Source: Diaphorobacter sp. HDW4A
GTDB lineage: Bacteria; Pseudomonadota; Gammaproteobacteria; Burkholderiales; Burkholderiaceae_C
Assembly (NCBI RefSeq): GCF_011305995.1
Contig: NZ_CP049910.1
Coordinates: 3,162,001-3,226,000 of the forward strand
DNA: 64,000 nt
Direction: 5' to 3'
Part shown: positions 1 through 64,000 of the stretch, in pieces
How the letters are laid out: the number at the start of each line of letters is the position of its first letter
Numbering within the stretch: the stretch's first letter is position 1
Notes under the pieces: generated by a model
The model's input: the letters and a program-made list of their open reading frames with translations, nothing else
Database searches by the model: none
What the model was told of the DNA's origin: nothing
Made by a program: the position numbers and the translations under genes

Positions 1-1229
1 GTGTTGATGCCACCGAATGCAAAATTATTGGTCATCACCACATTGGTCTGCACAGCACGCGGCTCGCCCACGATGTAGTCGATGGGTGCGCAGCGCTCGT
101 CCACCTGGGTGAGGTTGGCATTCTGCGCGAACATGCCGTCGTGCATCATCTCCAGCGTCATCCAGGCTTCAAGTGCGCCGCAGGCACCGAGCGTATGCCC
201 CATGAAACCCTTGAGCGTACTGACCGGAACGCCATCGCCAAACACTTCGAACGTCGCAGCCGATTCGGCGATGTCGCCCTGTTCGGTCGACGTGCCGTGC
301 GCGTTCACGTAGCCGATTTCCGTGGCCGAGATACCCGCATCCTCAATCGCCATCTGCATGGCCTGCGCCATGGTGGCCGAGTTCGGATGCGTGACGTGGG
401 TGCCGTCGCAGTTCGTCCCGAATCCGATCAGCTCCGCGATGATGTTCGCGCCGCGTGCCTTGGCATGCTCCAGCTCTTCGAGCACAAAAGTGCAGGCGCC
501 CTCGCCCAGCACCAGACCATCGCGCGCCGCGTCGAACGGGCGCGGCGTGAGTTCTGGCGTCTCGTTTTTCACGCTGGTGGCGAACAGCGTGTCGAAGACC
601 GCTGCCTGCGTCGCGTCCAGTTCTTCGGAGCCGCCCGCCAGCATGGCCACCTGCTTGCCACTCTGGATGGCCTCGAACGCATAGCCGATGCCCTGGCTGC
701 CCGATGTGCAGGCGCTCGAGGTAGTGATCACGCGACCCGTCAGGCCCAGAAACACGGCGATGTTGACAGCCGCCGTGTGCGACATCATCTTGATGTAAGT
801 ATTGGCATTGATGCCTTCGGTCGTCTTGTCGGCAATCATCCGGCCAAAGTCACCAATGGCGGCAGGCGTGCCTGCGGACGAGCCGTAGGCCACGCCCATC
901 TTGCCGCTCTTGACCAGCGGGTCGTTCAGCAGCCCTGCGTTCTCGAGCGCGATCTCGCTCACGCGTGTGCCCATCAACGCCACTCGGCCCATGCTGCGCA
1001 TGGTTTTGCGGTTGTAGTGTGCAGGCAGATCGAAAGCAGGAACGGTGCAGCCCAGTTGTGTGTTCAGGCCCTCGATGTCCTTCCACTCGTGCATCGCGCG
1101 GATCACGTTCTTGCCGCTATGCAACTGTGCGCGCACGGTAGCCCAATCGTGGCCCAGCGGGCTCAGCGCTCCGATGCCGGTCACCACGACGCGGCGTTTG
1201 CCATTGTGATTGCTGTTCAAGGCGCTCAT
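1..1229 (-). CDS. apeR: Beta-ketoacyl-ACP synthase (ApeR-like), 3' end cut by window edge
   Basis: A FabF-type ketosynthase that condenses malonyl-ACP with an acyl-ACP; in aryl polyene clusters it works with the neighbouring ketoreductase and dehydratase. About 409 codons are visible. The reading starts MSALNSNHNGKRRVVVTGIG. The nucleophile Cys174 lies in SSACTSGSQGIG, His311 in NAHGTST and His345 in MGHTLGA, so the Cys-His-His triad is complete. The last visible residues (NFAFGGIN) are the conserved C-terminal glycine-rich motif, so only about 10-15 residues should be missing to the left. The ATG overlaps the stop of the upstream ketoreductase gene (ATGA), which implies translational coupling. 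The assignment to the ApeR position rests on gene order; the enzyme class itself is certain. Confidence 0.93.
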   Translation of the reverse strand, partial: MSALNSNHNGKRRVVVTGIGALSPLGHDWATVRAQLHSGKNVIRAMHEWKDIEGLNTQLGCTVPAFDLPAHYNRKTMRSMGRVALMGTRVSEIALENAGLLNDPLVKSGKMGVAYGSSAGTPAAIGDFGRMIADKTTEGINANTYIKMMSHTAAVNIAVFLGLTGRVITTSSACTSGSQGIGYAFEAIQSGKQVAMLAGGSEELDATQAAVFDTLFATSVKNETPELTPRPFDAARDGLVLGEGACTFVLEELEHAKARGANIIAELIGFGTNCDGTHVTHPNSATMAQAMQMAIEDAGISATEIGYVNAHGTSTEQGDIAESAATFEVFGDGVPVSTLKGFMGHTLGACGALEAWMTLEMMHDGMFAQNANLTQVDERCAPIDYIVGEPRAVQTNVVMTNNFAFGGIN

Positions 1230-1981
1230 CCCAGCATTCCTCCGTTGACGGAAATGACCTGACGCGTCACATAAGACGCATCCTGCCCCATGAGAAACGA
1301 CACCACAGCAGCGACTTCCTCCACCGATCCCATGCGACGCATCGGGATCATGTCCATCGCATGCTCCAGCACTTCCTCGCTCACCATCTCGGTGTCGATC
1401 AGGCCAGGTGCCACGCAGTTGACCGTGATGTTGCGCTTGGCCAGCTCGATGGCCAGCGACTTGGTCGCCGCGATCACCCCGGCCTTGGCCGCACTGTAAT
1501 TGGTCTGCCCGCGATTGCCCATCAGCGCCGACACCGATGCCAGCGTGACGATGCGCCCCGGCTTGCGCCTGCGCACCATGGGCATGACGACGGGATGCAG
1601 CACGTTGTAGAACGCATCGAGATTGGTGTGCACCACGGCATCCCACTCCTCGCCACTCATCGCGGGAAAGGCGTTGTCACGCGCGATACCCGCATTGCAG
1701 ACCACGCCGTAGTAGGCGCCGTGCTGCTCCATGTCGGCTTCAAGCGCCGCTGCGCTGGCCGCGCGGTCCGCCACGTCGAACTGCAACACGCGCGCACTGC
1801 GGCCCAGCGCCTCGATGGCGGCCACGACTTCCCTGGCGTGCTCCACGCCGCTGCGGCAATGCACGACGATGTCGTGACCATCGCGCGCCAGACGCAGCGC
1901 AATCGCCCGGCCTATGCCCCGGCTGGATCCGGTCACCAGAACGGTCCCCTTGGTGGTCGATTCAGTCGTCATTCCTGTCAT
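1226..1981 (-). CDS. apeQ: 3-ketoacyl-ACP reductase, FabG-type SDR (ApeQ-like)
   Basis: A 251-residue short-chain dehydrogenase that should reduce the 3-ketoacyl-ACP made by the cluster's ketosynthases, using NADPH. The cofactor motif TGSSRGIG is at residues 17-24, the NAG motif near 96-98, and the catalytic Ser149, Tyr162 and Lys166 are in place (NYSAAKAG). The length is normal for FabG. The start ATG shares one base with the stop of the dehydratase gene upstream (TGATG), and its own stop overlaps the next ketosynthase. The order KS-DH-KR-KS is the core elongation module of aryl polyene clusters. A general fatty-acid FabG is possible by sequence alone, but the context argues for pigment synthesis. 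Confidence 0.93.
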   Translation of the reverse strand: MTGMTTESTTKGTVLVTGSSRGIGRAIALRLARDGHDIVVHCRSGVEHAREVVAAIEALGRSARVLQFDVADRAASAAALEADMEQHGAYYGVVCNAGIARDNAFPAMSGEEWDAVVHTNLDAFYNVLHPVVMPMVRRRKPGRIVTLASVSALMGNRGQTNYSAAKAGVIAATKSLAIELAKRNITVNCVAPGLIDTEMVSEEVLEHAMDMIPMRRMGSVEEVAAVVSFLMGQDASYVTRQVISVNGGMLG

Positions 1982-2469
1982 CAGCTCTCTGTGTTTTGCA
2001 GCGCCTGCACGTAGGCGCCGCCATCTTCGGGTTCGTAGACCGAGATGCGCGCCGTGGCTCGCACCTCCTCATCGGCTCGGATTGTGCAGTCAAACATGCC
2101 CAACCCGTTATCGCCCATCAGCTCGCATTGCACACTCACCGTGAGAACGGTGTCCGGCGCGAAGAAGTCGGCGCTGGCATCGTACTTGCGCGTGCCTAGC
2201 AAAAAGCCAAGCTTGACCTGCTGCCCCGCCTGCAACGCACGCCACCCGGCCCAGGCCGCCACGGTCTGGGCCATGTATTCCAGCCCAACCCACGCTGGCA
2301 TTCCTTCGTCCTGCAGATAGAGACCGTCGCGCGGCACCGTCACCTCGGCCACGGCGCTTTCCGCATCAGCATCCAGCAAACGGTCGAGCAGCAGCATCGC
2401 ACCGCGATGGGGCACGTAGTTCTCGATGGGCAAAAATTCCTTCATCACCAACTCGTCAACCTCATCCAT
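1981..2469 (-). CDS. apeP: 3-hydroxyacyl-ACP dehydratase, hot-dog fold (ApeP-like)
   Basis: A 162-residue protein expected to dehydrate the 3-hydroxyacyl-ACP intermediate so that a trans double bond is left at each round. The motif VPHRGAMLLLDR carries the likely catalytic His21, and GLEYMAQTVAAW carries the acidic partner Glu64, as in FabA/FabZ-like dehydratases of polyene clusters. In characterised aryl polyene systems ApeP works as a complex with ApeI; here an ApeI-like domain is fused to the ligase encoded further upstream in the operon. It starts six bases after the stop of the ketosynthase gene. Start ATG at 2469. Confidence 0.9.
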   Translation of the reverse strand: MDEVDELVMKEFLPIENYVPHRGAMLLLDRLLDADAESAVAEVTVPRDGLYLQDEGMPAWVGLEYMAQTVAAWAGWRALQAGQQVKLGFLLGTRKYDASADFFAPDTVLTVSVQCELMGDNGLGMFDCTIRADEEVRATARISVYEPEDGGAYVQALQNTES

Positions 2470-2475
2470 TCCGTT

Positions 2476-3678
2476 TCAACCAGCCGCAAACAGCAAGGCA
2501 CAGTTGCTGCCGCCAAATGCAAAAGAGTTGCTGAGCACCGCCCTCGCGCTGCGGCCCAGTGCCGTCTGCGGCCCCACAATCTGCAGCAGGGGCAGGCTCG
2601 CATCGGCCGCGCCATCCCAGCAATGCGCGGGCAGCTTGCCCAGCGGATTGTCGTGCAGCACATGCCAGCAGATCGCCGCTTCCAGCGCACCGGCCGCGGC
2701 CAGCGCATGGCCGGTCAGCGGCTTGGTCGAACTGGCCGCCGCACCCATACCGAACAGCGCATGCACGGCTAGGCTCTCCATCGCATCATTGTGCGGCGTA
2801 GCCGTGCCGTGCAGATTCACGTAGTCAATATCGGCGGCCTGCATGCCCGCGCGATCCAGCGCCTGCTGCATGGCAGAGATCGCACCGCGCCCCGTCGGAT
2901 CGGGCGCGGACATGTGGTGCGCATCCTGGCTCTCGCCCCATCCCGCGAGCCGCACCGGCCCGCTCTCGCGCGTCATCACGAAAAAGGCTGCCGCCTCGCC
3001 GAGATTGATGCCGCAGCGGTTCGCTGACAGCGGATTGCAGCGCTCGGCGGACACCGCCTCGAGCGCGCTGAACCCCGCCACAGTGAACGCGCTCAGCGCA
3101 TCCACCCCCCCCGCGATCACCACATCGACCATGCCACTGACCAGCAACCGCGCGCCGCTCGCGAGTGCCTTGGCTCCTGACGAGCAGGCTGTCGACGTCG
3201 CATGCACTGGCCCCCTGATGCCCAGATGTTTGGCGAGAAACCCGGCCACATCGCCCAGCTCCTGCACCGTGTAGTCAAAGCCCTCGGGAAACGCACCCGC
3301 GTGTCGATACGCATCGGCCGCGAGAATACCCTCGTCAAGCCCGCCCGTGCTCGTGCCCACGATCAGCGCCACGCGCTCGGCAGAGAAGCGCTCGATCAGC
3401 GCATCGATCTGCGGCTTGAGCGGCTGCATCGTCGCCCAGGCCAGCGCATTGTTGCGCGAGCGTTGCGCGAGCGCGGTAAAGTCGAGCGCGGGCAGCGCGA
3501 TGTCGCTCGGCAGACAGCCCAACGCCAACGCACGGCCCGGCGAATACTGCTCGGTCACGCGCAGCGTCTGCGGATCGGCATCGGCAAACAGCCGCGCGCG
3601 CATCTGCTCGGCACTTGCGCCCAGCGCACTGATCGCCGAGACGGCATTCAGATAAACGGGAGGTCGCTCCATCTTCAT
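2476..3678 (-). CDS. apeO: Beta-ketoacyl-ACP synthase (ApeO-like)
   Basis: About 400 residues. The ketosynthase triad is complete: Cys165 in STACSSGAKAL, His290 in NLHGTATPHND and His324 in KPLTGHALAAAG. The C-terminal NSFAFGGSNC motif is present. In the studied aryl polyene systems ApeO pairs with the chain-length-factor-like ApeC, which is encoded here at 16089-16853. The start is ambiguous: a GTG at 3681 overlaps the previous stop as GTGA, an ATG at 3678 overlaps as TGATG, and a further ATG lies at 3672. All read the same frame, so the difference is at most three residues. Confidence 0.92.
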   Translation of the reverse strand: MKMERPPVYLNAVSAISALGASAEQMRARLFADADPQTLRVTEQYSPGRALALGCLPSDIALPALDFTALAQRSRNNALAWATMQPLKPQIDALIERFSAERVALIVGTSTGGLDEGILAADAYRHAGAFPEGFDYTVQELGDVAGFLAKHLGIRGPVHATSTACSSGAKALASGARLLVSGMVDVVIAGGVDALSAFTVAGFSALEAVSAERCNPLSANRCGINLGEAAAFFVMTRESGPVRLAGWGESQDAHHMSAPDPTGRGAISAMQQALDRAGMQAADIDYVNLHGTATPHNDAMESLAVHALFGMGAAASSTKPLTGHALAAAGALEAAICWHVLHDNPLGKLPAHCWDGAADASLPLLQIVGPQTALGRSARAVLSNSFAFGGSNCALLFAAG

Positions 3679-4292
3679 CACTGCCCCGCCTTGTTGCTAC
3701 AGAGATCGGCACCGCCCGGCGTGTCGATGCGCAGCGACCAGTTGCCCTGCTGGTAGACCACCTCGAGCGCGTTCGCATCGAGATAGCGCACCTTCACCCG
3801 CTGCGCTCCCGCGTATTTCAGCACGCGCTCATTTGGTGTCGCGACAAGCGTCCATTGTGCGGGCAAAGCGCGCGAGATCTCCGCCTCGGGCCAGAACGCG
3901 AGTTGCACGTCGCTCAGCACCTGCTCGGGCTTGAGCACCGCAGGCCACCAGCGCGAGAGCTGCGGGTCGAGCTTGGTGCCATTCCAATCCAGCGTGCCGA
4001 CCATCTGGCCAAGATTCAGAATCGCCAACCGCATGCTGCCCGCATCGACCTCCAGCAGCGCATCCAACTCCTTGGCCGACTGCCCCGGCGGCTGCACCGT
4101 CAGGCGCTGCTGCACCGCTGCGGCGCAGCCCAGCGCGGACGGAGCCAGCGCCAGCCATGGAGAGCCCACTTGGCCCGCAGACTCGGCATCGACCTGCTGG
4201 CGCGGCACGGATGTGCAGCCCGCCAGCAAGGCGGCAAGCGCAATGCCAGTGAGCCACGGCGCGCGCACCAAGCAGGTCTTTGGCAAGGTCAC
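3678..4292 (-). CDS. DUF3261 family lipoprotein (ApeN-like)
   Basis: A 204-residue predicted lipoprotein. The N terminus is a basic stretch, then a hydrophobic helix ending in the lipobox ALLAGC, so Cys should be lipidated and the protein anchored at a membrane facing the periplasm. It is best read from a GTG at 4292 that overlaps the upstream stop as GTGA; no ATG fits. DUF3261 lipoproteins are typical members of aryl polyene clusters, lying between the exporter genes and the ketosynthase, as here. The exact role is unknown; help in pigment transfer to the outer membrane is a guess from context. Confidence 0.85.
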   Translation of the reverse strand: MTLPKTCLVRAPWLTGIALAALLAGCTSVPRQQVDAESAGQVGSPWLALAPSALGCAAAVQQRLTVQPPGQSAKELDALLEVDAGSMRLAILNLGQMVGTLDWNGTKLDPQLSRWWPAVLKPEQVLSDVQLAFWPEAEISRALPAQWTLVATPNERVLKYAGAQRVKVRYLDANALEVVYQQGNWSLRIDTPGGADLCSNKAGQ

Positions 4293-5548
4293 GCAACCGC
4301 CTCTTTGACCTGCTGCTGGCAGAGTTCGCGCAACACGTTGAGGCGACGCTGCGGTTCGGCCACATAGGGGTTGGCCTTGTCCCACGCATAGCCCGCGAGG
4401 ATCGACGAGATCATGCGGCGGATTTCCGGGCTGTGGCGCTCGTGGAAGATCACGTCCTGAAAGCCCCCCTCATACCAGCCCGACACGAACGCGCGGAAGG
4501 TATTCACGCCCGCCTGCAGCGGTACCGCGTAGTCGGCTTGCCAATCGACGGCCTCGCCGTTCCATGCGCGCGCGATGCACTTTGCGGCAAGGCTTGCCGA
4601 CTTCACCGCAATCGTCACGCCGCTCGAGAACACCGGATCGAGGAACTCGCCTGCGTTGCCCAGCAGCGCAAAGTTCTTGCCCCAGAGCGACGTCACGTTT
4701 GCCGAATAGCCCGTGAGCGTGCGGCCCGGTGTGTCCCACACCGCGTTGCGCAGCACATGCGAGAGCGACGGCGTCTCGGCAATGATCGCGCGCAGGCGTT
4801 CCACTTCGGTACCCTTGTATTGCGACAGATATTCGGGCGTGCCGACCACGCCCTGTGAGCAGCGGCCGTTGGAGAACGGAATGGTCCAGAACCACACGTC
4901 GTGGTGCTCGGGATGCACGCTGATCAGAATCTTCTGGCGGTCCATCTCGCCGAGAGCAATGCGGTCCTCGACGTGGGTGAACAGCGCGCCGCGCACCGGA
5001 AAATCCGACGGCCGCTCCAGATCCAGCATGCGCGGCAGAATGCGCGCAAAGCCGCTGGCGTCGAGCAGATAACGCGCCGTCACCGTGTATTCCTCGCCCT
5101 GCTCCGACCGCACGCGCACCACCGGCTGCTCACCGCTCACGTCGACGGCTGTCACCACGTGGCGATAACGGATCTCCGCGCCCGCCTTCTCGGCAGCATC
5201 GGCCAGCACCTTGTCGAAATCGCCGCGCTGCACCTGGTAGGTCGTGCCCCAGCCCTTGGAGAACTTGTCGCGGAAATCAAAAGCCGTGGCCTGCGCGCCC
5301 TTGGCGAAGGCCGCGCCGTTCTTGTACTGAAAACCCGCCTCCACCACGTCCTGCAGCATGCCGGCTTCTTCGATGTACTGCATGCTTTGCGGCAGCAGGC
5401 TTTCGCCGATCGAGAAACGCGGAAAGGTTTCCTTCTCGAGGATCAGCACCTTGCGCCCCTGCTTGCGCAGCAGCCCCGCCGCCACGGCACCCGAAGGCCC
5501 CGCGCCGATGATCAGGATTTCAGTCTGTTCGACCTTGACGTTGTCCAT
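4289..5548 (-). CDS. FAD-dependent oxidoreductase, flavin halogenase-like
   Basis: A 419-residue flavoprotein. The FAD-binding GAGPSG is at residues 15-20, GESLLP at 48-53, and GFQYKNGAAF carries Lys76 where flavin halogenases have their catalytic lysine. WFWTIP at 219-224 fits the WxWxIP signature of flavin-dependent halogenases. Family knowledge: this group includes both true halogenases and FAD oxidoreductases of the geranylgeranyl-reductase kind, and related genes sit in clusters of brominated aryl polyenes (xanthomonadins). Here it lies inside the operon between the exporter and the lipoprotein gene, with an 8-bp gap upstream. Halogenation or redox tailoring of the aryl head or polyene is an inference. 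The ORF can be read further upstream, but that part is an antisense overlap with the exporter gene, and the ATG at 5548 fits. Confidence 0.85.
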   Translation of the reverse strand: MDNVKVEQTEILIIGAGPSGAVAAGLLRKQGRKVLILEKETFPRFSIGESLLPQSMQYIEEAGMLQDVVEAGFQYKNGAAFAKGAQATAFDFRDKFSKGWGTTYQVQRGDFDKVLADAAEKAGAEIRYRHVVTAVDVSGEQPVVRVRSEQGEEYTVTARYLLDASGFARILPRMLDLERPSDFPVRGALFTHVEDRIALGEMDRQKILISVHPEHHDVWFWTIPFSNGRCSQGVVGTPEYLSQYKGTEVERLRAIIAETPSLSHVLRNAVWDTPGRTLTGYSANVTSLWGKNFALLGNAGEFLDPVFSSGVTIAVKSASLAAKCIARAWNGEAVDWQADYAVPLQAGVNTFRAFVSGWYEGGFQDVIFHERHSPEIRRMISSILAGYAWDKANPYVAEPQRRLNVLRELCQQQVKEAVA

Positions 5549-5556
5549 AACTACCC

Positions 5557-7980
5557 TCACGCTTTCTCTTTGGTTTTGGGCGAGGTGCCCTCTATTGAAT
5601 TCGAGACTGTAGCCGCAGAGGCCTGCGTGGCGCCATCGCGCACGGCACGAAACAAGGGCGCGAGCAGCAGCACGATGGGCAGGCCGATCATCAGCGTGAC
5701 GCCAAATGCGCGCAGCGCTGGCGTCTGCGACAGGCCGAGCAGCCCGAACGACAGCCAGGTGCTGCCCGCGCCGATGACGACCGCGAGCCAGGCCTGGGGA
5801 TCGTCCTCGTGCTCCTGCAGATAGATGCCGTAATCGATGCCCACGCCGAGCAGCAGCATCAGCGCGAGCACGTTGAAGAGCTGCCAAGGCTCGCCCATCA
5901 GCGACAGAATGATGACGACCGCGAGGCTGGCCAGCACCGTCGGCAGCCACGCACGCCAAGCGCTGCGGCCAAAGCGGATGCACAGCGCCGCGAGCACCAG
6001 GACATGGCCGAGCGCAAGCAGTTCGGTCATCGAGATGCGGTAGCGCTTGAGCAGCCCGGAAATCTCGGCGGGCTTGTCCACCCAGGTCACGCCGTCCAGA
6101 CCCTCTGCAGCGGCTGACAGCGCGGGCAACGCCGCCTGCCCGCGCACGCCGCGCAACATCACCATGCTGCGGAATACGCCCTCCCGCTCACCCAGCCACA
6201 GCGGCCTGGCGGCGGCCGAGATCGGCTGTGCTAGCCATGCCTGCACCGTGAGCGGACCTGCAGCAGCGGAAGTTTCGGGTGCGAACGATTCGCCCAGTTG
6301 CGCGTTCACACCGTCGAGCACCACCTTGTTCGCATGCCGCACCAGCGCCGCATTGTGCGCCTGCGTCTGCGCCGAAGGCACCCAGTCGGACACGGCGCTG
6401 TAGCCCGTGAGTTCCTTGGTCACGACCAGCGCATCGAGCCGCTGCTTGAGCGTTTCTTCGCGCTGCAGCACCTCTTCGGCATTCGCGCCCTTGACCAGAT
6501 AGAACTGAGCCGGGCTCGGCAGGCCGAGCATCTGCCCAACCTGCATCTGCTGCGCAATCAAACTCGGCGAACTGTTCTGCAACTGACGCACGTCGTCCAT
6601 GTGGTTGAGCAGATGGCCTCGGGCGATCCACAGCAGCGCCAGCGCACACAGCGCAATCGACCATGGCAGCGCCCCGCGCCAGCGCGGCCACCAGCCAAGC
6701 GTCTTGCCGATGGAGAGCGCCGCGCGGCTCTGCGGCACGCGGCCGCGATCCAGCCACGGGAACCAGCAGATCACCGTCAGCATCGCAGCCGCGAGGCCCA
6801 CCACCGAAAACAGCGCCATCTGCCGCAGCCCTGGAAACGCCGCCATGCCGAGCGCGATGTAGGCAATCGCACTCGTACCAAGCGCTAGCCACAATGCGGG
6901 CAGCAGGCCGCGCATCAGTGCATGTGGCTTACGGTCCGGCGCACCCTGACGCGATGCGAAATAGTGAATCCCATAGTCCTCGGCCACGCCGACCAGACTC
7001 GCGCCGAACACCAGCGTCAGCAGATGCACCTTGCCGAAAACCAGATCCGTCACGCTGAGCGCCACCGCGCAGCCGATCAGCAGTGAGGTGCCCACCAGCA
7101 GCACCGGTCTCAACGAGCGAAACGCGATCCACGCGAGCACCAGCACGCCCGCAAGCGAGCCCCAGCCAATCACGTTGATCTCTCCACTGGCCTGTACCGC
7201 AGCGGCTTCGGCATGCAGCGGCACACCGGCCATGATGAGCTTGGCATCTGGCGACTGCTTGCGCACCTCGCCCAAGGCATGCTCCATCGCCGAGCCGATC
7301 ACCGGGTTGCCCGACAGGCTGAAGGCCGATCCATCGAGCGCGTACTGCATCACCGCCCACTGCTTGCCCTCGGCCGCGACCCACAGTTCGGAATCGCGCG
7401 GCCGCGCCTGGCTCTGCGCCGCGCGCGCCGACCACCACTGTGTCCACAGCCCTAGCGGATCATTCACCCAATCGGTCAGCCGCGCCTGCGTCGCCGGTTG
7501 ATAAAGATCCTGCAGCGCGCGCTGCACCAGACTTTCATCGCTGGCCTTGGCAAGCTCGTCACGCTGCTGATTCGCAAGCAGGTTCGCGCGCCACGGCTGG
7601 TAGAAAGCGAGCGCCGACTGCATCGACGATTCGCGCGCAATCGCCTCTTCCTTGAGATGCGCCGCCGTCTGCGTCTTCAAGGCGGCGCGGAAGGTCTGCG
7701 CCGCCGCGCGCGTCTCGTCCCATTGCGGCGTGCCGAGCAGCACCACGATCTGGCGCTGCATCTGTTCAGAGAGCTGCTGCGTCGCCATCGACACATCGGG
7801 CGCCTGCTCGTTGAGCGGCAGGAGCGCAAGCACATCGGTGTCGATACGCCCCTCTCTCCAGAACTGGAACTGGTGCACGCACACCGCGAGCACCACCAGC
7901 ACCCAGGCCAGCGCAGCCACGCGCCAAAGCCTGCCTGCGGGGCGTTCCATCTTTGCCAGGTCGTGAGAGGCGCGCGTCAT
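5557..7980 (-). CDS. MMPL/RND-family exporter (ApeM-like)
   Basis: An 807-residue inner-membrane protein with the layout of MMPL/HAE2 exporters. One transmembrane helix near the N terminus is followed by a large periplasmic domain, a first block of helices (about residues 270-450), a second periplasmic loop and a second helix block near 650-790. Aryl polyene clusters carry such an exporter, thought to move the acylated pigment toward the outer membrane with the LolA-like carrier encoded just upstream. No ABC or drug-efflux partner is nearby. A second ATG ten residues in (MERPAG) is a possible alternative start. Confidence 0.88.
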   Translation of the reverse strand: MTRASHDLAKMERPAGRLWRVAALAWVLVVLAVCVHQFQFWREGRIDTDVLALLPLNEQAPDVSMATQQLSEQMQRQIVVLLGTPQWDETRAAAQTFRAALKTQTAAHLKEEAIARESSMQSALAFYQPWRANLLANQQRDELAKASDESLVQRALQDLYQPATQARLTDWVNDPLGLWTQWWSARAAQSQARPRDSELWVAAEGKQWAVMQYALDGSAFSLSGNPVIGSAMEHALGEVRKQSPDAKLIMAGVPLHAEAAAVQASGEINVIGWGSLAGVLVLAWIAFRSLRPVLLVGTSLLIGCAVALSVTDLVFGKVHLLTLVFGASLVGVAEDYGIHYFASRQGAPDRKPHALMRGLLPALWLALGTSAIAYIALGMAAFPGLRQMALFSVVGLAAAMLTVICWFPWLDRGRVPQSRAALSIGKTLGWWPRWRGALPWSIALCALALLWIARGHLLNHMDDVRQLQNSSPSLIAQQMQVGQMLGLPSPAQFYLVKGANAEEVLQREETLKQRLDALVVTKELTGYSAVSDWVPSAQTQAHNAALVRHANKVVLDGVNAQLGESFAPETSAAAGPLTVQAWLAQPISAAARPLWLGEREGVFRSMVMLRGVRGQAALPALSAAAEGLDGVTWVDKPAEISGLLKRYRISMTELLALGHVLVLAALCIRFGRSAWRAWLPTVLASLAVVIILSLMGEPWQLFNVLALMLLLGVGIDYGIYLQEHEDDPQAWLAVVIGAGSTWLSFGLLGLSQTPALRAFGVTLMIGLPIVLLLAPLFRAVRDGATQASAATVSNSIEGTSPKTKEKA

Positions 7981-7998
7981 TCAGTTCTATTCAATCCA

Positions 7999-8655
7999 TC
8001 AACGGAACAACGCGACATCGACATCGCGCAATGCCTGCTCGGCAGTCGCATCCTGAATACGGATGACGCTGCTGTCACCGCGCGCCTCCTGCAGCTTCAC
8101 TTCGCGAACAAAGGCCCCGCCCTGCAGATCGACCGAGGCCAGCCACTGCGCGAGCATCGGGTCGCGCGGCACGAGATGCATCTGCCAACCGCTGGCCTGT
8201 GCCTTGCCGGACACCTCGAAGAACTGGCGCAGCTGCACCAGATCAGCCGACATCACGGCAAACAGCATCGCGTTCACGGTGCGCAGCACGGGCTCGTCCT
8301 CGGCGCGCATCTGCATGCTCACCTCGCCATCACCGCGACGCGACTGCAGGCTGTCGGGCTTGACGATCAACGTCGATTCGAACGGCTTGAGCACATGCCA
8401 GACGATGCCCTTGTTCTTCGCCACCACGAACTCGCCGGAGGAACGCAGCGGCTGCTTGAAGCCCTTGATGCTTTTTTCCTGCTCGAATTTGCCGCGCACC
8501 ACCGGCGCGTCCTTGAGCTGTTGCTTGACCTTGTCGAGCAGGTCTTGCGTAACCTGATCTTTCGCCGCAGCAGGTCCGGGCTTTTCAGCGAACGCGGCGG
8601 GCACCACAGCCAGCAGCGCTGCCCACACCACACTTGTCTTCACGAATGACTTCAT
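7999..8655 (-). CDS. LolA-like outer-membrane lipoprotein carrier (cluster-specific)
   Basis: A 218-residue periplasmic protein. A signal peptide is visible (basic start, hydrophobic core, cleavage after AAFA), followed by a LolA-type fold with GEFVVAKNKGIVWHV and a repeated pattern of amphipathic strands. LolA shields the acyl chains of lipoproteins between the membranes; a copy inside a pigment cluster beside an MMPL exporter suggests a carrier for the hydrophobic polyene or its lipid conjugate. The ATG at 8655 overlaps the thioesterase stop (ATGA). It is not the housekeeping lolA by context, since ftsK or rarA are not adjacent. Confidence 0.85.
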   Translation of the reverse strand: MKSFVKTSVVWAALLAVVPAAFAEKPGPAAAKDQVTQDLLDKVKQQLKDAPVVRGKFEQEKSIKGFKQPLRSSGEFVVAKNKGIVWHVLKPFESTLIVKPDSLQSRRGDGEVSMQMRAEDEPVLRTVNAMLFAVMSADLVQLRQFFEVSGKAQASGWQMHLVPRDPMLAQWLASVDLQGGAFVREVKLQEARGDSSVIRIQDATAEQALRDVDVALFR

Positions 8656-9092
8656 GGCTGCACCCCCAGTCGTTCCCACAGCACCGGCGGGCAGACAAAG
8701 CACATCTCGCGCGTCTGCATATCCACCGCCACCTGGATCGTGTAGGCCGTGTTGATCTTCTGACCGGTCTCCGCATCGCTGATCACGTAGTCGATGCGCA
8801 GGCGGTTTTCCCATTCGGTGATGGTCGAGCGGATCTTGAGCTTCTGCCCGAAGGTCGCGGGCCGCACGTACTTGAGGCGCATGTCCACCACCGGCCAGCC
8901 AAAGCCCGAATCGCGCATGCGTGGGTAGTCGTAGTTGAACTTGGCGAGCAGCGCGCTGCGTGCCAATTCGAGAAAGCGCACATAGTTGCCGTGGTAGACG
9001 ATCTCCATCACGTCGATGTCGTAGAACGCGGGCGTGACTTCGATCTCGCAGGACAGGCGCTCGCGCGACGCGAGTTCTTTTTCAGTCGACAT
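8652..9092 (-). CDS. Acyl-CoA/ACP thioesterase, 4HBT hot-dog family (ApeK-like)
   Basis: A 146-residue thioesterase of the 4-hydroxybenzoyl-CoA thioesterase family. The motif YDIDVMEIVYHGNYVRFLE matches the family signature in which the Asp near residue 24 acts in catalysis and HGNY(V/A)RF is the conserved loop. It may release or proofread acyl chains bound to the cluster ACPs. The start ATG at 9092 overlaps the end of the ammonia-lyase gene by 11 bp. Longer versions of the frame read backward into that gene and are not credible. Confidence 0.88.
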   Translation of the reverse strand: MSTEKELASRERLSCEIEVTPAFYDIDVMEIVYHGNYVRFLELARSALLAKFNYDYPRMRDSGFGWPVVDMRLKYVRPATFGQKLKIRSTITEWENRLRIDYVISDAETGQKINTAYTIQVAVDMQTREMCFVCPPVLWERLGVQP

Positions 9093-10641
9093 ACAGGCTC
9101 CAGGCTTGGGCGCGGATGTCGGCGAGCAGTCGCTGCAGATCCTTGTCGAGCGCGCGGTCCACTTCGACCAGCGCAATGCGTTCGGCGAGGTCGGCGATCC
9201 ACGCACGCATCTCTTCGCCAATCGGCACATCGGGCTGGATGCGCTCACGCAGCGGCACGGCCTGGCGCGCGGCAATCAGCATCGCGGCGATGACCTGCTC
9301 GGTGAGTTCGAGCACCCGCAGCGCATCGCGCGCAGCAATCGTGCCCATGCTCACCTTGTCCTGGTTGTGGCACTCGGTCGAGCGCGAGAAAACCGACGCG
9401 GGCATGGTCTGCTTGAGGGCCTCCGCCGTCCACGCCGATGCGCTGATCTGCAGCGCTTTCAAACCGTGGTTGATGGCCTGCGTGCGGCCCTGCGCGGCCG
9501 ACAGGTTGGACGGCAGGCCCTGGCTGTAGCGCGTGTCGACCAGCAGCGCGAGCTGGCGATCCAGCAGATCTGCCACGTTGGCAATCGTGTTCTTGAGCGT
9601 GTCCATGGCAAGCGCGACATGTCCGCCGTAGAAATGACCGCCGTGGAGCACGCGCTCCTGATCGGGTTCGATCAATGGGTTGTCGTTGGCCGAGTTGAGT
9701 TCGCCCTCGATCAGCTGGCGCAGAAACGGCAGCGCGTCTTCGAGCACGCCGATCACATGCGGCGCGCAGCGCAGCGAATAGCGGTCCTGCAGGCGGTGCG
9801 AATTGCGCAGCGGCGCCTCGGCCACCAGATCGCCGCGAATGCGTGCAGCCGCGCGCTGCTGGCCCGGATGCGGCTTGGCCGCGAACAGCGTCTCATCGAA
9901 GTGGTGCGCATTGCCCGCAATGCCGACCACGTTGGCGGCCGTGATGCGACACGCAAGGCGCCCTACATAGTCCGCGCGCTGCCACGCAAGGCAGGCCAGC
10001 GCGGTCATCACCGCCGTGCCGTTCATCAGCGCCAGACCCTCCTTGGGACGCAGCCGCAGCGGCGTCGCGCCGGTCTGTTCCAGCGCCTGCGCTGCGGGCA
10101 CGATCTGGCCGCGCCACATCACATCGCGCTCGCCACAGAGCACTGCCGCCACATACGACAGCGGCGTGAGATCGCCGCTCGCGCCCACCGAGCCTTCGGC
10201 AGGAATGCAGGGCAGGATGTCGTTCGTGATCAGATGCTCGAGCTGCTTGAGCAGCGCCCAGCTCACACCCGAGAGCCCGCGCGAGAGCGATGCGAGACGA
10301 CAGGCCAGCACGGCGCGCGTCTCCACATCGGTCAGAATGCGGCCCGCGCCGCAGCCGTGGTAGGCATAGAGATGGTGCGGCAAATCGGGGATCAGCTCGG
10401 GCGGAATCTCCACCGTGCAGGAGTCGCCGTAGCCAGTCGTCACGCCATAGACCACGCCGTCTTCGCTGAGCAGCCGGTCGAGAAAATCCGCGCCGCGCTG
10501 GATGCGCTCGCGAAACGCTGGATCGGGCGAGAGCTGCACCTTGGCTCGCTGATGTGCAATCGCCGTGATCTGCTCGATCTGCAGCGGACTGCCATCAAAA
10601 ATGATGAGCGCCGGAGTCGCGTTCTGTGTCATGCCTGTCAT
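9082..10641 (-). CDS. Aromatic amino-acid ammonia-lyase (HAL/PAL/TAL family)
   Basis: A 519-residue lyase. Ala154-Ser155-Gly156 in VGASGDLTPLSY is the triad that forms the MIO cofactor, and Tyr65 in YGVTTGYG is the catalytic tyrosine. ELNSANDNPLI and the GGHFYG loop are also conserved. Aryl polyene and flexirubin clusters often contain such an enzyme, which can make a cinnamate-type starter from phenylalanine or tyrosine. The substrate cannot be fixed from sequence: the pair that sets selectivity, just before the CGAG motif, is Tyr94-His95, unlike the Ser-His I expect in histidine lyases. No hut genes are nearby, so histidine use for catabolism is unlikely. Start ATG 10641 (or 10632), three bases after the upstream stop. 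Confidence 0.9.
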   Translation of the reverse strand: MTGMTQNATPALIIFDGSPLQIEQITAIAHQRAKVQLSPDPAFRERIQRGADFLDRLLSEDGVVYGVTTGYGDSCTVEIPPELIPDLPHHLYAYHGCGAGRILTDVETRAVLACRLASLSRGLSGVSWALLKQLEHLITNDILPCIPAEGSVGASGDLTPLSYVAAVLCGERDVMWRGQIVPAAQALEQTGATPLRLRPKEGLALMNGTAVMTALACLAWQRADYVGRLACRITAANVVGIAGNAHHFDETLFAAKPHPGQQRAAARIRGDLVAEAPLRNSHRLQDRYSLRCAPHVIGVLEDALPFLRQLIEGELNSANDNPLIEPDQERVLHGGHFYGGHVALAMDTLKNTIANVADLLDRQLALLVDTRYSQGLPSNLSAAQGRTQAINHGLKALQISASAWTAEALKQTMPASVFSRSTECHNQDKVSMGTIAARDALRVLELTEQVIAAMLIAARQAVPLRERIQPDVPIGEEMRAWIADLAERIALVEVDRALDKDLQRLLADIRAQAWSLYVD

Positions 10642-10644
10642 CTT

Positions 10645-11670
10645 CTATCGTTGTGCGGGAGCGTCAGCAGCCTTGTCGTCGGCCCGCTCCGCCTGCGCCC
10701 AGAAAGGGAAAAAATTGAACCAGTCGAACGGTGCCTTCGCAAGGCGTTCCTCGACCGCGCTGGCGTATATGCCCGCGTATTGAGCCATCGCCTGCTCGCG
10801 CCGTCCGCGCGGCAGCTCGACCTGCGCGGCCAGCTCGGCGATGCGCAGCGCGTAGCCATCGCCATTTCCATTAGCCGTGTGCGTGCAGGTCATGAGAAAC
10901 AGCGGGCACTTGAGCAGCGCGGCGATCACATAGGGGCCGCTCGGAAACGCCGCCTCGTGGCCCAGAAACTGAGCCGATGTGGTCTTGCTCTTTTGCACCG
11001 GCACGCGGTCACCCGCAATCGCAATGAACTCGCCCTGTGCCACGCGCTCGGACAGCATCATCGCAGTCGCCGCATTGAACTCGGTCACCTGCAGAAAGCA
11101 CACCTTGCTCTCGGGCGCCAAGCGGCGCAGCACGCGGTTGAACTGCTCGGCATGCTTGGTGTGAACCAGCACGTTCAGGCGCAGTCCCTTGCGCTGCTCG
11201 GCCAGCACCTGGCATAGCTCAATGCAGCCCATGTGCGCGGTGACGAACACGCCTCCCTGCTCGCGCGCGATAAGCGCGAGAATCGCCTCATGGCCCATGA
11301 AGTCCACACGCGACGCAGGATAGCTGCCCGAAATCGCCAGCATCTTGTCGAGGATGACCTGCGCGAACATGCGGAAGTGCTGCAGGCTCTGCCGCCAGCC
11401 CGGCGTAGATTTCCACAAGCCATGCGCCTGCTGCATGCGCTGCAAATACTCGAGCGACGAGCGCCGCGCAATCGGCTTGCTGAGCCAGTAATAGGTGACC
11501 ACCGGATAAAGGCACAGCAGAAACGGCCAGCGCCCCAGCACCCGGTGCACATGAAACAGCAGCCACATGCCCGCCACGAACGTGCTCTCGCCGATCTGCG
11601 CCCAGTGCGTGGTGGCAGCAGATTCGTTGGCGGATGAACGATCGTTCGCGCCGTGCATCGATGAACTCAT
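10645..11670 (-). CDS. LpxL/HtrB-like lipid acyltransferase
   Basis: A 341-residue acyltransferase of the lauroyl/myristoyl transferase family. TAHMGCIELC gives the H(X4)E catalytic motif (His146, Glu151). A hydrophobic segment around residues 33-64 should anchor it in the inner membrane. In aryl polyene clusters this enzyme is thought to attach the polyene acyl chain to a sugar or lipid acceptor. The start ATG at 11670 overlaps the glycosyltransferase stop as ATGA. In some related clusters the glycosyltransferase and the acyltransferase appear as one protein (ApeJ); here they are two coupled genes. Confidence 0.88.
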   Translation of the reverse strand: MSSSMHGANDRSSANESAATTHWAQIGESTFVAGMWLLFHVHRVLGRWPFLLCLYPVVTYYWLSKPIARRSSLEYLQRMQQAHGLWKSTPGWRQSLQHFRMFAQVILDKMLAISGSYPASRVDFMGHEAILALIAREQGGVFVTAHMGCIELCQVLAEQRKGLRLNVLVHTKHAEQFNRVLRRLAPESKVCFLQVTEFNAATAMMLSERVAQGEFIAIAGDRVPVQKSKTTSAQFLGHEAAFPSGPYVIAALLKCPLFLMTCTHTANGNGDGYALRIAELAAQVELPRGRREQAMAQYAGIYASAVEERLAKAPFDWFNFFPFWAQAERADDKAADAPAQR

Positions 11671-12434
11671 GTGAGCGCCCCGCTGCGCCGCCGTCCGGTG
11701 AGCTTTCGCGCCAGCAGCACGGGGCTGCGCAGCAGCATGCCCGCGAACAGGCGCGCGTGCATTTTGGAGATCAGCACGTTGTCGCGCAGCACGCGGAAAT
11801 GCGAGAGCCCGTCCTGCGGATAGGTCACGCGCGTGAGCTGGTTCACGAACGGCACGCCATGCCAGTGCATGCGCACGAGGATCTCCGGATCGAACTCCAT
11901 GCGCTTGCCGATGCAGGCGCTGTCCACGGCGCGCAGCGCGTCCGCGAGCGGGTAGACGCGAAAGCCGCACATTGAGTCGCGGATGTCGAGCGACAGCGTG
12001 TTGATCCACACCCAGATGTGGGTTGCATAACGGCCATAGAGCCGCGCCTTGGGCACGCTCTCGTCGTAGATCGGTGCGCCGCAAATCATGGCATCGGGAT
12101 GCTGGCGCGAGGACTCGGCGAAGGCCGCAATGTCACCGGTCGCATGCTGTCCGTCGGCGTCGATCTGCACCACGTGCGTAAAGCCGCGTTGCTGAGCATG
12201 GCGCATGCCCGCGATCATCGCGCCGCCCTTGCCCTCATTGACGGCCAGGCGCAGCAGTTCGACGCGCGGTGCGTATTTCACAGCCAGTTCGTCGAGCACG
12301 CGCGCGCAGTTCGCGTCGGAGCCGTCATCGACCATGATGCAGTCGAGGCCCGCCGCCAGCACGCCGCGCAGCATGGCGTCCATGGTGTCCGGGTGGTTGT
12401 AGACGGGAATGATGGTGACGATGGAATGCGCCAT
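11667..12434 (-). CDS. Family 2 glycosyltransferase
   Basis: A 255-residue GT-A fold glycosyltransferase. TIIPVYNHPDT at the N terminus, VDDGSDANC for nucleotide-sugar binding, and the DxD-like IDADGQH with Asp92 and Asp94 are visible. The length covers just the catalytic domain plus a short tail, with no clear transmembrane helix. It probably makes a sugar or lipid-sugar acceptor for the polyene. It starts three bases after the ligase gene stop and is coupled to the acyltransferase gene. The acceptor and sugar cannot be read from sequence. Confidence 0.88.
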   Translation of the reverse strand: MAHSIVTIIPVYNHPDTMDAMLRGVLAAGLDCIMVDDGSDANCARVLDELAVKYAPRVELLRLAVNEGKGGAMIAGMRHAQQRGFTHVVQIDADGQHATGDIAAFAESSRQHPDAMICGAPIYDESVPKARLYGRYATHIWVWINTLSLDIRDSMCGFRVYPLADALRAVDSACIGKRMEFDPEILVRMHWHGVPFVNQLTRVTYPQDGLSHFRVLRDNVLISKMHARLFAGMLLRSPVLLARKLTGRRRSGALT

Positions 12435-12437
12435 GGT

Positions 12438-14141
12438 TCATGCACCTTTGAGCAGACGACCGCTGGCATGTGCGCCGCGGCGGGAGGTGAATGCAAACTG
12501 GATCGCATCCTTTTCGGGAATCCGCTTGAGCTGCACCTCGACGGTGTCGCCCGGCAGAATCGGTTGCTGGAACTTCACAACCTCGGCACGCGCATAGACC
12601 CCCGGAATGTCGAACGCCTGCCGCGCGAGCGTCACCGCCCAGTGCAGCTGCGCGACACCCGGAATCAGCTTGGCCTGCGGGAAGTGCCCGTCGAGCACAC
12701 GCAGCTCGGGCACCACCTTCAGTTGCACATGGGCCTCCAGCTCGCTGCGGCTCACCCATTGCGGCGGCGGCATCAACGGATCGAACAGGGCCAGCAGGCT
12801 TTGCTGCGTGATCTTGCTCTGTTCGTTCATCGGCATGCGCACCACGTAGCGCCAGTTGCGCGGCAGCGCCACGCGCTCGACGACATCGGCCAGCCAGTCA
12901 CGCAGAGCATGGCCCATGGCCTGGCGGCCGCGCGCAAACAGCGCCTGCCAACCGGCCTCGCTCAACTCCAGCACCATGCCCACGCGGGTAGGCAGGTTCG
13001 CACGCTCGATGAGCACGGCGCGTGCGAGCTTCACATGTTCGTGGGCCTGCAGGCGCTGCTCCATCGCGGTGAGTGAGACTCGCTTTTCCGCGATTTTCAC
13101 GATGCGGTCGGCGCGGCCTAGCAACACAAAGCTCGCCCCGCCGTTCAGCGGCTCGGCGCGGTCCGCCGTTTCCCACCAGCTTGCAGGATCGTCGAGATGA
13201 CCGGAGCGCACCGCGAGCAGCCCGCCGTCGTTCAAACGCACTTCAATGCCCGGCAGTGTCTGCCAGACATCGCCATGCTCCGCCCGCCTGCGCCATGCGA
13301 TACCGCCGGTCTCAGAACTGCCGAAGACCTCGGTCGGTGAGCACCCAAGCGTGGCGAGCGCGAGTTCAGCGCCCTGTACCGCGAGTGGTCCGCCCGACGA
13401 GAAAACCGCCTTGAGCCGCGTGCGCGCATCGCCCCAGGGCAGATGCTCTGGCAGTCGGCTCAGCATGGCCGGGCTAGAGATCAGCACGCTGCTCCCGGCC
13501 TCTGCAAGCTGCTGCAACACATCTTCGGGATAGCGCGCAAAGCGCGTTCCGATCCCGCGCCCCGCCGACAGCGGCCAGAGCACTCGAAACAACAGTCCAT
13601 AGATATGCTGATGCGACACGGTGGCAAGCACCTGCAGCGCATCCACATCCAGCGCGCCGCCGAATGCCGCCTGCAGGTTGTGCACCTCGGCATCGAGCTG
13701 CACGACCTTCTTGACGATACGCTCAGGCCTGCCGGTCGACCCGGAGGTGAACAGAACGAGACGCGCCGTCTGCATGTCGAAGGGCTGCAACGCGCTTTCT
13801 TCACGCGGCTCCAAAGCTTCGAGCGCACCCGGCAACAGCCCCGCCGTGGCGCTCACCGTGGGCAGGAGTTGCGCCAGCGTCGAGGGCTGTACGTCGCTGA
13901 GCAACACCGGCGTCTTGCCCGCATGCCACGCGCCCCAGAGCGCTGCGGAAAACGCCAACGTGTCCTCAAAATAAAAGCCCACCTCGTCGCCCGCCACGCG
14001 CGCAAACGCTGCCTGCCAGCCGCGCACCATGCGCAGCCAGTCCGCATGCGTGATGACGCCGCCATCCACGGTCGCGACCGGATGCCTGTCCGCACCTGTC
14101 GCAACCAACGCCACGTCAGCCAGTGCCACGCTCTGCTTCAA
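12438..14141 (-). CDS. apeH: Adenylation (acyl-ACP ligase) and ApeI-like dehydratase fusion
   Basis: A 567-residue two-domain protein. Residues 1 to about 445 form an AMP-dependent ligase with the core motif FTSGSTGRPERIVKK (about 131-145); it should activate the aryl acid starter and load it on an ACP. Residues about 455-567 form a hot-dog domain with the motif FPQAKLIPGVAQLHW, matching ApeI, the dehydratase partner of ApeP. In some described clusters these are separate proteins. The start is TTG at 14141: no ATG fits the frame, and AAGGA lies eight bases upstream of the TTG. Loading of a 4-hydroxybenzoate or cinnamate-type starter is inferred from the cluster. Confidence 0.88.
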   Translation of the reverse strand: MKQSVALADVALVATGADRHPVATVDGGVITHADWLRMVRGWQAAFARVAGDEVGFYFEDTLAFSAALWGAWHAGKTPVLLSDVQPSTLAQLLPTVSATAGLLPGALEALEPREESALQPFDMQTARLVLFTSGSTGRPERIVKKVVQLDAEVHNLQAAFGGALDVDALQVLATVSHQHIYGLLFRVLWPLSAGRGIGTRFARYPEDVLQQLAEAGSSVLISSPAMLSRLPEHLPWGDARTRLKAVFSSGGPLAVQGAELALATLGCSPTEVFGSSETGGIAWRRRAEHGDVWQTLPGIEVRLNDGGLLAVRSGHLDDPASWWETADRAEPLNGGASFVLLGRADRIVKIAEKRVSLTAMEQRLQAHEHVKLARAVLIERANLPTRVGMVLELSEAGWQALFARGRQAMGHALRDWLADVVERVALPRNWRYVVRMPMNEQSKITQQSLLALFDPLMPPPQWVSRSELEAHVQLKVVPELRVLDGHFPQAKLIPGVAQLHWAVTLARQAFDIPGVYARAEVVKFQQPILPGDTVEVQLKRIPEKDAIQFAFTSRRGAHASGRLLKGA

Positions 14142-14173
14142 CTTGTCATTCCTTGTCTGTTGGATTCATTCGA

Positions 14174-14728
14174 TCAGTGGGCGGACGCGCCGCTGCGGCG
14201 CACCTGCTGGCGCACCAGCCATTCCACGCCCATCAGGCAGCCCATGAGCACATAGGCAATCAGCCCGTTGTAGAGCGCCCAGACGGCATCGCTGCCATAC
14301 AGTGCGGTGATGGCCGCAGCCGTGCCGTTGAGCACGAAGAAGCCGCACCACACCTTGGTCACCTTGCGCGTGTAAGCCACGCCGGAGGGCGGCAGATCGG
14401 GCTCGTGCAGGCGCGCGAGGCGCTCGACGACCGAGGGCGGATGGAACAGGCTGTAGCCGAACACCGCCAGCATGACGACGTTGACCCACACCGGGTAGAG
14501 CTTGACCATCAGCGCATCCTGACTGAGCCACGCGGCCACGCCAAGAATCGCTGCACCGCCCGCCACCAGCCACCAGAACCGCTGGCGCACCGCCAACGCG
14601 CGCGCCACGGCCAGCCCCGTCAGCAACAGGGCGAGCCACTGCGGCGGTATCCGTCCGATCGCGGCATACACCACGAGCGGATAGAGCACCGTCAACACGA
14701 TCAGGGCCCATTTCACCCAGTTGCGCAT
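14174..14728 (-). CDS. COG4648-type integral membrane protein (ApeG-like)
   Basis: A 184-residue membrane protein with about five or six hydrophobic helices, starting NWVKWALIVLTVLYPLVVYA. It is a regular member of aryl polyene clusters directly after the two ACP genes. No catalytic motif is visible and its function is unknown; assembly of the pigment machinery at the membrane is one guess. It lies 28 bp downstream of the ACP gene and 32 bp upstream of the ligase gene. Confidence 0.8.
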   Translation of the reverse strand: MRNWVKWALIVLTVLYPLVVYAAIGRIPPQWLALLLTGLAVARALAVRQRFWWLVAGGAAILGVAAWLSQDALMVKLYPVWVNVVMLAVFGYSLFHPPSVVERLARLHEPDLPPSGVAYTRKVTKVWCGFFVLNGTAAAITALYGSDAVWALYNGLIAYVLMGCLMGVEWLVRQQVRRSGASAH

Positions 14729-14756
14729 GCCAAGGCCTTCCTGCGTTCGCGGTCGA

Positions 14757-15017
14757 TCAGGCGGCTTGCTGGTCTTCGTTCACCAGCTTGTGCAGCGCAT
14801 CGACCACGTCCTGCACGGTGCGCACGGTCTTGAACGCTTCCGCGTTCAGGCGCTTACCGACCAGCGGCTTGAGTTGCACGATCAGATCCACCGCATCAAT
14901 GCTGTCGATGTCCAGATCGTCGTAGAGCTTCGCCTCGGGCGTGACGCGAGCGGCTTCGATGCTGAAGTTCTCGTCCAGGATGCGGACGATGTGCTCAAAG
15001 ATTTCCTGCTTGTTCAT
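14757..15017 (-). CDS. apeF: Acyl carrier protein (ApeF-like)
   Basis: An 86-residue ACP. The phosphopantetheine site is Ser39 in DDLDIDSIDAVDL. The tail is acidic and Ala-rich. The frame stays open four codons upstream to a TTG, but the ATG at 15017 is the better start. It is the second of two ACP genes in tandem; aryl polyene systems use two distinct ACPs during starter loading and elongation. Confidence 0.92.
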   Translation of the reverse strand: MNKQEIFEHIVRILDENFSIEAARVTPEAKLYDDLDIDSIDAVDLIVQLKPLVGKRLNAEAFKTVRTVQDVVDALHKLVNEDQQAA

Positions 15018-15072
15018 GGCCGTATCCAATGAGAAAAGAGAGAGTATTGGGGACGCGATGTGCCGTGTCGGC

Positions 15073-15333
15073 TCACTGCGCCCGATGGCCGGCGACGAAG
15101 GCCACCAGCGCGTTGACGCTGCTGAAGTGCTGGCGCGTCTGCTCGGAATCGGCGGACATGCTCACGCCGTATTTCTTCTGCAGCGCGAGGCCCAGCTCAA
15201 GCGCGTCGATGGAGTCCAGCCCCAGACCGTTCACAAACAGTGGCTGGGTAGAGTCGATGTCCTGCGGAGCGATATCCTCGAGCGCGAGCGACGAGATGAT
15301 GAGCTCCTTGATTTCCTGTTCAAGCTGAAGCAC
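15073..15333 (-). CDS. apeE: Acyl carrier protein (ApeE-like)
   Basis: An 86-residue ACP with Ser41 in NGLGLDSIDALEL as the phosphopantetheine attachment site. The start is a GTG at 15333, seven bases after an AGAGGA ribosome-binding site and 14 bp inside the acyltransferase gene; a longer reading from 15399 would add 22 residues that do not belong to an ACP. The site loop (GLGLDSID) differs from that of the second ACP (DLDIDSID), in keeping with separate duties. Confidence 0.9.
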   Translation of the reverse strand: MLQLEQEIKELIISSLALEDIAPQDIDSTQPLFVNGLGLDSIDALELGLALQKKYGVSMSADSEQTRQHFSSVNALVAFVAGHRAQ

Positions 15334-16096
15334 GTGAAGGTCCTCTGAAAAGATGGTCGGACAGGTAGTCCGTGACTTGTCGCGCGGCCAGCGACTCATT
15401 GCCTGCGGCCACGCAGAATTCTTCGATGTCGATGTCCTCGCGGACCTCGAAAATGAAATGCGGTTTGCGCGCGGGCACCTTCCACCATGGGCGGCCCTTG
15501 GGCAGCATCGGCAGACTGGTGTGGATGTGCACCGGCGTGATGTTCACCCGCCCCTTGACCGCCACATGCGCGGCGCCGCGCTGTAGCTTCACGTCACCCA
15601 CCAGCGGCGTGCGCGTGCCCTCGGGAAAGATGATGAGGTTGTTGCCCTCGGCAAGCGAGCGGTTGCAGTCTTCCACCAACTGCGCGCCGCCGCTGTTGCA
15701 GATGAAACCCGCCGCGTGGATCGGCCCGCGCGTGAACGGGTTTCTGAGCAGCGACTCCTTGACGATGCAGTCGGCGCTCGGAATGAACGAGACCAGAAAC
15801 ACCACGTCGATCAGCGACGGATGGTTGGCCAGAATCAGCAGACCCTTGCGATCAAGACGCTCGAGATGGCGCACCTCGTAGGAGATCACGCCAACGAAAT
15901 TCATCAGACCCACGAAGAAGCGGAAGCTGTGGTGGATCACCGCCTGCGCCGCACGCTTGCGGCGTTCGGCATCGCGGGTGAACAACAACAGAAGCGGATA
16001 AACGACCAGCCGAATGAACAGCCCACCGAGGCCGAACATGGCAAAGCAAAAGCCGGTGGCGACAACACGCCAACAGCGGTTCAGACGCTCAAGCAT
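15320..16096 (-). CDS. 1-acyl-glycerol-3-phosphate acyltransferase-like protein (ApeD-like)
   Basis: A 258-residue PlsC-type acyltransferase. The catalytic H(X4)D motif is NHPSLIDVV with His92 and Asp97; the acceptor-binding FPEGTRTPL lies about 70 residues further on. A hydrophobic N-terminal segment should hold it at the membrane. The start ATG at 16096 overlaps the end of the ketosynthase-like gene by 8 bp; a longer reading of the frame runs antisense-like into that gene and is rejected. It probably supplies the lipid acceptor of the pigment. Confidence 0.88.
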   Translation of the reverse strand: MLERLNRCWRVVATGFCFAMFGLGGLFIRLVVYPLLLLFTRDAERRKRAAQAVIHHSFRFFVGLMNFVGVISYEVRHLERLDRKGLLILANHPSLIDVVFLVSFIPSADCIVKESLLRNPFTRGPIHAAGFICNSGGAQLVEDCNRSLAEGNNLIIFPEGTRTPLVGDVKLQRGAAHVAVKGRVNITPVHIHTSLPMLPKGRPWWKVPARKPHFIFEVREDIDIEEFCVAAGNESLAARQVTDYLSDHLFRGPSRASA

Positions 16097-16853
16097 GCAG
16101 CCGCTCCCACAGCCAAGCGCCGCCCTCACATCGCTCGCGCGACATGCTCGGCTGATCGGCAGCCAGAAGAAACTGCAGCACGCGCAGGCCATGCGGCAGC
16201 ACCGGAGCATCTGACGCATCGAAACCTGCGGGCGCATCGGCGATGGCCGACAACGCAAAACCAGGCAATGTATCGGACTTCTGCGTCAGTAGCGCTGCCC
16301 ACGCAAACTCGGCAAGTGGCGATTCTGTGAAGCTCGCATATTCGCCGGGCAAAGGCTCGTCATAGCAGACCAACAACACATCAGAAGCGCCATCGCCCAA
16401 CAGCCCCAGCGCTTCGACTACGCCCGCCTCGGGCACGCAGCCTGAAGACGCCACGCAGATCGCATTGGCAGCCATGCCGCGCAAAATGGAATGCTGCGCG
16501 CCCACACCGTTGTGCACCGAGAGACCAAAAGCGGTAGGAGACAGCGGCTCGCCAACCACCTGAGAACGCAGCAGCGCGAGCGACTTTTCGGCATCGCCAT
16601 AACGGGATGCCCAAACCACAGGCAGATCCGTCAGCTGTTCCCGCTGCAGCACGTCATCGGCCACCAGCACAGCCATCTTGGCCAGACGGCCCAGGCGACG
16701 GCGCGCCATGGCTGGAACATGGGAGAGATCCAGCACCAACTCCCCGGAAGATACAGAAGGGGACGGCGACGCAGCCCAACGCTGCCACTCGGCGTGCTCG
16801 CGCAATCCGCAGGCCACAGCAGCGCTAGCCCGAATGGAAAACTCGACTCTCAC
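16089..16853 (-). CDS. apeC: Ketosynthase-like chain length factor (ApeC-like)
   Basis: A 254-residue protein of the short ketoacyl-synthase-like group found first in aryl polyene operons. It retains a thiolase-type core (SVHNGVGAQHSILRGM, then a DVLLVCYDEPLPGEY segment) but has no Cys in the normal nucleophile position and is much shorter than a true ketosynthase. In studied systems ApeC forms a heterodimer with ApeO and acts like a chain length factor. The start is GTG at 16853 with GGAG five bases upstream. As the first gene it should carry the operon promoter upstream, in the 16854-17404 region. Confidence 0.85.
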   Translation of the reverse strand: MRVEFSIRASAAVACGLREHAEWQRWAASPSPSVSSGELVLDLSHVPAMARRRLGRLAKMAVLVADDVLQREQLTDLPVVWASRYGDAEKSLALLRSQVVGEPLSPTAFGLSVHNGVGAQHSILRGMAANAICVASSGCVPEAGVVEALGLLGDGASDVLLVCYDEPLPGEYASFTESPLAEFAWAALLTQKSDTLPGFALSAIADAPAGFDASDAPVLPHGLRVLQFLLAADQPSMSRERCEGGAWLWERLHA

Positions 16854-17404
16854 ACCAACTCCACCATCATCTGTTAGATCTTTGTTTTATGCACTATAGG
16901 CATCGCGTGCATCCAGTCACTTCAAGCTTGCAGCCCGACCCCACGCAACGCCACAAGCCAGCACACACTTCGTGTGCAAGCCTCGCCATGCGTTTTTTGC
17001 GCACTGCCACCAGTCGACTATCCAAAAGCAACCGCGATTATGCACGGCTATTCAGTTAGAAAGCCCGGACAGGAAGCCCCCTCTTAAGGCTTCAAATTGT
17101 ACTTTATGAAACAAGATTCAAACCCATTCATCCAACACAATCAAATTCTGTTGCCTCCACCCAATAAATCCCATCATATCAATGACTTATGGATTATTAA
17201 AAATCCCTGGATTCTGGATTTCACGAAGCTTACAGGTCAGCAGAAAATGTGAATTTGCATGAATAACATCCCGGTATTTACCCGATATGCCATTGTCGAT
17301 CCACGGTCGGAAATAAATCAGCCCGAAGCAACGTGCAAACGTCGCTTCGGGCATACATTGAATTTCGGGGCCGGCATGGGCGACTCGCCGATGCCATTCA
17401 CCCA
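16854..17404. other. AT-richer intergenic region upstream of the APE operon
   Basis: This 550-bp stretch separates the 5' end of the aryl polyene operon from the 3' end of the VOC gene, both on the minus strand. It is clearly richer in A and T than its neighbours. It must contain the pigment operon promoter, but I see no convincing -35/-10 pair. A short inverted repeat (GCACAC/GTGTGC, 5-base loop) lies near 16963-16979. Small open frames here, such as minus 17187-17465, have no protein-like features and overlap the VOC gene. Confidence 0.5.
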
Positions 17405-17818
17405 TCAGTGCTCGTACACCTGTTCCCAACTCACGAAACCCTTGACCTCTATTGGATTGCCGCATGGGTCACGGAAGAACATTGTCCACTGCTCACCCGG
17501 CTCACCCTCGAATCGCACCTGCGGCTCCAGCACGAACTGCGTGTTCGCCGCCTTCAGGCGTTCGGCCAACTTCAGCCAGTCGGGCTTGAGCAGCACCAAC
17601 CCCAGATGCGGCATCGGCACCATGTGAGCGCCGACGCGCCCGGTGTTCGTCACCGCAAACGGCTCCCCCAGATGCAGCGAGATCTGGTGACCGAAGAAGT
17701 TGAAATCCACCCAAGTGTCCGTGCTGCGCCCCTCAGCGCAACCCAGCACATCGCGGTAGAACTTGCGAGCCTCTTCGAGGTCGGTGACGTGATAGGCCAA
17801 GTGAAAAAGACTTTGCAT
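17405..17818 (-). CDS. VOC (glyoxalase/dioxygenase) family protein
   Basis: A 137-residue vicinal-oxygen-chelate protein. It begins with FHLAYHVTDLEEARKFYRDV, where the first His is a usual metal ligand, and ends with FFRDPCGNPIEVKGF, where the Glu of NPIE is the last ligand. Such single-module proteins include dioxygenase-like and glyoxalase-like enzymes. It is the last gene of the catabolic operon, 69 bp after the binding-protein gene. The substrate is unknown. Confidence 0.88.
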   Translation of the reverse strand: MQSLFHLAYHVTDLEEARKFYRDVLGCAEGRSTDTWVDFNFFGHQISLHLGEPFAVTNTGRVGAHMVPMPHLGLVLLKPDWLKLAERLKAANTQFVLEPQVRFEGEPGEQWTMFFRDPCGNPIEVKGFVSWEQVYEH

Positions 17819-17887
17819 AGTGCGGGCAAAGATACCACCGAAACCGGGGAGTTCGGAGAATGAAATCGCCAGAAGCCAAGCAGGAGA

Positions 17888-19138
17888 TCACTGCTTGCGT
17901 GCCGACGGGCAGGCCGACTCGCTCAAGGGCACGAACGCCTTGTCCGCCGGAACCATGCTGATTACCTTGTAGTAGTCCCACGGCGCCTTGGATTCCTCGG
18001 GTGATTTCACTTGGAACAGATACATGTCGTGCACCATCATTCCGTCCTCGCGCAGCTTGCCGTTCTTGGTCAGTACGTCCTGCACGGGAAGCTCGCGCAT
18101 CTTCACCATCACGGCGGAGGATTCCGTCGTTCCCGCCGCCTCGACGGCTTTGAGGTAGTGCCGAACGGAGGAATACGCGCCGGTCTGGCTCATGTTGGGC
18201 ATGGCGTTGACCTTGGTGAAATACTTTTTCGAGAACGCGCGCGTCTCGTCGTTCAGGTCCCAGTAGAACGCCTCGGACAGCAACATGCCTTGCGCGGTTT
18301 TGAGGCCGAGCGAGTGCACGTCGTTGATGTACATGAGCAGCGAGGCGAGCCTCTGCTTGCTGTCCGGCTTGATGCCGAATTCGCGCGCCGCTTTGATCGA
18401 ATTGACCAGATCGTTGCCGAAGTTGGCGAGCCCCACGACATCGGCCTTGCTGCTCTGCGCCTGCACGACGGCGGAGGAAAAATCGGTGCCGTTCAATGGA
18501 TGCTTGGCCTCGCCGATGACCTTGCCGCCCACCGTCGCTATCGCCTGCGTGGTGGCGCGCACAACATCCTGCCCGCCGGAATAATCTGCCGCGATGAAGA
18601 ACCAGTTCTTGCCGATGCGCTCGGCCGCCGCCTTGCCCACGGTGTTTGCGAGCGCGTAGGAGTTGTACGCCCAGTGCGCCACCGTTGGGCCGCACATGTC
18701 TCCAGTGATGCGGTCGCTGGCCGGGCCGCTCATCACGAGAATCCGGTTCTTTTCCTTGGCGATATTGAGCACCGCCAGCGCGGCGGCCGAACCGCCCACG
18801 TCCTGAATCGCATCCACGCCGTTGTCATACCATTCGCGCGCCTTGGCCGCCGCCGTGTCAGCCTTGCTTTGATGATCGAACGTGAGCAGTTCGATCTTGC
18901 GCCCGAGCACCTTTCCGCCCCGCTCGTCAATGGCCATCTGCGCGGCGGTGATGCTGCCCTTGCCAGTGATAGCGGAGTAGACGCCTGACTGATCGACGAT
19001 CATGCCGATGCGCACGGGTTGCGTGGACGGCGTGATTTGAGCGTGTGCCTGTAGACCGACTGCGGACAGCAGCGCGGTACATGCTGTCATGCACCAATGG
19101 GGAGGCGCATGGCGTTTGCCATTCTTCGGATTCGTCAT
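17888..19138 (-). CDS. ABC-type substrate-binding protein, branched-chain amino acid family (Peripla_BP_6)
   Basis: A 416-residue periplasmic binding protein. The signal peptide ends near QAHA|QITP, and the mature part reads VRIGMIVDQSGVYSAITGKG, the usual first strand of the LivJ-like family, with DERGG and ADYSGGQD blocks. A perfect AAGGAGA site precedes the ATG. In Comamonadaceae such proteins often bind aromatic acids or related carboxylates. No LivHMGF permease or ATPase genes are nearby, so its transporter must be encoded elsewhere. Confidence 0.92.
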   Translation of the reverse strand: MTNPKNGKRHAPPHWCMTACTALLSAVGLQAHAQITPSTQPVRIGMIVDQSGVYSAITGKGSITAAQMAIDERGGKVLGRKIELLTFDHQSKADTAAAKAREWYDNGVDAIQDVGGSAAALAVLNIAKEKNRILVMSGPASDRITGDMCGPTVAHWAYNSYALANTVGKAAAERIGKNWFFIAADYSGGQDVVRATTQAIATVGGKVIGEAKHPLNGTDFSSAVVQAQSSKADVVGLANFGNDLVNSIKAAREFGIKPDSKQRLASLLMYINDVHSLGLKTAQGMLLSEAFYWDLNDETRAFSKKYFTKVNAMPNMSQTGAYSSVRHYLKAVEAAGTTESSAVMVKMRELPVQDVLTKNGKLREDGMMVHDMYLFQVKSPEESKAPWDYYKVISMVPADKAFVPLSESACPSARKQ

Positions 19139-19192
19139 GTTGTCTCCTTGATTTCTGGATAGGTTCGCTCACGGAATCTCTACAAACACCCA

Positions 19193-20248
19193 CTACACGT
19201 TCAGCACTCTGGATTCCCGAATCATCTTGTGCCAACGCTGGCGCTCGTGCTGCAGAAACGCCTCGTATTCAGCCGGACCGTGCCCGGTCACAGTCACGCC
19301 CTGTTTCTCCAATTGCGGACGCACCTCGGCACTCAACACCTGTTTGACGGTGACCTGCCCCAGCCGGTCGACGATGGCCTGCGGAGTCTTGTGATGCACG
19401 AAGAAGCCGTTCCAGATGGGCGCGGCGAAGCCGGGATAGCCCAGCTCGGCGACCGTCGGAATTTCAGGCCATGAGCTCATGCGTCGCTCGCTGATCGTCG
19501 CCAGCACGCGCAACTTGCCCGCCTGCACCTGCGCGCGCGTGAACAGCGCAGTCATCATCCCCACATCGATACGGCGCTCGAGAAGATCCGGCAGTGCCGG
19601 TGCCTCGCCCTTGTAGGGCGCGTGGATCATCTCGACACCACTCAGCTTCGAGAGATATTCCATCGCCACATGCAGCGGCCCGAGAGGCCCGGTGGACATG
19701 TAGCGCACCTCGCCACGGCGCTTCTTCGCATCGACAAGCAAATCACCCAGCGTCTGATACGGACTGTCGCTGGCGACCGCTAGCACGTAGTCCACATTGC
19801 AGATCGACGCGACCGCCGCAAAGTCTCTCTGCGGCCTGTAGGCGAGATCCGGCATGGTGTGCTCCAGCACGATGTTGGTGCCCACGCCACCCATGAGAAT
19901 GCTGTAGCCATCCGCCTCGCCCTTGGCGACGCTGGTGGCACCGATGGCCCCGGCCGCGCCCACCTTGTTGTCGACGATGACCGGCTGAGCGAGCGGTCCC
20001 TCAAGCACCTTGGCCAACAACCGACCGAGTACGTCGGTCGCACCACCAGCCGCAAACGGCACGACCAGTTTCACCGGCTTCGATGGATAGGCCTTGTCGG
20101 CCCAGGCCACGCCGTGGGCGAGCAGACTGGAACACATCGCGCCCGCTCCAACGATACCTGCCTTTGTCATCCAATGGCGCCGTGATGCATTCACGTCCTC
20201 GCGCACCGATCGATCTGCGCCCATCTCTTCTCGCTTGTGTACTTGCAT
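19193..20248 (-). CDS. Bug/TctC-family tripartite tricarboxylate binding protein
   Basis: A 351-residue periplasmic receptor of the Bug family. The mature domain starts YPSKPVKLVVPFAAGGATD, the signature of the family, with GAAGAIGATSVAK in the ligand-binding loop. The N terminus is long (about 50 residues) and includes SRRHWMTKAG before the hydrophobic helix, which could be read as a twin-arginine signal. AAAGGAGA precedes the ATG. The TctA/TctB membrane partners are absent here; orphan Bug proteins are common in this bacterial family. Confidence 0.92.
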   Translation of the reverse strand: MQVHKREEMGADRSVREDVNASRRHWMTKAGIVGAGAMCSSLLAHGVAWADKAYPSKPVKLVVPFAAGGATDVLGRLLAKVLEGPLAQPVIVDNKVGAAGAIGATSVAKGEADGYSILMGGVGTNIVLEHTMPDLAYRPQRDFAAVASICNVDYVLAVASDSPYQTLGDLLVDAKKRRGEVRYMSTGPLGPLHVAMEYLSKLSGVEMIHAPYKGEAPALPDLLERRIDVGMMTALFTRAQVQAGKLRVLATISERRMSSWPEIPTVAELGYPGFAAPIWNGFFVHHKTPQAIVDRLGQVTVKQVLSAEVRPQLEKQGVTVTGHGPAEYEAFLQHERQRWHKMIRESRVLNV

Positions 20249-20283
20249 GACGCTGTCTCCTTTGATTGTTGGGGATTGCCTGA

Positions 20284-21018
20284 CTACAGTCGGGTCGCAC
20301 TGATGGTCAGACCTCCATCGATGTGCAGCGTCTGCCCCGTGATGTAGCCCGACAGCGGGTGCAGCAGAAAAGCAATCGCGTGGGCAATCTCTTGCGGCTC
20401 TGACACCCGCTGCAACGGCACCGCTGCCAGCAACGCCTTGGTCTGCGCGGATTCCGGCGGGCTGGCTTGCTTGAACAGCTCAGTCGCGACCGGCCCCGGC
20501 GCGATGACGTTGACGGTGACATTGCTGCCTGCCAGCTCCAGCGCCCAGGTGCGACTCATACCGATCACCGCCGCCTTGCTGGCGCTATAGGCCGTGCGGT
20601 TGGGCTTGCCGAGCGCCGCGCGCGACGAGATGTTGACGACCCGGCCAATGCCCGCTGCCACCATCCCCGGCATCAGCGACTGCAGGCAGACCAGCGCCGC
20701 ATTGACGTTCACCGTCATCGCCTCGTTCATGTCAGCCACGCTGGTCTGTGCGATGTTGATGGTGTGCGCAAGCGCCGCGTTGTTCACGAGTCCGTAGAAC
20801 GGGGCTTCCCTCGCAAGCCCGTCCAGTACTTGCCGCGTGCTCTCGAGGTCCATAAGATCGCAGCACACGAATCGCTCATCCGCAGTCGCATCGCTTGGTC
20901 GGGTCCGCGCCAGACCGACCACGTCGTAGCCGCTGCTCGCCAAATAGCGCATGGTGGCGCGACCAATGCCACGACTCGCACCGGTCACCAGCACGCGTTG
21001 ATTCGATTTCGGGTTCAT
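20284..21018 (-). CDS. Short-chain dehydrogenase/reductase
   Basis: A 244-residue SDR. TGASRGIG at 12-19 binds NAD(P), and Ser131, Tyr144 and Lys148 (AYSASKAA) form the catalytic triad. GPVATELF and the C-terminal YITGQTLHIDGG fit the FabG-like classical SDRs. In an operon with a CoA ligase and an acyl-CoA dehydrogenase it may oxidise a 3-hydroxyacyl-CoA. The ATG overlaps the upstream stop (ATGA). Upstream in-frame readings lie antisense within the dehydrogenase gene and are not used. Confidence 0.9.
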   Translation of the reverse strand: MNPKSNQRVLVTGASRGIGRATMRYLASSGYDVVGLARTRPSDATADERFVCCDLMDLESTRQVLDGLAREAPFYGLVNNAALAHTINIAQTSVADMNEAMTVNVNAALVCLQSLMPGMVAAGIGRVVNISSRAALGKPNRTAYSASKAAVIGMSRTWALELAGSNVTVNVIAPGPVATELFKQASPPESAQTKALLAAVPLQRVSEPQEIAHAIAFLLHPLSGYITGQTLHIDGGLTISATRL

Positions 21019-22196
21019 GCAACACCTCGCAGCCATTGACGACCAATGATGGATTTCTGCACCTCTGTGGCGCCCTCGTAGATGCGCATCGGGCGGATCT
21101 CGCGATACAGCCGCTCCACCACCGTGCCGCAGGTGATGCCCAGCCCGCCCCACAACTGCACCGCTGCATCCACTACCTGGAATCCCGCCTCCGTGCCCTG
21201 CATCTTGGCCATGGCCGCCTCGGTGGAAATGCGCACACGGCGCACATCGCGCATCCACGCGGCCTTGTGCACCAGAAGCCGCGCGGCTTCGAGCTGCGTC
21301 GCCATGTCCGCCACCTTGTGGCGCACGGTGTCCATCTCCGACATGGCGCGGCCGTACAACTGCCGTGTGGTGACACGCGCCACGGTTTCATCGAGTGCAC
21401 GCTGCCCGATACCCAGTGCCGCCGCGCCCACCGAACTGCGAAACACATCGAGCACCGACATCGCCACCTTGAATCCATCTCCCGGTGCGCCGATGAGCCG
21501 GTTGGCCGGAACCCGGCAGCCCTCAAAATGGATCTCCGCGAGCGGATGCGGCGCGATGACGTCGATCTGGCGATAGATGATCAACCCCGGTGTGTCCGCA
21601 TCCACAAGCAGTGCGGACAGCGCCCCTGCACCCTTGCCCTCCTCGGTGCGCGCCAGCACCAGATAGAAGTCCGCAATGCCGCCGTTCGATATGTAGGATT
21701 TCGCACCGTTGATCACGTATTCATGACCATCGAGCCGCGCGCTCGTGCGGGTGGATGCGACATCCGATCCCCCGTCCGGCTCGGTCACAGCGAAAGCCGC
21801 CACCTTTTCACCACTCGCGCAGGCACGCACATATGAAGTCACCACCTCCGGGTCGCCCTTCTGCCACAGCGCCGCAGAGCCTATGCCCTGCATGCTGAAC
21901 ACAAAATCGGCCAGCGGTGCGTAGTAGGCCAGGCACTCGCGCACCAGACAGATCGAGCGCAGATCCACCCCGGGCTCGCCTGCTTCCACCGGCAATGCGT
22001 TGGGCACGGCGAGGTCCAGAATTCCCTCGGCCGCCAGCGACTCCAGCCAATACGCGCATTGCGCATTGAGGCTCGCTTCGGATTCGTCCTGCAACACGGG
22101 GCGATTGCGAGCGATCCAGCGGTTGAGTGCGGCCACCACATCGGCATGCCGCTCCGAGAAGAATGGGATATCAGGCAAAGACCAATGCGGTTTCAC
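21015..22196 (-). CDS. Acyl-CoA dehydrogenase
   Basis: A 393-residue FAD-dependent acyl-CoA dehydrogenase. AFAVTEPDGGSD (about 134-145) is the first family signature, and RIYEGATEVQ holds the catalytic Glu374 in the usual C-terminal position. It should introduce a double bond into the CoA thioester made by the ligase encoded upstream. The start is a GTG at 22196 overlapping the ligase stop as GTGA; a longer reading runs into the ligase gene and is rejected. Confidence 0.92.
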   Translation of the reverse strand: MKPHWSLPDIPFFSERHADVVAALNRWIARNRPVLQDESEASLNAQCAYWLESLAAEGILDLAVPNALPVEAGEPGVDLRSICLVRECLAYYAPLADFVFSMQGIGSAALWQKGDPEVVTSYVRACASGEKVAAFAVTEPDGGSDVASTRTSARLDGHEYVINGAKSYISNGGIADFYLVLARTEEGKGAGALSALLVDADTPGLIIYRQIDVIAPHPLAEIHFEGCRVPANRLIGAPGDGFKVAMSVLDVFRSSVGAAALGIGQRALDETVARVTTRQLYGRAMSEMDTVRHKVADMATQLEAARLLVHKAAWMRDVRRVRISTEAAMAKMQGTEAGFQVVDAAVQLWGGLGITCGTVVERLYREIRPMRIYEGATEVQKSIIGRQWLRGVA

Positions 22197-23836
22197 GTCG
22201 TGCTCTCCTTGTCCAGCATCGACTGCGCCAGATCGCGCAGCTCGTTGCGTTTGACCTTCTTGCCGTTGGGGCCCATCGTGTAGGGGAAACCTTCCATGCG
22301 GATGATTCGTATCGGCACCTTGTATTTGGCGATCTGGCGCAGCAGCTGATCCTTGATGAGCGCCTCGTCGACCACCTGCGTGCCATCCACAATGACAAAG
22401 GCCACTGGCCGAGAACTGCCCGCCGCCTGCACGGCTACCACCTGGCAAGCACTCGCACCACTGACCGCGAGAACCGCCTCTTCAATCTCCGCCGGGTTGA
22501 CGAGAAACCCGCCGATGCGCAGCACATCCCCCAACCGCGAGATGTGCGTGAACCCGCCATCACCGTTGACATAGCCAAGATCACCCGAGCGCAGGAATCC
22601 ATCGTCGGTGAACGCATTCGCAGTCGCCTCCGGGTTGCCGAGGTATTCCTTCATCATGTAGGGCCCGCGAAACTCCAGCTCCCCGGGCTCCATGGTTGCG
22701 CAGACCGTGCCCGTCTCCAGATTGCGCGCGCGCACCTGCACGCTGGCGGTAACGGGAATGCCACCGGACTGCGCGCGGCGCGGCAACTCGGCATTCACGG
22801 CCTGATGCGCAAACAGCGCAAAAATCTCGCTCATGCCAAAGCAGCCCACCATGCGCATGCCCAAGCCCTGTGCCCGCGCTGGCAGCTCGTCCAGACCCGG
22901 CACGAAATTGGCGTGGCCCACGAACTTGAGGGCGCGCGGCCGCCAGTCGTCTGGCAAGGGAGCAATCAGCTTTTCCACCATGTCGTTGGTGCCGAACATG
23001 TGGGTGATCGGTTGCTCGCTCAATGCCCTAGCGGCCAATGCTGGTTCGAACATTTCGTGCAAAACAAGCGTGGCACCTGCCGCCAGAGTCATCATGGCCG
23101 CGGTGTAGCCAAACGCGCCGCACATCGGCAACGCGAGCAAGGTGCGGTCGCCCGCTTGCACATCGAAGCCCGGTGCTACGTCCTGCACATGCAACGCGAT
23201 ATTGCTTTGCGCATGCACGATGAGCTTGGGCAGGCTGGTGGTGCCCGATGAGGACAGGATGATGCAGGGCCAACCGGACAGGTCCGGCTTCACTTCACTA
23301 CCCTCTGGTGATGCATGCATCAACGTATTCCAATCACTCCAGACCGGCGCAGCCCGTGTGTCATTCGGCCGACTCCGTGCCATCTGTCCGAGCGAGTCAA
23401 CCGACGCGTCGAGCAACCAATGGAGCGAGCCCGCGTGCTGCTGCCATACCATCGAAAGCTGGTTCTCGTCGCTTGCGTTCGGTCCAGCGCTGGATGCTCC
23501 CGCATCGACGATGCGCCGGTCAAACGCCAGCGCCTTGGCGCCCGAGCGATCAATGAAGCTTGCGATCTCTTTCACCCCCAGCTTGAGATTGAGGCTGAGC
23601 GTGCTCACGCCCAATGATGCGCACGCAAGATGGAGCACGAGCCATCGCGGCGTGTTGGGCAACCAGATGCCCAGCACATCCCCGGCGTGAAGCCCCTGAT
23701 TGCGCAAGCCTTGCGCGACGCTTTCGATCTGTTCCCGCAGTTGCGCATAGCTCAGCCGCAGTTCACCGAACTCCAGCGCAATGGATTCAGCAGGCGTGCG
23801 AGCCAGCAACTCGCAGAGCATGGTTGGTTGATTCAT
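22193..23836 (-). CDS. AMP-dependent acyl/aryl-CoA synthetase
   Basis: A 547-residue ligase of the ANL superfamily. ILSSSGTTSLPKLIVHAQ (about 193-210) is the P-loop-like core, FLRSGDLGY follows in the hinge region, and the C-terminal GPNGKKVKRNEL carries the catalytic lysine. The start ATG at 23836 has AAGGGG a few bases upstream. It forms the CoA thioester that the dehydrogenase and SDR would process. Neither a phenolic nor an aliphatic substrate can be excluded. Confidence 0.92.
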   Translation of the reverse strand: MNQPTMLCELLARTPAESIALEFGELRLSYAQLREQIESVAQGLRNQGLHAGDVLGIWLPNTPRWLVLHLACASLGVSTLSLNLKLGVKEIASFIDRSGAKALAFDRRIVDAGASSAGPNASDENQLSMVWQQHAGSLHWLLDASVDSLGQMARSRPNDTRAAPVWSDWNTLMHASPEGSEVKPDLSGWPCIILSSSGTTSLPKLIVHAQSNIALHVQDVAPGFDVQAGDRTLLALPMCGAFGYTAAMMTLAAGATLVLHEMFEPALAARALSEQPITHMFGTNDMVEKLIAPLPDDWRPRALKFVGHANFVPGLDELPARAQGLGMRMVGCFGMSEIFALFAHQAVNAELPRRAQSGGIPVTASVQVRARNLETGTVCATMEPGELEFRGPYMMKEYLGNPEATANAFTDDGFLRSGDLGYVNGDGGFTHISRLGDVLRIGGFLVNPAEIEEAVLAVSGASACQVVAVQAAGSSRPVAFVIVDGTQVVDEALIKDQLLRQIAKYKVPIRIIRMEGFPYTMGPNGKKVKRNELRDLAQSMLDKESTT

Positions 23837-23846
23837 CCCTGCCCCT

Positions 23847-24929
23847 TCACACGGTGGCCACGGGAGTGAGCGGCGAACCCACCGCACCCGGCAAACGCAG
23901 CGCGGGCGCCGTGAGCATGAAGCGATAGCGCCCGGCAGCCTCCAGCCATTGCGCGAGTTCATGCAAATACCACAGCTCGCCAAACGGCATGCCGAGCTTG
24001 AAAAGACACAACTCGTGCAATGGCAAAAATGCACAGTTCCCATCCACCGGACGGCCGGGCACGGACTCCACGCCGTAGTTGTCCGCCACCAGACTGGCGG
24101 CCTCGCTATCGATCACCCATTGCTGCAGTTCCGGATCGCGGCCATCCAGCACGGCGCAGGTGGTCTCCGGCATGTCGGCCTTGGGCTGCCTGTTGCAGGC
24201 GATCAGCAAATCGCTGAAGCCGGTATAGAACGCGACAACATCCCCCTTGCTCACCTCGATGCCATCCTGCCGGAGCACGTCCTTGAGCATGCGTCCGGTC
24301 ACCAGCGTGTGCCCGTCGCCGAAATGCCTGCGCAGATTGACCAGCACACCGCGCCCCTGAATCGCCTGCTCCGCCAGCCGCTCAACACCAAGCGCCAACG
24401 CGCGAGATTGCCCGTCCATGTCAGGCAGATCCTTGGGAGCCAGAATATCGATGCCTGCCTGAAAACCGTTGTAGTACACCAGCTCTTCGATGCCATCTTC
24501 ATTCACATCGAAATGGCTTCCCACATGCGACAGCGCATCCCACTGCGTCGAATACTGCAGATAGATCTGCGCGTAGTCGTCGCTGACCACATCGGTGTAA
24601 TTCGGATGCTCCTGCCTGAGTGCGAAATTCATGCCCGGCCCCAACGGTCGGCGCGACGGCTTGATGATCGGTGGATGACGACGGGGATTCAACGCATTGC
24701 CCCCCGGAAGATCCAATGGCAAGCTCAGACAGAAGCGCTTACCAGTCTGAATTTCCCGCGCTGCCTCGAGCACCTTGTCGGCCGTCAGAAAATTCAGCCG
24801 CCCCAGTTGATCATCCGGCCCGAAATCCCCCCAGTTGGATTGATCCGGTCGACGGGTCCAGCGAGGGGATCGGCCATCTCCCACCACGGGGGGGACATGG
24901 GGCAAGTGCACGGGACGGTAAGCGCTCAT
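23847..24929 (-). CDS. Cyclase-family (PF04199) metal-dependent hydrolase
   Basis: A 360-residue protein of the cyclase/kynurenine-formamidase-like family. The metal-binding motif is DALSHVGSHFD with His135, His139 and Asp141. It is longer than kynurenine formamidase or isatin hydrolase, with an N-terminal extension containing GDFGPDDQLGRLNFL. It is the first gene of the operon, so it may catalyse the first step, perhaps hydrolysis of an amide, lactam or lactone to give the acid used by the ligase. The ATG at 24929 has GGAG upstream and is preferred to a TTG five codons earlier. Confidence 0.85.
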   Translation of the reverse strand: MSAYRPVHLPHVPPVVGDGRSPRWTRRPDQSNWGDFGPDDQLGRLNFLTADKVLEAAREIQTGKRFCLSLPLDLPGGNALNPRRHPPIIKPSRRPLGPGMNFALRQEHPNYTDVVSDDYAQIYLQYSTQWDALSHVGSHFDVNEDGIEELVYYNGFQAGIDILAPKDLPDMDGQSRALALGVERLAEQAIQGRGVLVNLRRHFGDGHTLVTGRMLKDVLRQDGIEVSKGDVVAFYTGFSDLLIACNRQPKADMPETTCAVLDGRDPELQQWVIDSEAASLVADNYGVESVPGRPVDGNCAFLPLHELCLFKLGMPFGELWYLHELAQWLEAAGRYRFMLTAPALRLPGAVGSPLTPVATV

Positions 24930-25031
24930 GACAACTCCAGACAAAGCGTGAGACTGCGTCGCGATCCCAGCCTGCTGCGGCCTGGAACGTGATCGACGGG
25001 ATCGCTCAAACTATGAATGCGGAGACTTGCG
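24930..25031. promoter_or_regulatory. Divergent promoter region between the catabolic operon and its IclR regulator
   Basis: This 102-bp gap separates the minus-strand operon start (24929) from the plus-strand IclR start (25032). IclR proteins normally bind such shared regions. I cannot point to a clear palindromic operator. GGAG at 25021-25024 is the ribosome-binding site for the regulator. Confidence 0.6.
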
Positions 25032-25841
25032 ATGACAAAAATGGGCGGCACCAATGTTCACCATATGAACTCGGGGATTCCCGGAGCCCAGAGCCCGGCG
25101 AGGTTGGTGCAGGTGCTGCAGCTGGTGGCCGACCATCACGTGCCAGGCGTTTCCATCGCTGAACTCACCAACCTCTCGGGACTTGATCGATCCACCGCCA
25201 GACGCATGCTGATGGTGCTTGCGCTGACCGGCTTCGCCGCCAAGGACGCAGGCAGCGGCCGCTATCGGCTCGGTGTGCAGGCCATGCACACGGGCCTCGC
25301 GGCCATGGCCAAGCCACCCGTATTCGAGGCCTGCCAACCCGCCATGAAAAACATCGCGCGCCGCACCGGCGACTCGGTCTTCCTCATCATCCGCGTGGGC
25401 GACTTCGCACATTGCCTGCATGTGCAAATCGGCGACAAACCGCTGCACGCCCACAGTCTTATGACCGGCCAGATCCGCCTGCTCGGACAGGGCACCGCCA
25501 GCCTCGCACTCGCCGCCACGTTGAAAGATCGGGAACTCGCACAGATCCACGAACGCCGTCAGCTCGACTACGAAGCCGCAGGCATCAGCCTGCAACGCCT
25601 GATGGACATGGTGCAGCAGACCCGTGCGCTAGGTCACTCCGTCAGCAACAACCTGCTCACGACCGGCGCATCAGGCATAGGCGTACCCATCAAAGTCCAA
25701 TCCAGCCACAAAGCCGCCATCAGCGTCGCAGCAGACGCTGCACGCATGACGCCCAGACACCAGTCAATGGCGCTGGAGATTTTGAAAGCCGAGTTGGAGC
25801 AATCGGGGATTGTGGTGAGCAAGTATGGAAGCCTGCGTTAA
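25032..25841 (+). CDS. IclR-family transcriptional regulator
   Basis: A 269-residue regulator. Residues about 20-80 form the winged helix-turn-helix (SIAELTNLSGLDRSTARRML), and the rest is the IclR effector domain with conserved HAHSLMTGQIRLLG and TGASGIGVPI segments. It is transcribed away from the catabolic operon and most likely controls it in response to the substrate or an intermediate. The ATG at 25032 is chosen because GGAG lies seven bases upstream; an in-frame ATG at 25017 lacks such a site. Confidence 0.9.
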   Translation: MTKMGGTNVHHMNSGIPGAQSPARLVQVLQLVADHHVPGVSIAELTNLSGLDRSTARRMLMVLALTGFAAKDAGSGRYRLGVQAMHTGLAAMAKPPVFEACQPAMKNIARRTGDSVFLIIRVGDFAHCLHVQIGDKPLHAHSLMTGQIRLLGQGTASLALAATLKDRELAQIHERRQLDYEAAGISLQRLMDMVQQTRALGHSVSNNLLTTGASGIGVPIKVQSSHKAAISVAADAARMTPRHQSMALEILKAELEQSGIVVSKYGSLR

Positions 25842-26260
25842 TTAAGTAGGAAATATGCACGGAAGACATGTCGAACAACGGCCACCGCGCCTGAAGAAGA
25901 CCTTCACAATCACGCCAGATGTCATCACCCGTAGTTCAACACCGTAGACAGCTTCCAGACAGCGTTTCCACATGAGGGACGATGCACCGACGCCCACGTG
26001 GTCGAGCGTTCGAGTTGACAGGTTCAAATCACTTGGCATCACGGACACGGGGCGCACATGCCAATGCGATGCACAACGCAAATGACACGTAAACCGAGAC
26101 CCGACTACAGCGGCTGTTCGTTCAAGCGCAAGCAGTTATTCAAAGCACCATGCCACTTGTCATTCGCAGAAACAGAAAAGTCGGCTAACTGCTGGGGATT
26201 CTTTCTTCAAACGTATCTGTCATTTTTATGTCTGATTTACTATAGAAAAGCGATTTGATT
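25842..26260. other. Host-side intergenic region, no gene recognised
   Basis: About 420 bp between the IclR gene and the first att-like repeat. The only open frame of note is minus 25842-26081 (79 codons), which is Cys- and Arg-rich and matches nothing I know; it could be a scrap of an insertion sequence. The base composition turns AT-rich toward the repeat. Confidence 0.4.
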
Positions 26261-26382
26261 GGCGCGATTGGACTCGAACCAGTTCGGGACGCCTTGTAGA
26301 TCAACGCTCTAGAGGGAGCTAGCGGGAAAAACGCCCCCGATTTCCCCGTCTATCCCCAGATTTCTCCCACGAAAATCTCCCG
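26261..26382. repeat. att-like direct repeat, copy 1 (tRNA 3'-end-like)
   Basis: The first 54 bases are identical to 34062-34115, and similarity continues for about 70 more. Read on the minus strand the start of the unit gives GGTTCGAGTCCAATCGCGCC, which looks like the T-arm and acceptor strand of a tRNA, but no 5' half follows, so this is not a complete gene. It is best explained as the left attachment site of a prophage that used a tRNA gene. No CCA is encoded at this copy. Confidence 0.75.
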
Positions 26383-26823
26383 CCGATCACTTCGAAATCC
26401 GGGGACAAATTAGGCCATCTCCTGTGCCTCACCTTGGTTGCGTTTCGACTCATCGACAAGACCGATGTTGAATTCTTGACTCCGCACTGTAGGTTGTAAT
26501 ACCGCTGACTCTCCAGTTTGCGATTCTGTGCAAATTGAAGGCTCCGTACATCCAGCTGACGGTCAACAACAAGCACAAAGAAAGCATCGAGCGATGGTGT
26601 AGTCGAAGTGCGGCAACTTGGAAGTCAATGAAGCGCTCATTTCACCGAGTCATCATCTACTCAAGACTTCTATGAGCTGGCTGAGCTTCAGTCGTCTGAA
26701 GAGAGATCACTCAAAGAATTTTTGCTTCCCCGCGCAAATCCAGAGTGCTTTCTGAGACTCCCTATTGAACACGATCACCCAATGGACTACGCTCGTACGT
26801 CCCCAAAGAGAGGTTATTAGCTC
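26383..26823. other. Intergenic leader of the first Rhs gene
   Basis: About 440 bp with no credible gene. Open frames on the minus strand (26319-26576) mostly translate the att-like repeat. The stretch must hold the promoter of the Rhs gene; AGAGAGG lies about ten bases before its ATG. No clear -35/-10 pair or operator could be picked out. Confidence 0.4.
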
Positions 26824-29800
26824 ATGCGACGTATAAATTCGATCTACACCCTCATATTTTCAATATTATTCAATTTTCCGTTGGAGTTAAGAGCCCAGAC
26901 GTTCGCAGGGACCTGCATGGGGAGCCTGCAAAATGGCTGGCAGCATGAAGTTACTTGCGTAATGAAGCCAAGGCATTTCAGTGAATTTACATACGGCACA
27001 GGCTATAGCGGAAATTCAAAAGCGAGTGCAGCAGAGGCAATGGATGCAACGGTAGCCTATTTCTCTCAAGGACGGACAAATATTTGTTCGGTTTCTTGGT
27101 CCGTAGACGGCCCACTTGAGCCTTTAACTCTCGATCCATGGATCGAATCAAAACAGTTGCTCTGGGGTCGCCAACCTTACGCAATTCATTGGTTATCCTT
27201 CGACAAGGAAAAAGGTGAATGTGTATATTCAAAAGGTGGTGTATACGTATATCAAACACGCTACGCCAATTGCTTTGACCCTGAAAACCAAGAAGACATA
27301 GCCAAATGGTCCAACAGTTGGATGACCGACATTGCCAGCAATGTATGCGTGTCACGTAACGTCATAAGGCGAGACTCACTCCCCCAGATGTGTTCAATGG
27401 ACGGCTCCGGAAATGACAGAAATCGAACCGGCAACACCTTTCCTTCACTTGCCGGGAATCCAGTTCAAATCTCAACTGGCAACAAGATCGAAGCCAACAC
27501 GGACTACTTTGACAGGCAAGCTGCACCGCTGACGTTCACACGTATTTACAATAGCGGCTGGTCATCTGGAGTAATTCCGACACCTCCAGAATTTTACGGA
27601 AAAGGCTGGTCTCACAATCACGAGGCATGGCTTACCAGTTCACGTCAAAATGTAGGAACGAACAAAACATCTAATGCCATATCCCCAAAAAATGGAGAGC
27701 ATGAAACGCTATATATACACTCAGCACTAGGTGAATATTCTATTTTTCATCGTTTTGTGCCGCCCTCAACATCAGCCATTGGTAGTGAAGTCCCCGGAAC
27801 CTTCAACGGAGGAGCGCCTGGACAACGGCTGGAGCGCAAGGAAAAGGGATGGGAGTATACAAACAGCGAAGACACAAAATTCTTCTTCAATGCAGACGGC
27901 AGAGTCACAAAGAAGATTACATCAAATGGTGACGTATATGCCTACGAATACAATACAGGCACCCGAAAACTAATTTCCATAAGAAACCAGTTCAATCGAT
28001 CCGTCCTCATTGCAGAAAACATGCTCACCAGCGAGGTTGAATTACAACCAAGTTCCGGCGATCTAGTACGATATTCACTCGATGATAATCTACTCAGCAA
28101 AGTAACATCTGTCGACGGATCATTTTTTAAATACACCTACAATCCAGACAAGCTACTCATCGGCAAAATTGATGAGATAGGAAATTCAATTGGCTCGTAT
28201 ACATACTCTGATAATAGAGTTGTAAAATCCGAAAAGTCGCCCAACACGGACACATATTTATTCAACTACGATCATACTCTGGGCAACAGAATCACCACAA
28301 TAACCCCTCCCATTGGAGACAGAATAACCACAAGAGCTCAAGCCAGCGGGTTAGCATCCACTGTTACCACATCTCCCTTTTCTGCTCTTAACACCAGCAC
28401 CCAAAAAGGCATCTATCTCACTGCGGATGGTTTCTTGGATTTTGAAACCGACTACAGAGACAATGCAATATTTTGGCAATGGAACAAAGAAAGAATACTC
28501 CCCACAAAAATAACGGAGGCTAAAGGTCAAAAAAATACCGAACGAATTACCGATATCAGTTGGCATCTGCTTTTCCGAAAGCCCATCCGGCTCGAGCGCG
28601 GTGGCAATATTGAGGAGATGGAGTACGACCAACGAGGCAATATGATCAGTTGGTCAGTCACCGGATCCACCGGGATATTCCAGCGTCACGAATGGACATA
28701 CGACGGCCAAGACAATTTGCTGACCGTGACGGCTCCAGGCGGTTACTCGGCAAGCTACACCTACGATGCCAACAGCAACCGGAAGACCTTCACAGACCCA
28801 TTTGGTCGCGTGACCTACTTCACGGATTACGACAATCGCGGGCGGTTGCTTTCCTTCACTGACCCCACGGGCCGCACCTATTCGCTGACCTACGATCTGC
28901 GCGGAAGGCTCACCAGTTCGACGGTTGCTGGCCTTACCACCTCGTATCAGTATCAGCTCAACGGAGTCATGACCAAGGCCATCTTCCCCAATGGCTATGT
29001 GGTGAACTACACGTACGACACCGCGCAAAGACTGACTGGATGGACTGACAACAGAGGAAACGCTCAGACCTTTGTGCTTGACGGTGCCGGGAATCGGACA
29101 AGCGAGAAAACGACCGACAGCATTGGAAGCGTCGCCTTTGAAATCGCACGCACGCTCAACGGCATCAATCGCGTCAGCAGCGAAACAGTTGGCGCGGACC
29201 AAAAGAAGAGCTTTACCTATGATGCCAACGGCGATCTTGCAACCATCTCCGATGGTTTGCTGAAAACCGTTTCTCTCACACGCGACGCCCTTCGTCGTAC
29301 CACGGCCATCCGTGATGAAAACAACGCCAAGGCTCTTCTCAGCTACAACGCACTCGATGCCATTGTTCAAGCCAAAGACCGCAAAAGTGTGGCCACCGAC
29401 TACAGCCGAAATGCCATCGGTGGTGCGCTCCAAGAAACGTCTCTTGACACTGGCATCATCAGCTCTACGTTCGACGCTCGCGGGCTGACGACGTCAGTCA
29501 AAGATGCCACGGGCCGGATGATCAACATCGACAACGACGCCCTTGGCCGCACCACCAAGCTCAGCTACAACGACAGCACCACTTCATTACTGAAGTACGA
29601 CCTCTCAGGCACCACATACAACACCACCGACGCGCCCAATGCCAGCATCGGTAGCCTGAGCGAAGTCCAGGACCCCGGCGTCACCACGCAATATCAGCGC
29701 GACGCCCTGAGCCGCATCGTGCGCAAGACGCAGACCCTGAGTGGTGGTGAGACGCGCTCCACCAGCTACACCTACGTTCCAGCCGGTCAAGGCGGCGCGG

Positions 29801-31614
29801 GCAGTCTGCAATCCATCACCTACCCCAGTGGCAAGACGCTCGCGTACAGCTACGACAGCACGGGCCTCATCACCGGCATGACGTGGAACGGTACACCACT
29901 GGTCTCCGCTCTCCAGTGGAGCCCGCTGGGCGTGCCCACGGTCTGGACGTGGCCGGGCATCAAGATGTCGCCGACGGATCCGTCCTCTCTGTTCGAGAAC
30001 CGGCAATACAACACCGCCGGTCAGCTCATCCACAGCGGTCTGCTGGATCTCACCTGGGATGCCGCCGGGCGCGTGACAGCCATTGCACAGAGTCACATGA
30101 TTCCGGGCAGCGGCAGCGATCCCGCGCAGCGCGGCATGGTCTCCAGCAGTTTCAACTACAACGCGACTGGCAACCTCACGGCGAGCGCCCATGCGTTGAT
30201 GGCCGTGCCCGCCGTCACGCTCCCCGCAGGTGTCACTTTACCTGATGTAGTTGGCTACACCAGCCTTGGATACAGCTACGACGCCAACGCCAACCGCACC
30301 AGTGGCGTGTTCACCAAGGCCACGGGCGTGGGGACTCCCCTCAAGCTCACGCGTACCTACACGAGCACGACTGGCACCAACCGTCTGGCCAGCGTCACCA
30401 CGACTAGCAGCGCTGGCGGAACCATACCCGCCAAGACCTACGAGTACGATGCCAGCGGCTCGCTCACCAGCGCCGCAGGCCAGTACCTGCACTACGGCCC
30501 CAATGGCCGGGTCGCCAAGCTGACCGGCACCGCCAGTAGCACTGACCCGCTGGCCGTGAGTTATGTGTACAACAGCTCCAGCCAGCGCGTGCTCAAGACT
30601 GATGCGCACACCGCAGGCGCAGCCGTGTCCGAGCATGCCTTCTACTCGGATGACGATGGCACCAGCCCGCTGGGCTTCTACAGCAGCCAGCGCAGCAGCA
30701 ACTCGGCCGCACCCGCCGGAGAGAACGATTCAACCGAGCTTCTGTACCTGCCCACCGCCAACGGCCTGATACCCATAGCCGCGCAGATCAACGGACGGAT
30801 CTATGCGATTGACACGGACCACCTGAACACGCCGCGCCGCCTCACCAACGCCGATGGCCAGGTCGCATGGCAATGGCTGATCACCGGCTTCGGCGAAGTC
30901 ACGCCGACCACCGGAGCGACTGGCTACCTGCAGCCTGGCAGCACCGCTACCGCCCCGAGCTATGCGCCCGCCGTGACGTTCAACCTGCGGTATCCCGGAC
31001 AGCAGTGGGATCAGGAAACCGGGCTCGCCTACAACATCAATCGGTACTACGATGCGAGCAGTGGGCGGTACATTCAGGCTGATCCGATTGGGCTGGATGG
31101 GGGGTGGAATCGGTTTGCCTATGTGAGCGGCAATCCTTTGAATGCGGTTGATCCATGGGGATTGCAGACTCTCCCTCGGCGACCACAAGACAATATGCCG
31201 GTTGGGGTGGGCGGCGGTGCAGGGCCACTCATCATTACCGGAGCAGGCGGAGCTGCAGCTGGACGGTCCTTGTGGGATTTATGCAAGCAAGGATGGAACT
31301 GGATATTTTCTGATGGAGGAAATAACACCCTTGAGCCAGGACCTCACGCAGGAGACTCCATTCCTGCACGCGGCCCTGGCAGAGATTTCACTCCAGAAGA
31401 GAGAGACTCAATAAATGACATTGGCGATGCAACTGGGTGTCATACATGCGGCTCAACTGTCCCCGGTACAAATAGTGGGAATTGGATTCCTGACCACCAA
31501 CCACCAAACGCCCTCAATCCCGATGCAGGCCCTCAACGTCTTTACCCTCACTGCCTTTCTTGCAGTAGACGCCAGGGAGGGCAAATTCGAGGAAATCAAA
31601 CCAGAGGAAATTAA
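26824..31614 (+). CDS. Secreted Rhs polymorphic toxin with Cys/His-rich nuclease-like tip
   Basis: A 1596-residue Rhs protein. A Sec-type signal peptide (residues about 1-25, ending LELRAQ) leads to a unique N-terminal domain, a DUF6531-like block starting near 212 (NPVQISTGNKIEANTDYF), then many YD/RHS repeats. The core-ending motif RYIQADPIGLDGG to VDPWGLQ is at about 1415-1448. The variable tip (1449-1596) has GCHTCG near 1538, DHQPPNALN near 1556 and PHCLSCSRRQGGQ near 1574, a Cys/His layout like HNH or treble-clef nucleases; this activity is inferred. There is no PAAR or VgrG gene nearby. The N-terminal and tip regions are AT-rich, the core GC-rich, as expected for a mosaic toxin. Confidence 0.92.
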   Translation: MRRINSIYTLIFSILFNFPLELRAQTFAGTCMGSLQNGWQHEVTCVMKPRHFSEFTYGTGYSGNSKASAAEAMDATVAYFSQGRTNICSVSWSVDGPLEPLTLDPWIESKQLLWGRQPYAIHWLSFDKEKGECVYSKGGVYVYQTRYANCFDPENQEDIAKWSNSWMTDIASNVCVSRNVIRRDSLPQMCSMDGSGNDRNRTGNTFPSLAGNPVQISTGNKIEANTDYFDRQAAPLTFTRIYNSGWSSGVIPTPPEFYGKGWSHNHEAWLTSSRQNVGTNKTSNAISPKNGEHETLYIHSALGEYSIFHRFVPPSTSAIGSEVPGTFNGGAPGQRLERKEKGWEYTNSEDTKFFFNADGRVTKKITSNGDVYAYEYNTGTRKLISIRNQFNRSVLIAENMLTSEVELQPSSGDLVRYSLDDNLLSKVTSVDGSFFKYTYNPDKLLIGKIDEIGNSIGSYTYSDNRVVKSEKSPNTDTYLFNYDHTLGNRITTITPPIGDRITTRAQASGLASTVTTSPFSALNTSTQKGIYLTADGFLDFETDYRDNAIFWQWNKERILPTKITEAKGQKNTERITDISWHLLFRKPIRLERGGNIEEMEYDQRGNMISWSVTGSTGIFQRHEWTYDGQDNLLTVTAPGGYSASYTYDANSNRKTFTDPFGRVTYFTDYDNRGRLLSFTDPTGRTYSLTYDLRGRLTSSTVAGLTTSYQYQLNGVMTKAIFPNGYVVNYTYDTAQRLTGWTDNRGNAQTFVLDGAGNRTSEKTTDSIGSVAFEIARTLNGINRVSSETVGADQKKSFTYDANGDLATISDGLLKTVSLTRDALRRTTAIRDENNAKALLSYNALDAIVQAKDRKSVATDYSRNAIGGALQETSLDTGIISSTFDARGLTTSVKDATGRMINIDNDALGRTTKLSYNDSTTSLLKYDLSGTTYNTTDAPNASIGSLSEVQDPGVTTQYQRDALSRIVRKTQTLSGGETRSTSYTYVPAGQGGAGSLQSITYPSGKTLAYSYDSTGLITGMTWNGTPLVSALQWSPLGVPTVWTWPGIKMSPTDPSSLFENRQYNTAGQLIHSGLLDLTWDAAGRVTAIAQSHMIPGSGSDPAQRGMVSSSFNYNATGNLTASAHALMAVPAVTLPAGVTLPDVVGYTSLGYSYDANANRTSGVFTKATGVGTPLKLTRTYTSTTGTNRLASVTTTSSAGGTIPAKTYEYDASGSLTSAAGQYLHYGPNGRVAKLTGTASSTDPLAVSYVYNSSSQRVLKTDAHTAGAAVSEHAFYSDDDGTSPLGFYSSQRSSNSAAPAGENDSTELLYLPTANGLIPIAAQINGRIYAIDTDHLNTPRRLTNADGQVAWQWLITGFGEVTPTTGATGYLQPGSTATAPSYAPAVTFNLRYPGQQWDQETGLAYNINRYYDASSGRYIQADPIGLDGGWNRFAYVSGNPLNAVDPWGLQTLPRRPQDNMPVGVGGGAGPLIITGAGGAAAGRSLWDLCKQGWNWIFSDGGNNTLEPGPHAGDSIPARGPGRDFTPEERDSINDIGDATGCHTCGSTVPGTNSGNWIPDHQPPNALNPDAGPQRLYPHCLSCSRRQGGQIRGNQTRGN
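29539..31150 (+). repeat. Rhs core shared with the second Rhs gene (copy 1)
   Basis: This 1.6-kb stretch is nearly identical to about 37062-38670. It starts around GACGCCCTTGGCCGCACC and ends at the FAYV box just before the toxin tip. One patch (about 30310-30400 against 37830-37915) is more diverged. Upstream and downstream of it the two Rhs genes are unrelated at the DNA level. Confidence 0.85.
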
Positions 31615-31617
31615 ATA

Positions 31618-32118
31618 ATGAAGTGGATCATCTCCAATGGGGGCCCGCTAATATTCTCATCCAAGAAGTCTGCAGAGCATTGGAAGGGGACCGCAGGTAG
31701 CTCACTCAAGAAAAAAGAAACAGATTATGAGAGGGCATGCGCCATCTACGACTATATCGATGTCATTGTTAGCGGCAAGGACGATGTGGCGGTTCTGGGC
31801 GATGAGCCTATGCAATCTAAAATCTTCAAAGACAAAGAAAGAATTTTTATAGCTCGATGGGAATACTGTAAATCCGAAGATTTAGCAGATGATGTTCTAA
31901 AAAATCTTCCAAAAGATTTAAATATTATTTCCAATGATAAATTCATGAGACTCCTTGGTGGTGAGTTGATAATTTTTGACTCTGCGCTATCCTTCAGTGA
32001 GATTGAAATCGACCCCACTCCATCGGTAGAAGAAGGTATTTACAGAATAACGACCGAGGCTTACAAGTTGGAAAAGGAATACAGCTTTATCATCCATATG
32101 TTAATAAAAACTTCATGA
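31618..32118 (+). CDS. Imm21-like immunity protein
   Basis: A 166-residue protein starting three bases after the Rhs stop. The start KWIISNGGPLIF, the central DYERACAIYDYIDVIVSG and the following VAVLGDEPM match my recollection of the Imm21 immunity family of polymorphic toxins. It should bind and neutralise the tip of the preceding Rhs protein in the cytoplasm. The low GC content of this gene, like that of the toxin tip, suggests the pair moved in together. The family call is from memory of the motif, so moderately sure. Confidence 0.8.
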   Translation: MKWIISNGGPLIFSSKKSAEHWKGTAGSSLKKKETDYERACAIYDYIDVIVSGKDDVAVLGDEPMQSKIFKDKERIFIARWEYCKSEDLADDVLKNLPKDLNIISNDKFMRLLGGELIIFDSALSFSEIEIDPTPSVEEGIYRITTEAYKLEKEYSFIIHMLIKTS

Positions 32119-32152
32119 ATAGAATTAGCAACAGCTAGTCCAGCAAAATTAA

Positions 32153-32206
32153 AAAGCCACCTACAACCCCATGTCAGCCGCAACGGCTGGGGGTTCAGGT
32201 GGCTTT
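32153..32206. terminator. Bidirectional hairpin terminator, copy 1
   Basis: The arms AAAGCCACCT (32153-32162) and AGGTGGCTTT (32197-32206) pair perfectly, with inner pairs AACCCC/GGGGTT and CAGCCG/CGGCTG. It lies between the plus-strand Rhs/immunity genes and the minus-strand polyvalent pseudogene, so it can end transcripts from both sides. A second copy lies at 40042-40094 in the same context. Confidence 0.85.
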
Positions 32207-32261
32207 GTCATTGATGCCAGTGTTGCGTGTCCGCTACGAACAGTGCTGAGTCAACATCGCC

Positions 32262-33770
32262 TCATTCACCCGTCGCAAACCTCCCCTGCTCCAGCACATC
32301 CCGCCGCTTCTTCGGCAGATACACGCCGTCTTCCGCCTCGCGGATCCGCTTCTGGCGGGCGTGCACACTCTGCGCCAACTGCATGGGCTGGATCCGGCGG
32401 CTCGGATTCTTCTCGTTGAACTTGGCGATGGCCTCTCGTGCATCGGCCTTGCCTTCGTCATCCTTGGTCATGACCGCCATGGCGAACTGCTCCACGAGCG
32501 CGCTGCGCCGCGCCTGTAGCGCCTTGTCATGGCCCACGATGGCAGACTTGCCCTCGTAGGCGTTGCGCACTTCGGAGGGGGAGAACCCGGCAGCTTGGCC
32601 AAGCAGTGACGCCGAATCCACTTCGTCCTGAATCACGATGCCGCTCTTGTCCTTCACGCCCTCGGTGCCGTAGCGGAACGCCTTGAGCGGCCCGCGCAGC
32701 ACCGTAGGCGCCATGGTTTCGAGTCCTCGCGCGTAGCGGCCCTCGCTCATATCCTGCACGCCCTTGAGCGCATTCACACCGATGGCGGCCACCGGGCCGA
32801 GTGCCGCGGTCATCGCAGCTTCGCCCAGGCGCTGCCCTTCCAGTCCTTCCTGCACATCCGGGAAGATCAGCTTGTCGAGACCCACGCGGCCGGAGATGTC
32901 CCACGGGTGAGGCGTGAAAGACCATGGGCCAGCACCTCGGCAGGTTTCTGCCCGAAGGTGTCGGCCAGCAGGTTCTGCAGCGCGATCTGCGCGTCCCATG
33001 GTTCATCGTCATCACCGCCGAGCATCGAGGCCGCGGCGAGCAGCGTGGTGACCATGGGCAGGCCCAGCACCCCGGCCGCCATCGCGTGCGTGGTGAGCAG
33101 GCCGGCCAGCGTCTTGCGGGCGACCGCACGGTCCTCCGGAGACGCCCCTTTGAGCGCCTGGTGGGCACTGCGCGCGAAGGTGTAGACCATGTTCTGGCTG
33201 TACTGCTTGAACAGCAGCAGCACCTTCTGCCAGTTGCCCTGCATGAAGCGCGGGCGGTTATTGGCGCTGTAGTCGAAGTGACCGTCGTAGGTGGCTTGCA
33301 CCGCGTCGGAATAGGCCTGCTTCTGGTCGGCGCCCGCCTCGCGCGCCAGCCGGTACGCTGCGATGAAGGTCACCTGCCGGTTGAACTTCTCGGCATGGTG
33401 GAACATCCAGCTGGCCGCGCGCATCACCGGATAGGCGACGAGCGCGGTCTGCGTCAGGTTGACCATGGCCGATGCAGACGACAGACCCAGATGGAAGATG
33501 AAGCCGGGGATGGCGGGGAAGGTGGACACCGCGCTCGACCTCGGGTTCATCGCCGCATCATGGCACTTGACCATCTCGTCGACCACATGCTAATCCTTCG
33601 CGGCGTCGAAGACAGATCAGGAAGTGACAACAGGTAGAGCTGGCCCAGTGCGTCCTCGATCTCGGGGCGTTCGGCGCGATCCTTGATGGCGTTGCGCACG
33701 ACGCGCGCGTGCTTGCGTCAGGAGTCTCGCGCCCGGGCGTAGATGTCCTTGGCCTCGGATGAGAGCGATT
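32262..33770 (-). pseudogene. Decayed 3' part of a phage polyvalent-protein gene
   Basis: This matches the last part of the intact gene at 40150-46941 but is broken. A one-base loss near 32910 (CCCACGGGTGAGG against CCCATGGGGTCAGG) shifts the frame. An in-frame deletion of roughly 80 codons joins AYPVM directly to RAASWMFHH. Further deletions near 33590-33690 drop more blocks, and similarity ends at about 33770, where it meets an integrase fragment in the opposite orientation. No full product can be made. It shows that the left element was once a phage of the same type as the right one. Confidence 0.9.
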
Positions 33771-33979
33771 CATACCAGACGCGTCACGCCTACGTGAGCG
33801 ATGCACTCGGCTCCGTGGAAAACCCTCCGTACATCAACCGACAGATAGGGCACAAGAACGCCAAGAGAATGCTACTCACCATCCAAGCGAAATGGATTGA
33901 TGGGGCGGACTGTGGCCGAGAGCTGGAAAAACCAGAAGAGATGCTCAGAAACGAAAAAACCGCCAAGAAGGCGGTTTAA
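33771..33979 (+). pseudogene. Tyrosine integrase, C-terminal fragment
   Basis: The plus-strand frame reads TRHAYVSDALGSVENPPY, then INRQIGHKN and AKWIDGADCGRE, which is the C-terminal catalytic part of a phage tyrosine recombinase: the Arg of the RH box and the His of the GHK box are present. The nucleophile position, usually Tyr in a VYAKWI-like motif, reads Gln (TIQAKWI), so even this part would be inactive. It ends about 80 bp before the second att-like repeat, the classic place of an integrase gene. The 5' part is lost by deletion into the polyvalent pseudogene. Confidence 0.8.
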
Positions 33980-34061
33980 TCTGAGCGGGCATTCGTTCTG
34001 AATGTCCCTCCAATGTCCCTGAAGTATTCGGATCTGGTTATCTCCGAATGGGAAATTGGTA

Positions 34062-34183
34062 GGCGCGATTGGACTCGAACCAGTTCGGGACGCCTTGTAG
34101 ATCAACGCTCTAGAGGAGAGGAGCGAAAAAAGTGCCCCCAATTTCCCCGCCTATCCCCCAATTTCTCCCACGGAAATCTCCCA
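34062..34183. repeat. att-like direct repeat, copy 2 (junction of the two prophages)
   Basis: Bases 34062-34115 are identical to copy 1 at 26261. On the minus strand the unit continues outward as CGCGCCTACCA, so here the tRNA-like 3' end includes ACCA. It follows an integrase remnant and precedes the second Rhs module, so it should be the shared junction site of two tandem integrations. Confidence 0.75.
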
Positions 34184-34199
34184 CGGGCCTCTCGTGGCA

Positions 34200-34396
34200 A
34201 GTGCCACACGCGGCATTCGCCGACGAGCCGCTTTGGGAATCACCGCGCTCACTGATCCATCGACCAATGCGGCGAACTCGGTGACATTGAAGTACTGTGC
34301 GATCACCTGCAACGGATCACCGACTTCGTCGATCTTGCGTTTGCGCAAAGTCTGAGCAAAGAAGTCAAACTTCAGGGAGCTGCATGTGGTGATCAT
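34200..34396 (-). pseudogene. Probable transposase N-terminal fragment
   Basis: The frame starting at ATG 34396 reads LKFDFFAQTLRKRKIDEVGD and PLQVIAQYFNVTEFAALVD, which resembles the N terminus of IS5/IS1182-like transposases (a KID..GDPL..I...(F/L) pattern). Similarity fades after about 60 residues and the rest runs into the att-like repeat. No terminal inverted repeats were found. It may be the trace of an insertion at the prophage border. Confidence 0.45.
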
Positions 34397-34578
34397 GCAT
34401 TGCCTTTACCTGCCGACCGTATGGGCCGGGGGAGGAGTGGCGCACTCTTGAGCAATTCTCAGCAAAAATCAGTATTTATCTGGACTACGCACGAAGAAAT
34501 CTTCGATATTATATTTTTAATACGGCATCACCTGGCTTCTAAAACTCAAAAATTATTCATCTCATTGACTTAAGAAAA

Positions 34579-37500
34579 ATGCAAAACCGAAGAATCAAAG
34601 TATTAAATTTTCTTATTGGATTAATACTATCCATTACTTCATTAACGTCACAAGCATTTTTTCTTGGCGAAAAAACACATTGGTGGCTTCAGTATTCTGC
34701 AGACATATACAGCGAGATCCATGCATCACCAGAAGGCGCCTGCGCAGATATTTTTGGAAAGCTGGTCGCTGCTGGCCGCCTCGCAACCTATCCGCCTTAT
34801 GGCCCATATCGACATCAAGTTGGCACCAATGGGCCTGATAATTATATCTGCTATTTTCTATCAACAAAAGACGAAGGCATTCCCACATCAAATTGGCTGG
34901 GAATTGGTCCGGCCTATACATGCCCAGAAAACACAAAGGAAAGATTGACTACTGGCAATTGTGAGTGCCAAGATGGATTTAAAGAAATCAGAAATCAATG
35001 CATCATTCCGAGAGCGTCGAATATGTGCGAGATGGGGTCCCTATTTGGAAACCCGATCTCTCCCTCTTTTGGAGAAAAATTGCGCTTTGAATCTGACATA
35101 TTCGACTCCAGCCCACATGGCCTCACTTTTGATCGCTATTACAGAAGTTACTCCGGAGGCTCGCCCGAAGGAGGTGCGAAACATCTGGGGAAAGGGTGGT
35201 CCCACAATCACCATATGAAGTTAATAAAATACTTCAAAAAGACGTATCCCAAGGTCGCAATCAGCAATCAACAAGGAGAGTTAGTTGAGTTCACCCCAAC
35301 CAATAATGGCAAGTGGGAGCCCACCAATGTCAATGTAGCAGACACATTAATTCATTCCGTCGACACATGGACATTCAGACCTCAGAAAAGTGATACTTCC
35401 TATGTCTTCACCGAAGATGGAATACTTCGCAAAAAGATCGAACGAAACAACTGGATAACCGAATACGACTATGAATCCACCGACCCATCGAAAATAGCAA
35501 CAATCAAAAACAACTTTGGGAAACAACTCACATTCTCATACATTGGCGACAGAATTTCCAGCATTGAAGATCAAGCAGGGAAATTCACTCAATACACATA
35601 CAGCCTAGATAGCAAGAAGAATCTGCTGTCCGTTATTTACCCAGATGGCAGTGAAAAAATATATATCTACAATGATCTCGATTTATTAATAGGTATCATT
35701 GACGAGACGGGAGTTGAGTGGGGAAAATTTGCATACGACTCCAACAAAAGAGCCATTAAGACCGAGTTACCTAATGGCATAGAGTCCTATTCCATCACAT
35801 ATTCACAGAATGGATTCACTAGTGTCAAGGATCCGCTTGGGACCGTCAGACAATTTGCCTACAATACGACGATGGATGGAAGGATTCAGTCCACTTCCGC
35901 CAGCTTGCCATCTGCAGATGGGTCAAATTCAATAAAGCGTCAAACAACTAACTATTACGGAATTCTATCAAACCAAGAAGACTTCTTAGGACGCAGCACC
36001 GCATTAAGTTGGAATGACAGAAGTTTACTCACACAAATTTACGAAGATAATATACGGTCTACAACTATAGAGTGGCATCATGAGTTCAATATTCCAACAA
36101 AAATCAAGACAGGCAGTATTGAAAACGCATTCACATATGACATCAGTGGGAGACTATTGAGTCATTCATTTGGCGGACCAGCACCAGCACCACAATCCAC
36201 CTCACGCTGGGAATACAACGCCGATGGATTGGTAGAGCGCTACTACGACCCCGCTCAATACATAACCAAATATACTTATGATAGCGCTGGCAACAACACT
36301 TCCACGTCTAACCCACTTGGACAAGTAACAAGCTCCACCTATGACGCATATGGAGCCATCACAAGCACAACCACGCCCAGCAATATACTGACAGCAATTC
36401 AGTACACCCCGCGTGGAAAAATTACCAAGGCCAATGTAGGCGGGTTAGTTTCCGATTTTCTATACTCACCTACCAATCTACTTCATACAAGTACGTTTTA
36501 CAACGGCCACAAGATTCAATATCAATACGATGATGCACACCGCTTAGTTGGGTGGTCCGACAATCGGGGATATACCGCCCAATACACGCTGGATGCAATG
36601 GGCAATAGAATAAATGAGTCAATAAAAGATGCCAATCAAATTGAATACTGGAAATTAACAAAGTCCATCAACAATTTAAACAGGGTCAGCAGCATCACCA
36701 TTGGAGATATATACAACGATATTCCATCGCAAACCATTACTCAAACATACGACCTAAATGGTGATCTTCAGCAAGTCAAAGCAGGCGGTACTCAAACCAC
36801 ATTTGTGCGTGATGGAATTCGAAGAATCAAATCCCTAACAAACTCCAGTAACGCAGTTGCAACAATCACCCGAAACGAAGGTGATCACGTTACCAAAGCT
36901 ACTGACTTCAAGGGCATTGCAACCAATTATTCCCGAGATATTTTTGGGAATGCGACACAAGAGTTGACGCCAGATGCAGGGACAACAAATTCACTGTTTG
37001 ACATCCGTGGGCTAGCGACATCGACAACAGATGCAACTGGTCGCACCATCGGCATTGAACACGACGCCCTTGGCCGCACCACCAAGCTCAGCTACAACGA
37101 CAACACCACTTCATTGCTGAAGTACGACCTCACCGGCACCACATACAACACCACCGACGCGCCCAATGCCAGCATCGGCAGCCTGAGCGAAGTCCAGGAC
37201 CCCGGCGTCACCACGCAATATCAGCGCGACGCCCTGAGCCGCATCGTGCGCAAGACGCAGACCCTGACCGGTGGCGAGACACGCTCAACCAGCTACACCT
37301 ATGTTCCAGCCGGTCAAGGCGGCGCGGGCAGTCTGCAATCCATCACCTACCCCAGTGGCAAGACGCTCACGTATAGCTACGACAGCACGGGCCTCATCAC
37401 CGGGCTGACGTGGAATGGCGCTCCGCTGGTCTCCGCTCTCCAGTGGAGCCCGCTGGGCGTGCCCACGGTCTGGACGTGGCCGGGCATCAAGATGTCGCCG

Positions 37501-39105
37501 ACGGATCCGTCCTCTCTGTTTGAGAACCGGCAATACAACACCGCCGGTCAGCTCATCCACAGCGGCCTGCTGGATCTCACCTGGGATGCCGCCGGGCGCG
37601 TGACCGCCATTGCACAGAGTCACATGATTCCGGGCAGCGGCAGCGATCCCGCGCAGCGCGGCATGGTCTCCAGCAGTTTCAACTACAACGCGACTGGCAA
37701 CCTCACGGCGAGCGCCCATGCGTTGATGGTCACGCCCGCCGTCACGCTCCCCGCAGGTGTCACTTTGCCTGATGTAGTTGGCTATACCAGCCTTGGATAC
37801 AGCTACGATGCCAATGGCAATCGCACGAGCGGCGCGTTTGCAAAGAACATCGGTGGCAACTCGCCAACAATGATTTCGCGCACGTATGTAAGTACCGCAG
37901 GAACCAACCGTTTGGCCAGCGTGACCAGCACGAGCAGCGCTGGCGGAACGATCCCCGCCAAGACCTACGAGTACGATGCCAGCGGCTCGCTCACCAGCGC
38001 CGCAGGCCAGTACCTGCACTACGGCCCCAATGGCCGGGTCGCCAAGCTGACCGGCACCACCAGCAGCATCGACCCGCTGGCAGTGAGTTATGTGTACAAC
38101 AGCTCCAGCCAGCGCGTGCTCAAGACCGATGCGCGCACAGCAGGGGCATCAGTCTCCGAGCATGCGTTCTACTCGGACGACGATGGCACCAGCCCGCTGG
38201 GCTTCTACAGCAGCCAGCGCAGCAGCAACTCGGCCGCGCCCGCCGGAGAGAACGATTCAACCGAGCTTCTATACCTGCCCACCGCCAACGGCCTGATACC
38301 CATAGCCGCGCAGATCAACGGACGGATCTATGCGATTGACACGGACCACCTGAACACGCCCCGCCGCCTGACCAACGCCGACGGCCAGGTCGCATGGCAA
38401 TGGCTGATCACCGGCTTCGGCGAAGTCACGCCGACCACCGGAGCAACTGGCTACCTGCAGCCTGGCAGCACCGCTACCGCCCCGAGCTATGCGCCCGCCG
38501 TGACGTTCAACCTGCGGTATCCCGGACAGCAGTGGGATCAGGAAACCGGACTCGCCTACAACATCAATCGGTACTACGATGCGAGCAGTGGGCGGTACAT
38601 TCAGGCTGATCCGATTGGGCTGGATGGGGGGTGGAATCGGTTTGCCTATGTGGGGTCTAATCCACTGAATTCTGTGGACCCGATGGGACTTGCAACGAGA
38701 GAGCAGATAGACACAGCCATTCAATTATTGCAAGGCTCGTTTCCTGAAATCCTAAGAAGGCCTAATTCTGTAACAGGGGTTCCCAGCTTGTCAGGTACTT
38801 TGGGGCAACTCTTGGCTGGCAGAACTGACTTAAGCGGGAATATTAAATATAACGCGGACTTATATGGCCCGGATGGGGTGTCAGTGCCAGACTGCAAGAT
38901 AGATGATTTTCTTCAGACAATGGCCCATGAAATGCAGCATCTAAATGAAAGCTGGTATGACCGGATTGGGTTAAGCACTGGGGAATTGCTTCATCGCATT
39001 TCACCAAAATACCCTAGCATTGAGGATATTATTGATCACAATGCTGATTTAATGTACGGATCCACCATTAACAAATTCAAAAGAAGCACCAATGGGAAAA
39101 GATAA
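34579..39105 (+). CDS. Secreted Rhs polymorphic toxin with zinc-metallopeptidase-like tip
   Basis: A 1508-residue Rhs protein. The signal peptide (about 1-26, ending LTSQA) is followed by a Cys-containing N-terminal domain, a DUF6531-like block near 160-210 and YD repeats; the core ends at DPIGLDGG to VDPMGL (about 1343-1371). The tip of about 137 residues contains MAHEMQHLNESW, an HExxH motif with His1450, Glu1451 and His1454, typical of zincin peptidases. The core is nearly identical to that of the first Rhs gene but both ends differ. The Shine-Dalgarno sequence is weak. Protease activity of the tip is inferred from the motif only. Confidence 0.92.
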   Translation: MQNRRIKVLNFLIGLILSITSLTSQAFFLGEKTHWWLQYSADIYSEIHASPEGACADIFGKLVAAGRLATYPPYGPYRHQVGTNGPDNYICYFLSTKDEGIPTSNWLGIGPAYTCPENTKERLTTGNCECQDGFKEIRNQCIIPRASNMCEMGSLFGNPISPSFGEKLRFESDIFDSSPHGLTFDRYYRSYSGGSPEGGAKHLGKGWSHNHHMKLIKYFKKTYPKVAISNQQGELVEFTPTNNGKWEPTNVNVADTLIHSVDTWTFRPQKSDTSYVFTEDGILRKKIERNNWITEYDYESTDPSKIATIKNNFGKQLTFSYIGDRISSIEDQAGKFTQYTYSLDSKKNLLSVIYPDGSEKIYIYNDLDLLIGIIDETGVEWGKFAYDSNKRAIKTELPNGIESYSITYSQNGFTSVKDPLGTVRQFAYNTTMDGRIQSTSASLPSADGSNSIKRQTTNYYGILSNQEDFLGRSTALSWNDRSLLTQIYEDNIRSTTIEWHHEFNIPTKIKTGSIENAFTYDISGRLLSHSFGGPAPAPQSTSRWEYNADGLVERYYDPAQYITKYTYDSAGNNTSTSNPLGQVTSSTYDAYGAITSTTTPSNILTAIQYTPRGKITKANVGGLVSDFLYSPTNLLHTSTFYNGHKIQYQYDDAHRLVGWSDNRGYTAQYTLDAMGNRINESIKDANQIEYWKLTKSINNLNRVSSITIGDIYNDIPSQTITQTYDLNGDLQQVKAGGTQTTFVRDGIRRIKSLTNSSNAVATITRNEGDHVTKATDFKGIATNYSRDIFGNATQELTPDAGTTNSLFDIRGLATSTTDATGRTIGIEHDALGRTTKLSYNDNTTSLLKYDLTGTTYNTTDAPNASIGSLSEVQDPGVTTQYQRDALSRIVRKTQTLTGGETRSTSYTYVPAGQGGAGSLQSITYPSGKTLTYSYDSTGLITGLTWNGAPLVSALQWSPLGVPTVWTWPGIKMSPTDPSSLFENRQYNTAGQLIHSGLLDLTWDAAGRVTAIAQSHMIPGSGSDPAQRGMVSSSFNYNATGNLTASAHALMVTPAVTLPAGVTLPDVVGYTSLGYSYDANGNRTSGAFAKNIGGNSPTMISRTYVSTAGTNRLASVTSTSSAGGTIPAKTYEYDASGSLTSAAGQYLHYGPNGRVAKLTGTTSSIDPLAVSYVYNSSSQRVLKTDARTAGASVSEHAFYSDDDGTSPLGFYSSQRSSNSAAPAGENDSTELLYLPTANGLIPIAAQINGRIYAIDTDHLNTPRRLTNADGQVAWQWLITGFGEVTPTTGATGYLQPGSTATAPSYAPAVTFNLRYPGQQWDQETGLAYNINRYYDASSGRYIQADPIGLDGGWNRFAYVGSNPLNSVDPMGLATREQIDTAIQLLQGSFPEILRRPNSVTGVPSLSGTLGQLLAGRTDLSGNIKYNADLYGPDGVSVPDCKIDDFLQTMAHEMQHLNESWYDRIGLSTGELLHRISPKYPSIEDIIDHNADLMYGSTINKFKRSTNGKR
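37062..38670 (+). repeat. Rhs core shared with the first Rhs gene (copy 2)
   Basis: Second copy of the 1.6-kb near-identical core (first copy about 29539-31150). It could serve as a recombination site that swaps N-terminal and tip regions between the two toxins or that deletes the DNA between them. Confidence 0.85.
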
Positions 39106-39208
39106 AAATCCAAAATCTAGGTATTTGAAGACATTTTTTTCGTGCTTGGCAATCTTGGCTATCGTGTTGGGATTTTTAATTTTTGGAGATTTCAGTCGAG
39201 GTATATAG
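39092..39208 (+). CDS. Short membrane protein, candidate immunity gene of the second Rhs toxin
   Basis: A 38-residue frame whose ATG lies 14 bp inside the end of the Rhs gene. It reads MGKDKNPKSRYLKT, then a hydrophobic helix FFSCLAILAIVLGFLIF, then GDFSRGI and stop. The position is that of an Rhs immunity gene. The stop is formed exactly where similarity to another Rhs tip begins (GGTATATAG then TTTGCCTATG), so the original gene may have been cut short by recombination. If real, a membrane-bound inhibitor facing the peptidase tip is the simplest idea. Confidence 0.5.
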   Translation: MGKDKNPKSRYLKTFFSCLAILAIVLGFLIFGDFSRGI

Positions 39209-39681
39209 TTTGCCTATGTCGAGGGCAATCCGCTAAAGTACACCGATCCACAAGGACTTCAGCCGACAATGTCCTTGTGTTTTGGCGGCCCAATTCCCTG
39301 TGCTATAGGCGTTGGAGCAACGGCCGCCACTATCGGCTGGGGAGTATGGTCAACTAACCACAATTTACCTGCCCCAACCGGAGACTACAGTCCATGGTCA
39401 CCCGATCCTCTTGAAAACGGAAAGTTTATTAATGATCGTGACGCAGTCAAAGATCTAGATGTGAGACCACCGCCTTATCAATATCCTAACGATCCCAATT
39501 GCGATGAAATAAAAAAAGAATTGAACATTATAATCGCGCCATTACTGTCAGAAAGCTCCTAACACAAAGATGGTACAGCGGCATGCTTAATGCGGGACAC
39601 GCGAAGAGAATAGAAATACTAGAGAAAGAAAGAGATGAACTTCAACGTCGTCTCGACAGAGGAGATTGCAAGCCATGCTAA
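39209..39681 (+). pseudogene. Orphan Rhs tip (toxin C terminus) with frameshift in an A7 run
   Basis: The frame begins inside an Rhs core end: FAYVEGNPLKYTDPQGLQ, followed by a new tip (TMSLCFGGPIPC to NCDEIKK). The run of seven A at 39511-39517 puts it out of frame and it stops at 39562. Adding one A restores RIEHYNRAITVRKLLTQRWY and a Glu/Arg-rich tail to a stop at 39679-39681, which overlaps the ATG of the next gene. It has no start of its own and is a displaced tip of the kind that can recombine onto a full-length Rhs gene. The toxic activity is unknown. Confidence 0.75.
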
Positions 39682-40013
39682 CCAAGCTTAAAAAATTGGA
39701 ACAATATTGGTGGCCTCTAACGGATGATAACGGCCTAGACATACCACTAACCGAAATCACTCAGAAGAATGTATTTGGGGAAATGCCTATTCACATTGCA
39801 GCTTGGAAAGGCACCCCAGAGGATATTACCTCGCTGATAAGTGGCGGCGCCAATATAGAAGAGATCGGCGAGTATGGAATGACTCCGCTTCATTACGCAT
39901 ACATGGGAAAAAAGACAGCCAATGTCGAGCTATTAATTGAACTGGGTGCCAACCGGCTTGCAAAATGCGAAATGGGGTTAATGCCGCATGAGCGACATGA
40001 GAATGAAAAATAG
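39675..40013 (+). CDS. Ankyrin-repeat immunity-like protein
   Basis: A 112-residue protein with two to three ankyrin repeats (GEMPIHIAAWKG near 34-45 and GMTPLHYAYMGKK near 67-79). The ATG overlaps the stop of the restored orphan toxin frame. Ankyrin proteins are frequent immunity partners of Rhs tips. The AT-rich composition matches the orphan tip. It would protect against that tip, or be a relic if the toxin is dead. Confidence 0.7.
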   Translation: MLTKLKKLEQYWWPLTDDNGLDIPLTEITQKNVFGEMPIHIAAWKGTPEDITSLISGGANIEEIGEYGMTPLHYAYMGKKTANVELLIELGANRLAKCEMGLMPHERHENEK

Positions 40014-40041
40014 CCCGCTTGAACAGGCACATTTTGAATAA

Positions 40042-40094
40042 AAAGCCACCTGCAACCCCATGCCAGCCGTGACGGCTGGGGTTCAGGTGGCTTT
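40042..40094. terminator. Bidirectional hairpin terminator, copy 2
   Basis: Arms AAAGCCACCT (40042-40051) and AGGTGGCTTT (40085-40094) with inner paired segments, almost the same as 32153-32206. It separates the plus-strand Rhs cargo from the minus-strand phage late operon. Confidence 0.85.
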
Positions 40095-40149
40095 GTCATT
40101 GGTGCCAGCGTTGTGTACTCGCTACGAACAGTGCTGAGTCAACATCGCC

Positions 40150-43100
40150 TCAATCGCCAGTCGCAAACCTCCCCTGCTCCAGCACATCACGCCGCTTCTT
40201 CGGCAGATACACGCCATCTTCCGCCTCGCGGATCCGCTTCTGGCGGGCGTGCACGCTCTGCGCCAACTGCATCGGCAGGATCCTGCGATTCGGGTTCTTC
40301 TCGTTGAACTTGGCAATGGCCGCGCGAGCATCGGCCTTGCCTTCGTCGTCCTTGGACATAACCGCCATGGCGAACTGCTCCACGAGCGCGCTGCGCCGCG
40401 CCTGCAGCGCCTTGTCGTGGCCGACGATGGCGGATTTGCCCTCGTAGGCATTGCGCACGTCGGAGGGGGAGAACCCGGCGGCTTGGCCAAGCAATGACGC
40501 CGCATCCACTTCGTCCTGAATCACGATGCCGCTCTTGTCCTTCACGCCCTCGGTGCCGTAGCGGAACGCCTTGAGTGGGCCGCGCAGCACGGTCGGTGCC
40601 ATGGTTTCGAGTCCTCGCGCGTAGCGGCCCTCGCCCATCTCCTGCAGACCCTTCAACGCGTTCACGCCGATGGCCGCCACCGGGCCGAGTGCGGCGGTCA
40701 TCGCAGCTTCGCCCAGGCGCTGACCTTCGAGGCCTTCCTGCACGTCGGGGAAGATGAGCTTGTCGAGGCCCACGCGGCCGGAGATGTCCCATGGGGTCAG
40801 GCGTGAAAGACCATGAGCCAGCACCTCGGCAGGCTTCTGCCCGAAGGTGTCGGCCAGCAGGTTCTGCAGCGCGACCTGCGCATCCCATGGCTCATCGTCG
40901 TCACCGCCGAGCATCGATGCCGCGGCGAGCAGCGTGGTGACCATGGGAAGGCCGAGCACACCGGCCGCCATAGCGTGCGTGGTGAGCAGGCCGGCCAGCG
41001 TCTTGCGAGCGACCGCGCGATCCTCTGGAGACGCACCTTTGAGCGCCTGGTGGGCGCTGCGCGCGAAGGTATAGACCATGTTCTGGCTGTACTGCTTGAA
41101 CAGCAGCAGCACCTTCTGCCAGTTGCCCTGCATGAAGCGCGGGCGGTTGTTGGCGCTGTAGTCGAAGTGGCCGTCGTAGGTGGCTTGCACGGCATCGGCA
41201 TAGGCCTGCTTCTGATCAGCACCAGCCTCGCGCGCCAGCCGGTACGCCGCGATGAACGTCACTTGCCGGTTGAACTTTTCGGCGTGGTGGAACATGGCAC
41301 TGGCCACACGCATCACTGGCGCCAGCTTGTGCGACACGTTGCGGTCCTCGCCCTGCGCGATGCCGGCCAGATCGTGCGCCATAGTCACATCGACCACGCC
41401 CGAGCGCACGGCTTCGTCGAAGGCTGCACGCTCATCGGGGTTCAGTGCGCCCGTGATGTCGTTCTTGCCGCGTGCGGTCTCCTGACTGGCTTTCAACAAC
41501 GCAGCGCTGGACTTGCCGAATCCCCAGCGCGCTCCCATCACCGGGTAGGCCACGAGCGCCGTCTGCGTCAGGTTGACCATGGCCGATGCAGGCGACAGGC
41601 CCAGATGGAAGATGAAGCCGAGGCTGGTGAGGAAGGTAGACACGGCGCTCGACTTCGGGTTCATCGCCGCATCGTGGCGCTTGACTATCTCGTCGACCAC
41701 ATGCTGACCCTTCACGGAATCGAAAGATGTGTCATGCGCGGAGCCGTCCACGCGTTCCTGCATGTCGCCGAGCTGTTCCTGCAGTTGGTCACCGTAGCGC
41801 AGCTTGGCCAAGTAGCTGGCGCCGTGGAACACGTTCTGCGCGAAGGCGCGACGTGCGTCCTGGCTGAAGCCCGCCGTGCCCTTGCGGTGCATGCCGTGCT
41901 TCGCCCAAGACAGATCGGGGAGCGACGAAAGGTAGAGCTGGCCCAGCGCGTCCTCGAGCTCGGCGCGTTGCTTGCCATCCATGCCCTGCTTGTCCAGCAC
42001 GCCGTAGAGTTGCTCCATGAAGCCACGGCCCACGGTGTCGCGATCGGCAACGAAGTCTTTGGACTTGAGGACCTTGCCCACGTTGAAGCCCTGTGCGGCC
42101 GGGAAATTCACCAGCATCTGCCGGCGCATCTCATCCGCCTCCGACATGCTTTCCGCGCGGCTCACGTTGGACACCTTGCCCTCGGCATCCTTGACCACCA
42201 CCAGGTATTGGCCAAAGCGGGCAAGCGGAAAATACACACCCTTGATGTGCCCGAAGAACTCGTTGTCCATGCGCTTGAGCATCTCCGCCCTTCGCTCGCT
42301 GCTCATCTCGGCTCGCTCGATGCGCTCCTTGATGGCGTTGCGCATGTCGCGCATGTGCTTGCGGTAGGTGTCACGGGCCCGGGTGTAAATGTCCTTGGCC
42401 TCGGGCGAGAGCGAATTGAAGCGGCGGTGCAGATCCCCGTAGCGCACGGCGTTGTCGCCCTGCTGGTACTCGCGCGTGGGGTCCATCTGCGCGAGGGTGG
42501 AGTCGTGCATGAGCTCGGCCAGCGCGCGCTCGTCCTTGAGCTTGCCCCACTCGGTAGCAAGCTGATCCGCACCAGCACCCGCCTCGTTCTTGTCGGCATC
42601 CATGCGCGCCATGAGATCGCTGTAGGTGCGCAGTTCAGGCAGCATGTCGCCATACACGTCCACCAGTTGGCGGCGTCCCAGCATCTGCAGTCCAAGATGG
42701 CGCAGATCGGCGGCCTTGAACCCGGCCTGCTTCTTGATGTTGGTGACGGTGACCGACTTGAGCATGTCGCCCACGCGCTGGGCGGCGGGCGTGTCGTCGG
42801 CCGAGCGGCTGAACCTTACGTCGTCGTCGCCTGTTTGCTCTTGGCCAGAATGGCTTTGATCCTGACGCTCGCGTCCGCGTCGTCCTTCTTCAGCGATTCG
42901 ATCTCGGAGTCGCTGAGACGGTTCGTATCGCGCCAGATAGCGGGCCTCCGACTCGGTGAGCGCGTCGAAGCCGTAGCCGGTAGCGGCGCGGAATTCGTGT
43001 TCGAGGTCACCATGTTTTTGTCGAAGTGAGGAAAGGATTTCAGATGAGGGCTGAATTTTCGCACTGTACTGTTTACCGGTCAACGCAACCACGCCAGTGA

Positions 43101-46100
43101 CCGTGCCACCGCCCTCGCGAATGTGGCTGGCCAGCGCGGCGAAAGTGCCACCCTGAGTCAACGTGTCGTCCACAAGCAGGTAGTCTCCGGGCGCAACTGT
43201 GCCAGCGAAGTCAACGGGCGCGAAGATGCGATCCAGCCCATCCAGACCCGTGCGGTGCGCGCGATTGGCCTGCACGATGCCGCTGGCTGTTTCGAGTCCC
43301 AGACGCTGGGCCAAGACCTCTGCCGCAGCACGCGGGATCTTGTTGCGGCCGGCTGACTCTTCCGCCGCCACCGGCACCACGAGTGGCCGAGCATCGCCGA
43401 TCGCTGCCCTCACCTTCGCAACAACATCGGGCGTGACCAGATCCTGTGCGAGGCGAACGGCCGCTTCAACGTCGCCCGCCTTCGCCGCCGCGTAGTCGGG
43501 ATGCTTCGAGGCTGCGCCCAGTGCGTCGCCAATGATGGCGTCTGGAAGTTCGGTGGGCATGGAGTCGGATCGACTGAATGAAGTCTCCAGACTACCATTT
43601 GCTCCAGCACCTCCCCGAATCACCCACTCGCGCGCGGGCAAGATGTAGCTGCGAATGATCTCGCCGTCGGTCAGTTCCAGGTTCTTGAAACCGGGAACGT
43701 TCTCGCGCAGCCAGGTACGGATGGCGGCCACCGCGCGGCGCACGAATCCCATCTCCGGATGCGTCTCGGCCAAGTTGGCCAACACCTCTTCGGCCGCGGC
43801 CCGGCGGTCGAGCCTGTTCACGCCGCGCAGGCCGTACTCCTTGATCTTGGCGTCCACCTCGGGTTTGCGCATGTTGGCCACCTGGTTGAGGATGGTGTCC
43901 AACTCCTTGCCAAAGCGACCACGCAAACCGTGGTGGCCGAGCACCTCATGGAACAGCACGCGCGCGGCATCCTGCGGCGAGTTCAGGCGCGATGCCATCA
44001 AGTAGGTCTTGCCGCGATAGTAGAAGCCCTCGGGCGCACCGCGCGCGCCGCCGCTGCGCTGCTTGAGGTCCGCACGGCGGGCGCTCTCGGGCACCACGGG
44101 ATCCTGCATGTCGAACGCCACAACCACATCGGCATTGCCGCCCCACGCTGCACGGATGGCATTCACTGTCTGCTCCACTGAGCGAATGGCCTGCATGCGC
44201 GCCTCGGGCGAGAAGGTACTGGTGCTGCTGCCAGTGCGACGGAACGGTATGTCCTCGAAAAAATCATCGGCCTTGGTCCCGGCCGTGTTCCCAGACGAGG
44301 GGTTAGATTTCAGATCCGACCCTTGCGCCACGGGCTGCACCTTTGCTGGTGCTGCCGGAGCTACAGCGGAAGCACGTTCGCCGGAGCCAATTGCATCAGG
44401 TACACCTTGTCGCACAGCGGCGCGAGGCTCAGCGGAATCGACCCGTTGTCGAGTGCCGACAGCAGGAGCCGGGCTTGCATCCGGCCGACCTGCCCCGTCT
44501 TGCGCAGCACTGCCAGCGCCTTGCGAGCGTTCATCTCGCAGCCGTAGATTTCGTGGGGTGACATCATTTGGTTGTCCTCGTTCTGCTTCGGCCTGAGCCG
44601 CATCCGCCGCGTCGATCTCGGCGACGATCTGCGACACGCGCTTGCCGCGCGGGTTCAGTCCGAGATCACGCGCCACCATGCCCGCCTGAATGGCGTTCGT
44701 GCGCCATGTCGGATGGCGTGGCGAATAGACCTCCGGCATGGGCTGCGCGCCGCGGGCGTGGCCCATCTGGGCGGGTTTGACTTCGCGCGCCGTGACATCG
44801 ATGACGCGGCCATCTGCCTGCGGCACCGTGGCGGGCACCTGCGCTGGTTGCGCCTCGCGCACCGGAGAAATACGCGTGTGGTTGTCCATCCCGAGCGCCT
44901 CGCGCTGCGCGCGCTGCTGCTCCAGCGCAATGCGTTGATCGCGCCCTTCATTGACGCGCTGCATGACCTCTGCACGAGACTCGGCTCGAACGCCGTCGGC
45001 ACCGGCCAGCATGCGCCCCGTTGAGCTCGAGTCATGGGACAGCATGGCAGGGCCAGCGGACGGAACAGGTGCGCCATGCTCTGCCGTCAACCGCACGGAC
45101 GGCTGCACGTCGTAGCCGCGCCCACTGGGATGGAACACCACCGTGGCCGGGATACCAGCATCGATCGCACGATTGCGCAGGGCATGCGCCTCGTTCAGGC
45201 GAAGCGCCTGGCCAGGCTCCTTGCCGTCCGCAATCGCCAGTGCAGCGATCTGTTCGGCGAAGGGTGCGGGTGCTGGCGCCTGCACATCGGGCGCAAAATC
45301 AATCTCGTTGCCGAAGCGCTGCTGCTCGCTGGGCTGCAAGGACAGGGGTGCCTCTGGCGTTGACGTTGCATTGCGAGCATTCCAAAGTGCTTCCGGCGAG
45401 AACATGCCATGAAGAAACTCTGCGGCGGCTGCACGCTGCTGCGGTGGCAGCGCAGGGTTCTGAGCATCGTTGAGGCGCTGGCGCACTTGCTCCCGGTACT
45501 TTGGCGCCACGGCACTGTCGATCAGGTCCGCGTACGTGTTGACGTCAGGAAGATCAGGCTTGTGGGCATCAAACCCCTGCAGATCAGGCCTGCGAGCATC
45601 AAAGCCGCGCATCACACGGCCGCTGTCCATATCCTGTATGCCGGGCTCCACTGGCGCCGCCGCAGATGCAAGAGTGCGCGCCTCCCCTTCGCGGAAAGCA
45701 CGAACGCCAGCAGGCAGATCTTCGTTGCCCAAGTCCGCCTGCAGCATCTGGGCCTCGCGCTGCTGCTCTGGCGTCAGGCGATCAATGGCATCACCCAACA
45801 CATTGCGCGCATCGGGTACCACCGGTGCCGGAGTCTCTGGAACCAGCGACAGCTCTGCGGCCTGTGATGCCACCTTGGAGATCGGGCCATCGTTGGGATT
45901 GATTGCCGGAGTGGCTGCCGCGCTGCTGGTGGCCTCGGGCGTCGGACCGACATTCCCCGCCTGATCGGCGAAGAGCGTTGCGGGCGTCGAGTCGTCTGGT
46001 GCGACGGATGCATCAACGCCACCCTCCGCAACCACGGACACGCCATCACCTGCGACCGGAGCGGTATCAGCAGGCACCGCATTGGCAGGCAGTTGCTCGG

Positions 46101-46941
46101 CAGACTGTTGACCCCGGCCACGCACACGATCAGCAACGCCCGAAGCGCCACCCATCACACCACCGCCGATGCCGCCCATGGCTGCCGCGAGCGCTGTGTC
46201 CTCGATGTTTTCGGCCTTGGTCGGATCCTTGAATGCACCCCACTGCTCAATGACGTTCTGTGCACCTTCGGTCGCGCCCTCCTTGAGTACGCCCTTCCCG
46301 ACTTCTTTGAGGACGGTTCCAGCAGCGCCGCCGGGCACGCCCTTGAGCACGCTGAGCGCCTTCCCCATGCCCACGCGCTCGAGCGCCGTTGCAGGGATGG
46401 CCGCCGCCAGAGCGCGAGCCTTGTCCTCTTGGCCAGCCTCCTTTTGCTCTTGCCGAATACCGCCATATTCCTGCGTGAAAATCGGAGCCAAGCCGCCGAC
46501 GACACCACCGACGGTGCCACCAACCGCTGCACCTGCAGGGCCAAGCAAACGCCCCATGGCGCTGCCCGCCTTCGCACCAGCGATACCACCAGCGCCTGCA
46601 GCCGCGATCTGCGGCGCGAACTGCCCGACCGACTCCTTCACTGCGAGCCAGGGACTGTTGACCAGATCACGCAAGCTGCGGATGCCCGCAGGATTGCGGT
46701 CGATGATCCCCTGCCCTGTTTCCTGCACGGCGCGCGTGACAGCATTAGGGCCCGTGACATCCTCAGCGGTTGTCGCAGCTGTGGTGAGCATCTGCCCGGC
46801 CGTGCGTTTCACCGTGGGAATGAACCCCGGCTTCGTCTCCTCGACGGGCTCAAATTGCGACCAGTCAACAGCGCCGCCAGCCGCTGCTCCATCCGGTTTA
46901 TCGTCAATCGGCGTGTAGTCGTTCCAGTTCACATTGCTCAT
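40150..46941 (-). CDS. Giant phage polyvalent protein (zincin, phosphoribosyltransferase, PLxRFG domains)
   Basis: A 2263-residue protein, last gene of the late operon. Visible parts: a Gly/Ala-rich hydrophobic stretch near 111-152; a zincin-like peptidase motif LFHEVLGHHGLRG around His998; a phosphoribosyltransferase PRPP loop LLVDDTLTQGGT with Asp1258-Asp1259; a PLxRFG motif YFPLARFG at 1570-1577; and a long helical C-terminal region with hydrophobic segments. Such chains are known as polyvalent proteins, thought to be injected with phage DNA to counter host defences. The ATG at 46941 lies two bases after the upstream stop; an earlier in-frame start would overlap that gene by 120 bp. A truncated relative is the pseudogene at 32262-33770. 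Roles of single domains are inferred from motifs. Confidence 0.88.
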   Translation of the reverse strand: MSNVNWNDYTPIDDKPDGAAAGGAVDWSQFEPVEETKPGFIPTVKRTAGQMLTTAATTAEDVTGPNAVTRAVQETGQGIIDRNPAGIRSLRDLVNSPWLAVKESVGQFAPQIAAAGAGGIAGAKAGSAMGRLLGPAGAAVGGTVGGVVGGLAPIFTQEYGGIRQEQKEAGQEDKARALAAAIPATALERVGMGKALSVLKGVPGGAAGTVLKEVGKGVLKEGATEGAQNVIEQWGAFKDPTKAENIEDTALAAAMGGIGGGVMGGASGVADRVRGRGQQSAEQLPANAVPADTAPVAGDGVSVVAEGGVDASVAPDDSTPATLFADQAGNVGPTPEATSSAAATPAINPNDGPISKVASQAAELSLVPETPAPVVPDARNVLGDAIDRLTPEQQREAQMLQADLGNEDLPAGVRAFREGEARTLASAAAPVEPGIQDMDSGRVMRGFDARRPDLQGFDAHKPDLPDVNTYADLIDSAVAPKYREQVRQRLNDAQNPALPPQQRAAAAEFLHGMFSPEALWNARNATSTPEAPLSLQPSEQQRFGNEIDFAPDVQAPAPAPFAEQIAALAIADGKEPGQALRLNEAHALRNRAIDAGIPATVVFHPSGRGYDVQPSVRLTAEHGAPVPSAGPAMLSHDSSSTGRMLAGADGVRAESRAEVMQRVNEGRDQRIALEQQRAQREALGMDNHTRISPVREAQPAQVPATVPQADGRVIDVTAREVKPAQMGHARGAQPMPEVYSPRHPTWRTNAIQAGMVARDLGLNPRGKRVSQIVAEIDAADAAQAEAERGQPNDVTPRNLRLRDERSQGAGSAAQDGAGRPDASPAPAVGTRQRVDSAEPRAAVRQGVPDAIGSGERASAVAPAAPAKVQPVAQGSDLKSNPSSGNTAGTKADDFFEDIPFRRTGSSTSTFSPEARMQAIRSVEQTVNAIRAAWGGNADVVVAFDMQDPVVPESARRADLKQRSGGARGAPEGFYYRGKTYLMASRLNSPQDAARVLFHEVLGHHGLRGRFGKELDTILNQVANMRKPEVDAKIKEYGLRGVNRLDRRAAAEEVLANLAETHPEMGFVRRAVAAIRTWLRENVPGFKNLELTDGEIIRSYILPAREWVIRGGAGANGSLETSFSRSDSMPTELPDAIIGDALGAASKHPDYAAAKAGDVEAAVRLAQDLVTPDVVAKVRAAIGDARPLVVPVAAEESAGRNKIPRAAAEVLAQRLGLETASGIVQANRAHRTGLDGLDRIFAPVDFAGTVAPGDYLLVDDTLTQGGTFAALASHIREGGGTVTGVVALTGKQYSAKIQPSSEILSSLRQKHGDLEHEFRAATGYGFDALTESEARYLARYEPSQRLRDRIAEEGRRGRERQDQSHSGQEQTGDDDVRFSRSADDTPAAQRVGDMLKSVTVTNIKKQAGFKAADLRHLGLQMLGRRQLVDVYGDMLPELRTYSDLMARMDADKNEAGAGADQLATEWGKLKDERALAELMHDSTLAQMDPTREYQQGDNAVRYGDLHRRFNSLSPEAKDIYTRARDTYRKHMRDMRNAIKERIERAEMSSERRAEMLKRMDNEFFGHIKGVYFPLARFGQYLVVVKDAEGKVSNVSRAESMSEADEMRRQMLVNFPAAQGFNVGKVLKSKDFVADRDTVGRGFMEQLYGVLDKQGMDGKQRAELEDALGQLYLSSLPDLSWAKHGMHRKGTAGFSQDARRAFAQNVFHGASYLAKLRYGDQLQEQLGDMQERVDGSAHDTSFDSVKGQHVVDEIVKRHDAAMNPKSSAVSTFLTSLGFIFHLGLSPASAMVNLTQTALVAYPVMGARWGFGKSSAALLKASQETARGKNDITGALNPDERAAFDEAVRSGVVDVTMAHDLAGIAQGEDRNVSHKLAPVMRVASAMFHHAEKFNRQVTFIAAYRLAREAGADQKQAYADAVQATYDGHFDYSANNRPRFMQGNWQKVLLLFKQYSQNMVYTFARSAHQALKGASPEDRAVARKTLAGLLTTHAMAAGVLGLPMVTTLLAAASMLGGDDDEPWDAQVALQNLLADTFGQKPAEVLAHGLSRLTPWDISGRVGLDKLIFPDVQEGLEGQRLGEAAMTAALGPVAAIGVNALKGLQEMGEGRYARGLETMAPTVLRGPLKAFRYGTEGVKDKSGIVIQDEVDAASLLGQAAGFSPSDVRNAYEGKSAIVGHDKALQARRSALVEQFAMAVMSKDDEGKADARAAIAKFNEKNPNRRILPMQLAQSVHARQKRIREAEDGVYLPKKRRDVLEQGRFATGD

Positions 46942-46943
46942 GC

Positions 46944-49046
46944 TCAACCTCCCACGGGAACGGGCTTGCCGTTCTTGACCACATAGATGCGCCCATCCTT
47001 GCCGCGCACCTTTGTGCCTTCGGCGGGCGATGCCTGCTCGGTGGGTGCGGGAGCTTGAACCCACTGCTTTTCCACCGTGTCATACAAGCTGGTCGGCTCC
47101 TTGACTGTCTGACCGTCGCGCACCGTCTGGCCGCCGCCCACGGTGACAAAGCGATCCTTCATGGAGTCAGACTTGCCATGCAAGGCCAGCAGGCGCTCGC
47201 GTGCGCTGCGCTGCTCGACGGGCGTCTTGGCGTTCTGCAGTGCCATCTCAGCGTCGTCGATGCGCTGGGCTGTTCGCTCCTGACGCGCTGCGGTGCCCTG
47301 CTTGATGGCAAGTTCCCCGCGTGCAATAGCGTTCGAATCACCGTAGTGGCGGGCATTGATATTCGCGCGGTCCGTAGCTCCCATCTGCTGCAGCCGTTCG
47401 CGCGCCATGGATCCGGACTGCTGCATCGCTTCGCGCTGAAGCGCATTGCCGCCGCGAACGTTTTCAAGATCCTGCGCCTCGAAGGAACGCAAAGCATTCG
47501 AGCCCTGAGCAGCCGTTTTCTGGTGGATCGAAGAGGCTTGGACCTCGGCATCGCGGCGCTGCTGCTCGGGCGTGCGCGACCACATATTTCCATTGCCCGA
47601 TTGCTGGCCGATGACGCCTGTGAATCCTGCAGTGCCTGCAGCCATCAAACGGGCCTGAGCATCGCCGCCGCCGCCCTGGCCGCCGTTCGGCGCGGGAGCT
47701 GCGTTCCCCTGATTCAATCGCTGGTCATACGCAGGGTTGTAGCCAACGGGTGTTGCACTGGCGATCAGTCCAGCCTGAGCTGCCTGCTCGGGTGTCATAC
47801 CCACGGGCGACTGCGTGCCAGCATTCAACAGCCGTGAAGCCGCGCTGCCGCCGTTGGTGCCGCTGCCGCTCGTCGCGAACGCGTAGTTTCCGTTGTCATC
47901 CATCGCCATGCGCGAGCCTGCTGGGGCCGTGGTGACGCTACCAAAGCCACGGCCATTGATGCCCGCACCAGGCAGCGCATCGCCCTTGGCATTGGTGTAC
48001 GACACCGGCCCCGACACGTCGTTTCCGCTGAACGACATGGTGCCGTTGGCCTGCCGCTGAGCGGTCACCCGCCCTTGCGGATTCGCAGCGCCGACGTCGG
48101 CATTGGTCATGCCCGAGCGATCCCAGGACGGCTGCGCGGGTGCAGGGGCAGCAGTCGGCACCGTGGATGTTGGTGGCGGCTTGTTCGGATCGGCAAACTC
48201 TGGATTGATGCGGCCACGCCCGGCGCCAGCTCCAGCAGTTGCATCAGGCGACGAGGGAGTCTGCGCCGCCGCTGCAGCGCCCGACATGGCTGCGCCACTC
48301 GCGATCATGCCGGAAGCGTTGCCAAGCAGTCGTGATGCTGCACTGATACCTGAACTGACGGCTTGGCCAGTGCTGGCAACAGCGGGCAATGCACGAGAGA
48401 TACCAGGTATTGCCATTGCCGAGTTGTAAACATTGCGGCCGATCTCGGAGTCCTTCCAACTGTCGCCGACCTGACGACCCGTGGAGATGGATGGGCCTTC
48501 GTCCTTCGGGATCTGGGCAATCAGTTCGTCGCGCGTGAAGTCCTTGGCGGGCGCCGCAGCAGACGTTGGAGCAACTGGAGCCGATGCTGAAACAGGTGCA
48601 CCAGAAAACCCGCTGTCGCCCTGAATGCGATTGCCGGGGAAGGTGTTCGAAGGCGAGGAAGGCGACGGCATTGGAGCGGGTGCTGGTGCCGGTGGTGCTG
48701 GTGGCGCCTGCGTCACTCCCGGATTGGTCGTCGCTGCTGCCGCGTCGCCAAAGCTGTTGGGTTTCTTCAGCTCGTCATCCACCATGCCGCCATCGGCAAA
48801 GCGACGGCCGCGCCGCTGCTTACCCGTGGGTTCATGCGTGGAGTCCACGAGGTCGCGCAACGACCTGAGGCCAACGGCTTGCACGGTGTCGGCGGGCAGC
48901 ACGAACTCATCGCGTGAGAGCTTCGCGTCCACGGAGTCGGATGTAGGAGTGCCGGGACCTCGAACGAGGCCGCCATCACGGAATCGAGGAGCTGGGCGCG
49001 CAACGCCCAGGAGCCGCTTCGCGGCGGCGGACAGTGGTTGAGACAT
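46944..49046 (-). CDS. Large low-complexity phage virion-associated protein
   Basis: A 700-residue protein with no known catalytic motif. The N terminus FRDGGLVRGPGTPTSD to LRDLVD is a conserved box of large phage proteins of this kind. The middle is rich in Pro, Ala, Gly and Ser (long APAP runs), and the last 250 residues are Gln/Arg-rich and helical, perhaps coiled. It sits between the adaptor gene and the polyvalent-protein gene, so it may be an internal or tail-associated virion protein that enters the cell with DNA. Confidence 0.75.
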   Translation of the reverse strand: MSQPLSAAAKRLLGVARPAPRFRDGGLVRGPGTPTSDSVDAKLSRDEFVLPADTVQAVGLRSLRDLVDSTHEPTGKQRRGRRFADGGMVDDELKKPNSFGDAAAATTNPGVTQAPPAPPAPAPAPMPSPSSPSNTFPGNRIQGDSGFSGAPVSASAPVAPTSAAAPAKDFTRDELIAQIPKDEGPSISTGRQVGDSWKDSEIGRNVYNSAMAIPGISRALPAVASTGQAVSSGISAASRLLGNASGMIASGAAMSGAAAAAQTPSSPDATAGAGAGRGRINPEFADPNKPPPTSTVPTAAPAPAQPSWDRSGMTNADVGAANPQGRVTAQRQANGTMSFSGNDVSGPVSYTNAKGDALPGAGINGRGFGSVTTAPAGSRMAMDDNGNYAFATSGSGTNGGSAASRLLNAGTQSPVGMTPEQAAQAGLIASATPVGYNPAYDQRLNQGNAAPAPNGGQGGGGDAQARLMAAGTAGFTGVIGQQSGNGNMWSRTPEQQRRDAEVQASSIHQKTAAQGSNALRSFEAQDLENVRGGNALQREAMQQSGSMARERLQQMGATDRANINARHYGDSNAIARGELAIKQGTAARQERTAQRIDDAEMALQNAKTPVEQRSARERLLALHGKSDSMKDRFVTVGGGQTVRDGQTVKEPTSLYDTVEKQWVQAPAPTEQASPAEGTKVRGKDGRIYVVKNGKPVPVGG

Positions 49047-49118
49047 GATGATCCCTTCTGGATTTACCAGAAGAGTCTCGGCCCGATGTCCCCAGAATGA
49101 AAACCCTAGAGGGGAGAG

Positions 49119-49790
49119 CTACCAGCTGCTTTGCACGAGGGGCGGCGCGCGGTCCCGGTGCTTACGCTGCACGTTCGCATCAGGCCGTTCGCCGAATGCG
49201 CTGATGAACAAGGCTTCGTGCTCGAGCGCCTTGGCCTTGTCAAAGCTGTCCGCGTCGCTCTTCAGGTACGCGCAGCGATAGACCCAATGACGCAGATCCT
49301 CGTGGAATCGCGCCGGGATCTCCGGTCGATCCGTCAGACGGTCTTCGGAGAGCGGCTTGAGCGGGCCGCGATACACGGTCAGCGCGAGCGTGTCGGCAAC
49401 GGTTGGCGTGGACACAATGCACATGCATGGCGCCTTCGCGCCAGTAGCCGGGATGAATACGAAGTAGCGCGGCTTCCCCGTGCGCGACTCCCAACCGGGC
49501 GATTCGCAATCCAGATCTTCGACGCTAGTCTCATCAATGACCTGTCCGCGAACCGTCATGCGCTTCACTTCCAGCACGCTGGCATGCAGGTCATAGATCG
49601 ATTGGCCGGGTACGAGCTGGATGCTGCACACGGCGGGCGTGAAGCGATCCTCGATCAGCTTCGCCCGCTCGCACGCCTCCTGCACCGCGCTGTTCAGGTA
49701 TCGCACCAGATCAGCATCGGACCAGAAATACGGAGTGACCTCATCATGGAGGTCAGACCGAAATGCGGCGAGGAGCTGATCGACGGTCAT
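49119..49790 (-). CDS. Head-tail adaptor-like protein
   Basis: A 223-residue protein starting MTVDQLLAAFRSDLHDEVTP and YFWSDADLVRYLNSAVQEAC. The pattern of an N-terminal helix pair around Trp-Ser-Asp-x-(D/E)-hydrophobic-x-x-Tyr-Leu-Asn is typical of phage adaptor proteins such as P22 gp4-like and tail tubular A-like proteins. It follows the capsid genes, as expected for a connector. Start ATG 49790 overlaps the preceding stop (ATGA). The exact family is not certain. Confidence 0.7.
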   Translation of the reverse strand: MTVDQLLAAFRSDLHDEVTPYFWSDADLVRYLNSAVQEACERAKLIEDRFTPAVCSIQLVPGQSIYDLHASVLEVKRMTVRGQVIDETSVEDLDCESPGWESRTGKPRYFVFIPATGAKAPCMCIVSTPTVADTLALTVYRGPLKPLSEDRLTDRPEIPARFHEDLRHWVYRCAYLKSDADSFDKAKALEHEALFISAFGERPDANVQRKHRDRAPPLVQSSW

Positions 49791-50149
49791 TGCTTCAGGT
49801 CTGCGGCAACTTCGTCAAACGCTGCGTCGGCTTCCTCGCGCGTGACAGGGAAGCCGGTCTTGGCCTTCAGGCGCATCAGGTTGGGCTTACCGTCCGCGGT
49901 GAAGTCTTCCTTGTCAGCACCCTTGATCATGGCTTCGAGCGTCTCGCGCAGCACGATCTGGCGGTTGAGGGTCTGTGTGCGGACCTCGGCAGTGCCGCCT
50001 TCGACCAGCACGGCACCACGGGCCATGGCTTCACGCAGAAACATCTGGGGGACTTCGACGCCTTCATTGTCGGGCGGAATGACCATCGTGTGGCCAGAGG
50101 TCAGAGCGACGTGCAAAGGCTGCTCGACGGAGGGAGAACGGAATTTCAT
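49787..50149 (-). CDS. Small phage structural-region protein, function unknown
   Basis: A 120-residue protein reading MKFRSPSVEQPLHVALTSGH then PPDNEGVEVPQMFLREAMARGA. This N-terminal pattern, with a short beta segment binding something like SGH-hydrophobic-IPP, is common in small proteins encoded between capsid and adaptor genes, possibly head completion factors. The C terminus has an FPVTREEADAAFDEV helix. Start ATG at 50149; the stop overlaps the adaptor start. Confidence 0.65.
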   Translation of the reverse strand: MKFRSPSVEQPLHVALTSGHTMVIPPDNEGVEVPQMFLREAMARGAVLVEGGTAEVRTQTLNRQIVLRETLEAMIKGADKEDFTADGKPNLMRLKAKTGFPVTREEADAAFDEVAADLKQ

Positions 50150-50232
50150 GATGAGGTCCTTGTAAAAAGCGCCCTGCAGCACGAGGCTGCAAGGGCGAAG
50201 CGAGCCCTGAAGGCTCGACCACTGAACAACGA

Positions 50233-50634
50233 TCAGCCCTGCGTGAAGGCAGAGCGACCTTCGACGAAGTACTGGATGGTGATGCGCGCGCTGCCAGCTG
50301 TGGCGGCCGCGCCGGTCTGGGCGACCAACGTTTTCAGCGACTCAGCAACGCCGTGCTTGAAGCCGGTGAGAGTCAGCGCCGTGCGGCCGGCGGTCTTCAG
50401 ATCGACCGCAGCGGCGGTGTAGCGGTCATCGTCTGCGGCATCACCCAGCTTCAGCGTGGCAGTCGTCGCGCTGTTCCACGGCGTGGTGACCACGATGTCG
50501 CCGCCGACCACCACAGCATTGCCGGGAAGATCGATGGCAGGTTCGGCCGTGCCGTAGGTCGTGACGTCGGCAAAGCCGATGGTGAGGTGCGCCACGATCA
50601 GCTCTTGGCGCGAGGCATTCTTCTTGATGGACAT
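50233..50634 (-). CDS. Predicted head decoration or fibre-like small structural protein
   Basis: A 133-residue beta-rich protein (SIKKNASRQELIVAHLTIGF; NAVVVGGDIVVTTPWNSATT) with few charged patches and no Cys. It is encoded directly after the major capsid gene, where decoration proteins often lie. The content of alternating small and hydrophobic residues fits a jelly-roll-type surface protein. No clear family recognised. Confidence 0.65.
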   Translation of the reverse strand: MSIKKNASRQELIVAHLTIGFADVTTYGTAEPAIDLPGNAVVVGGDIVVTTPWNSATTATLKLGDAADDDRYTAAAVDLKTAGRTALTLTGFKHGVAESLKTLVAQTGAAATAGSARITIQYFVEGRSAFTQG

Positions 50635-50699
50635 GGTGTGCTCCGTTCAGCAACAGGGAGAAAGGGAACGGACAGGGCCTGCGCCCTGCCCCGGCCTGC

Positions 50700-51800
50700 T
50701 TACTGCAGGTAGTGGTCGATAGCGACGAGACCGAAGTCCTCGACCGACTTGTCGTAGATCGAGTGGAACTGCGGCTTCAGAAGGCCGAGCATCTTGTCGA
50801 CGTTGATGCCCCAGCGGCTGTCATACTGGAAGAGCTTCTCGGCCCATTCGGCAGTCTTGATGTCGCCCATCGCCAGCGCCTGAGCGCCGCACAGCAGCGT
50901 GCGAGTACCGTTGACCAGACCGCCTGCGCCCCACTTCGCACCAGCTGCCGCACCCTTGGTGTTGTAGACCAGATTGAACTCGTGGATCACCGCACCATCG
51001 ACGGTGACCGTCGCGCCGGTGAACCATGGCGAATCCATGCCCGCCTTGGTCGCAACAGCAACAACGGCTTCGCGATACGCCTGATCCTTCTTCAGCGCGG
51101 CCAGCGTGCCTGGCGCCACGAACATCACGTAGTACGGCTTGCCGCCAGCCATGAGCGGCTTGACGCGGTGCTCCTTGGCGTAGGCCACTGCGTCGACGAT
51201 CATGTCGTACTTGGGCACAAAGGCAGTCGTAATCGCCGATGTGTTGGACAGATCCAGCGAGGAACCCGTCCACATCAACGAGCGCTTGGGCGACGGTGCC
51301 GTCACCAGCCCGGCGAAATCCAGCGACGGGAAAATCGAGTCCAGTCGCGGCGAGCCATCGTTGTTGAACGCATAGCTGATGCCCGACATCGTGAGGAACG
51401 CGAGCTGATCGCTGCGGTTGGCCAACCAGTAGGACAGCTTGTCCTTGCCATGGGCGCGGGCGTCGATGGTCGAGCGTTGATCCGACAGCTTGCCCTTGTT
51501 CGTCACACCGTGGCTGATCAGATCACACTCGATGATCTGCGAGTGCGACTCCATGGCTTCTTCGTTGCCTTCGCGCTCGTTGTCACCCTTGACGCCGTCG
51601 CCGATCAGATCCGCCACCAACTGGATCACGCACTTCGTGCCCTTGTTGGTTTCAGTCAGCTCGGTCACGCGCTGGATGACGTTGTTGTCACCCTTGCCGG
51701 TGAAGTTCTTGATGAACATCTGGTCGCGCGCCGCGCCCCAGACTTCTCGGCCCCAGTTGATCTTTTCAACCGGAGACAGTGCTGCAAAATTGGTTTCCAT
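50700..51800 (-). CDS. N4-gp56-family major capsid protein
   Basis: A 366-residue capsid protein. KINWGREVWGAARDQMF near the N terminus, then FTGKGDNNVIQRVTEL, VIQLVADLIGDGVKGD, and LSYWLANRSDQLAFLTMSG match the N4-gp56/DUF4043 family as I know it. It lies downstream of the scaffold gene in the usual order portal, scaffold, capsid. The start ATG at 51800 has GGAGCAGGAC upstream, which rules in favour of it over a TTG four codons earlier. Confidence 0.88.
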   Translation of the reverse strand: METNFAALSPVEKINWGREVWGAARDQMFIKNFTGKGDNNVIQRVTELTETNKGTKCVIQLVADLIGDGVKGDNEREGNEEAMESHSQIIECDLISHGVTNKGKLSDQRSTIDARAHGKDKLSYWLANRSDQLAFLTMSGISYAFNNDGSPRLDSIFPSLDFAGLVTAPSPKRSLMWTGSSLDLSNTSAITTAFVPKYDMIVDAVAYAKEHRVKPLMAGGKPYYVMFVAPGTLAALKKDQAYREAVVAVATKAGMDSPWFTGATVTVDGAVIHEFNLVYNTKGAAAGAKWGAGGLVNGTRTLLCGAQALAMGDIKTAEWAEKLFQYDSRWGINVDKMLGLLKPQFHSIYDKSVEDFGLVAIDHYLQ

Positions 51801-51961
51801 GTCCTGCTCCAATCAGATGAATTGCTTCGGGACATGACGCCGCCCACTGCGAGAGACATGGCTTGGGCGGCCAAGAGCGCCAGATGCTTAACGCCTTCCC
51901 AGGCGACAACCCGTTGGAGTGACGGCCGGCTTGGTGGGTGAGACCAAACCGGCCCTGCGTG

Positions 51962-52996
51962 TCAGATCACATCGCCGCGCAGTTTCTTGCGCTCTGCTTC
52001 CGGAAGAGCCATGTACTCATCGTCCGACAGCTTCGATGCATCGATCTTCTGGGGCGCTGCCCGATTCCCCATTCCGGCCTGCAAGGCTGCAGGCTGGAGC
52101 ATCGAATCGGCTGCGCCACGCTCGTTGGCACGCTGTACCCGTATATCAACAGAGGCACCCCCGTCGCGTCCAGCCCTAGAGGGGGAACCGGCTGGCGCAA
52201 AGCGCGGAGCAATCAGGTTCACGGACTCGACCGTGGCCTGCTCGCGCGACATGCCGCGCTGCATGCGGATGAACACCGCACCTTCGATGGCGTCGAGCGC
52301 TTCCTGCCCCTCAGCGGTATCGAGCCATGGGTATTGGTCCAGCAGCTGGCCAACCGTCGCTGTCATCTTCAACTGCTCCTGCTGAGCCGAACTCTCCTGC
52401 GCGAATCGCGCATAGGCCTGGTCGTGGAGTGCCTGATTGATCTGCAGGCGCAGCGCCGATGCAGCCTTGCCGTCGCCCTCGAGCATGAACTGCGTGTACT
52501 GCTCTTCTGCCTCGGCGATGTTGATTTCTGGCGACTGCGATGTAGGTGAAGCTGCTGGTGCAGCGGCTGGTGCTGGTGCAGCGGCTGGTGCTGGTGCTCC
52601 GCGCCCGGCGATCTGTGCACGAAGGTTCTCGTTCTCGGCCTCGAGCGCCTTGCGACGGTCATTGATCTCGTTGAAGCGCGCGCGCGGAATGCCGCCGCCC
52701 TTCTCCGCGCCAGCGTCTTCGGGGTCGGTCTCCGGCGTCGCAGCCGCGCCCGTCGTGGTGCCGGTATTCGCGGACGGTGCAGGTGCTGCAGATGGTGCCG
52801 CTGGTGCAGGTGTCGGCGATTCCTGGCCGCCGACCTGATCGCCGCGCAGGCGAGCACGCTCCTCCTCCGGGAGACTGAAATACGCGTCATCGTCCAGCGC
52901 CGCCGTGTCGGCCGTGCCAGTTCCTGTGCCTGAGGCATCCGGGCCGTCATCACCAGCAGGTGCCATGCAGCGGATCAGAAATTTCTTGAGGTTCAT
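51962..52996 (-). CDS. Scaffold protein with repeated end motif
   Basis: A 344-residue acidic, Ala/Pro-rich protein between portal and capsid genes. A helix with RARFNEINDRRKALEAENEN looks like a coiled coil, as in phage scaffolds. The same short motif occurs at both ends: DDDAYFSLPEEERARLRGD at residues 35-53 and SDDEYMALPEAERKKLRGD at 324-342. The C-terminal copy is where scaffold proteins usually contact the coat protein. The middle contains runs of APAPAA. Confidence 0.8.
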   Translation of the reverse strand: MNLKKFLIRCMAPAGDDGPDASGTGTGTADTAALDDDAYFSLPEEERARLRGDQVGGQESPTPAPAAPSAAPAPSANTGTTTGAAATPETDPEDAGAEKGGGIPRARFNEINDRRKALEAENENLRAQIAGRGAPAPAAAPAPAAAPAASPTSQSPEINIAEAEEQYTQFMLEGDGKAASALRLQINQALHDQAYARFAQESSAQQEQLKMTATVGQLLDQYPWLDTAEGQEALDAIEGAVFIRMQRGMSREQATVESVNLIAPRFAPAGSPSRAGRDGGASVDIRVQRANERGAADSMLQPAALQAGMGNRAAPQKIDASKLSDDEYMALPEAERKKLRGDVI

Positions 52997-53014
52997 GGTT
53001 GCTTCCTTCAGTGG

Positions 53015-55114
53015 TTAATCAGCCCGAACACCATCGGGCGCGAGGGTTTCAATGCCCGCCTCCTGGCCGCGCGCTGGGCTGGCCGGTGTGAGCGGATCGG
53101 TGTTCTGTGGCAGCGCAACGGGCTGCATGTCGCCGGATGTCTGCGGGACAATCGGCGCCGCGTCGTGATCGACAGCACCAGCCGAACGCAGCAGGCCGTC
53201 GGCGAGCGCTGCCGTGGCAGGCGTCTGGGCGATCACCTGCGCCGTCTGCACGCTGCTGTATTGGGTCTTCACAGCAATGTCTGTCGATTGGGTATCTGTC
53301 TTGCGTGTCTGGGCATCAATCAGGCGCACACGGGCATCGACGGTCGGATCGGCCGGTGGCTTGTTGCCTTCGATGGAAGCAAGGATCTCTTCCTTGTCCG
53401 CGAGGTTGGAATACCGGATGAGGATCGCGGGCGGGATCGGTGCGCCGGCCTTCAGCATCTCCAGTGCCTGCTGGAACTGGCTGTTCTGGAATGTGACCTG
53501 CATCGGCTGCTCGGTGATCACCACGTCGTAGGTGCCGACCGTCACGTCGTTGACGTAGCTGCCGGTAAACGGATCGAAGCTGTTGATCTCGACACGCTCC
53601 TCCTTGGGCTTGCCCGACATCGCATCGGTCTCGGTGATGCGGAAGATCCGGTAGCTGTCGTAGTACCGCTGGATCAGCTTCAGGATGCGGCGCGCGAGGA
53701 GATGGCGCGTATAGGCCAGATTGTCGAGCGGCACGGCCAATTGCTGCTGGCTGGCGAACTGCTTGGACTGGATGGCCACGCCCGAGATCTCCGGGCCTGC
53801 GCTGCCGCGCATGGCGTCTGGAACTGTCACGTCCTTGAGCGCCTTGTCCACGCGGTCGATGAACCGGTCAACGCCCGCCGGGATCTGGTTCGGCTGGATC
53901 TTCTGTGGACGCTTTGCGATGTCCTTGACCTCGATGTGCAGGCCGGTCTGCGCACCGCGCTTCTCCAGTTCGCCCGAATCCATATTGGTGATGGAGTTCT
54001 GCTCTGTGATCCACCCACTGTTCGCGCTCGTGTTGACGATGTGCACGAACTGGCTCATGGCCTTGTTGAGCGCCTCCTGGGGGCCCATGGCGTCGTCGAC
54101 CATCCCTGCCGTCTTGCCGCGACGGAAATACGCGAAGTACGGCACGATGGTGAAGTGCTCGTATGGGCTATAGGTGTCGTGCAGCGTGGCGGTGAACGTG
54201 GTGACGGTCCACTTCACGCGCCGCTGCATGCGCCTGGCGCGCACCGCGCCATTGCCCAGCGCATCCGCAATGGAGTCCTGCGCCATCACCGCCTCGACCT
54301 GAATGTCGCCGGTGGTGGGCCAGACGATGCAAGGTGTGAGCTCGTAGATGAAGCGCTGGCGGTCGATGATCCGGTAGCGCTCGAGCCCGTCATCCTTCTT
54401 GGCGTGGGCATCAAGCCACCCCGAACGGTTGCCCGCGGCGAATTTACTGCGTTCCGGCTCGTCGTCCATGTCCCCGAAGTCCACGCCCGCGTCGTTGCTC
54501 TCCGCGGCCGTGTCGCGCGCCTTCTTGCCATAGAGCTGCTCGATCTCGCCGAGCGTGAGCCAGCGCGTCACGATCACGTCGCCCCACTCGTCCGGGTCGT
54601 AGGACTTCGAGTCCGGATCCGGAATGACGTCCATGGGATCGCGGTTGCTGATCTCGATCTCGCCCTGAATGTTGCGGTCGAAGTTCATGCGCAGCTCGAA
54701 ATAGCCGCGCTGCTGGATCAGCCCGTCGCTGAACACCTGAGTTTCATGCCAGTGCAGATTGCAGAGGTCCGCGACCTGCATGGCGACCTTGGAGAGGATG
54801 GTGGCCGTGTTCAGATCCGCGTCGCCGCCGCGTGGCTTGAACGCGATGTCCATGCGGTTGTGGATCTGGTAGCCGATCGCGCTGTTGATCGATGGCTTGA
54901 TCTCGTTGAACTCGTAGGCCGGGCGGCGTTCCATCGCAAGCTGCGCCCGCGCCTCGGGCGTCCACTGGCGGCCGCCGCCGAGGTACATGTCTTCGCAGCG
55001 CGCGGCATGCGGCATGTACTCGAGGTGGCCACGGTTCTTGCCGTATTCGTAGCGCGCCCAGTTCTCGCGCGCCGCGTCGTCGCCTGTGCCGGTGATGGGG
55101 GATGTGATGTTCAT
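53015..55114 (-). CDS. Portal protein, P22-like
   Basis: A 699-residue portal protein. The sequence includes RRPAYEFNEIKPSINSAIGY and YQIHNRMDIAFKPRGGD at 65-110, PMDVIPDPDSKSYDPDEWGD near 160, and a long helical C-terminal half with GVAIQSKQFASQQQLAVPLD. These fit the P22 portal family (about 700 residues). Twelve copies would form the DNA gate of the capsid. The ATG overlaps the terminase stop (ATGA). Confidence 0.88.
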   Translation of the reverse strand: MNITSPITGTGDDAARENWARYEYGKNRGHLEYMPHAARCEDMYLGGGRQWTPEARAQLAMERRPAYEFNEIKPSINSAIGYQIHNRMDIAFKPRGGDADLNTATILSKVAMQVADLCNLHWHETQVFSDGLIQQRGYFELRMNFDRNIQGEIEISNRDPMDVIPDPDSKSYDPDEWGDVIVTRWLTLGEIEQLYGKKARDTAAESNDAGVDFGDMDDEPERSKFAAGNRSGWLDAHAKKDDGLERYRIIDRQRFIYELTPCIVWPTTGDIQVEAVMAQDSIADALGNGAVRARRMQRRVKWTVTTFTATLHDTYSPYEHFTIVPYFAYFRRGKTAGMVDDAMGPQEALNKAMSQFVHIVNTSANSGWITEQNSITNMDSGELEKRGAQTGLHIEVKDIAKRPQKIQPNQIPAGVDRFIDRVDKALKDVTVPDAMRGSAGPEISGVAIQSKQFASQQQLAVPLDNLAYTRHLLARRILKLIQRYYDSYRIFRITETDAMSGKPKEERVEINSFDPFTGSYVNDVTVGTYDVVITEQPMQVTFQNSQFQQALEMLKAGAPIPPAILIRYSNLADKEEILASIEGNKPPADPTVDARVRLIDAQTRKTDTQSTDIAVKTQYSSVQTAQVIAQTPATAALADGLLRSAGAVDHDAAPIVPQTSGDMQPVALPQNTDPLTPASPARGQEAGIETLAPDGVRAD

Positions 55115-56619
55115 GCTGTGGCCTGATCCCAGTTACTTGCCGCCCCGACTCCAAGGCGTGCGCGCCAGCCCGTCGCGGGTGTGGCGGTGCTGCTCGCGAT
55201 GGGTGAGGCAAAGGTGAGGAGGAGCGAATCAGCGCAGTCAGGACTGGGCAGCCCGCGCGACTTCATGTCGTCCTTGCTCTCGATGACGATACGCATGCGG
55301 CGGTCGTAGCCGTACTGCGGGCCGGTGAGGTCTGCTTCCATCTCGGGGTCCTCGGGAAGGCAACCGCCCTCTTCCAGCCAGCTCTTGCCCTGATCCCAGA
55401 GCTCCGAGCGTTTGTTCCAGTACCGGCTCTCGTTGGTAGCCTTCTCGCCGACCTGCACCGCGAACACGATCTTGCCAAAGCCCATCTGGCGCAGGCGGTC
55501 GATCACGCCCCAGCCGAGGCCGGTCGCGTCGATGAACACGGCATCCGGTTTGAATTCGTGGATCTCGATGGCAATCAGGTCAGCGAGCTTCATCAGGTCG
55601 GGCTCGCGCAGCTTCTTCTGCGGCCAGACGTGATTGCCCTGGCGCCGCGTGAACACCGATTGATCATCACCGTGGCGAGCAACGTCCACGCCCAGTACCT
55701 TGGCGAAGTGCCCATGCCCCTCGGACTTGCGGCGCTGCGCCTTGGCCACGGTGTCCAGGCTGATGAACTGCAGGCTGCCAGCACGGGGGAACACGCCGCG
55801 CACGCGGACGCGCACGAAGTCGTGGTCCTCGCCGTAGTCATCGATCCACTTCTGGATCTGCGCCTTGTTCGCCATCTTGGCGGTGCGGCTGTCCACCTGC
55901 CGGGTGATCCAGCGGTGTTTGAACTTGCCGAAGCATTGAGCGAACCGGCCGGTGGTCTGCGTGGGGTTGCCAAACGCGAGCCACATGGCGCCGGGCGTGG
56001 TCATCGCACCCTCGGTCACTTCCCAGATCTTGTCCGCAATGGCCGAGGCCTCGTCAAAGATCACCAGCACATGCTTCTCGTGCGTACCGGCGAAGGCTTC
56101 CGAGTTGTGCTCGGTCCACGGAATCGCGGCGGCGAACCACACCTCCGGATAGAGGACATGATTGAACTTCGTGGCCGACCATTCGAACCAGTGGGCGTTG
56201 ATGCTGAGCTTGTGCCACTTGGAGAGCTCGCGCCACGTCTTGGTGGTGAGCTGCGTCTTGGTGTTGGCGGTGACCACCACCTGCGGAAAGTCCCGCGTGC
56301 TCATGAACCACAGGATGATCCACGCCACCAGCCCGGTCTTGCCGATGCCGTGGCCGCTGGCGACTGCGATCTGAATAGCAGTCTGCACGTCGGTGCCGCT
56401 GAGCAGTGCCCGACGGATCTCTTCCATCACCTCGCACTGCCAGGTGTCGGGACCAGCTTCATCGGCCAGCGGTGTGCCTGCGACACCCCACGGGAACACG
56501 TAGCGCACGAAACCCTCGGGGTCGTTGAAGAACCCGCCGACATCGTCGACCAGCTGCGCCTCGACCTCAGCAGGCCGGGCCAGACGGCTCTTAGCGGTTG
56601 GCTGCGCGGGTGCGGGCAT
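55111..56619 (-). CDS. Terminase large subunit
   Basis: A 502-residue DNA-packaging motor. The ATPase P-loop is in ASGHGIGKTGLVAWI, the Walker B acidic pair in VLVIFDEAS, and the RNase H-like nuclease domain begins LGVDVARHGDDQSV with a second acidic motif in AVFIDATGLGWG. Start ATG at 56619 overlaps the small-subunit gene by 29 bp. The longer reading to 56709 would run deep into that gene and lacks a good ribosome-binding site. Confidence 0.92.
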   Translation of the reverse strand: MPAPAQPTAKSRLARPAEVEAQLVDDVGGFFNDPEGFVRYVFPWGVAGTPLADEAGPDTWQCEVMEEIRRALLSGTDVQTAIQIAVASGHGIGKTGLVAWIILWFMSTRDFPQVVVTANTKTQLTTKTWRELSKWHKLSINAHWFEWSATKFNHVLYPEVWFAAAIPWTEHNSEAFAGTHEKHVLVIFDEASAIADKIWEVTEGAMTTPGAMWLAFGNPTQTTGRFAQCFGKFKHRWITRQVDSRTAKMANKAQIQKWIDDYGEDHDFVRVRVRGVFPRAGSLQFISLDTVAKAQRRKSEGHGHFAKVLGVDVARHGDDQSVFTRRQGNHVWPQKKLREPDLMKLADLIAIEIHEFKPDAVFIDATGLGWGVIDRLRQMGFGKIVFAVQVGEKATNESRYWNKRSELWDQGKSWLEEGGCLPEDPEMEADLTGPQYGYDRRMRIVIESKDDMKSRGLPSPDCADSLLLTFASPIASSTATPATGWRARLGVGAASNWDQATA

Positions 56620-57238
56620 CAAGCAGCCTTTCGAGGAAATCCTTGTCGCCTTCAGTACCAGCGTCGGGATGTGCATTGAGGCCGCAAACCTCACTCTCCA
56701 GTGAGACAAGAATGCGCATCGCCTCTGCCAATGCCTTCATAGACTTGGTGCGTTCGGGGAAACTGATCACCGCCTGGTAAATATCGTTGAGACGATCCGG
56801 AGCTTTGTCGTCGTCCTGTCGCAGAATCTCGCCAAGCCGCAGCAATTCGGGAACCTGTTCGGTCTGCAGTTCCAGCTCCGCAAGAAGCTTTGCCACCAGC
56901 CTGCGAGCGCGTTTGACATCCGCGCGCTGGCCGAGCCGCGTCTCCTTCATGAGGTTCGCCTCGACCTCAATCTGGCGGGCTTCGGTCAGTCTTTGGTCTT
57001 CTCGTACTTGAGCTCGTACCACCGACTTTCGTACCAGTTCATCCGCCTTCGCCCGTACCTTGGCGTTGAGGTCACGGACCCAGCCATCCCGCTTGGCGCG
57101 CTTGCGGATGGCACCCTCGGTGATGCCATGCTCCTTGGCAATGGCATTGACGGCACGGACTCCAGTGCGGAAGTCGCGCTCGATGGCCTCCCAGTTCGGG
57201 GAGGTCTTTGGTTGCTGTGGTGACTCTGCGGCAGACAT
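56591..57238 (-). CDS. Terminase small subunit
   Basis: A 215-residue protein. An N-terminal helix-turn-helix (DFRTGVRAVNAIAKEHGITE, then GAIRKRAKRDGWVRD) should bind the pac or cos site, followed by long charged helices that can oligomerise. It precedes the large subunit gene in the standard order. Start ATG at 57238. Confidence 0.85.
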   Translation of the reverse strand: MSAAESPQQPKTSPNWEAIERDFRTGVRAVNAIAKEHGITEGAIRKRAKRDGWVRDLNAKVRAKADELVRKSVVRAQVREDQRLTEARQIEVEANLMKETRLGQRADVKRARRLVAKLLAELELQTEQVPELLRLGEILRQDDDKAPDRLNDIYQAVISFPERTKSMKALAEAMRILVSLESEVCGLNAHPDAGTEGDKDFLERLLDARTRAANR

Positions 57239-57481
57239 ACCCCGTAGGGTGCCTGCAGTGGTACGAAGTACGAAGCCCTAGAGGGGGTAGCCCGACTAGT
57301 CAGGGTGTTGAGTGCGTCCAACCCGATGCACTTCCACCAGATTGCTGGCGACCCTGAGTTGCTTTTCACAGTTCCAAGAGTCCCCATTACCCAGCTGGAC
57401 AGGAGCCGCGTATCGTTTTAGCTTGATGCATCTACGTGGTTTGCGGCATCATCGTCTGCCGAACACATCGAAATGCACCAC

Positions 57482-57865
57482 ATGCGTATTCACCACTATT
57501 TCATCGCTGTCGCTTTTTCAATCTCGTTCTCCAATGCAGCACTGGCGCAACCAGTACATGCAACATGCGAGAGCAAAAAGGCAGATATCTCACGCGATAT
57601 AGAACACGCGAAAGCCAAAGGACAAGCAAGCCGTGTACGTGGTTTGGAGAAGGCACTGCGCGAAACCCAACTCCATTGCAGTGATGCCAAGCTGGAGAAA
57701 GAGCATGCAGCGCGAATCGAGAAGCAAGAGAAAAAGGTAGTGGAGAGGCAACGCGATCTCGACAAGGCACGAGAGCAAGGCAAAGCTAGCAAAATCGCAG
57801 ACCGGGAAGCCAAGTTAGCCAAGGAAAAGGCCGAGCTCGAAAAGCTGCGTACCGGCACCCAATAA
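57482..57865 (+). CDS. DUF1090-type periplasmic protein, opposite-strand cargo gene
   Basis: A 127-residue protein transcribed against all neighbouring phage genes. A signal peptide (RIHHYFIAVAFSISFSNAALA) precedes a mature Lys/Glu-rich chain with CESKKADISRDIEHAKAKGQ and a helical repeat ADREAKLAKEKAELEKL, likely a coiled coil. This fits DUF1090 (YqjC-like) proteins of unknown function. Its position between the terminase genes and the DNA-binding protein gene suggests a moron expressed from the prophage. An earlier ATG at 57473 is possible. Confidence 0.75.
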   Translation: MRIHHYFIAVAFSISFSNAALAQPVHATCESKKADISRDIEHAKAKGQASRVRGLEKALRETQLHCSDAKLEKEHAARIEKQEKKVVERQRDLDKAREQGKASKIADREAKLAKEKAELEKLRTGTQ

Positions 57866-57943
57866 ATGCCGGCAGGTAGAGTGAGTCGACGCTCCAAGGT
57901 TGGCTGAGACCCCAAAAATCGACTGACCGCATGCCTCCGCAAG

Positions 57944-59059
57944 TTACTCCTGATCCGGCCTCCTCCACCCCAACCTATTGGCCCTCTTGTGAACCGAGGT
58001 CGGACTCACGCCGTGTTTCTCGGCCAATGCGGTGAGCGAGATCCGGGAGGTTGTGTATTCGTGCTCCAGCTCTACCCATGCGTCACCGATCCCCGGATTG
58101 CACGGGATGCCCGGAATCTTTCGTTGGAGCCGCGCCCACCGCACCGCTGCCTTCCCGCGGTTGAGCTTCTTGGCCACCTCGGCATCTGTCATGGTGCCGA
58201 GCAGTGCCACCTCCTCCGGAGTCCAGCGGCGCTGGGTTTCAAAGGCGGTGATCCCCAAGCGAACTCGGGTATGGCTCACGGCGCTTTCATTTATGCCAAG
58301 ACGAGCAGCCACGCTGGCATCGGAAGCGGTGCCGAGCAGTTCCCGCAACTCCGCCGATGGTGTTGGTTTGAAAACAGGAATGCCGTGCAGCCGCCTCATT
58401 TGGAAAACTGACGAATGACTGACTCCAATTTTTCTGGCGACTTCGGCATCGCTCACTGTGCCAAGGAGCGCGAGCTCCGTTTCGGACCATGACCTTGAGG
58501 GTCTCCCGAAGCCGAGAATGCCAATGGTATGGCGCTTGTATTGCACCGTGCTGAGCGTCAGACCAAGCAGCTCGGCAATGCGTGCATCAGTGTCTGTTCC
58601 CAGCAGGCTCAGGGACTCCGAGCACCATACCCGAGTCGTCCACATGAATCCAGGGATCTTCAACTGTCTGCGCTTCTCGCGCACGGCAGAAATGCTGATA
58701 CCCAGTTCCTTCGCGATGATCGGGTCTTGATCAACACCCAATCGGGCGATGTGACCTTCAGGCCACTGAAACGCGCGTTTTCGCCAGGCAACAAGTCCCA
58801 ACGATAGACGTTTGAGTCGCACTGAGCGCTCCGAACAGCCAACAAGCAAACCGACCTCTGCGTCTGCGGCGCTTCCCAACAACGCGATTTGGTCCGCAGT
58901 CCATCCGAACGGTGGAGCCCGCCATCGTGGAATGTCTGCATTTTCGCGCTGCCACCTGACCGCCGCTGCTGAACGGCCAACTCGCAATCCGATCTCGGCA
59001 TCACGCGCCGTACCAAGCAATGCTCGCTCTTCCCGCGTCCACCGTTGAACCCTTTTCAT
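57944..59059 (-). CDS. Protein of seven tandem helix-turn-helix modules plus a terminal HTH
   Basis: A 371-residue protein built almost wholly of repeats. Seven copies of a module with the pattern ALLGTxxDAEVAxxLGxSxx then AVxxxRxxxGIPxF lie at about 13-44, 59-89, 105-138, 151-184, 197-230, 240-273 and 285-318, a period of 43-46 residues. Each looks like a Myb/SANT-like or homeodomain-like helix-turn-helix, with a variable second helix (SAAAVRWQRE, SERSVRLKRL, SISAVREKRR and so on). The last 45 residues (SLTALAEKHGVSPTSVHKRA) form a different HTH like that of the terminase small subunit. It probably binds a long DNA site. No enzymatic domain is visible. Start ATG overlaps the upstream stop. 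Confidence 0.85.
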   Translation of the reverse strand: MKRVQRWTREERALLGTARDAEIGLRVGRSAAAVRWQRENADIPRWRAPPFGWTADQIALLGSAADAEVGLLVGCSERSVRLKRLSLGLVAWRKRAFQWPEGHIARLGVDQDPIIAKELGISISAVREKRRQLKIPGFMWTTRVWCSESLSLLGTDTDARIAELLGLTLSTVQYKRHTIGILGFGRPSRSWSETELALLGTVSDAEVARKIGVSHSSVFQMRRLHGIPVFKPTPSAELRELLGTASDASVAARLGINESAVSHTRVRLGITAFETQRRWTPEEVALLGTMTDAEVAKKLNRGKAAVRWARLQRKIPGIPCNPGIGDAWVELEHEYTTSRISLTALAEKHGVSPTSVHKRANRLGWRRPDQE

Positions 59060-59580
59060 GAATCCACTCCCTTCTGAGTTTCAGCTTCGGATGGGCTTGA
59101 CGCCGCACCGACAGGCTCTCCACCATCCTGCGCCGCTCCACCCTTCTGCGGCCGCTCCGCTTCGCTCTTGTTCACAATGCGCCGCGCCAGACTGGCCACC
59201 TCCGTGATCTGATGCGCCGCCTCAATCGCCGCCAGCACGGCGGCCGATCCACCCATGATCTCGCCCACGCTGCGGCTCTCCCGTGGCGTCAGCTCGAGCA
59301 CCACGTCGCCGACCTCCAGCTTCACGCTGCCGTTGGGAAGGTTCGTGCGGCTGACAGCGCGTGATGGCGGGTGCTCATACTTCGGCAGGTACACGCCCCG
59401 CTCTGGCGACCAGATCTCGCCACGATCTTTCAGTTCCTTCAGGCAATCCGACACGGTCACTTGCTTCAGTCCAGTGACCCGCATCAGCGCCGGAGTAGTC
59501 ACCACCCGCTCCTGATCGTGCAGCTCGCGCACCGCCTCGAGCACCTGCACCCGGCTGCTCACGTCTGAAAGTTTTGCCAT
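59056..59580 (-). CDS. Phage HTH DNA-binding protein
   Basis: A 174-residue protein. Residues about 10-65 form a winged helix (VLEAVRELHDQERVVTTPAL, then GLKQVTVSDCLKELKDRGEI), and the rest is a charged tail with a LELTPRES motif and an Ala/Ser/Glu-rich end. AAGGA lies eight bases before the ATG at 59580. It belongs to the early operon between the helicase and the HTH-array genes; a regulator or replication accessory is likely. Confidence 0.7.
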   Translation of the reverse strand: MAKLSDVSSRVQVLEAVRELHDQERVVTTPALMRVTGLKQVTVSDCLKELKDRGEIWSPERGVYLPKYEHPPSRAVSRTNLPNGSVKLEVGDVVLELTPRESRSVGEIMGGSAAVLAAIEAAHQITEVASLARRIVNKSEAERPQKGGAAQDGGEPVGAASSPSEAETQKGVDS

Positions 59581-59581
59581 C

Positions 59582-59830
59582 TCAATATTCCTTCGATCCA
59601 GACGAACACTTGCAATCGTCGTTGAGCCTTTTCTCCCGCCGCTCAATCAACATGGGACGCAAGATTTGAGCTGCCGCGCGACATGCATCATCCGACCCGA
59701 AGAAAATTGGGGCGTAGTCCGTTTGACGATCACCATGGAATTGACGCCGGTTGGCGATCAACATCGCCGCTACAGTCTCTATGTGGAACAAGCATTGTGA
59801 CTGGCTCCAAAGCAGAACATGCTGTTTCAT
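59582..59830 (-). CDS. Small phage protein, unknown function
   Basis: An 82-residue protein starting MKQHVLLWSQSQCLFHIETV, with a Cys-x-Cys near the end (DDCKCSSG). It starts 10 bp after the helicase stop with AGGG upstream and ends one base before the next gene. I do not recognise a family. The upstream extension of the frame overlaps the helicase gene and is left out. Confidence 0.6.
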   Translation of the reverse strand: MKQHVLLWSQSQCLFHIETVAAMLIANRRQFHGDRQTDYAPIFFGSDDACRAAAQILRPMLIERREKRLNDDCKCSSGSKEY

Positions 59831-59840
59831 CGCTTCACCC

Positions 59841-61214
59841 TCAGAACTTTGCTGCACGCCCACTGAACCCAGTGGGAGCTGTTGAACTTTGCTTGACTGG
59901 GATGGGATGCAGCCAATCACCCATTTGCTGGCACTGCCCAATGAACTCGAGCGGTACCAACCCCTGCGGGCCATTTCGATGCGCCACGATTTCCAACTCG
60001 GAGTAGCCTTGAAACTCCTTTGTTCGTTTGCTCAAAGGATGAGCCCAATCCGTGAACAGCAGTGCGATTTGATCGGCCGCAGCCTCGATGGCGCCGGAAT
60101 CACGCAGATGGCTCATGGTCGGTCGACCGTAGTGCTCGTCGGCCTTGCGGCTCATCTGGCTCAGGACGACGGCACAGATCTCCAGATCAAGCGCCATGGA
60201 CTTGATTCCGTTCACGATCACATCCAGCTCGCGATTTCGGCTTTCCTCACCTGCACCGGCCATAAGCTGCAGGAAGTCGACGAAGAGCACATCCAGTCCA
60301 CGCTCGCGGCGCACCTTGAGCGCCTTTCGGCGGATGTCCATCAAGCTCAGGCTGCATTGATCGTCATGGTTCAAATGCAATACCTCAAGTCGTCGAGCTG
60401 CTGCCGTCACCGCAGACCACATCTTCTGATCCTCCGGATCTGCCGCCAGAATTCGAGCCAGATCGAAAGAGCCCGCTGCAGCCGTGTGACGATGCATGAG
60501 CTGGTTGATCGGCATTTCCTGGCTTAGGAACAGCACGCTGTGATCGCGCGCCATGTTCCGAGCCATGGCCAACGCTAGCGCAGTTTTCCCGTGCTTCGGC
60601 CTGGCACCGATCACCATGACCTCGCCGCGTCGCATGCCGCCATTCAGCAGCTTGTCCAATCCACCGATGCCAGTTCGGATCGCAGGATTCTTGCCTTCAC
60701 TCAGATCCTGCAGTAGGTCAAGGTACTTCGCCAACGATTCATGGATGAACTGGGGATCACGTCGGCCTTTGACGGTTGCCAGCTTGGCCAGCATCATCTG
60801 CGCCTTGTCCAACTGCTCGGCCGCCACAGCACCCGGCATCATGGCCATGTCGCAAATCTCGGAACCCGCATCCATCAACTGCCGCGACCGATAGCGGTCC
60901 TCGATTACCTCGGCATATCGACGCATGCTGCCCGCACTCGGCACGTACTGCGCCAGATCGTGAAGATATGCGACATTGACAGAACTGCCCATCTCGCCCA
61001 GTTGCACCATCACGGAGACAACATCGAAGGGTTTGTTCTTTTTTGCCAGCGTATGGATGGCCTGCCACACATCCCGGTACTCGGAAAAATGAAAAGCCTC
61101 AGCCACCAGGTCGCTCGCATGGCAGATCATCGAGTTGTCCATGAGCAAGCCACCAAGCAGTCCAGCTTCCGCTTCTGCGCTGCAGGGAACCTCATTCCGC
61201 ATGGACGAACTCAC
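59841..61214 (-). CDS. DnaB-like replicative helicase
   Basis: A 457-residue helicase. The N-terminal DnaB domain (EAEAGLLGGLLMDN) is followed by the RecA-like core with Walker A in GARPKHGKTALALAMA and Walker B in VLFVDFLQLMAGAG. Walker A has Lys-His where DnaB proteins commonly have Ser/Gly-Met/Gly, a mild variation. The start is GTG at 61214, seven bases after GGGGAAG and inside the end of the replication-initiator gene; an ATG at 61202 is the alternative. It should load at the phage origin with the initiator. Confidence 0.9.
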   Translation of the reverse strand: MSSSMRNEVPCSAEAEAGLLGGLLMDNSMICHASDLVAEAFHFSEYRDVWQAIHTLAKKNKPFDVVSVMVQLGEMGSSVNVAYLHDLAQYVPSAGSMRRYAEVIEDRYRSRQLMDAGSEICDMAMMPGAVAAEQLDKAQMMLAKLATVKGRRDPQFIHESLAKYLDLLQDLSEGKNPAIRTGIGGLDKLLNGGMRRGEVMVIGARPKHGKTALALAMARNMARDHSVLFLSQEMPINQLMHRHTAAAGSFDLARILAADPEDQKMWSAVTAAARRLEVLHLNHDDQCSLSLMDIRRKALKVRRERGLDVLFVDFLQLMAGAGEESRNRELDVIVNGIKSMALDLEICAVVLSQMSRKADEHYGRPTMSHLRDSGAIEAAADQIALLFTDWAHPLSKRTKEFQGYSELEIVAHRNGPQGLVPLEFIGQCQQMGDWLHPIPVKQSSTAPTGFSGRAAKF

Positions 61215-62109
61215 GGTGATACTTCCCCTCGAGGACAGAAATGAACCTCGATTGCGTCATCAAAAACTCAATGTCACAACCGGTCCATGCGCCGTTTCGA
61301 CCGGTCAGGAAGTCACTGGCGGCGACGTGTACGAAGAATTTTTCGAACCACTCAACACCCTCCTCTTTCGTGGTCGCCATGCGTTCGCCAATGTGCTCGC
61401 CGAACTCCTGGTTCTCGGTCAGAACCCACGCCCAACGGGCGCGCATGGCCTTTCCGCGCTTGCTGTCCGCAAACCCTGCTCGGCGAGCTCGCGGCATAGT
61501 TGGGCAATGCAGGTCGTACAGGTCAAGCAAGGCCTCGTAGGGACAGGGAGGGACTCTCCACGTCGGTGCTTCACAACTTAGCGGTCCGAGAACGCCATCC
61601 AGCGAACGTTGCTCGGTTTCTGACGACGAAGTCGACAAAGAAGCGTTAGCTTCTTCCTGTATTAACTCTTCTCTTCTCTTCTCTTTCTCTAGCTCCGCAA
61701 CTTGGCGGTTTTCGTCCTCGGACTGTCCTAAATCTGTCCCGATGTTGTCCGCAACTGATGCGGACACTTTGCGCGTGTTGGCCTTCCGTTGCGCTTCCGT
61801 TGCACGACGCTTTGCGGACGCCCCGTTGTGTTCTGTGAAGTTTTGCAAGCAGACACCATCGGAAGTTTCCGCAAGCCATCCAATGTCGCACAACGCTTTC
61901 CCTATGCCTTGGACTCCCGTCTTGCGGTCAATTTGCCGAAGTGTGAGACCCGGCATCAAGCCATCTTCGGTATGCTGATCAGCTGTTGCCCACAGCCAGT
62001 AGAGAGCGCCGACTACGGCTGCTTCACTGGTATCGGTCATGTCCACCAAAGCAGCAACACGCGGGTCGTCCCACAAGTTGCCGCGCATCTTGATCCAGTC
62101 ACCGGCCAT
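61192..62109 (-). CDS. Phage replication initiator-like protein (O-type)
   Basis: A 305-residue protein. The N terminus GDWIKMRGNLWDDPRVAALV and the following helix-rich domain (residues 1-110) match phage replication proteins with a winged helix. The middle is a charged Glu/Lys linker, and the C terminus ends with MTQSRFISVLEGKYHREF, a motif of primosome-type O/DnaT-like proteins. It precedes the helicase gene. GGAG lies seven bases before the ATG. A phage origin inside the linker region is possible, but no iterons were found. Confidence 0.78.
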   Translation of the reverse strand: MAGDWIKMRGNLWDDPRVAALVDMTDTSEAAVVGALYWLWATADQHTEDGLMPGLTLRQIDRKTGVQGIGKALCDIGWLAETSDGVCLQNFTEHNGASAKRRATEAQRKANTRKVSASVADNIGTDLGQSEDENRQVAELEKEKRREELIQEEANASLSTSSSETEQRSLDGVLGPLSCEAPTWRVPPCPYEALLDLYDLHCPTMPRARRAGFADSKRGKAMRARWAWVLTENQEFGEHIGERMATTKEEGVEWFEKFFVHVAASDFLTGRNGAWTGCDIEFLMTQSRFISVLEGKYHREFVHAE

Positions 62110-62111
62110 AC

Positions 62112-62303
62112 TTACTCCTCGGCCTTTCGCGCTTCGCGCTTGGCTGCGCGAAGCGCGCGGATGAGCCCATCCACATTCACTGGCGCCACGACCACGTTGC
62201 ACTGAGTCATCTCGTCATCGCCTAGGTATTGGCTGATGACAATCTGCCCGTTTTCATTGATGGAAACGTCGATCTGGTTTTGTTGCTGTACTGCTACTGC
62301 CAT
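62112..62303 (-). CDS. Small early phage protein, unknown
   Basis: A 63-residue protein beginning MAVAVQQQNQIDVSINENGQ and ending in a Lys/Arg/Glu helix (IRALRAAKREARKAEE). It lies directly before the replication gene, with a 2-bp gap. No family is recognised; the pattern of an N-terminal beta hairpin and C-terminal helix suggests a small binding protein. Confidence 0.65.
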   Translation of the reverse strand: MAVAVQQQNQIDVSINENGQIVISQYLGDDEMTQCNVVVAPVNVDGLIRALRAAKREARKAEE

Positions 62304-62341
62304 GTGCCCACCACATAAAAAGGAAGCACCACAAAGAAAAG

Positions 62342-62396
62342 GCCAACGGCCGGCAGGTGGTGGAACTGCCTTGAGGGAGCTACCCTGGCCGTTGGC
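62342..62396 (-). terminator. Intrinsic terminator-like hairpin after the CII-like gene
   Basis: Perfect 10-bp arms GCCAACGGCC (62342-62351) and GGCCGTTGGC (62387-62396) enclose a 35-base loop; on the minus strand they are followed by CTTTTCTTTG. It lies between the CII-like gene and the next early gene, so it may be a regulated stop for leftward transcription. Confidence 0.6.
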
Positions 62397-62405
62397 GAAA
62401 ACATG

Positions 62406-62792
62406 TCAGGCTACGGCGCGAATGCCGCCACGGGCCTGCAACTGAGCCAAGGCCTTCAGCGCCGTGTTCAGCGTTGCCGTAGCGCTGTCAATGGTCTCGG
62501 CAATGCGCGCTGCCTGATCCTCTGCAGCCTTGCGATCTGGGCGCGCATGGAGCGTCTCGTCACATGCGTACATGAGCGGGTCAAACTTCCCGCAGAAACG
62601 CATCGCGGCGATGATCTGGCCAAAGGTGAGGCGCTCGTCCTTTTCAGGATTGAGACACGCACGCAATCGCGCATGACCCGACTCAACCTTCATGTGAGGG
62701 AACAGATAGACCGCCAACTCCTTGGCCGATTTGTCGCTGTTCGCAATCATTTGCGAGAGCGCGTCATACTCGTCTTCGTATATCGACTTCAT
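62406..62792 (-). CDS. CII-like phage regulatory protein
   Basis: A 128-residue protein (MKSIYEDEYDALSQMIANSD to QLQARGGIRAVA). The layout of an N-terminal helix pair, then RLRACLNPEKDERLTFGQII, and then FDPLMYACDETLH resembles the CII-type regulators of Phage_CP76 proteins. It is encoded between Cro and the replication genes, the usual place. The ATG at 62792 is preferred; upstream codons reach into the hairpin region. Confidence 0.6.
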   Translation of the reverse strand: MKSIYEDEYDALSQMIANSDKSAKELAVYLFPHMKVESGHARLRACLNPEKDERLTFGQIIAAMRFCGKFDPLMYACDETLHARPDRKAAEDQAARIAETIDSATATLNTALKALAQLQARGGIRAVA

Positions 62793-62840
62793 TGTGTTCA
62801 AGTGGTTGATTTGATTGGTCGTTTCCCATCGTCCCCTCGC

Positions 62841-62878
62841 CACCCCTCAATCTGAGGGGCCGTGAGGGGTGCTTTTTT
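62841..62878 (+). promoter_or_regulatory. Overlapping alternative hairpins, attenuator-like
   Basis: The arm CACCCCTCA (62841-62849) can pair with TGAGGGG (62853-62859, three-base loop) or with TGAGGGGTG (62863-62871), which is followed by CTTTTTT (62872-62878). The second fold is a plus-strand intrinsic terminator, and the first would prevent it. It stands 58 bp before a small plus-strand ORF and about 50 bp from the start of the minus-strand CII-like gene. Confidence 0.55.
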
Positions 62879-62936
62879 GGGCACAAAAAAAGATGATTCA
62901 GTCATCGCTGATTCACAGCGCAAAAGGACTGAAGCA

Positions 62937-63167
62937 ATGAACGCACAAGCACTTCCCCAGCAACCCTTCCACCGCAGCACTCGCACCGCGATGGCAGAGA
63001 ATTTCGACGCCACAACGGGCACTTCGGCACGCACGCTGAGCACATCTACGCTGACGCTTTCTTGGCAAGCTGGGGAGTTGGTGATCGGGTTCAAAGAGGC
63101 TCGAGCGGTGATCAGCGGCGCGGCTGGGGCGATGCGCGCGCGGCGCCATGATCGAGGTGTGCGATGA
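62937..63167 (+). CDS. Small plus-strand protein in the early region, unknown
   Basis: A 76-residue frame (MNAQALPQQPFHRSTRTAMA, TLTLSWQAGELVIGFKEARA). The first half is Ser/Thr-rich and the second half hydrophobic and then Arg-rich. It has no clear Shine-Dalgarno sequence and runs against the surrounding early genes, so it is only moderately supported. The stop overlaps an ATG at 63164. Confidence 0.4.
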   Translation: MNAQALPQQPFHRSTRTAMAENFDATTGTSARTLSTSTLTLSWQAGELVIGFKEARAVISGAAGAMRARRHDRGVR

Positions 63168-63287
63168 CCGCGTATCAAGGGCTCAAAATTGAGCCCTTTG
63201 ATGGCCTTGCGTTGCGAAGTGGGGAAGCTCGTCATTCCGTGGCTTACGATGGTCGATTCCCAACTAACAACCCCAAGAAGGGCAGAA

Positions 63288-63473
63288 ATGAGAACCGGCT
63301 TCGTACAACCAGCAGCAATCGTCGCAGTGGAAATCCTGCGCCAGAGGCAACACGAACATGGAGAGATCGACGAGAAAGTCATTGCGGATGCCTTTGCTCT
63401 GGCCTATCGCGGTCTGGTCGAGGGACTGATGCAGATAAACCATGGCGATCAAAAACAGGTGAAGCCTCGATAA
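63288..63473 (+). CDS. Small plus-strand protein in the early region, unknown
   Basis: A 61-residue frame (MRTGFVQPAAIVAVEILRQR, then VIADAFALAYRGLVEGLMQI) with AAGAAGGG about five bases before the ATG. The chain looks like a real soluble helical protein with balanced charge. It ends 11 bp from the stop of a minus-strand gene. Function unknown. Confidence 0.45.
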   Translation: MRTGFVQPAAIVAVEILRQRQHEHGEIDEKVIADAFALAYRGLVEGLMQINHGDQKQVKPR

Positions 63474-63484
63474 CGGACAGTTGC

Positions 63485-63661
63485 TCACTCATGGCCGGCC
63501 TTCTCGCGCAGCAATTGCAGTGCGTAAAAGTGTTCGTGGAAGGCTTGTCCAGCAGCCGAATCAGGAGGCCATGGGCATGCAGCGCGCGGGCATTGGCCGG
63601 AAGCTGCACACTCTTCGGCGTGGTGGTGGATGACGGCAAAGGAGACGATGGGCTCAGCCAT
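63485..63661 (-). CDS. Small Cys/His-rich protein coupled to Cro
   Basis: A 58-residue frame (MAEPIVSFAVIHHHAEECAA then SGQCPRAACPWPPDSAAGQA, ending LREKAGHE). Three Cys and several His could bind a metal. The ATG lies 8 bp inside the end of the Cro gene, as expected for a coupled gene in the leftward early operon. No family recognised. Confidence 0.5.
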   Translation of the reverse strand: MAEPIVSFAVIHHHAEECAASGQCPRAACPWPPDSAAGQAFHEHFYALQLLREKAGHE

Positions 63662-63908
63662 GGAAGGGCTCCGTCTGCTGCACAAGCTCCGGCCAAATCC
63701 GACGCCACTCATCCGGATACCAATCCTTGCGCTCCACCAATCCCTTCGTTTCCTGCTCAATGGCAACTGCATAAGCGGGGGAGGGGCGTCGATCTTGGAA
63801 TCCATCACGCCATTGCCGGATCTGAGCATCGCTTTTCGCGCCGATACGAATGCGTAGTTCCGACACGCTCAATGCGTCGGGCGTGGAAAAGTATTCGAAT
63901 AGCTTCAT
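63654..63908 (-). CDS. Cro/YdaS-like repressor
   Basis: An 84-residue protein: KLFEYFSTPDALSVSELRIR, IGAKSDAQIRQWRDGF and RRPSPAYAVAIEQETKGLV form the helix-turn-helix of YdaS/Cro-like phage regulators, with WYPDEWRRIWPEL as the family's usual end. It is divergent from the start of a second gene at 63985, and three operators lie between. It should control the lytic switch. The ATG at 63908 is the most likely start. Confidence 0.85.
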   Translation of the reverse strand: MKLFEYFSTPDALSVSELRIRIGAKSDAQIRQWRDGFQDRRPSPAYAVAIEQETKGLVERKDWYPDEWRRIWPELVQQTEPFHG

Positions 63909-63922
63909 GAAACCAAAGTCTA

Positions 63923-63973
63923 TAGCAAATGCTACCCCCAATCAAGTAGCCAAAGCTATCGTAGCGTCTGCTA
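63923..63973. promoter_or_regulatory. Triple operator between cro-like and repressor genes
   Basis: Three inverted repeats of the form TAGC-N4-GCTA lie at 63923-63934 (spacer AAAT), 63947-63958 (CAAA) and 63962-63973 (GTCT). Centre-to-centre distances are 24 and 15 bp. This is the layout of a lambda-like right operator and probably binds both Cro and the repressor. The divergent promoters should overlap it. Confidence 0.8.
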
Positions 63974-63984
63974 CTGTTGATACT

Positions 63985-64000
63985 ATGAATGAGCAAATGA
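63985..64000 (+). CDS. Start of divergent phage repressor gene (partial)
   Basis: Only MNEQM and one more base are visible. The ATG at 63985 opens to the right, opposite to the Cro gene and directly beside the triple operator, which is where a CI-type repressor begins. The identity is inferred from position alone. Confidence 0.5.

Follow-up and report, generated by a model that had tools for sequence, protein, structure and literature searches.

What does a phage protein composed of one helix-turn-helix (HTH) module after another bind, and what would such binding serve? We addressed this question for an array of HTH modules encoded in Diaphorobacter sp. HDW4A, within a window of 64,000 nucleotides (the whole stretch of DNA analysed, positions 3,162,001 to 3,226,000 of contig NZ_CP049910.1). 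The array gene and the modules assigned from the sequence and an AlphaFold model, followed by the terminal HTH, are as follows.

57944..59059 (-), array gene, 371 aa: seven tandem HTH modules and a terminase-like HTH
58904..59041 (-), module 1, aa 7-52
58766..58903 (-), module 2, aa 53-98
58628..58765 (-), module 3, aa 99-144
58361..58489 (-), module 5, aa 191-233
58226..58360 (-), module 6, aa 234-278, without the leading Trp
58079..58225 (-), module 7, aa 279-327
57959..58078 (-), eighth HTH, small-terminase type, aa 328-367

Repeat structure and predicted fold of the array protein

The modules of the window protein start at residues 7, 53, 99, 145, 191, 234/235, and 279, which gives a spacing of 46, 46, 46, 46, 43-44, and 44-45, with almost no sequence between neighbouring units. 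Five residues (L9, G10, D14, V28, and R32) are shared by 7/7 modules, and the identity among the modules is 32 to 55% (mean, 40%). The BLOSUM autocorrelation of the protein peaked at lags 46, 92, and 138 and reached 0.33 at lag 46, compared with a maximum of -0.32 over lags 20 to 139 in 1000 shuffles, which rules out a chance repeat. AlphaFold2, supplied with 15 family sequences, predicted a fold of eight consecutive three-helix units (mean pLDDT, 84.1; pTM, 0.33); because of this pTM value, the model informs on the units and not on the mutual arrangement of the modules. A two-module model (31 sequences) had a pLDDT of 86.8 and a pTM of 0.52. The protein is basic (pI 10.6), and its tail (aa 328-367) has a match of 7e-9 to PHROG 1206 (small terminase subunit), over positions 9-48 of the 207-position profile only and not over its whole length. 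The sequence-only reading had described seven HTH modules with a fixed frame and differing recognition helices, followed by a terminase-like HTH, and this description was confirmed by the repeat analysis and the eight-unit model.

Gene neighbourhood in the prophage

The array gene belongs to a prophage, with the following neighbours.

53015..55114 (-), portal protein
55111..56709 (-), large terminase subunit
56591..57238 (-), small terminase subunit, phrog_1206
57473..57865 (+), DUF1090 gene between the array and the small terminase, opposite strand
59056..59646 (-), winged-helix gene, phrog_8117 (annotated as unknown function), overlapping the array start
59841..61214 (-), DnaB-like replicative helicase
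61192..62202 (-), replication initiation protein

The ATG of the array gene (59059) overlaps the stop codon of the gene upstream. To the right of the array, on the same strand, lie the winged-helix, DnaB-like helicase, and replication initiation genes and then a small gene that weakly matches a repressor, and the end of the window is followed by genes for an S24-type peptidase/repressor-like protein and a phage integrase. The Pfam and PHROG matches of these neighbours bear out the earlier placement of the array gene between replication genes and terminase. In three phages, the array and the small terminase are separated by unrelated frames on the opposite strand (window 57473-57865 (+), L019:1202-2185 (-), and L164:6422-6982 (-)), and the gap resembles an insertion spot for cargo. 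Two large RHS-repeat proteins adjoin the prophage (window 26824-31614 and 34579-39105 (+)), and a 2304-aa phage protein (window 40150-47064 (-)) has PHROG matches that include DarB-like antirestriction.

Likeness to known families and systems

The array family is matched by generic HTH models only. In Pfam, the window protein hit such models through parts of modules, and seven of them rose above the whole-protein cut-off by summing these partial matches, while NCBIfam gave no family above the cut-off for six arrays. Two further candidates were rejected, namely, a Pfam GAF match of the window protein, which is below the cut-off and spans two modules, and PADLOC mad1, with a whole-protein E value of 2.7e-11 but 0 stretches passing alone. 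Foldseek found no PDB match at E <= 0.001 for either array model, and sequence searches of solved structures returned nothing credible.

Among viral proteins, PHROG 323 ("D5-like") matched the array at 2.5e-29 in 3 stretches, and the array model had 27 viral fold matches at E <= 0.001, one of them a Vibrio phage D5 (E 1.7e-5). D5 of phage T5 is annotated as DNA binding and as required for replication and late transcription, and it is encoded beside a putative DnaB-like helicase. T5 D5 itself, used as a single sequence, showed no link to the two-module profile A1 (hhalign probability, 4.2), and no array of two or more modules was found in the T5 locus (L015). According to a preprint (PMC13405049), T5 D5 sets off a type IX retron by means of its HTH.

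A three-unit tandem HTH protein is already known in Cbp1 of Sulfolobales, whose three HTHs are described as aligning along one DNA (CRISPR) repeat (PMC10883916). Cbp1 resembles the array in its tandem HTH domains and short linkers but differs from that of the window in having three domains, in being archaeal, and in binding CRISPR repeats. It was not matched by sequence to the array, and its structure (2lvs) was the top Foldseek match of the two-module model with an E value of 0.26, which is not significant. The GIY-YIG homing endonucleases of Vibrio phages bear a different likeness: the two examined (L016 and L017, annotated as GIY-YIG or homing endonuclease) carry 4 array-family modules each, which sit behind an N-terminal part. 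These proteins carry an annotated nuclease domain; GIY-YIG was absent from the 23 Pfam families that matched the window protein at E up to 1. The GcrA DNA-binding domain was likewise considered as a near comparison.

TALE-like repeats comprise about 34 residues and two helices, with one repeat per base. The array has in common with TALE, BAT, and other repeat DNA readers a linear string of modules with a fixed frame and variable reading residues (PMC4066763, PMC11417379), but its modules are three-helix HTHs of 43-46 residues. A term search of the main text of PMC11417379 for HTH and for phage found neither, and the array family was not described in the titles or abstract openings covered by an open-access literature search, a scope outside which most subscription papers lie.

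Arrays in other phages

By tblastn, 8 of 50,697 phage records matched (7 Vibrio, 1 uncultured). The window array, used as a single-protein query against viral and genome contigs, and the winged-helix protein, used against viral contigs, gave no relatives. A related small terminase was found at 316 viral loci, and the best 80 of these contained one array (L019, 4 modules). A degenerate DNA pattern spanning two successive modules was used to scan viral and genome sequences and returned 6 viral stretches, 5 with arrays, three of these distinct (L163/L168, L164, and L166/L167), as well as 42 genome stretches, with arrays of at least two modules in 32 of them. Searching with the small terminase of L166 (80 loci kept of 381) yielded arrays at 8/80 loci, three of them new (L213, L218, and L219), and a scan with the L164 array matched nothing besides L164 itself. 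A tri-module alignment (A2) was out of register and was excluded from the analysis.

Eight array phages were compared (the window, L019, L163, L164, L166, L213, L218, and L219); L163 and L166 are near-duplicates in the array region (92.5% identical DNA), and L166 was dropped from several phage counts. In 8/8, a winged-helix gene lies directly upstream of the array, and in 8/8 the array is upstream of the small terminase gene. The winged-helix profile was built from six proteins including those of the window, L163, and L019, so that these three match by construction and the position is the finding. The comparison of module number among related prophages that had been proposed gave 4-7 modules (by the module finder, 7 in the window, 4 in L019, 6 in L163, 7 in L164, 6 in L166, 7 in L213, 5 in L218, and 7 in L219). 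A terminase-like tail is present in the window array (PHROG 1206 match) and, by eye, in those of L163, L164, and L166; the arrays of L019, L213, L218, and L219 are, by eye, without it.

Turnover of the putative reading heads and of array DNA between phages

Following the canonical HTH numbering, we took positions 11, 12, 13, 16, 17, and 20 to be DNA facing and refer to them as heads; they were fixed after the variability of the window modules had been seen. The recognition helices of related prophages, whose comparison had also been proposed, turned out to differ at these positions between some of the phages. The arrays of L163 and L164 are collinear from the C terminus, and their heads agree at 5/36 positions versus 33/66 other exposed ones (Fisher, 2.7e-4); the core agreement is 0.87, and 0/20000 random position sets had an agreement as low as the heads. 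The close relatives L163 and L166 showed no head contrast (0.83 versus 0.88 at other exposed sites). Across five phages, the identity in the last module was 0.18 for heads, 0.57 for other exposed positions, and 0.70 for the core, while the small-terminase heads of the same five phages were 0.87 identical and the winged-helix heads were 0.47 identical, equal to the other winged-helix sites. For the earlier modules, head identity was 0.05-0.18, with uncertain pairing, as the homology between phages of modules counted from the C terminus beyond the last is not sure (core identity, 0.32-0.62).

In 43 phage modules, R, K, H, N, Q, S, T, Y, and W made up 0.65 of the heads versus 0.37 of the other exposed sites, and D and E made up 0.07 versus 0.20. 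The composition of the heads is suited to DNA, and the heads are therefore not simply drifting.

The terminase and portal DNAs of L166 and L164 are 84% identical over 3.5 kb, while their arrays align in two pieces only (302 and 197 bases, at 68 and 71%). Similarly, terminase and portal genes are 76% identical over 4.3 kb between the window and L019, whose arrays do not align. For L163 and L166, the identity is 92.5% in the winged-helix and array region and 84% in a terminase stretch. On these comparisons, the array behaves as an exchangeable, fast-changing cassette.

Arrays on plasmids and chromosomes

From the window alone the array had seemed a lone oddity, a view that was not borne out, as arrays of 3-10 modules are widespread and extend to related prophages, Pseudomonas megaplasmids, Burkholderiales chromosomes, Planctomycetota, and Verrucomicrobiota. 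Matches were found in 88 of 72,556 plasmid records, 83 of the 88 being from Pseudomonas, and the collected plasmid arrays have 3-9 modules. All six plasmids searched whole had matches (6/6), and 4/6, including pQBR103 and pPma4326F, had them in at least two separate frames. These two megaplasmids carry several different array frames each (L127, L129, L133, L134, and L161), for which the annotations seen were hypothetical protein.

At least 10 of 399 genomes of the host's family and at least 2 of 369 of its class matched, the window's own genome included in each count; both counts are lower bounds, with at most 13-14 candidates scored per genome. The host genome also encodes a 162-aa three-module array protein (L004:5547-6035 (-)), which is present in all five other host-genus genomes searched and, with similar heads, in Comamonas. 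The chromosomal three-module gene adjoins a yebC-like gene in the four genomes whose surroundings were read. Arrays of up to 10 modules occur in records of Planctomycetota, Verrucomicrobiota, Comamonas, Collimonas, Paraburkholderia, Rhizobium, and Pseudomonas, and 68 distinct frames of at least three modules were collected, at least one pair of which is one gene cut differently. Four-module arrays of Collimonas (L173:4690-6063 (+) and L179:381-1712 (-)) continue, after a cysteine-rich stretch, into an in-frame DUF746 match, above the Pfam cut-off in L173 and below it in L179.

Conservation of the heads among orthologues

We also determined head identities for 12 three-module proteins encoded on chromosomes, of which nine come from whole genomes and three, of Comamonas, from genome contigs; genome G325 (L107/L123), whose array has three modules by scan and heads that differ by eye, was excluded. 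Between genomes, head identity in modules 1-3 was 0.81, 0.81, and 0.74, as against 0.08 between modules of the same protein. For other exposed positions, the values were 0.74, 0.48, and 0.49 between genomes versus 0.26 between modules. Random position sets reached the resulting head contrast of 0.71 (null, 0.33) in a fraction of 0.0003. This test favours the head reading because its sets, like those used for L163 and L164, were drawn from the 33 positions left after setting aside five invariant ones and include buried positions. Heads versus other exposed sites is the fairer comparison, with cells that are not independent. Within-module head conservation alone was not unusual in these proteins (0.79 versus a null of 0.70; fraction, 0.14).

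In the six-module megaplasmid protein (pQBR103 and pPma4326F), the heads were 1.00 identical and the other exposed sites were 0.88 identical, with heads differing between modules (0.13). Orthologous four-module plasmid arrays kept their heads less (0.67) than their other exposed sites (0.77), and the window protein alone showed no contrast between modules (0.18 for heads versus 0.16 for other exposed sites). Taken together, the comparisons support differing recognition helices and give evidence that the DNA-facing residues are under a selection of their own; in some of them the heads do not stand out.

A probable long-site DNA binder and its alternatives

The explanation that we prefer, with a probability of roughly 60%, is that the array protein would be a long-site, sequence-specific DNA binder, its target re-chosen in each phage, with a probably regulatory role at the early-late switch. 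The HTH modules would line up along a single extended DNA site, into which every module would put a recognition helix of its own; by analogy with Cbp1, the site may be tens of base pairs long, and binding would be sequence specific. Together with the winged-helix partner encoded just upstream, the array could act as a delayed-early regulator leading from replication to late genes. It is only the gene order that suggests a regulatory role, the place in the early operon and the coupling to the winged-helix gene pointing to regulation around the switch to late genes. Since heads vary among phages with similar packaging genes, the protein probably targets a regulatory or immunity site that changes fast and is specific to the phage, or else a rival's DNA.

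The earlier suggestion that the array marks a packaging site was weakened by the same comparison. We consider it unlikely that the array and its terminase-like HTH bind beside that site and help the small terminase to choose DNA: the PHROG 1206 match of the eighth HTH and the gene order, with the array upstream of the small-terminase gene in 8/8 array phages, fit such an accessory, but among five phages the small-terminase heads have an identity of 0.87 and the array heads one of 0.05-0.18 (pairing sure for the last module only), arrays were found at 1/80 and 8/80 of the loci kept for two related small terminases, some of these loci ending before the array position, and the tail is absent, by eye, from 4/8 array proteins (L019, L213, L218, and L219). 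Array heads change and terminase heads stay constant, which makes the packaging site an improbable target. Use as a weapon, the array binding to rival phage or plasmid DNA and thereby blocking these elements, would explain the quick retargeting and the several copies on megaplasmids, and it agrees with the head turnover between phages, the cassette-like divergence of array DNA, and the presence of at least two array frames on 4/6 plasmids searched whole. This, too, seems improbable, for the window protein has no nuclease or other effector domain in Pfam, no PADLOC family has a stretch passing alone, and the array is co-linear with replication genes rather than set apart.

T5 D5 is a non-specific or weakly specific coat of phage DNA. 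That the array protein is a coat of this kind, as its pI of 10.6 and its PHROG 323 match (2.5e-29) would allow, is quite unlikely in view of the heads conserved in the chromosomal and six-module megaplasmid orthologues and of the absent direct sequence link to T5 D5 (hhalign probability, 4%). We give very little credence to descent from a homing endonuclease that lost its nuclease and left a DNA-binding half with little function of its own. The GIY-YIG proteins of Vibrio phages, encoded beside or near terminase genes, do carry arrays of the same modules, yet the array frames are intact, the window protein has no GIY-YIG match, arrays of 4-7 modules occupy one and the same position in eight phages, and decay would not keep the core residues.

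Beyond the preferred reading, the arrays might represent an undescribed class of modular DNA readers, a proposal that we make tentatively. In such a class, 3-10 GcrA-like HTH modules would be joined, a few recognition-helix residues per module would set the bases read, and phages, plasmids, and bacteria would redirect the arrays to other long sites by head changes and by gain or loss of modules, making it an HTH counterpart of TALE and zinc-finger arrays. Zinc fingers and TALEs came from tandem DNA-binding modules. A demonstrated recognition code would raise the novelty of the family, and nature offers variation resembling an experiment, with one scaffold whose heads differ among related phages and are fixed among the orthologues of chromosomes and megaplasmids; this variation makes a recognition code for tandem HTH modules directly testable. 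For the array genes of the megaplasmids, now annotated as hypothetical, the proposal supplies a concrete hypothesis.
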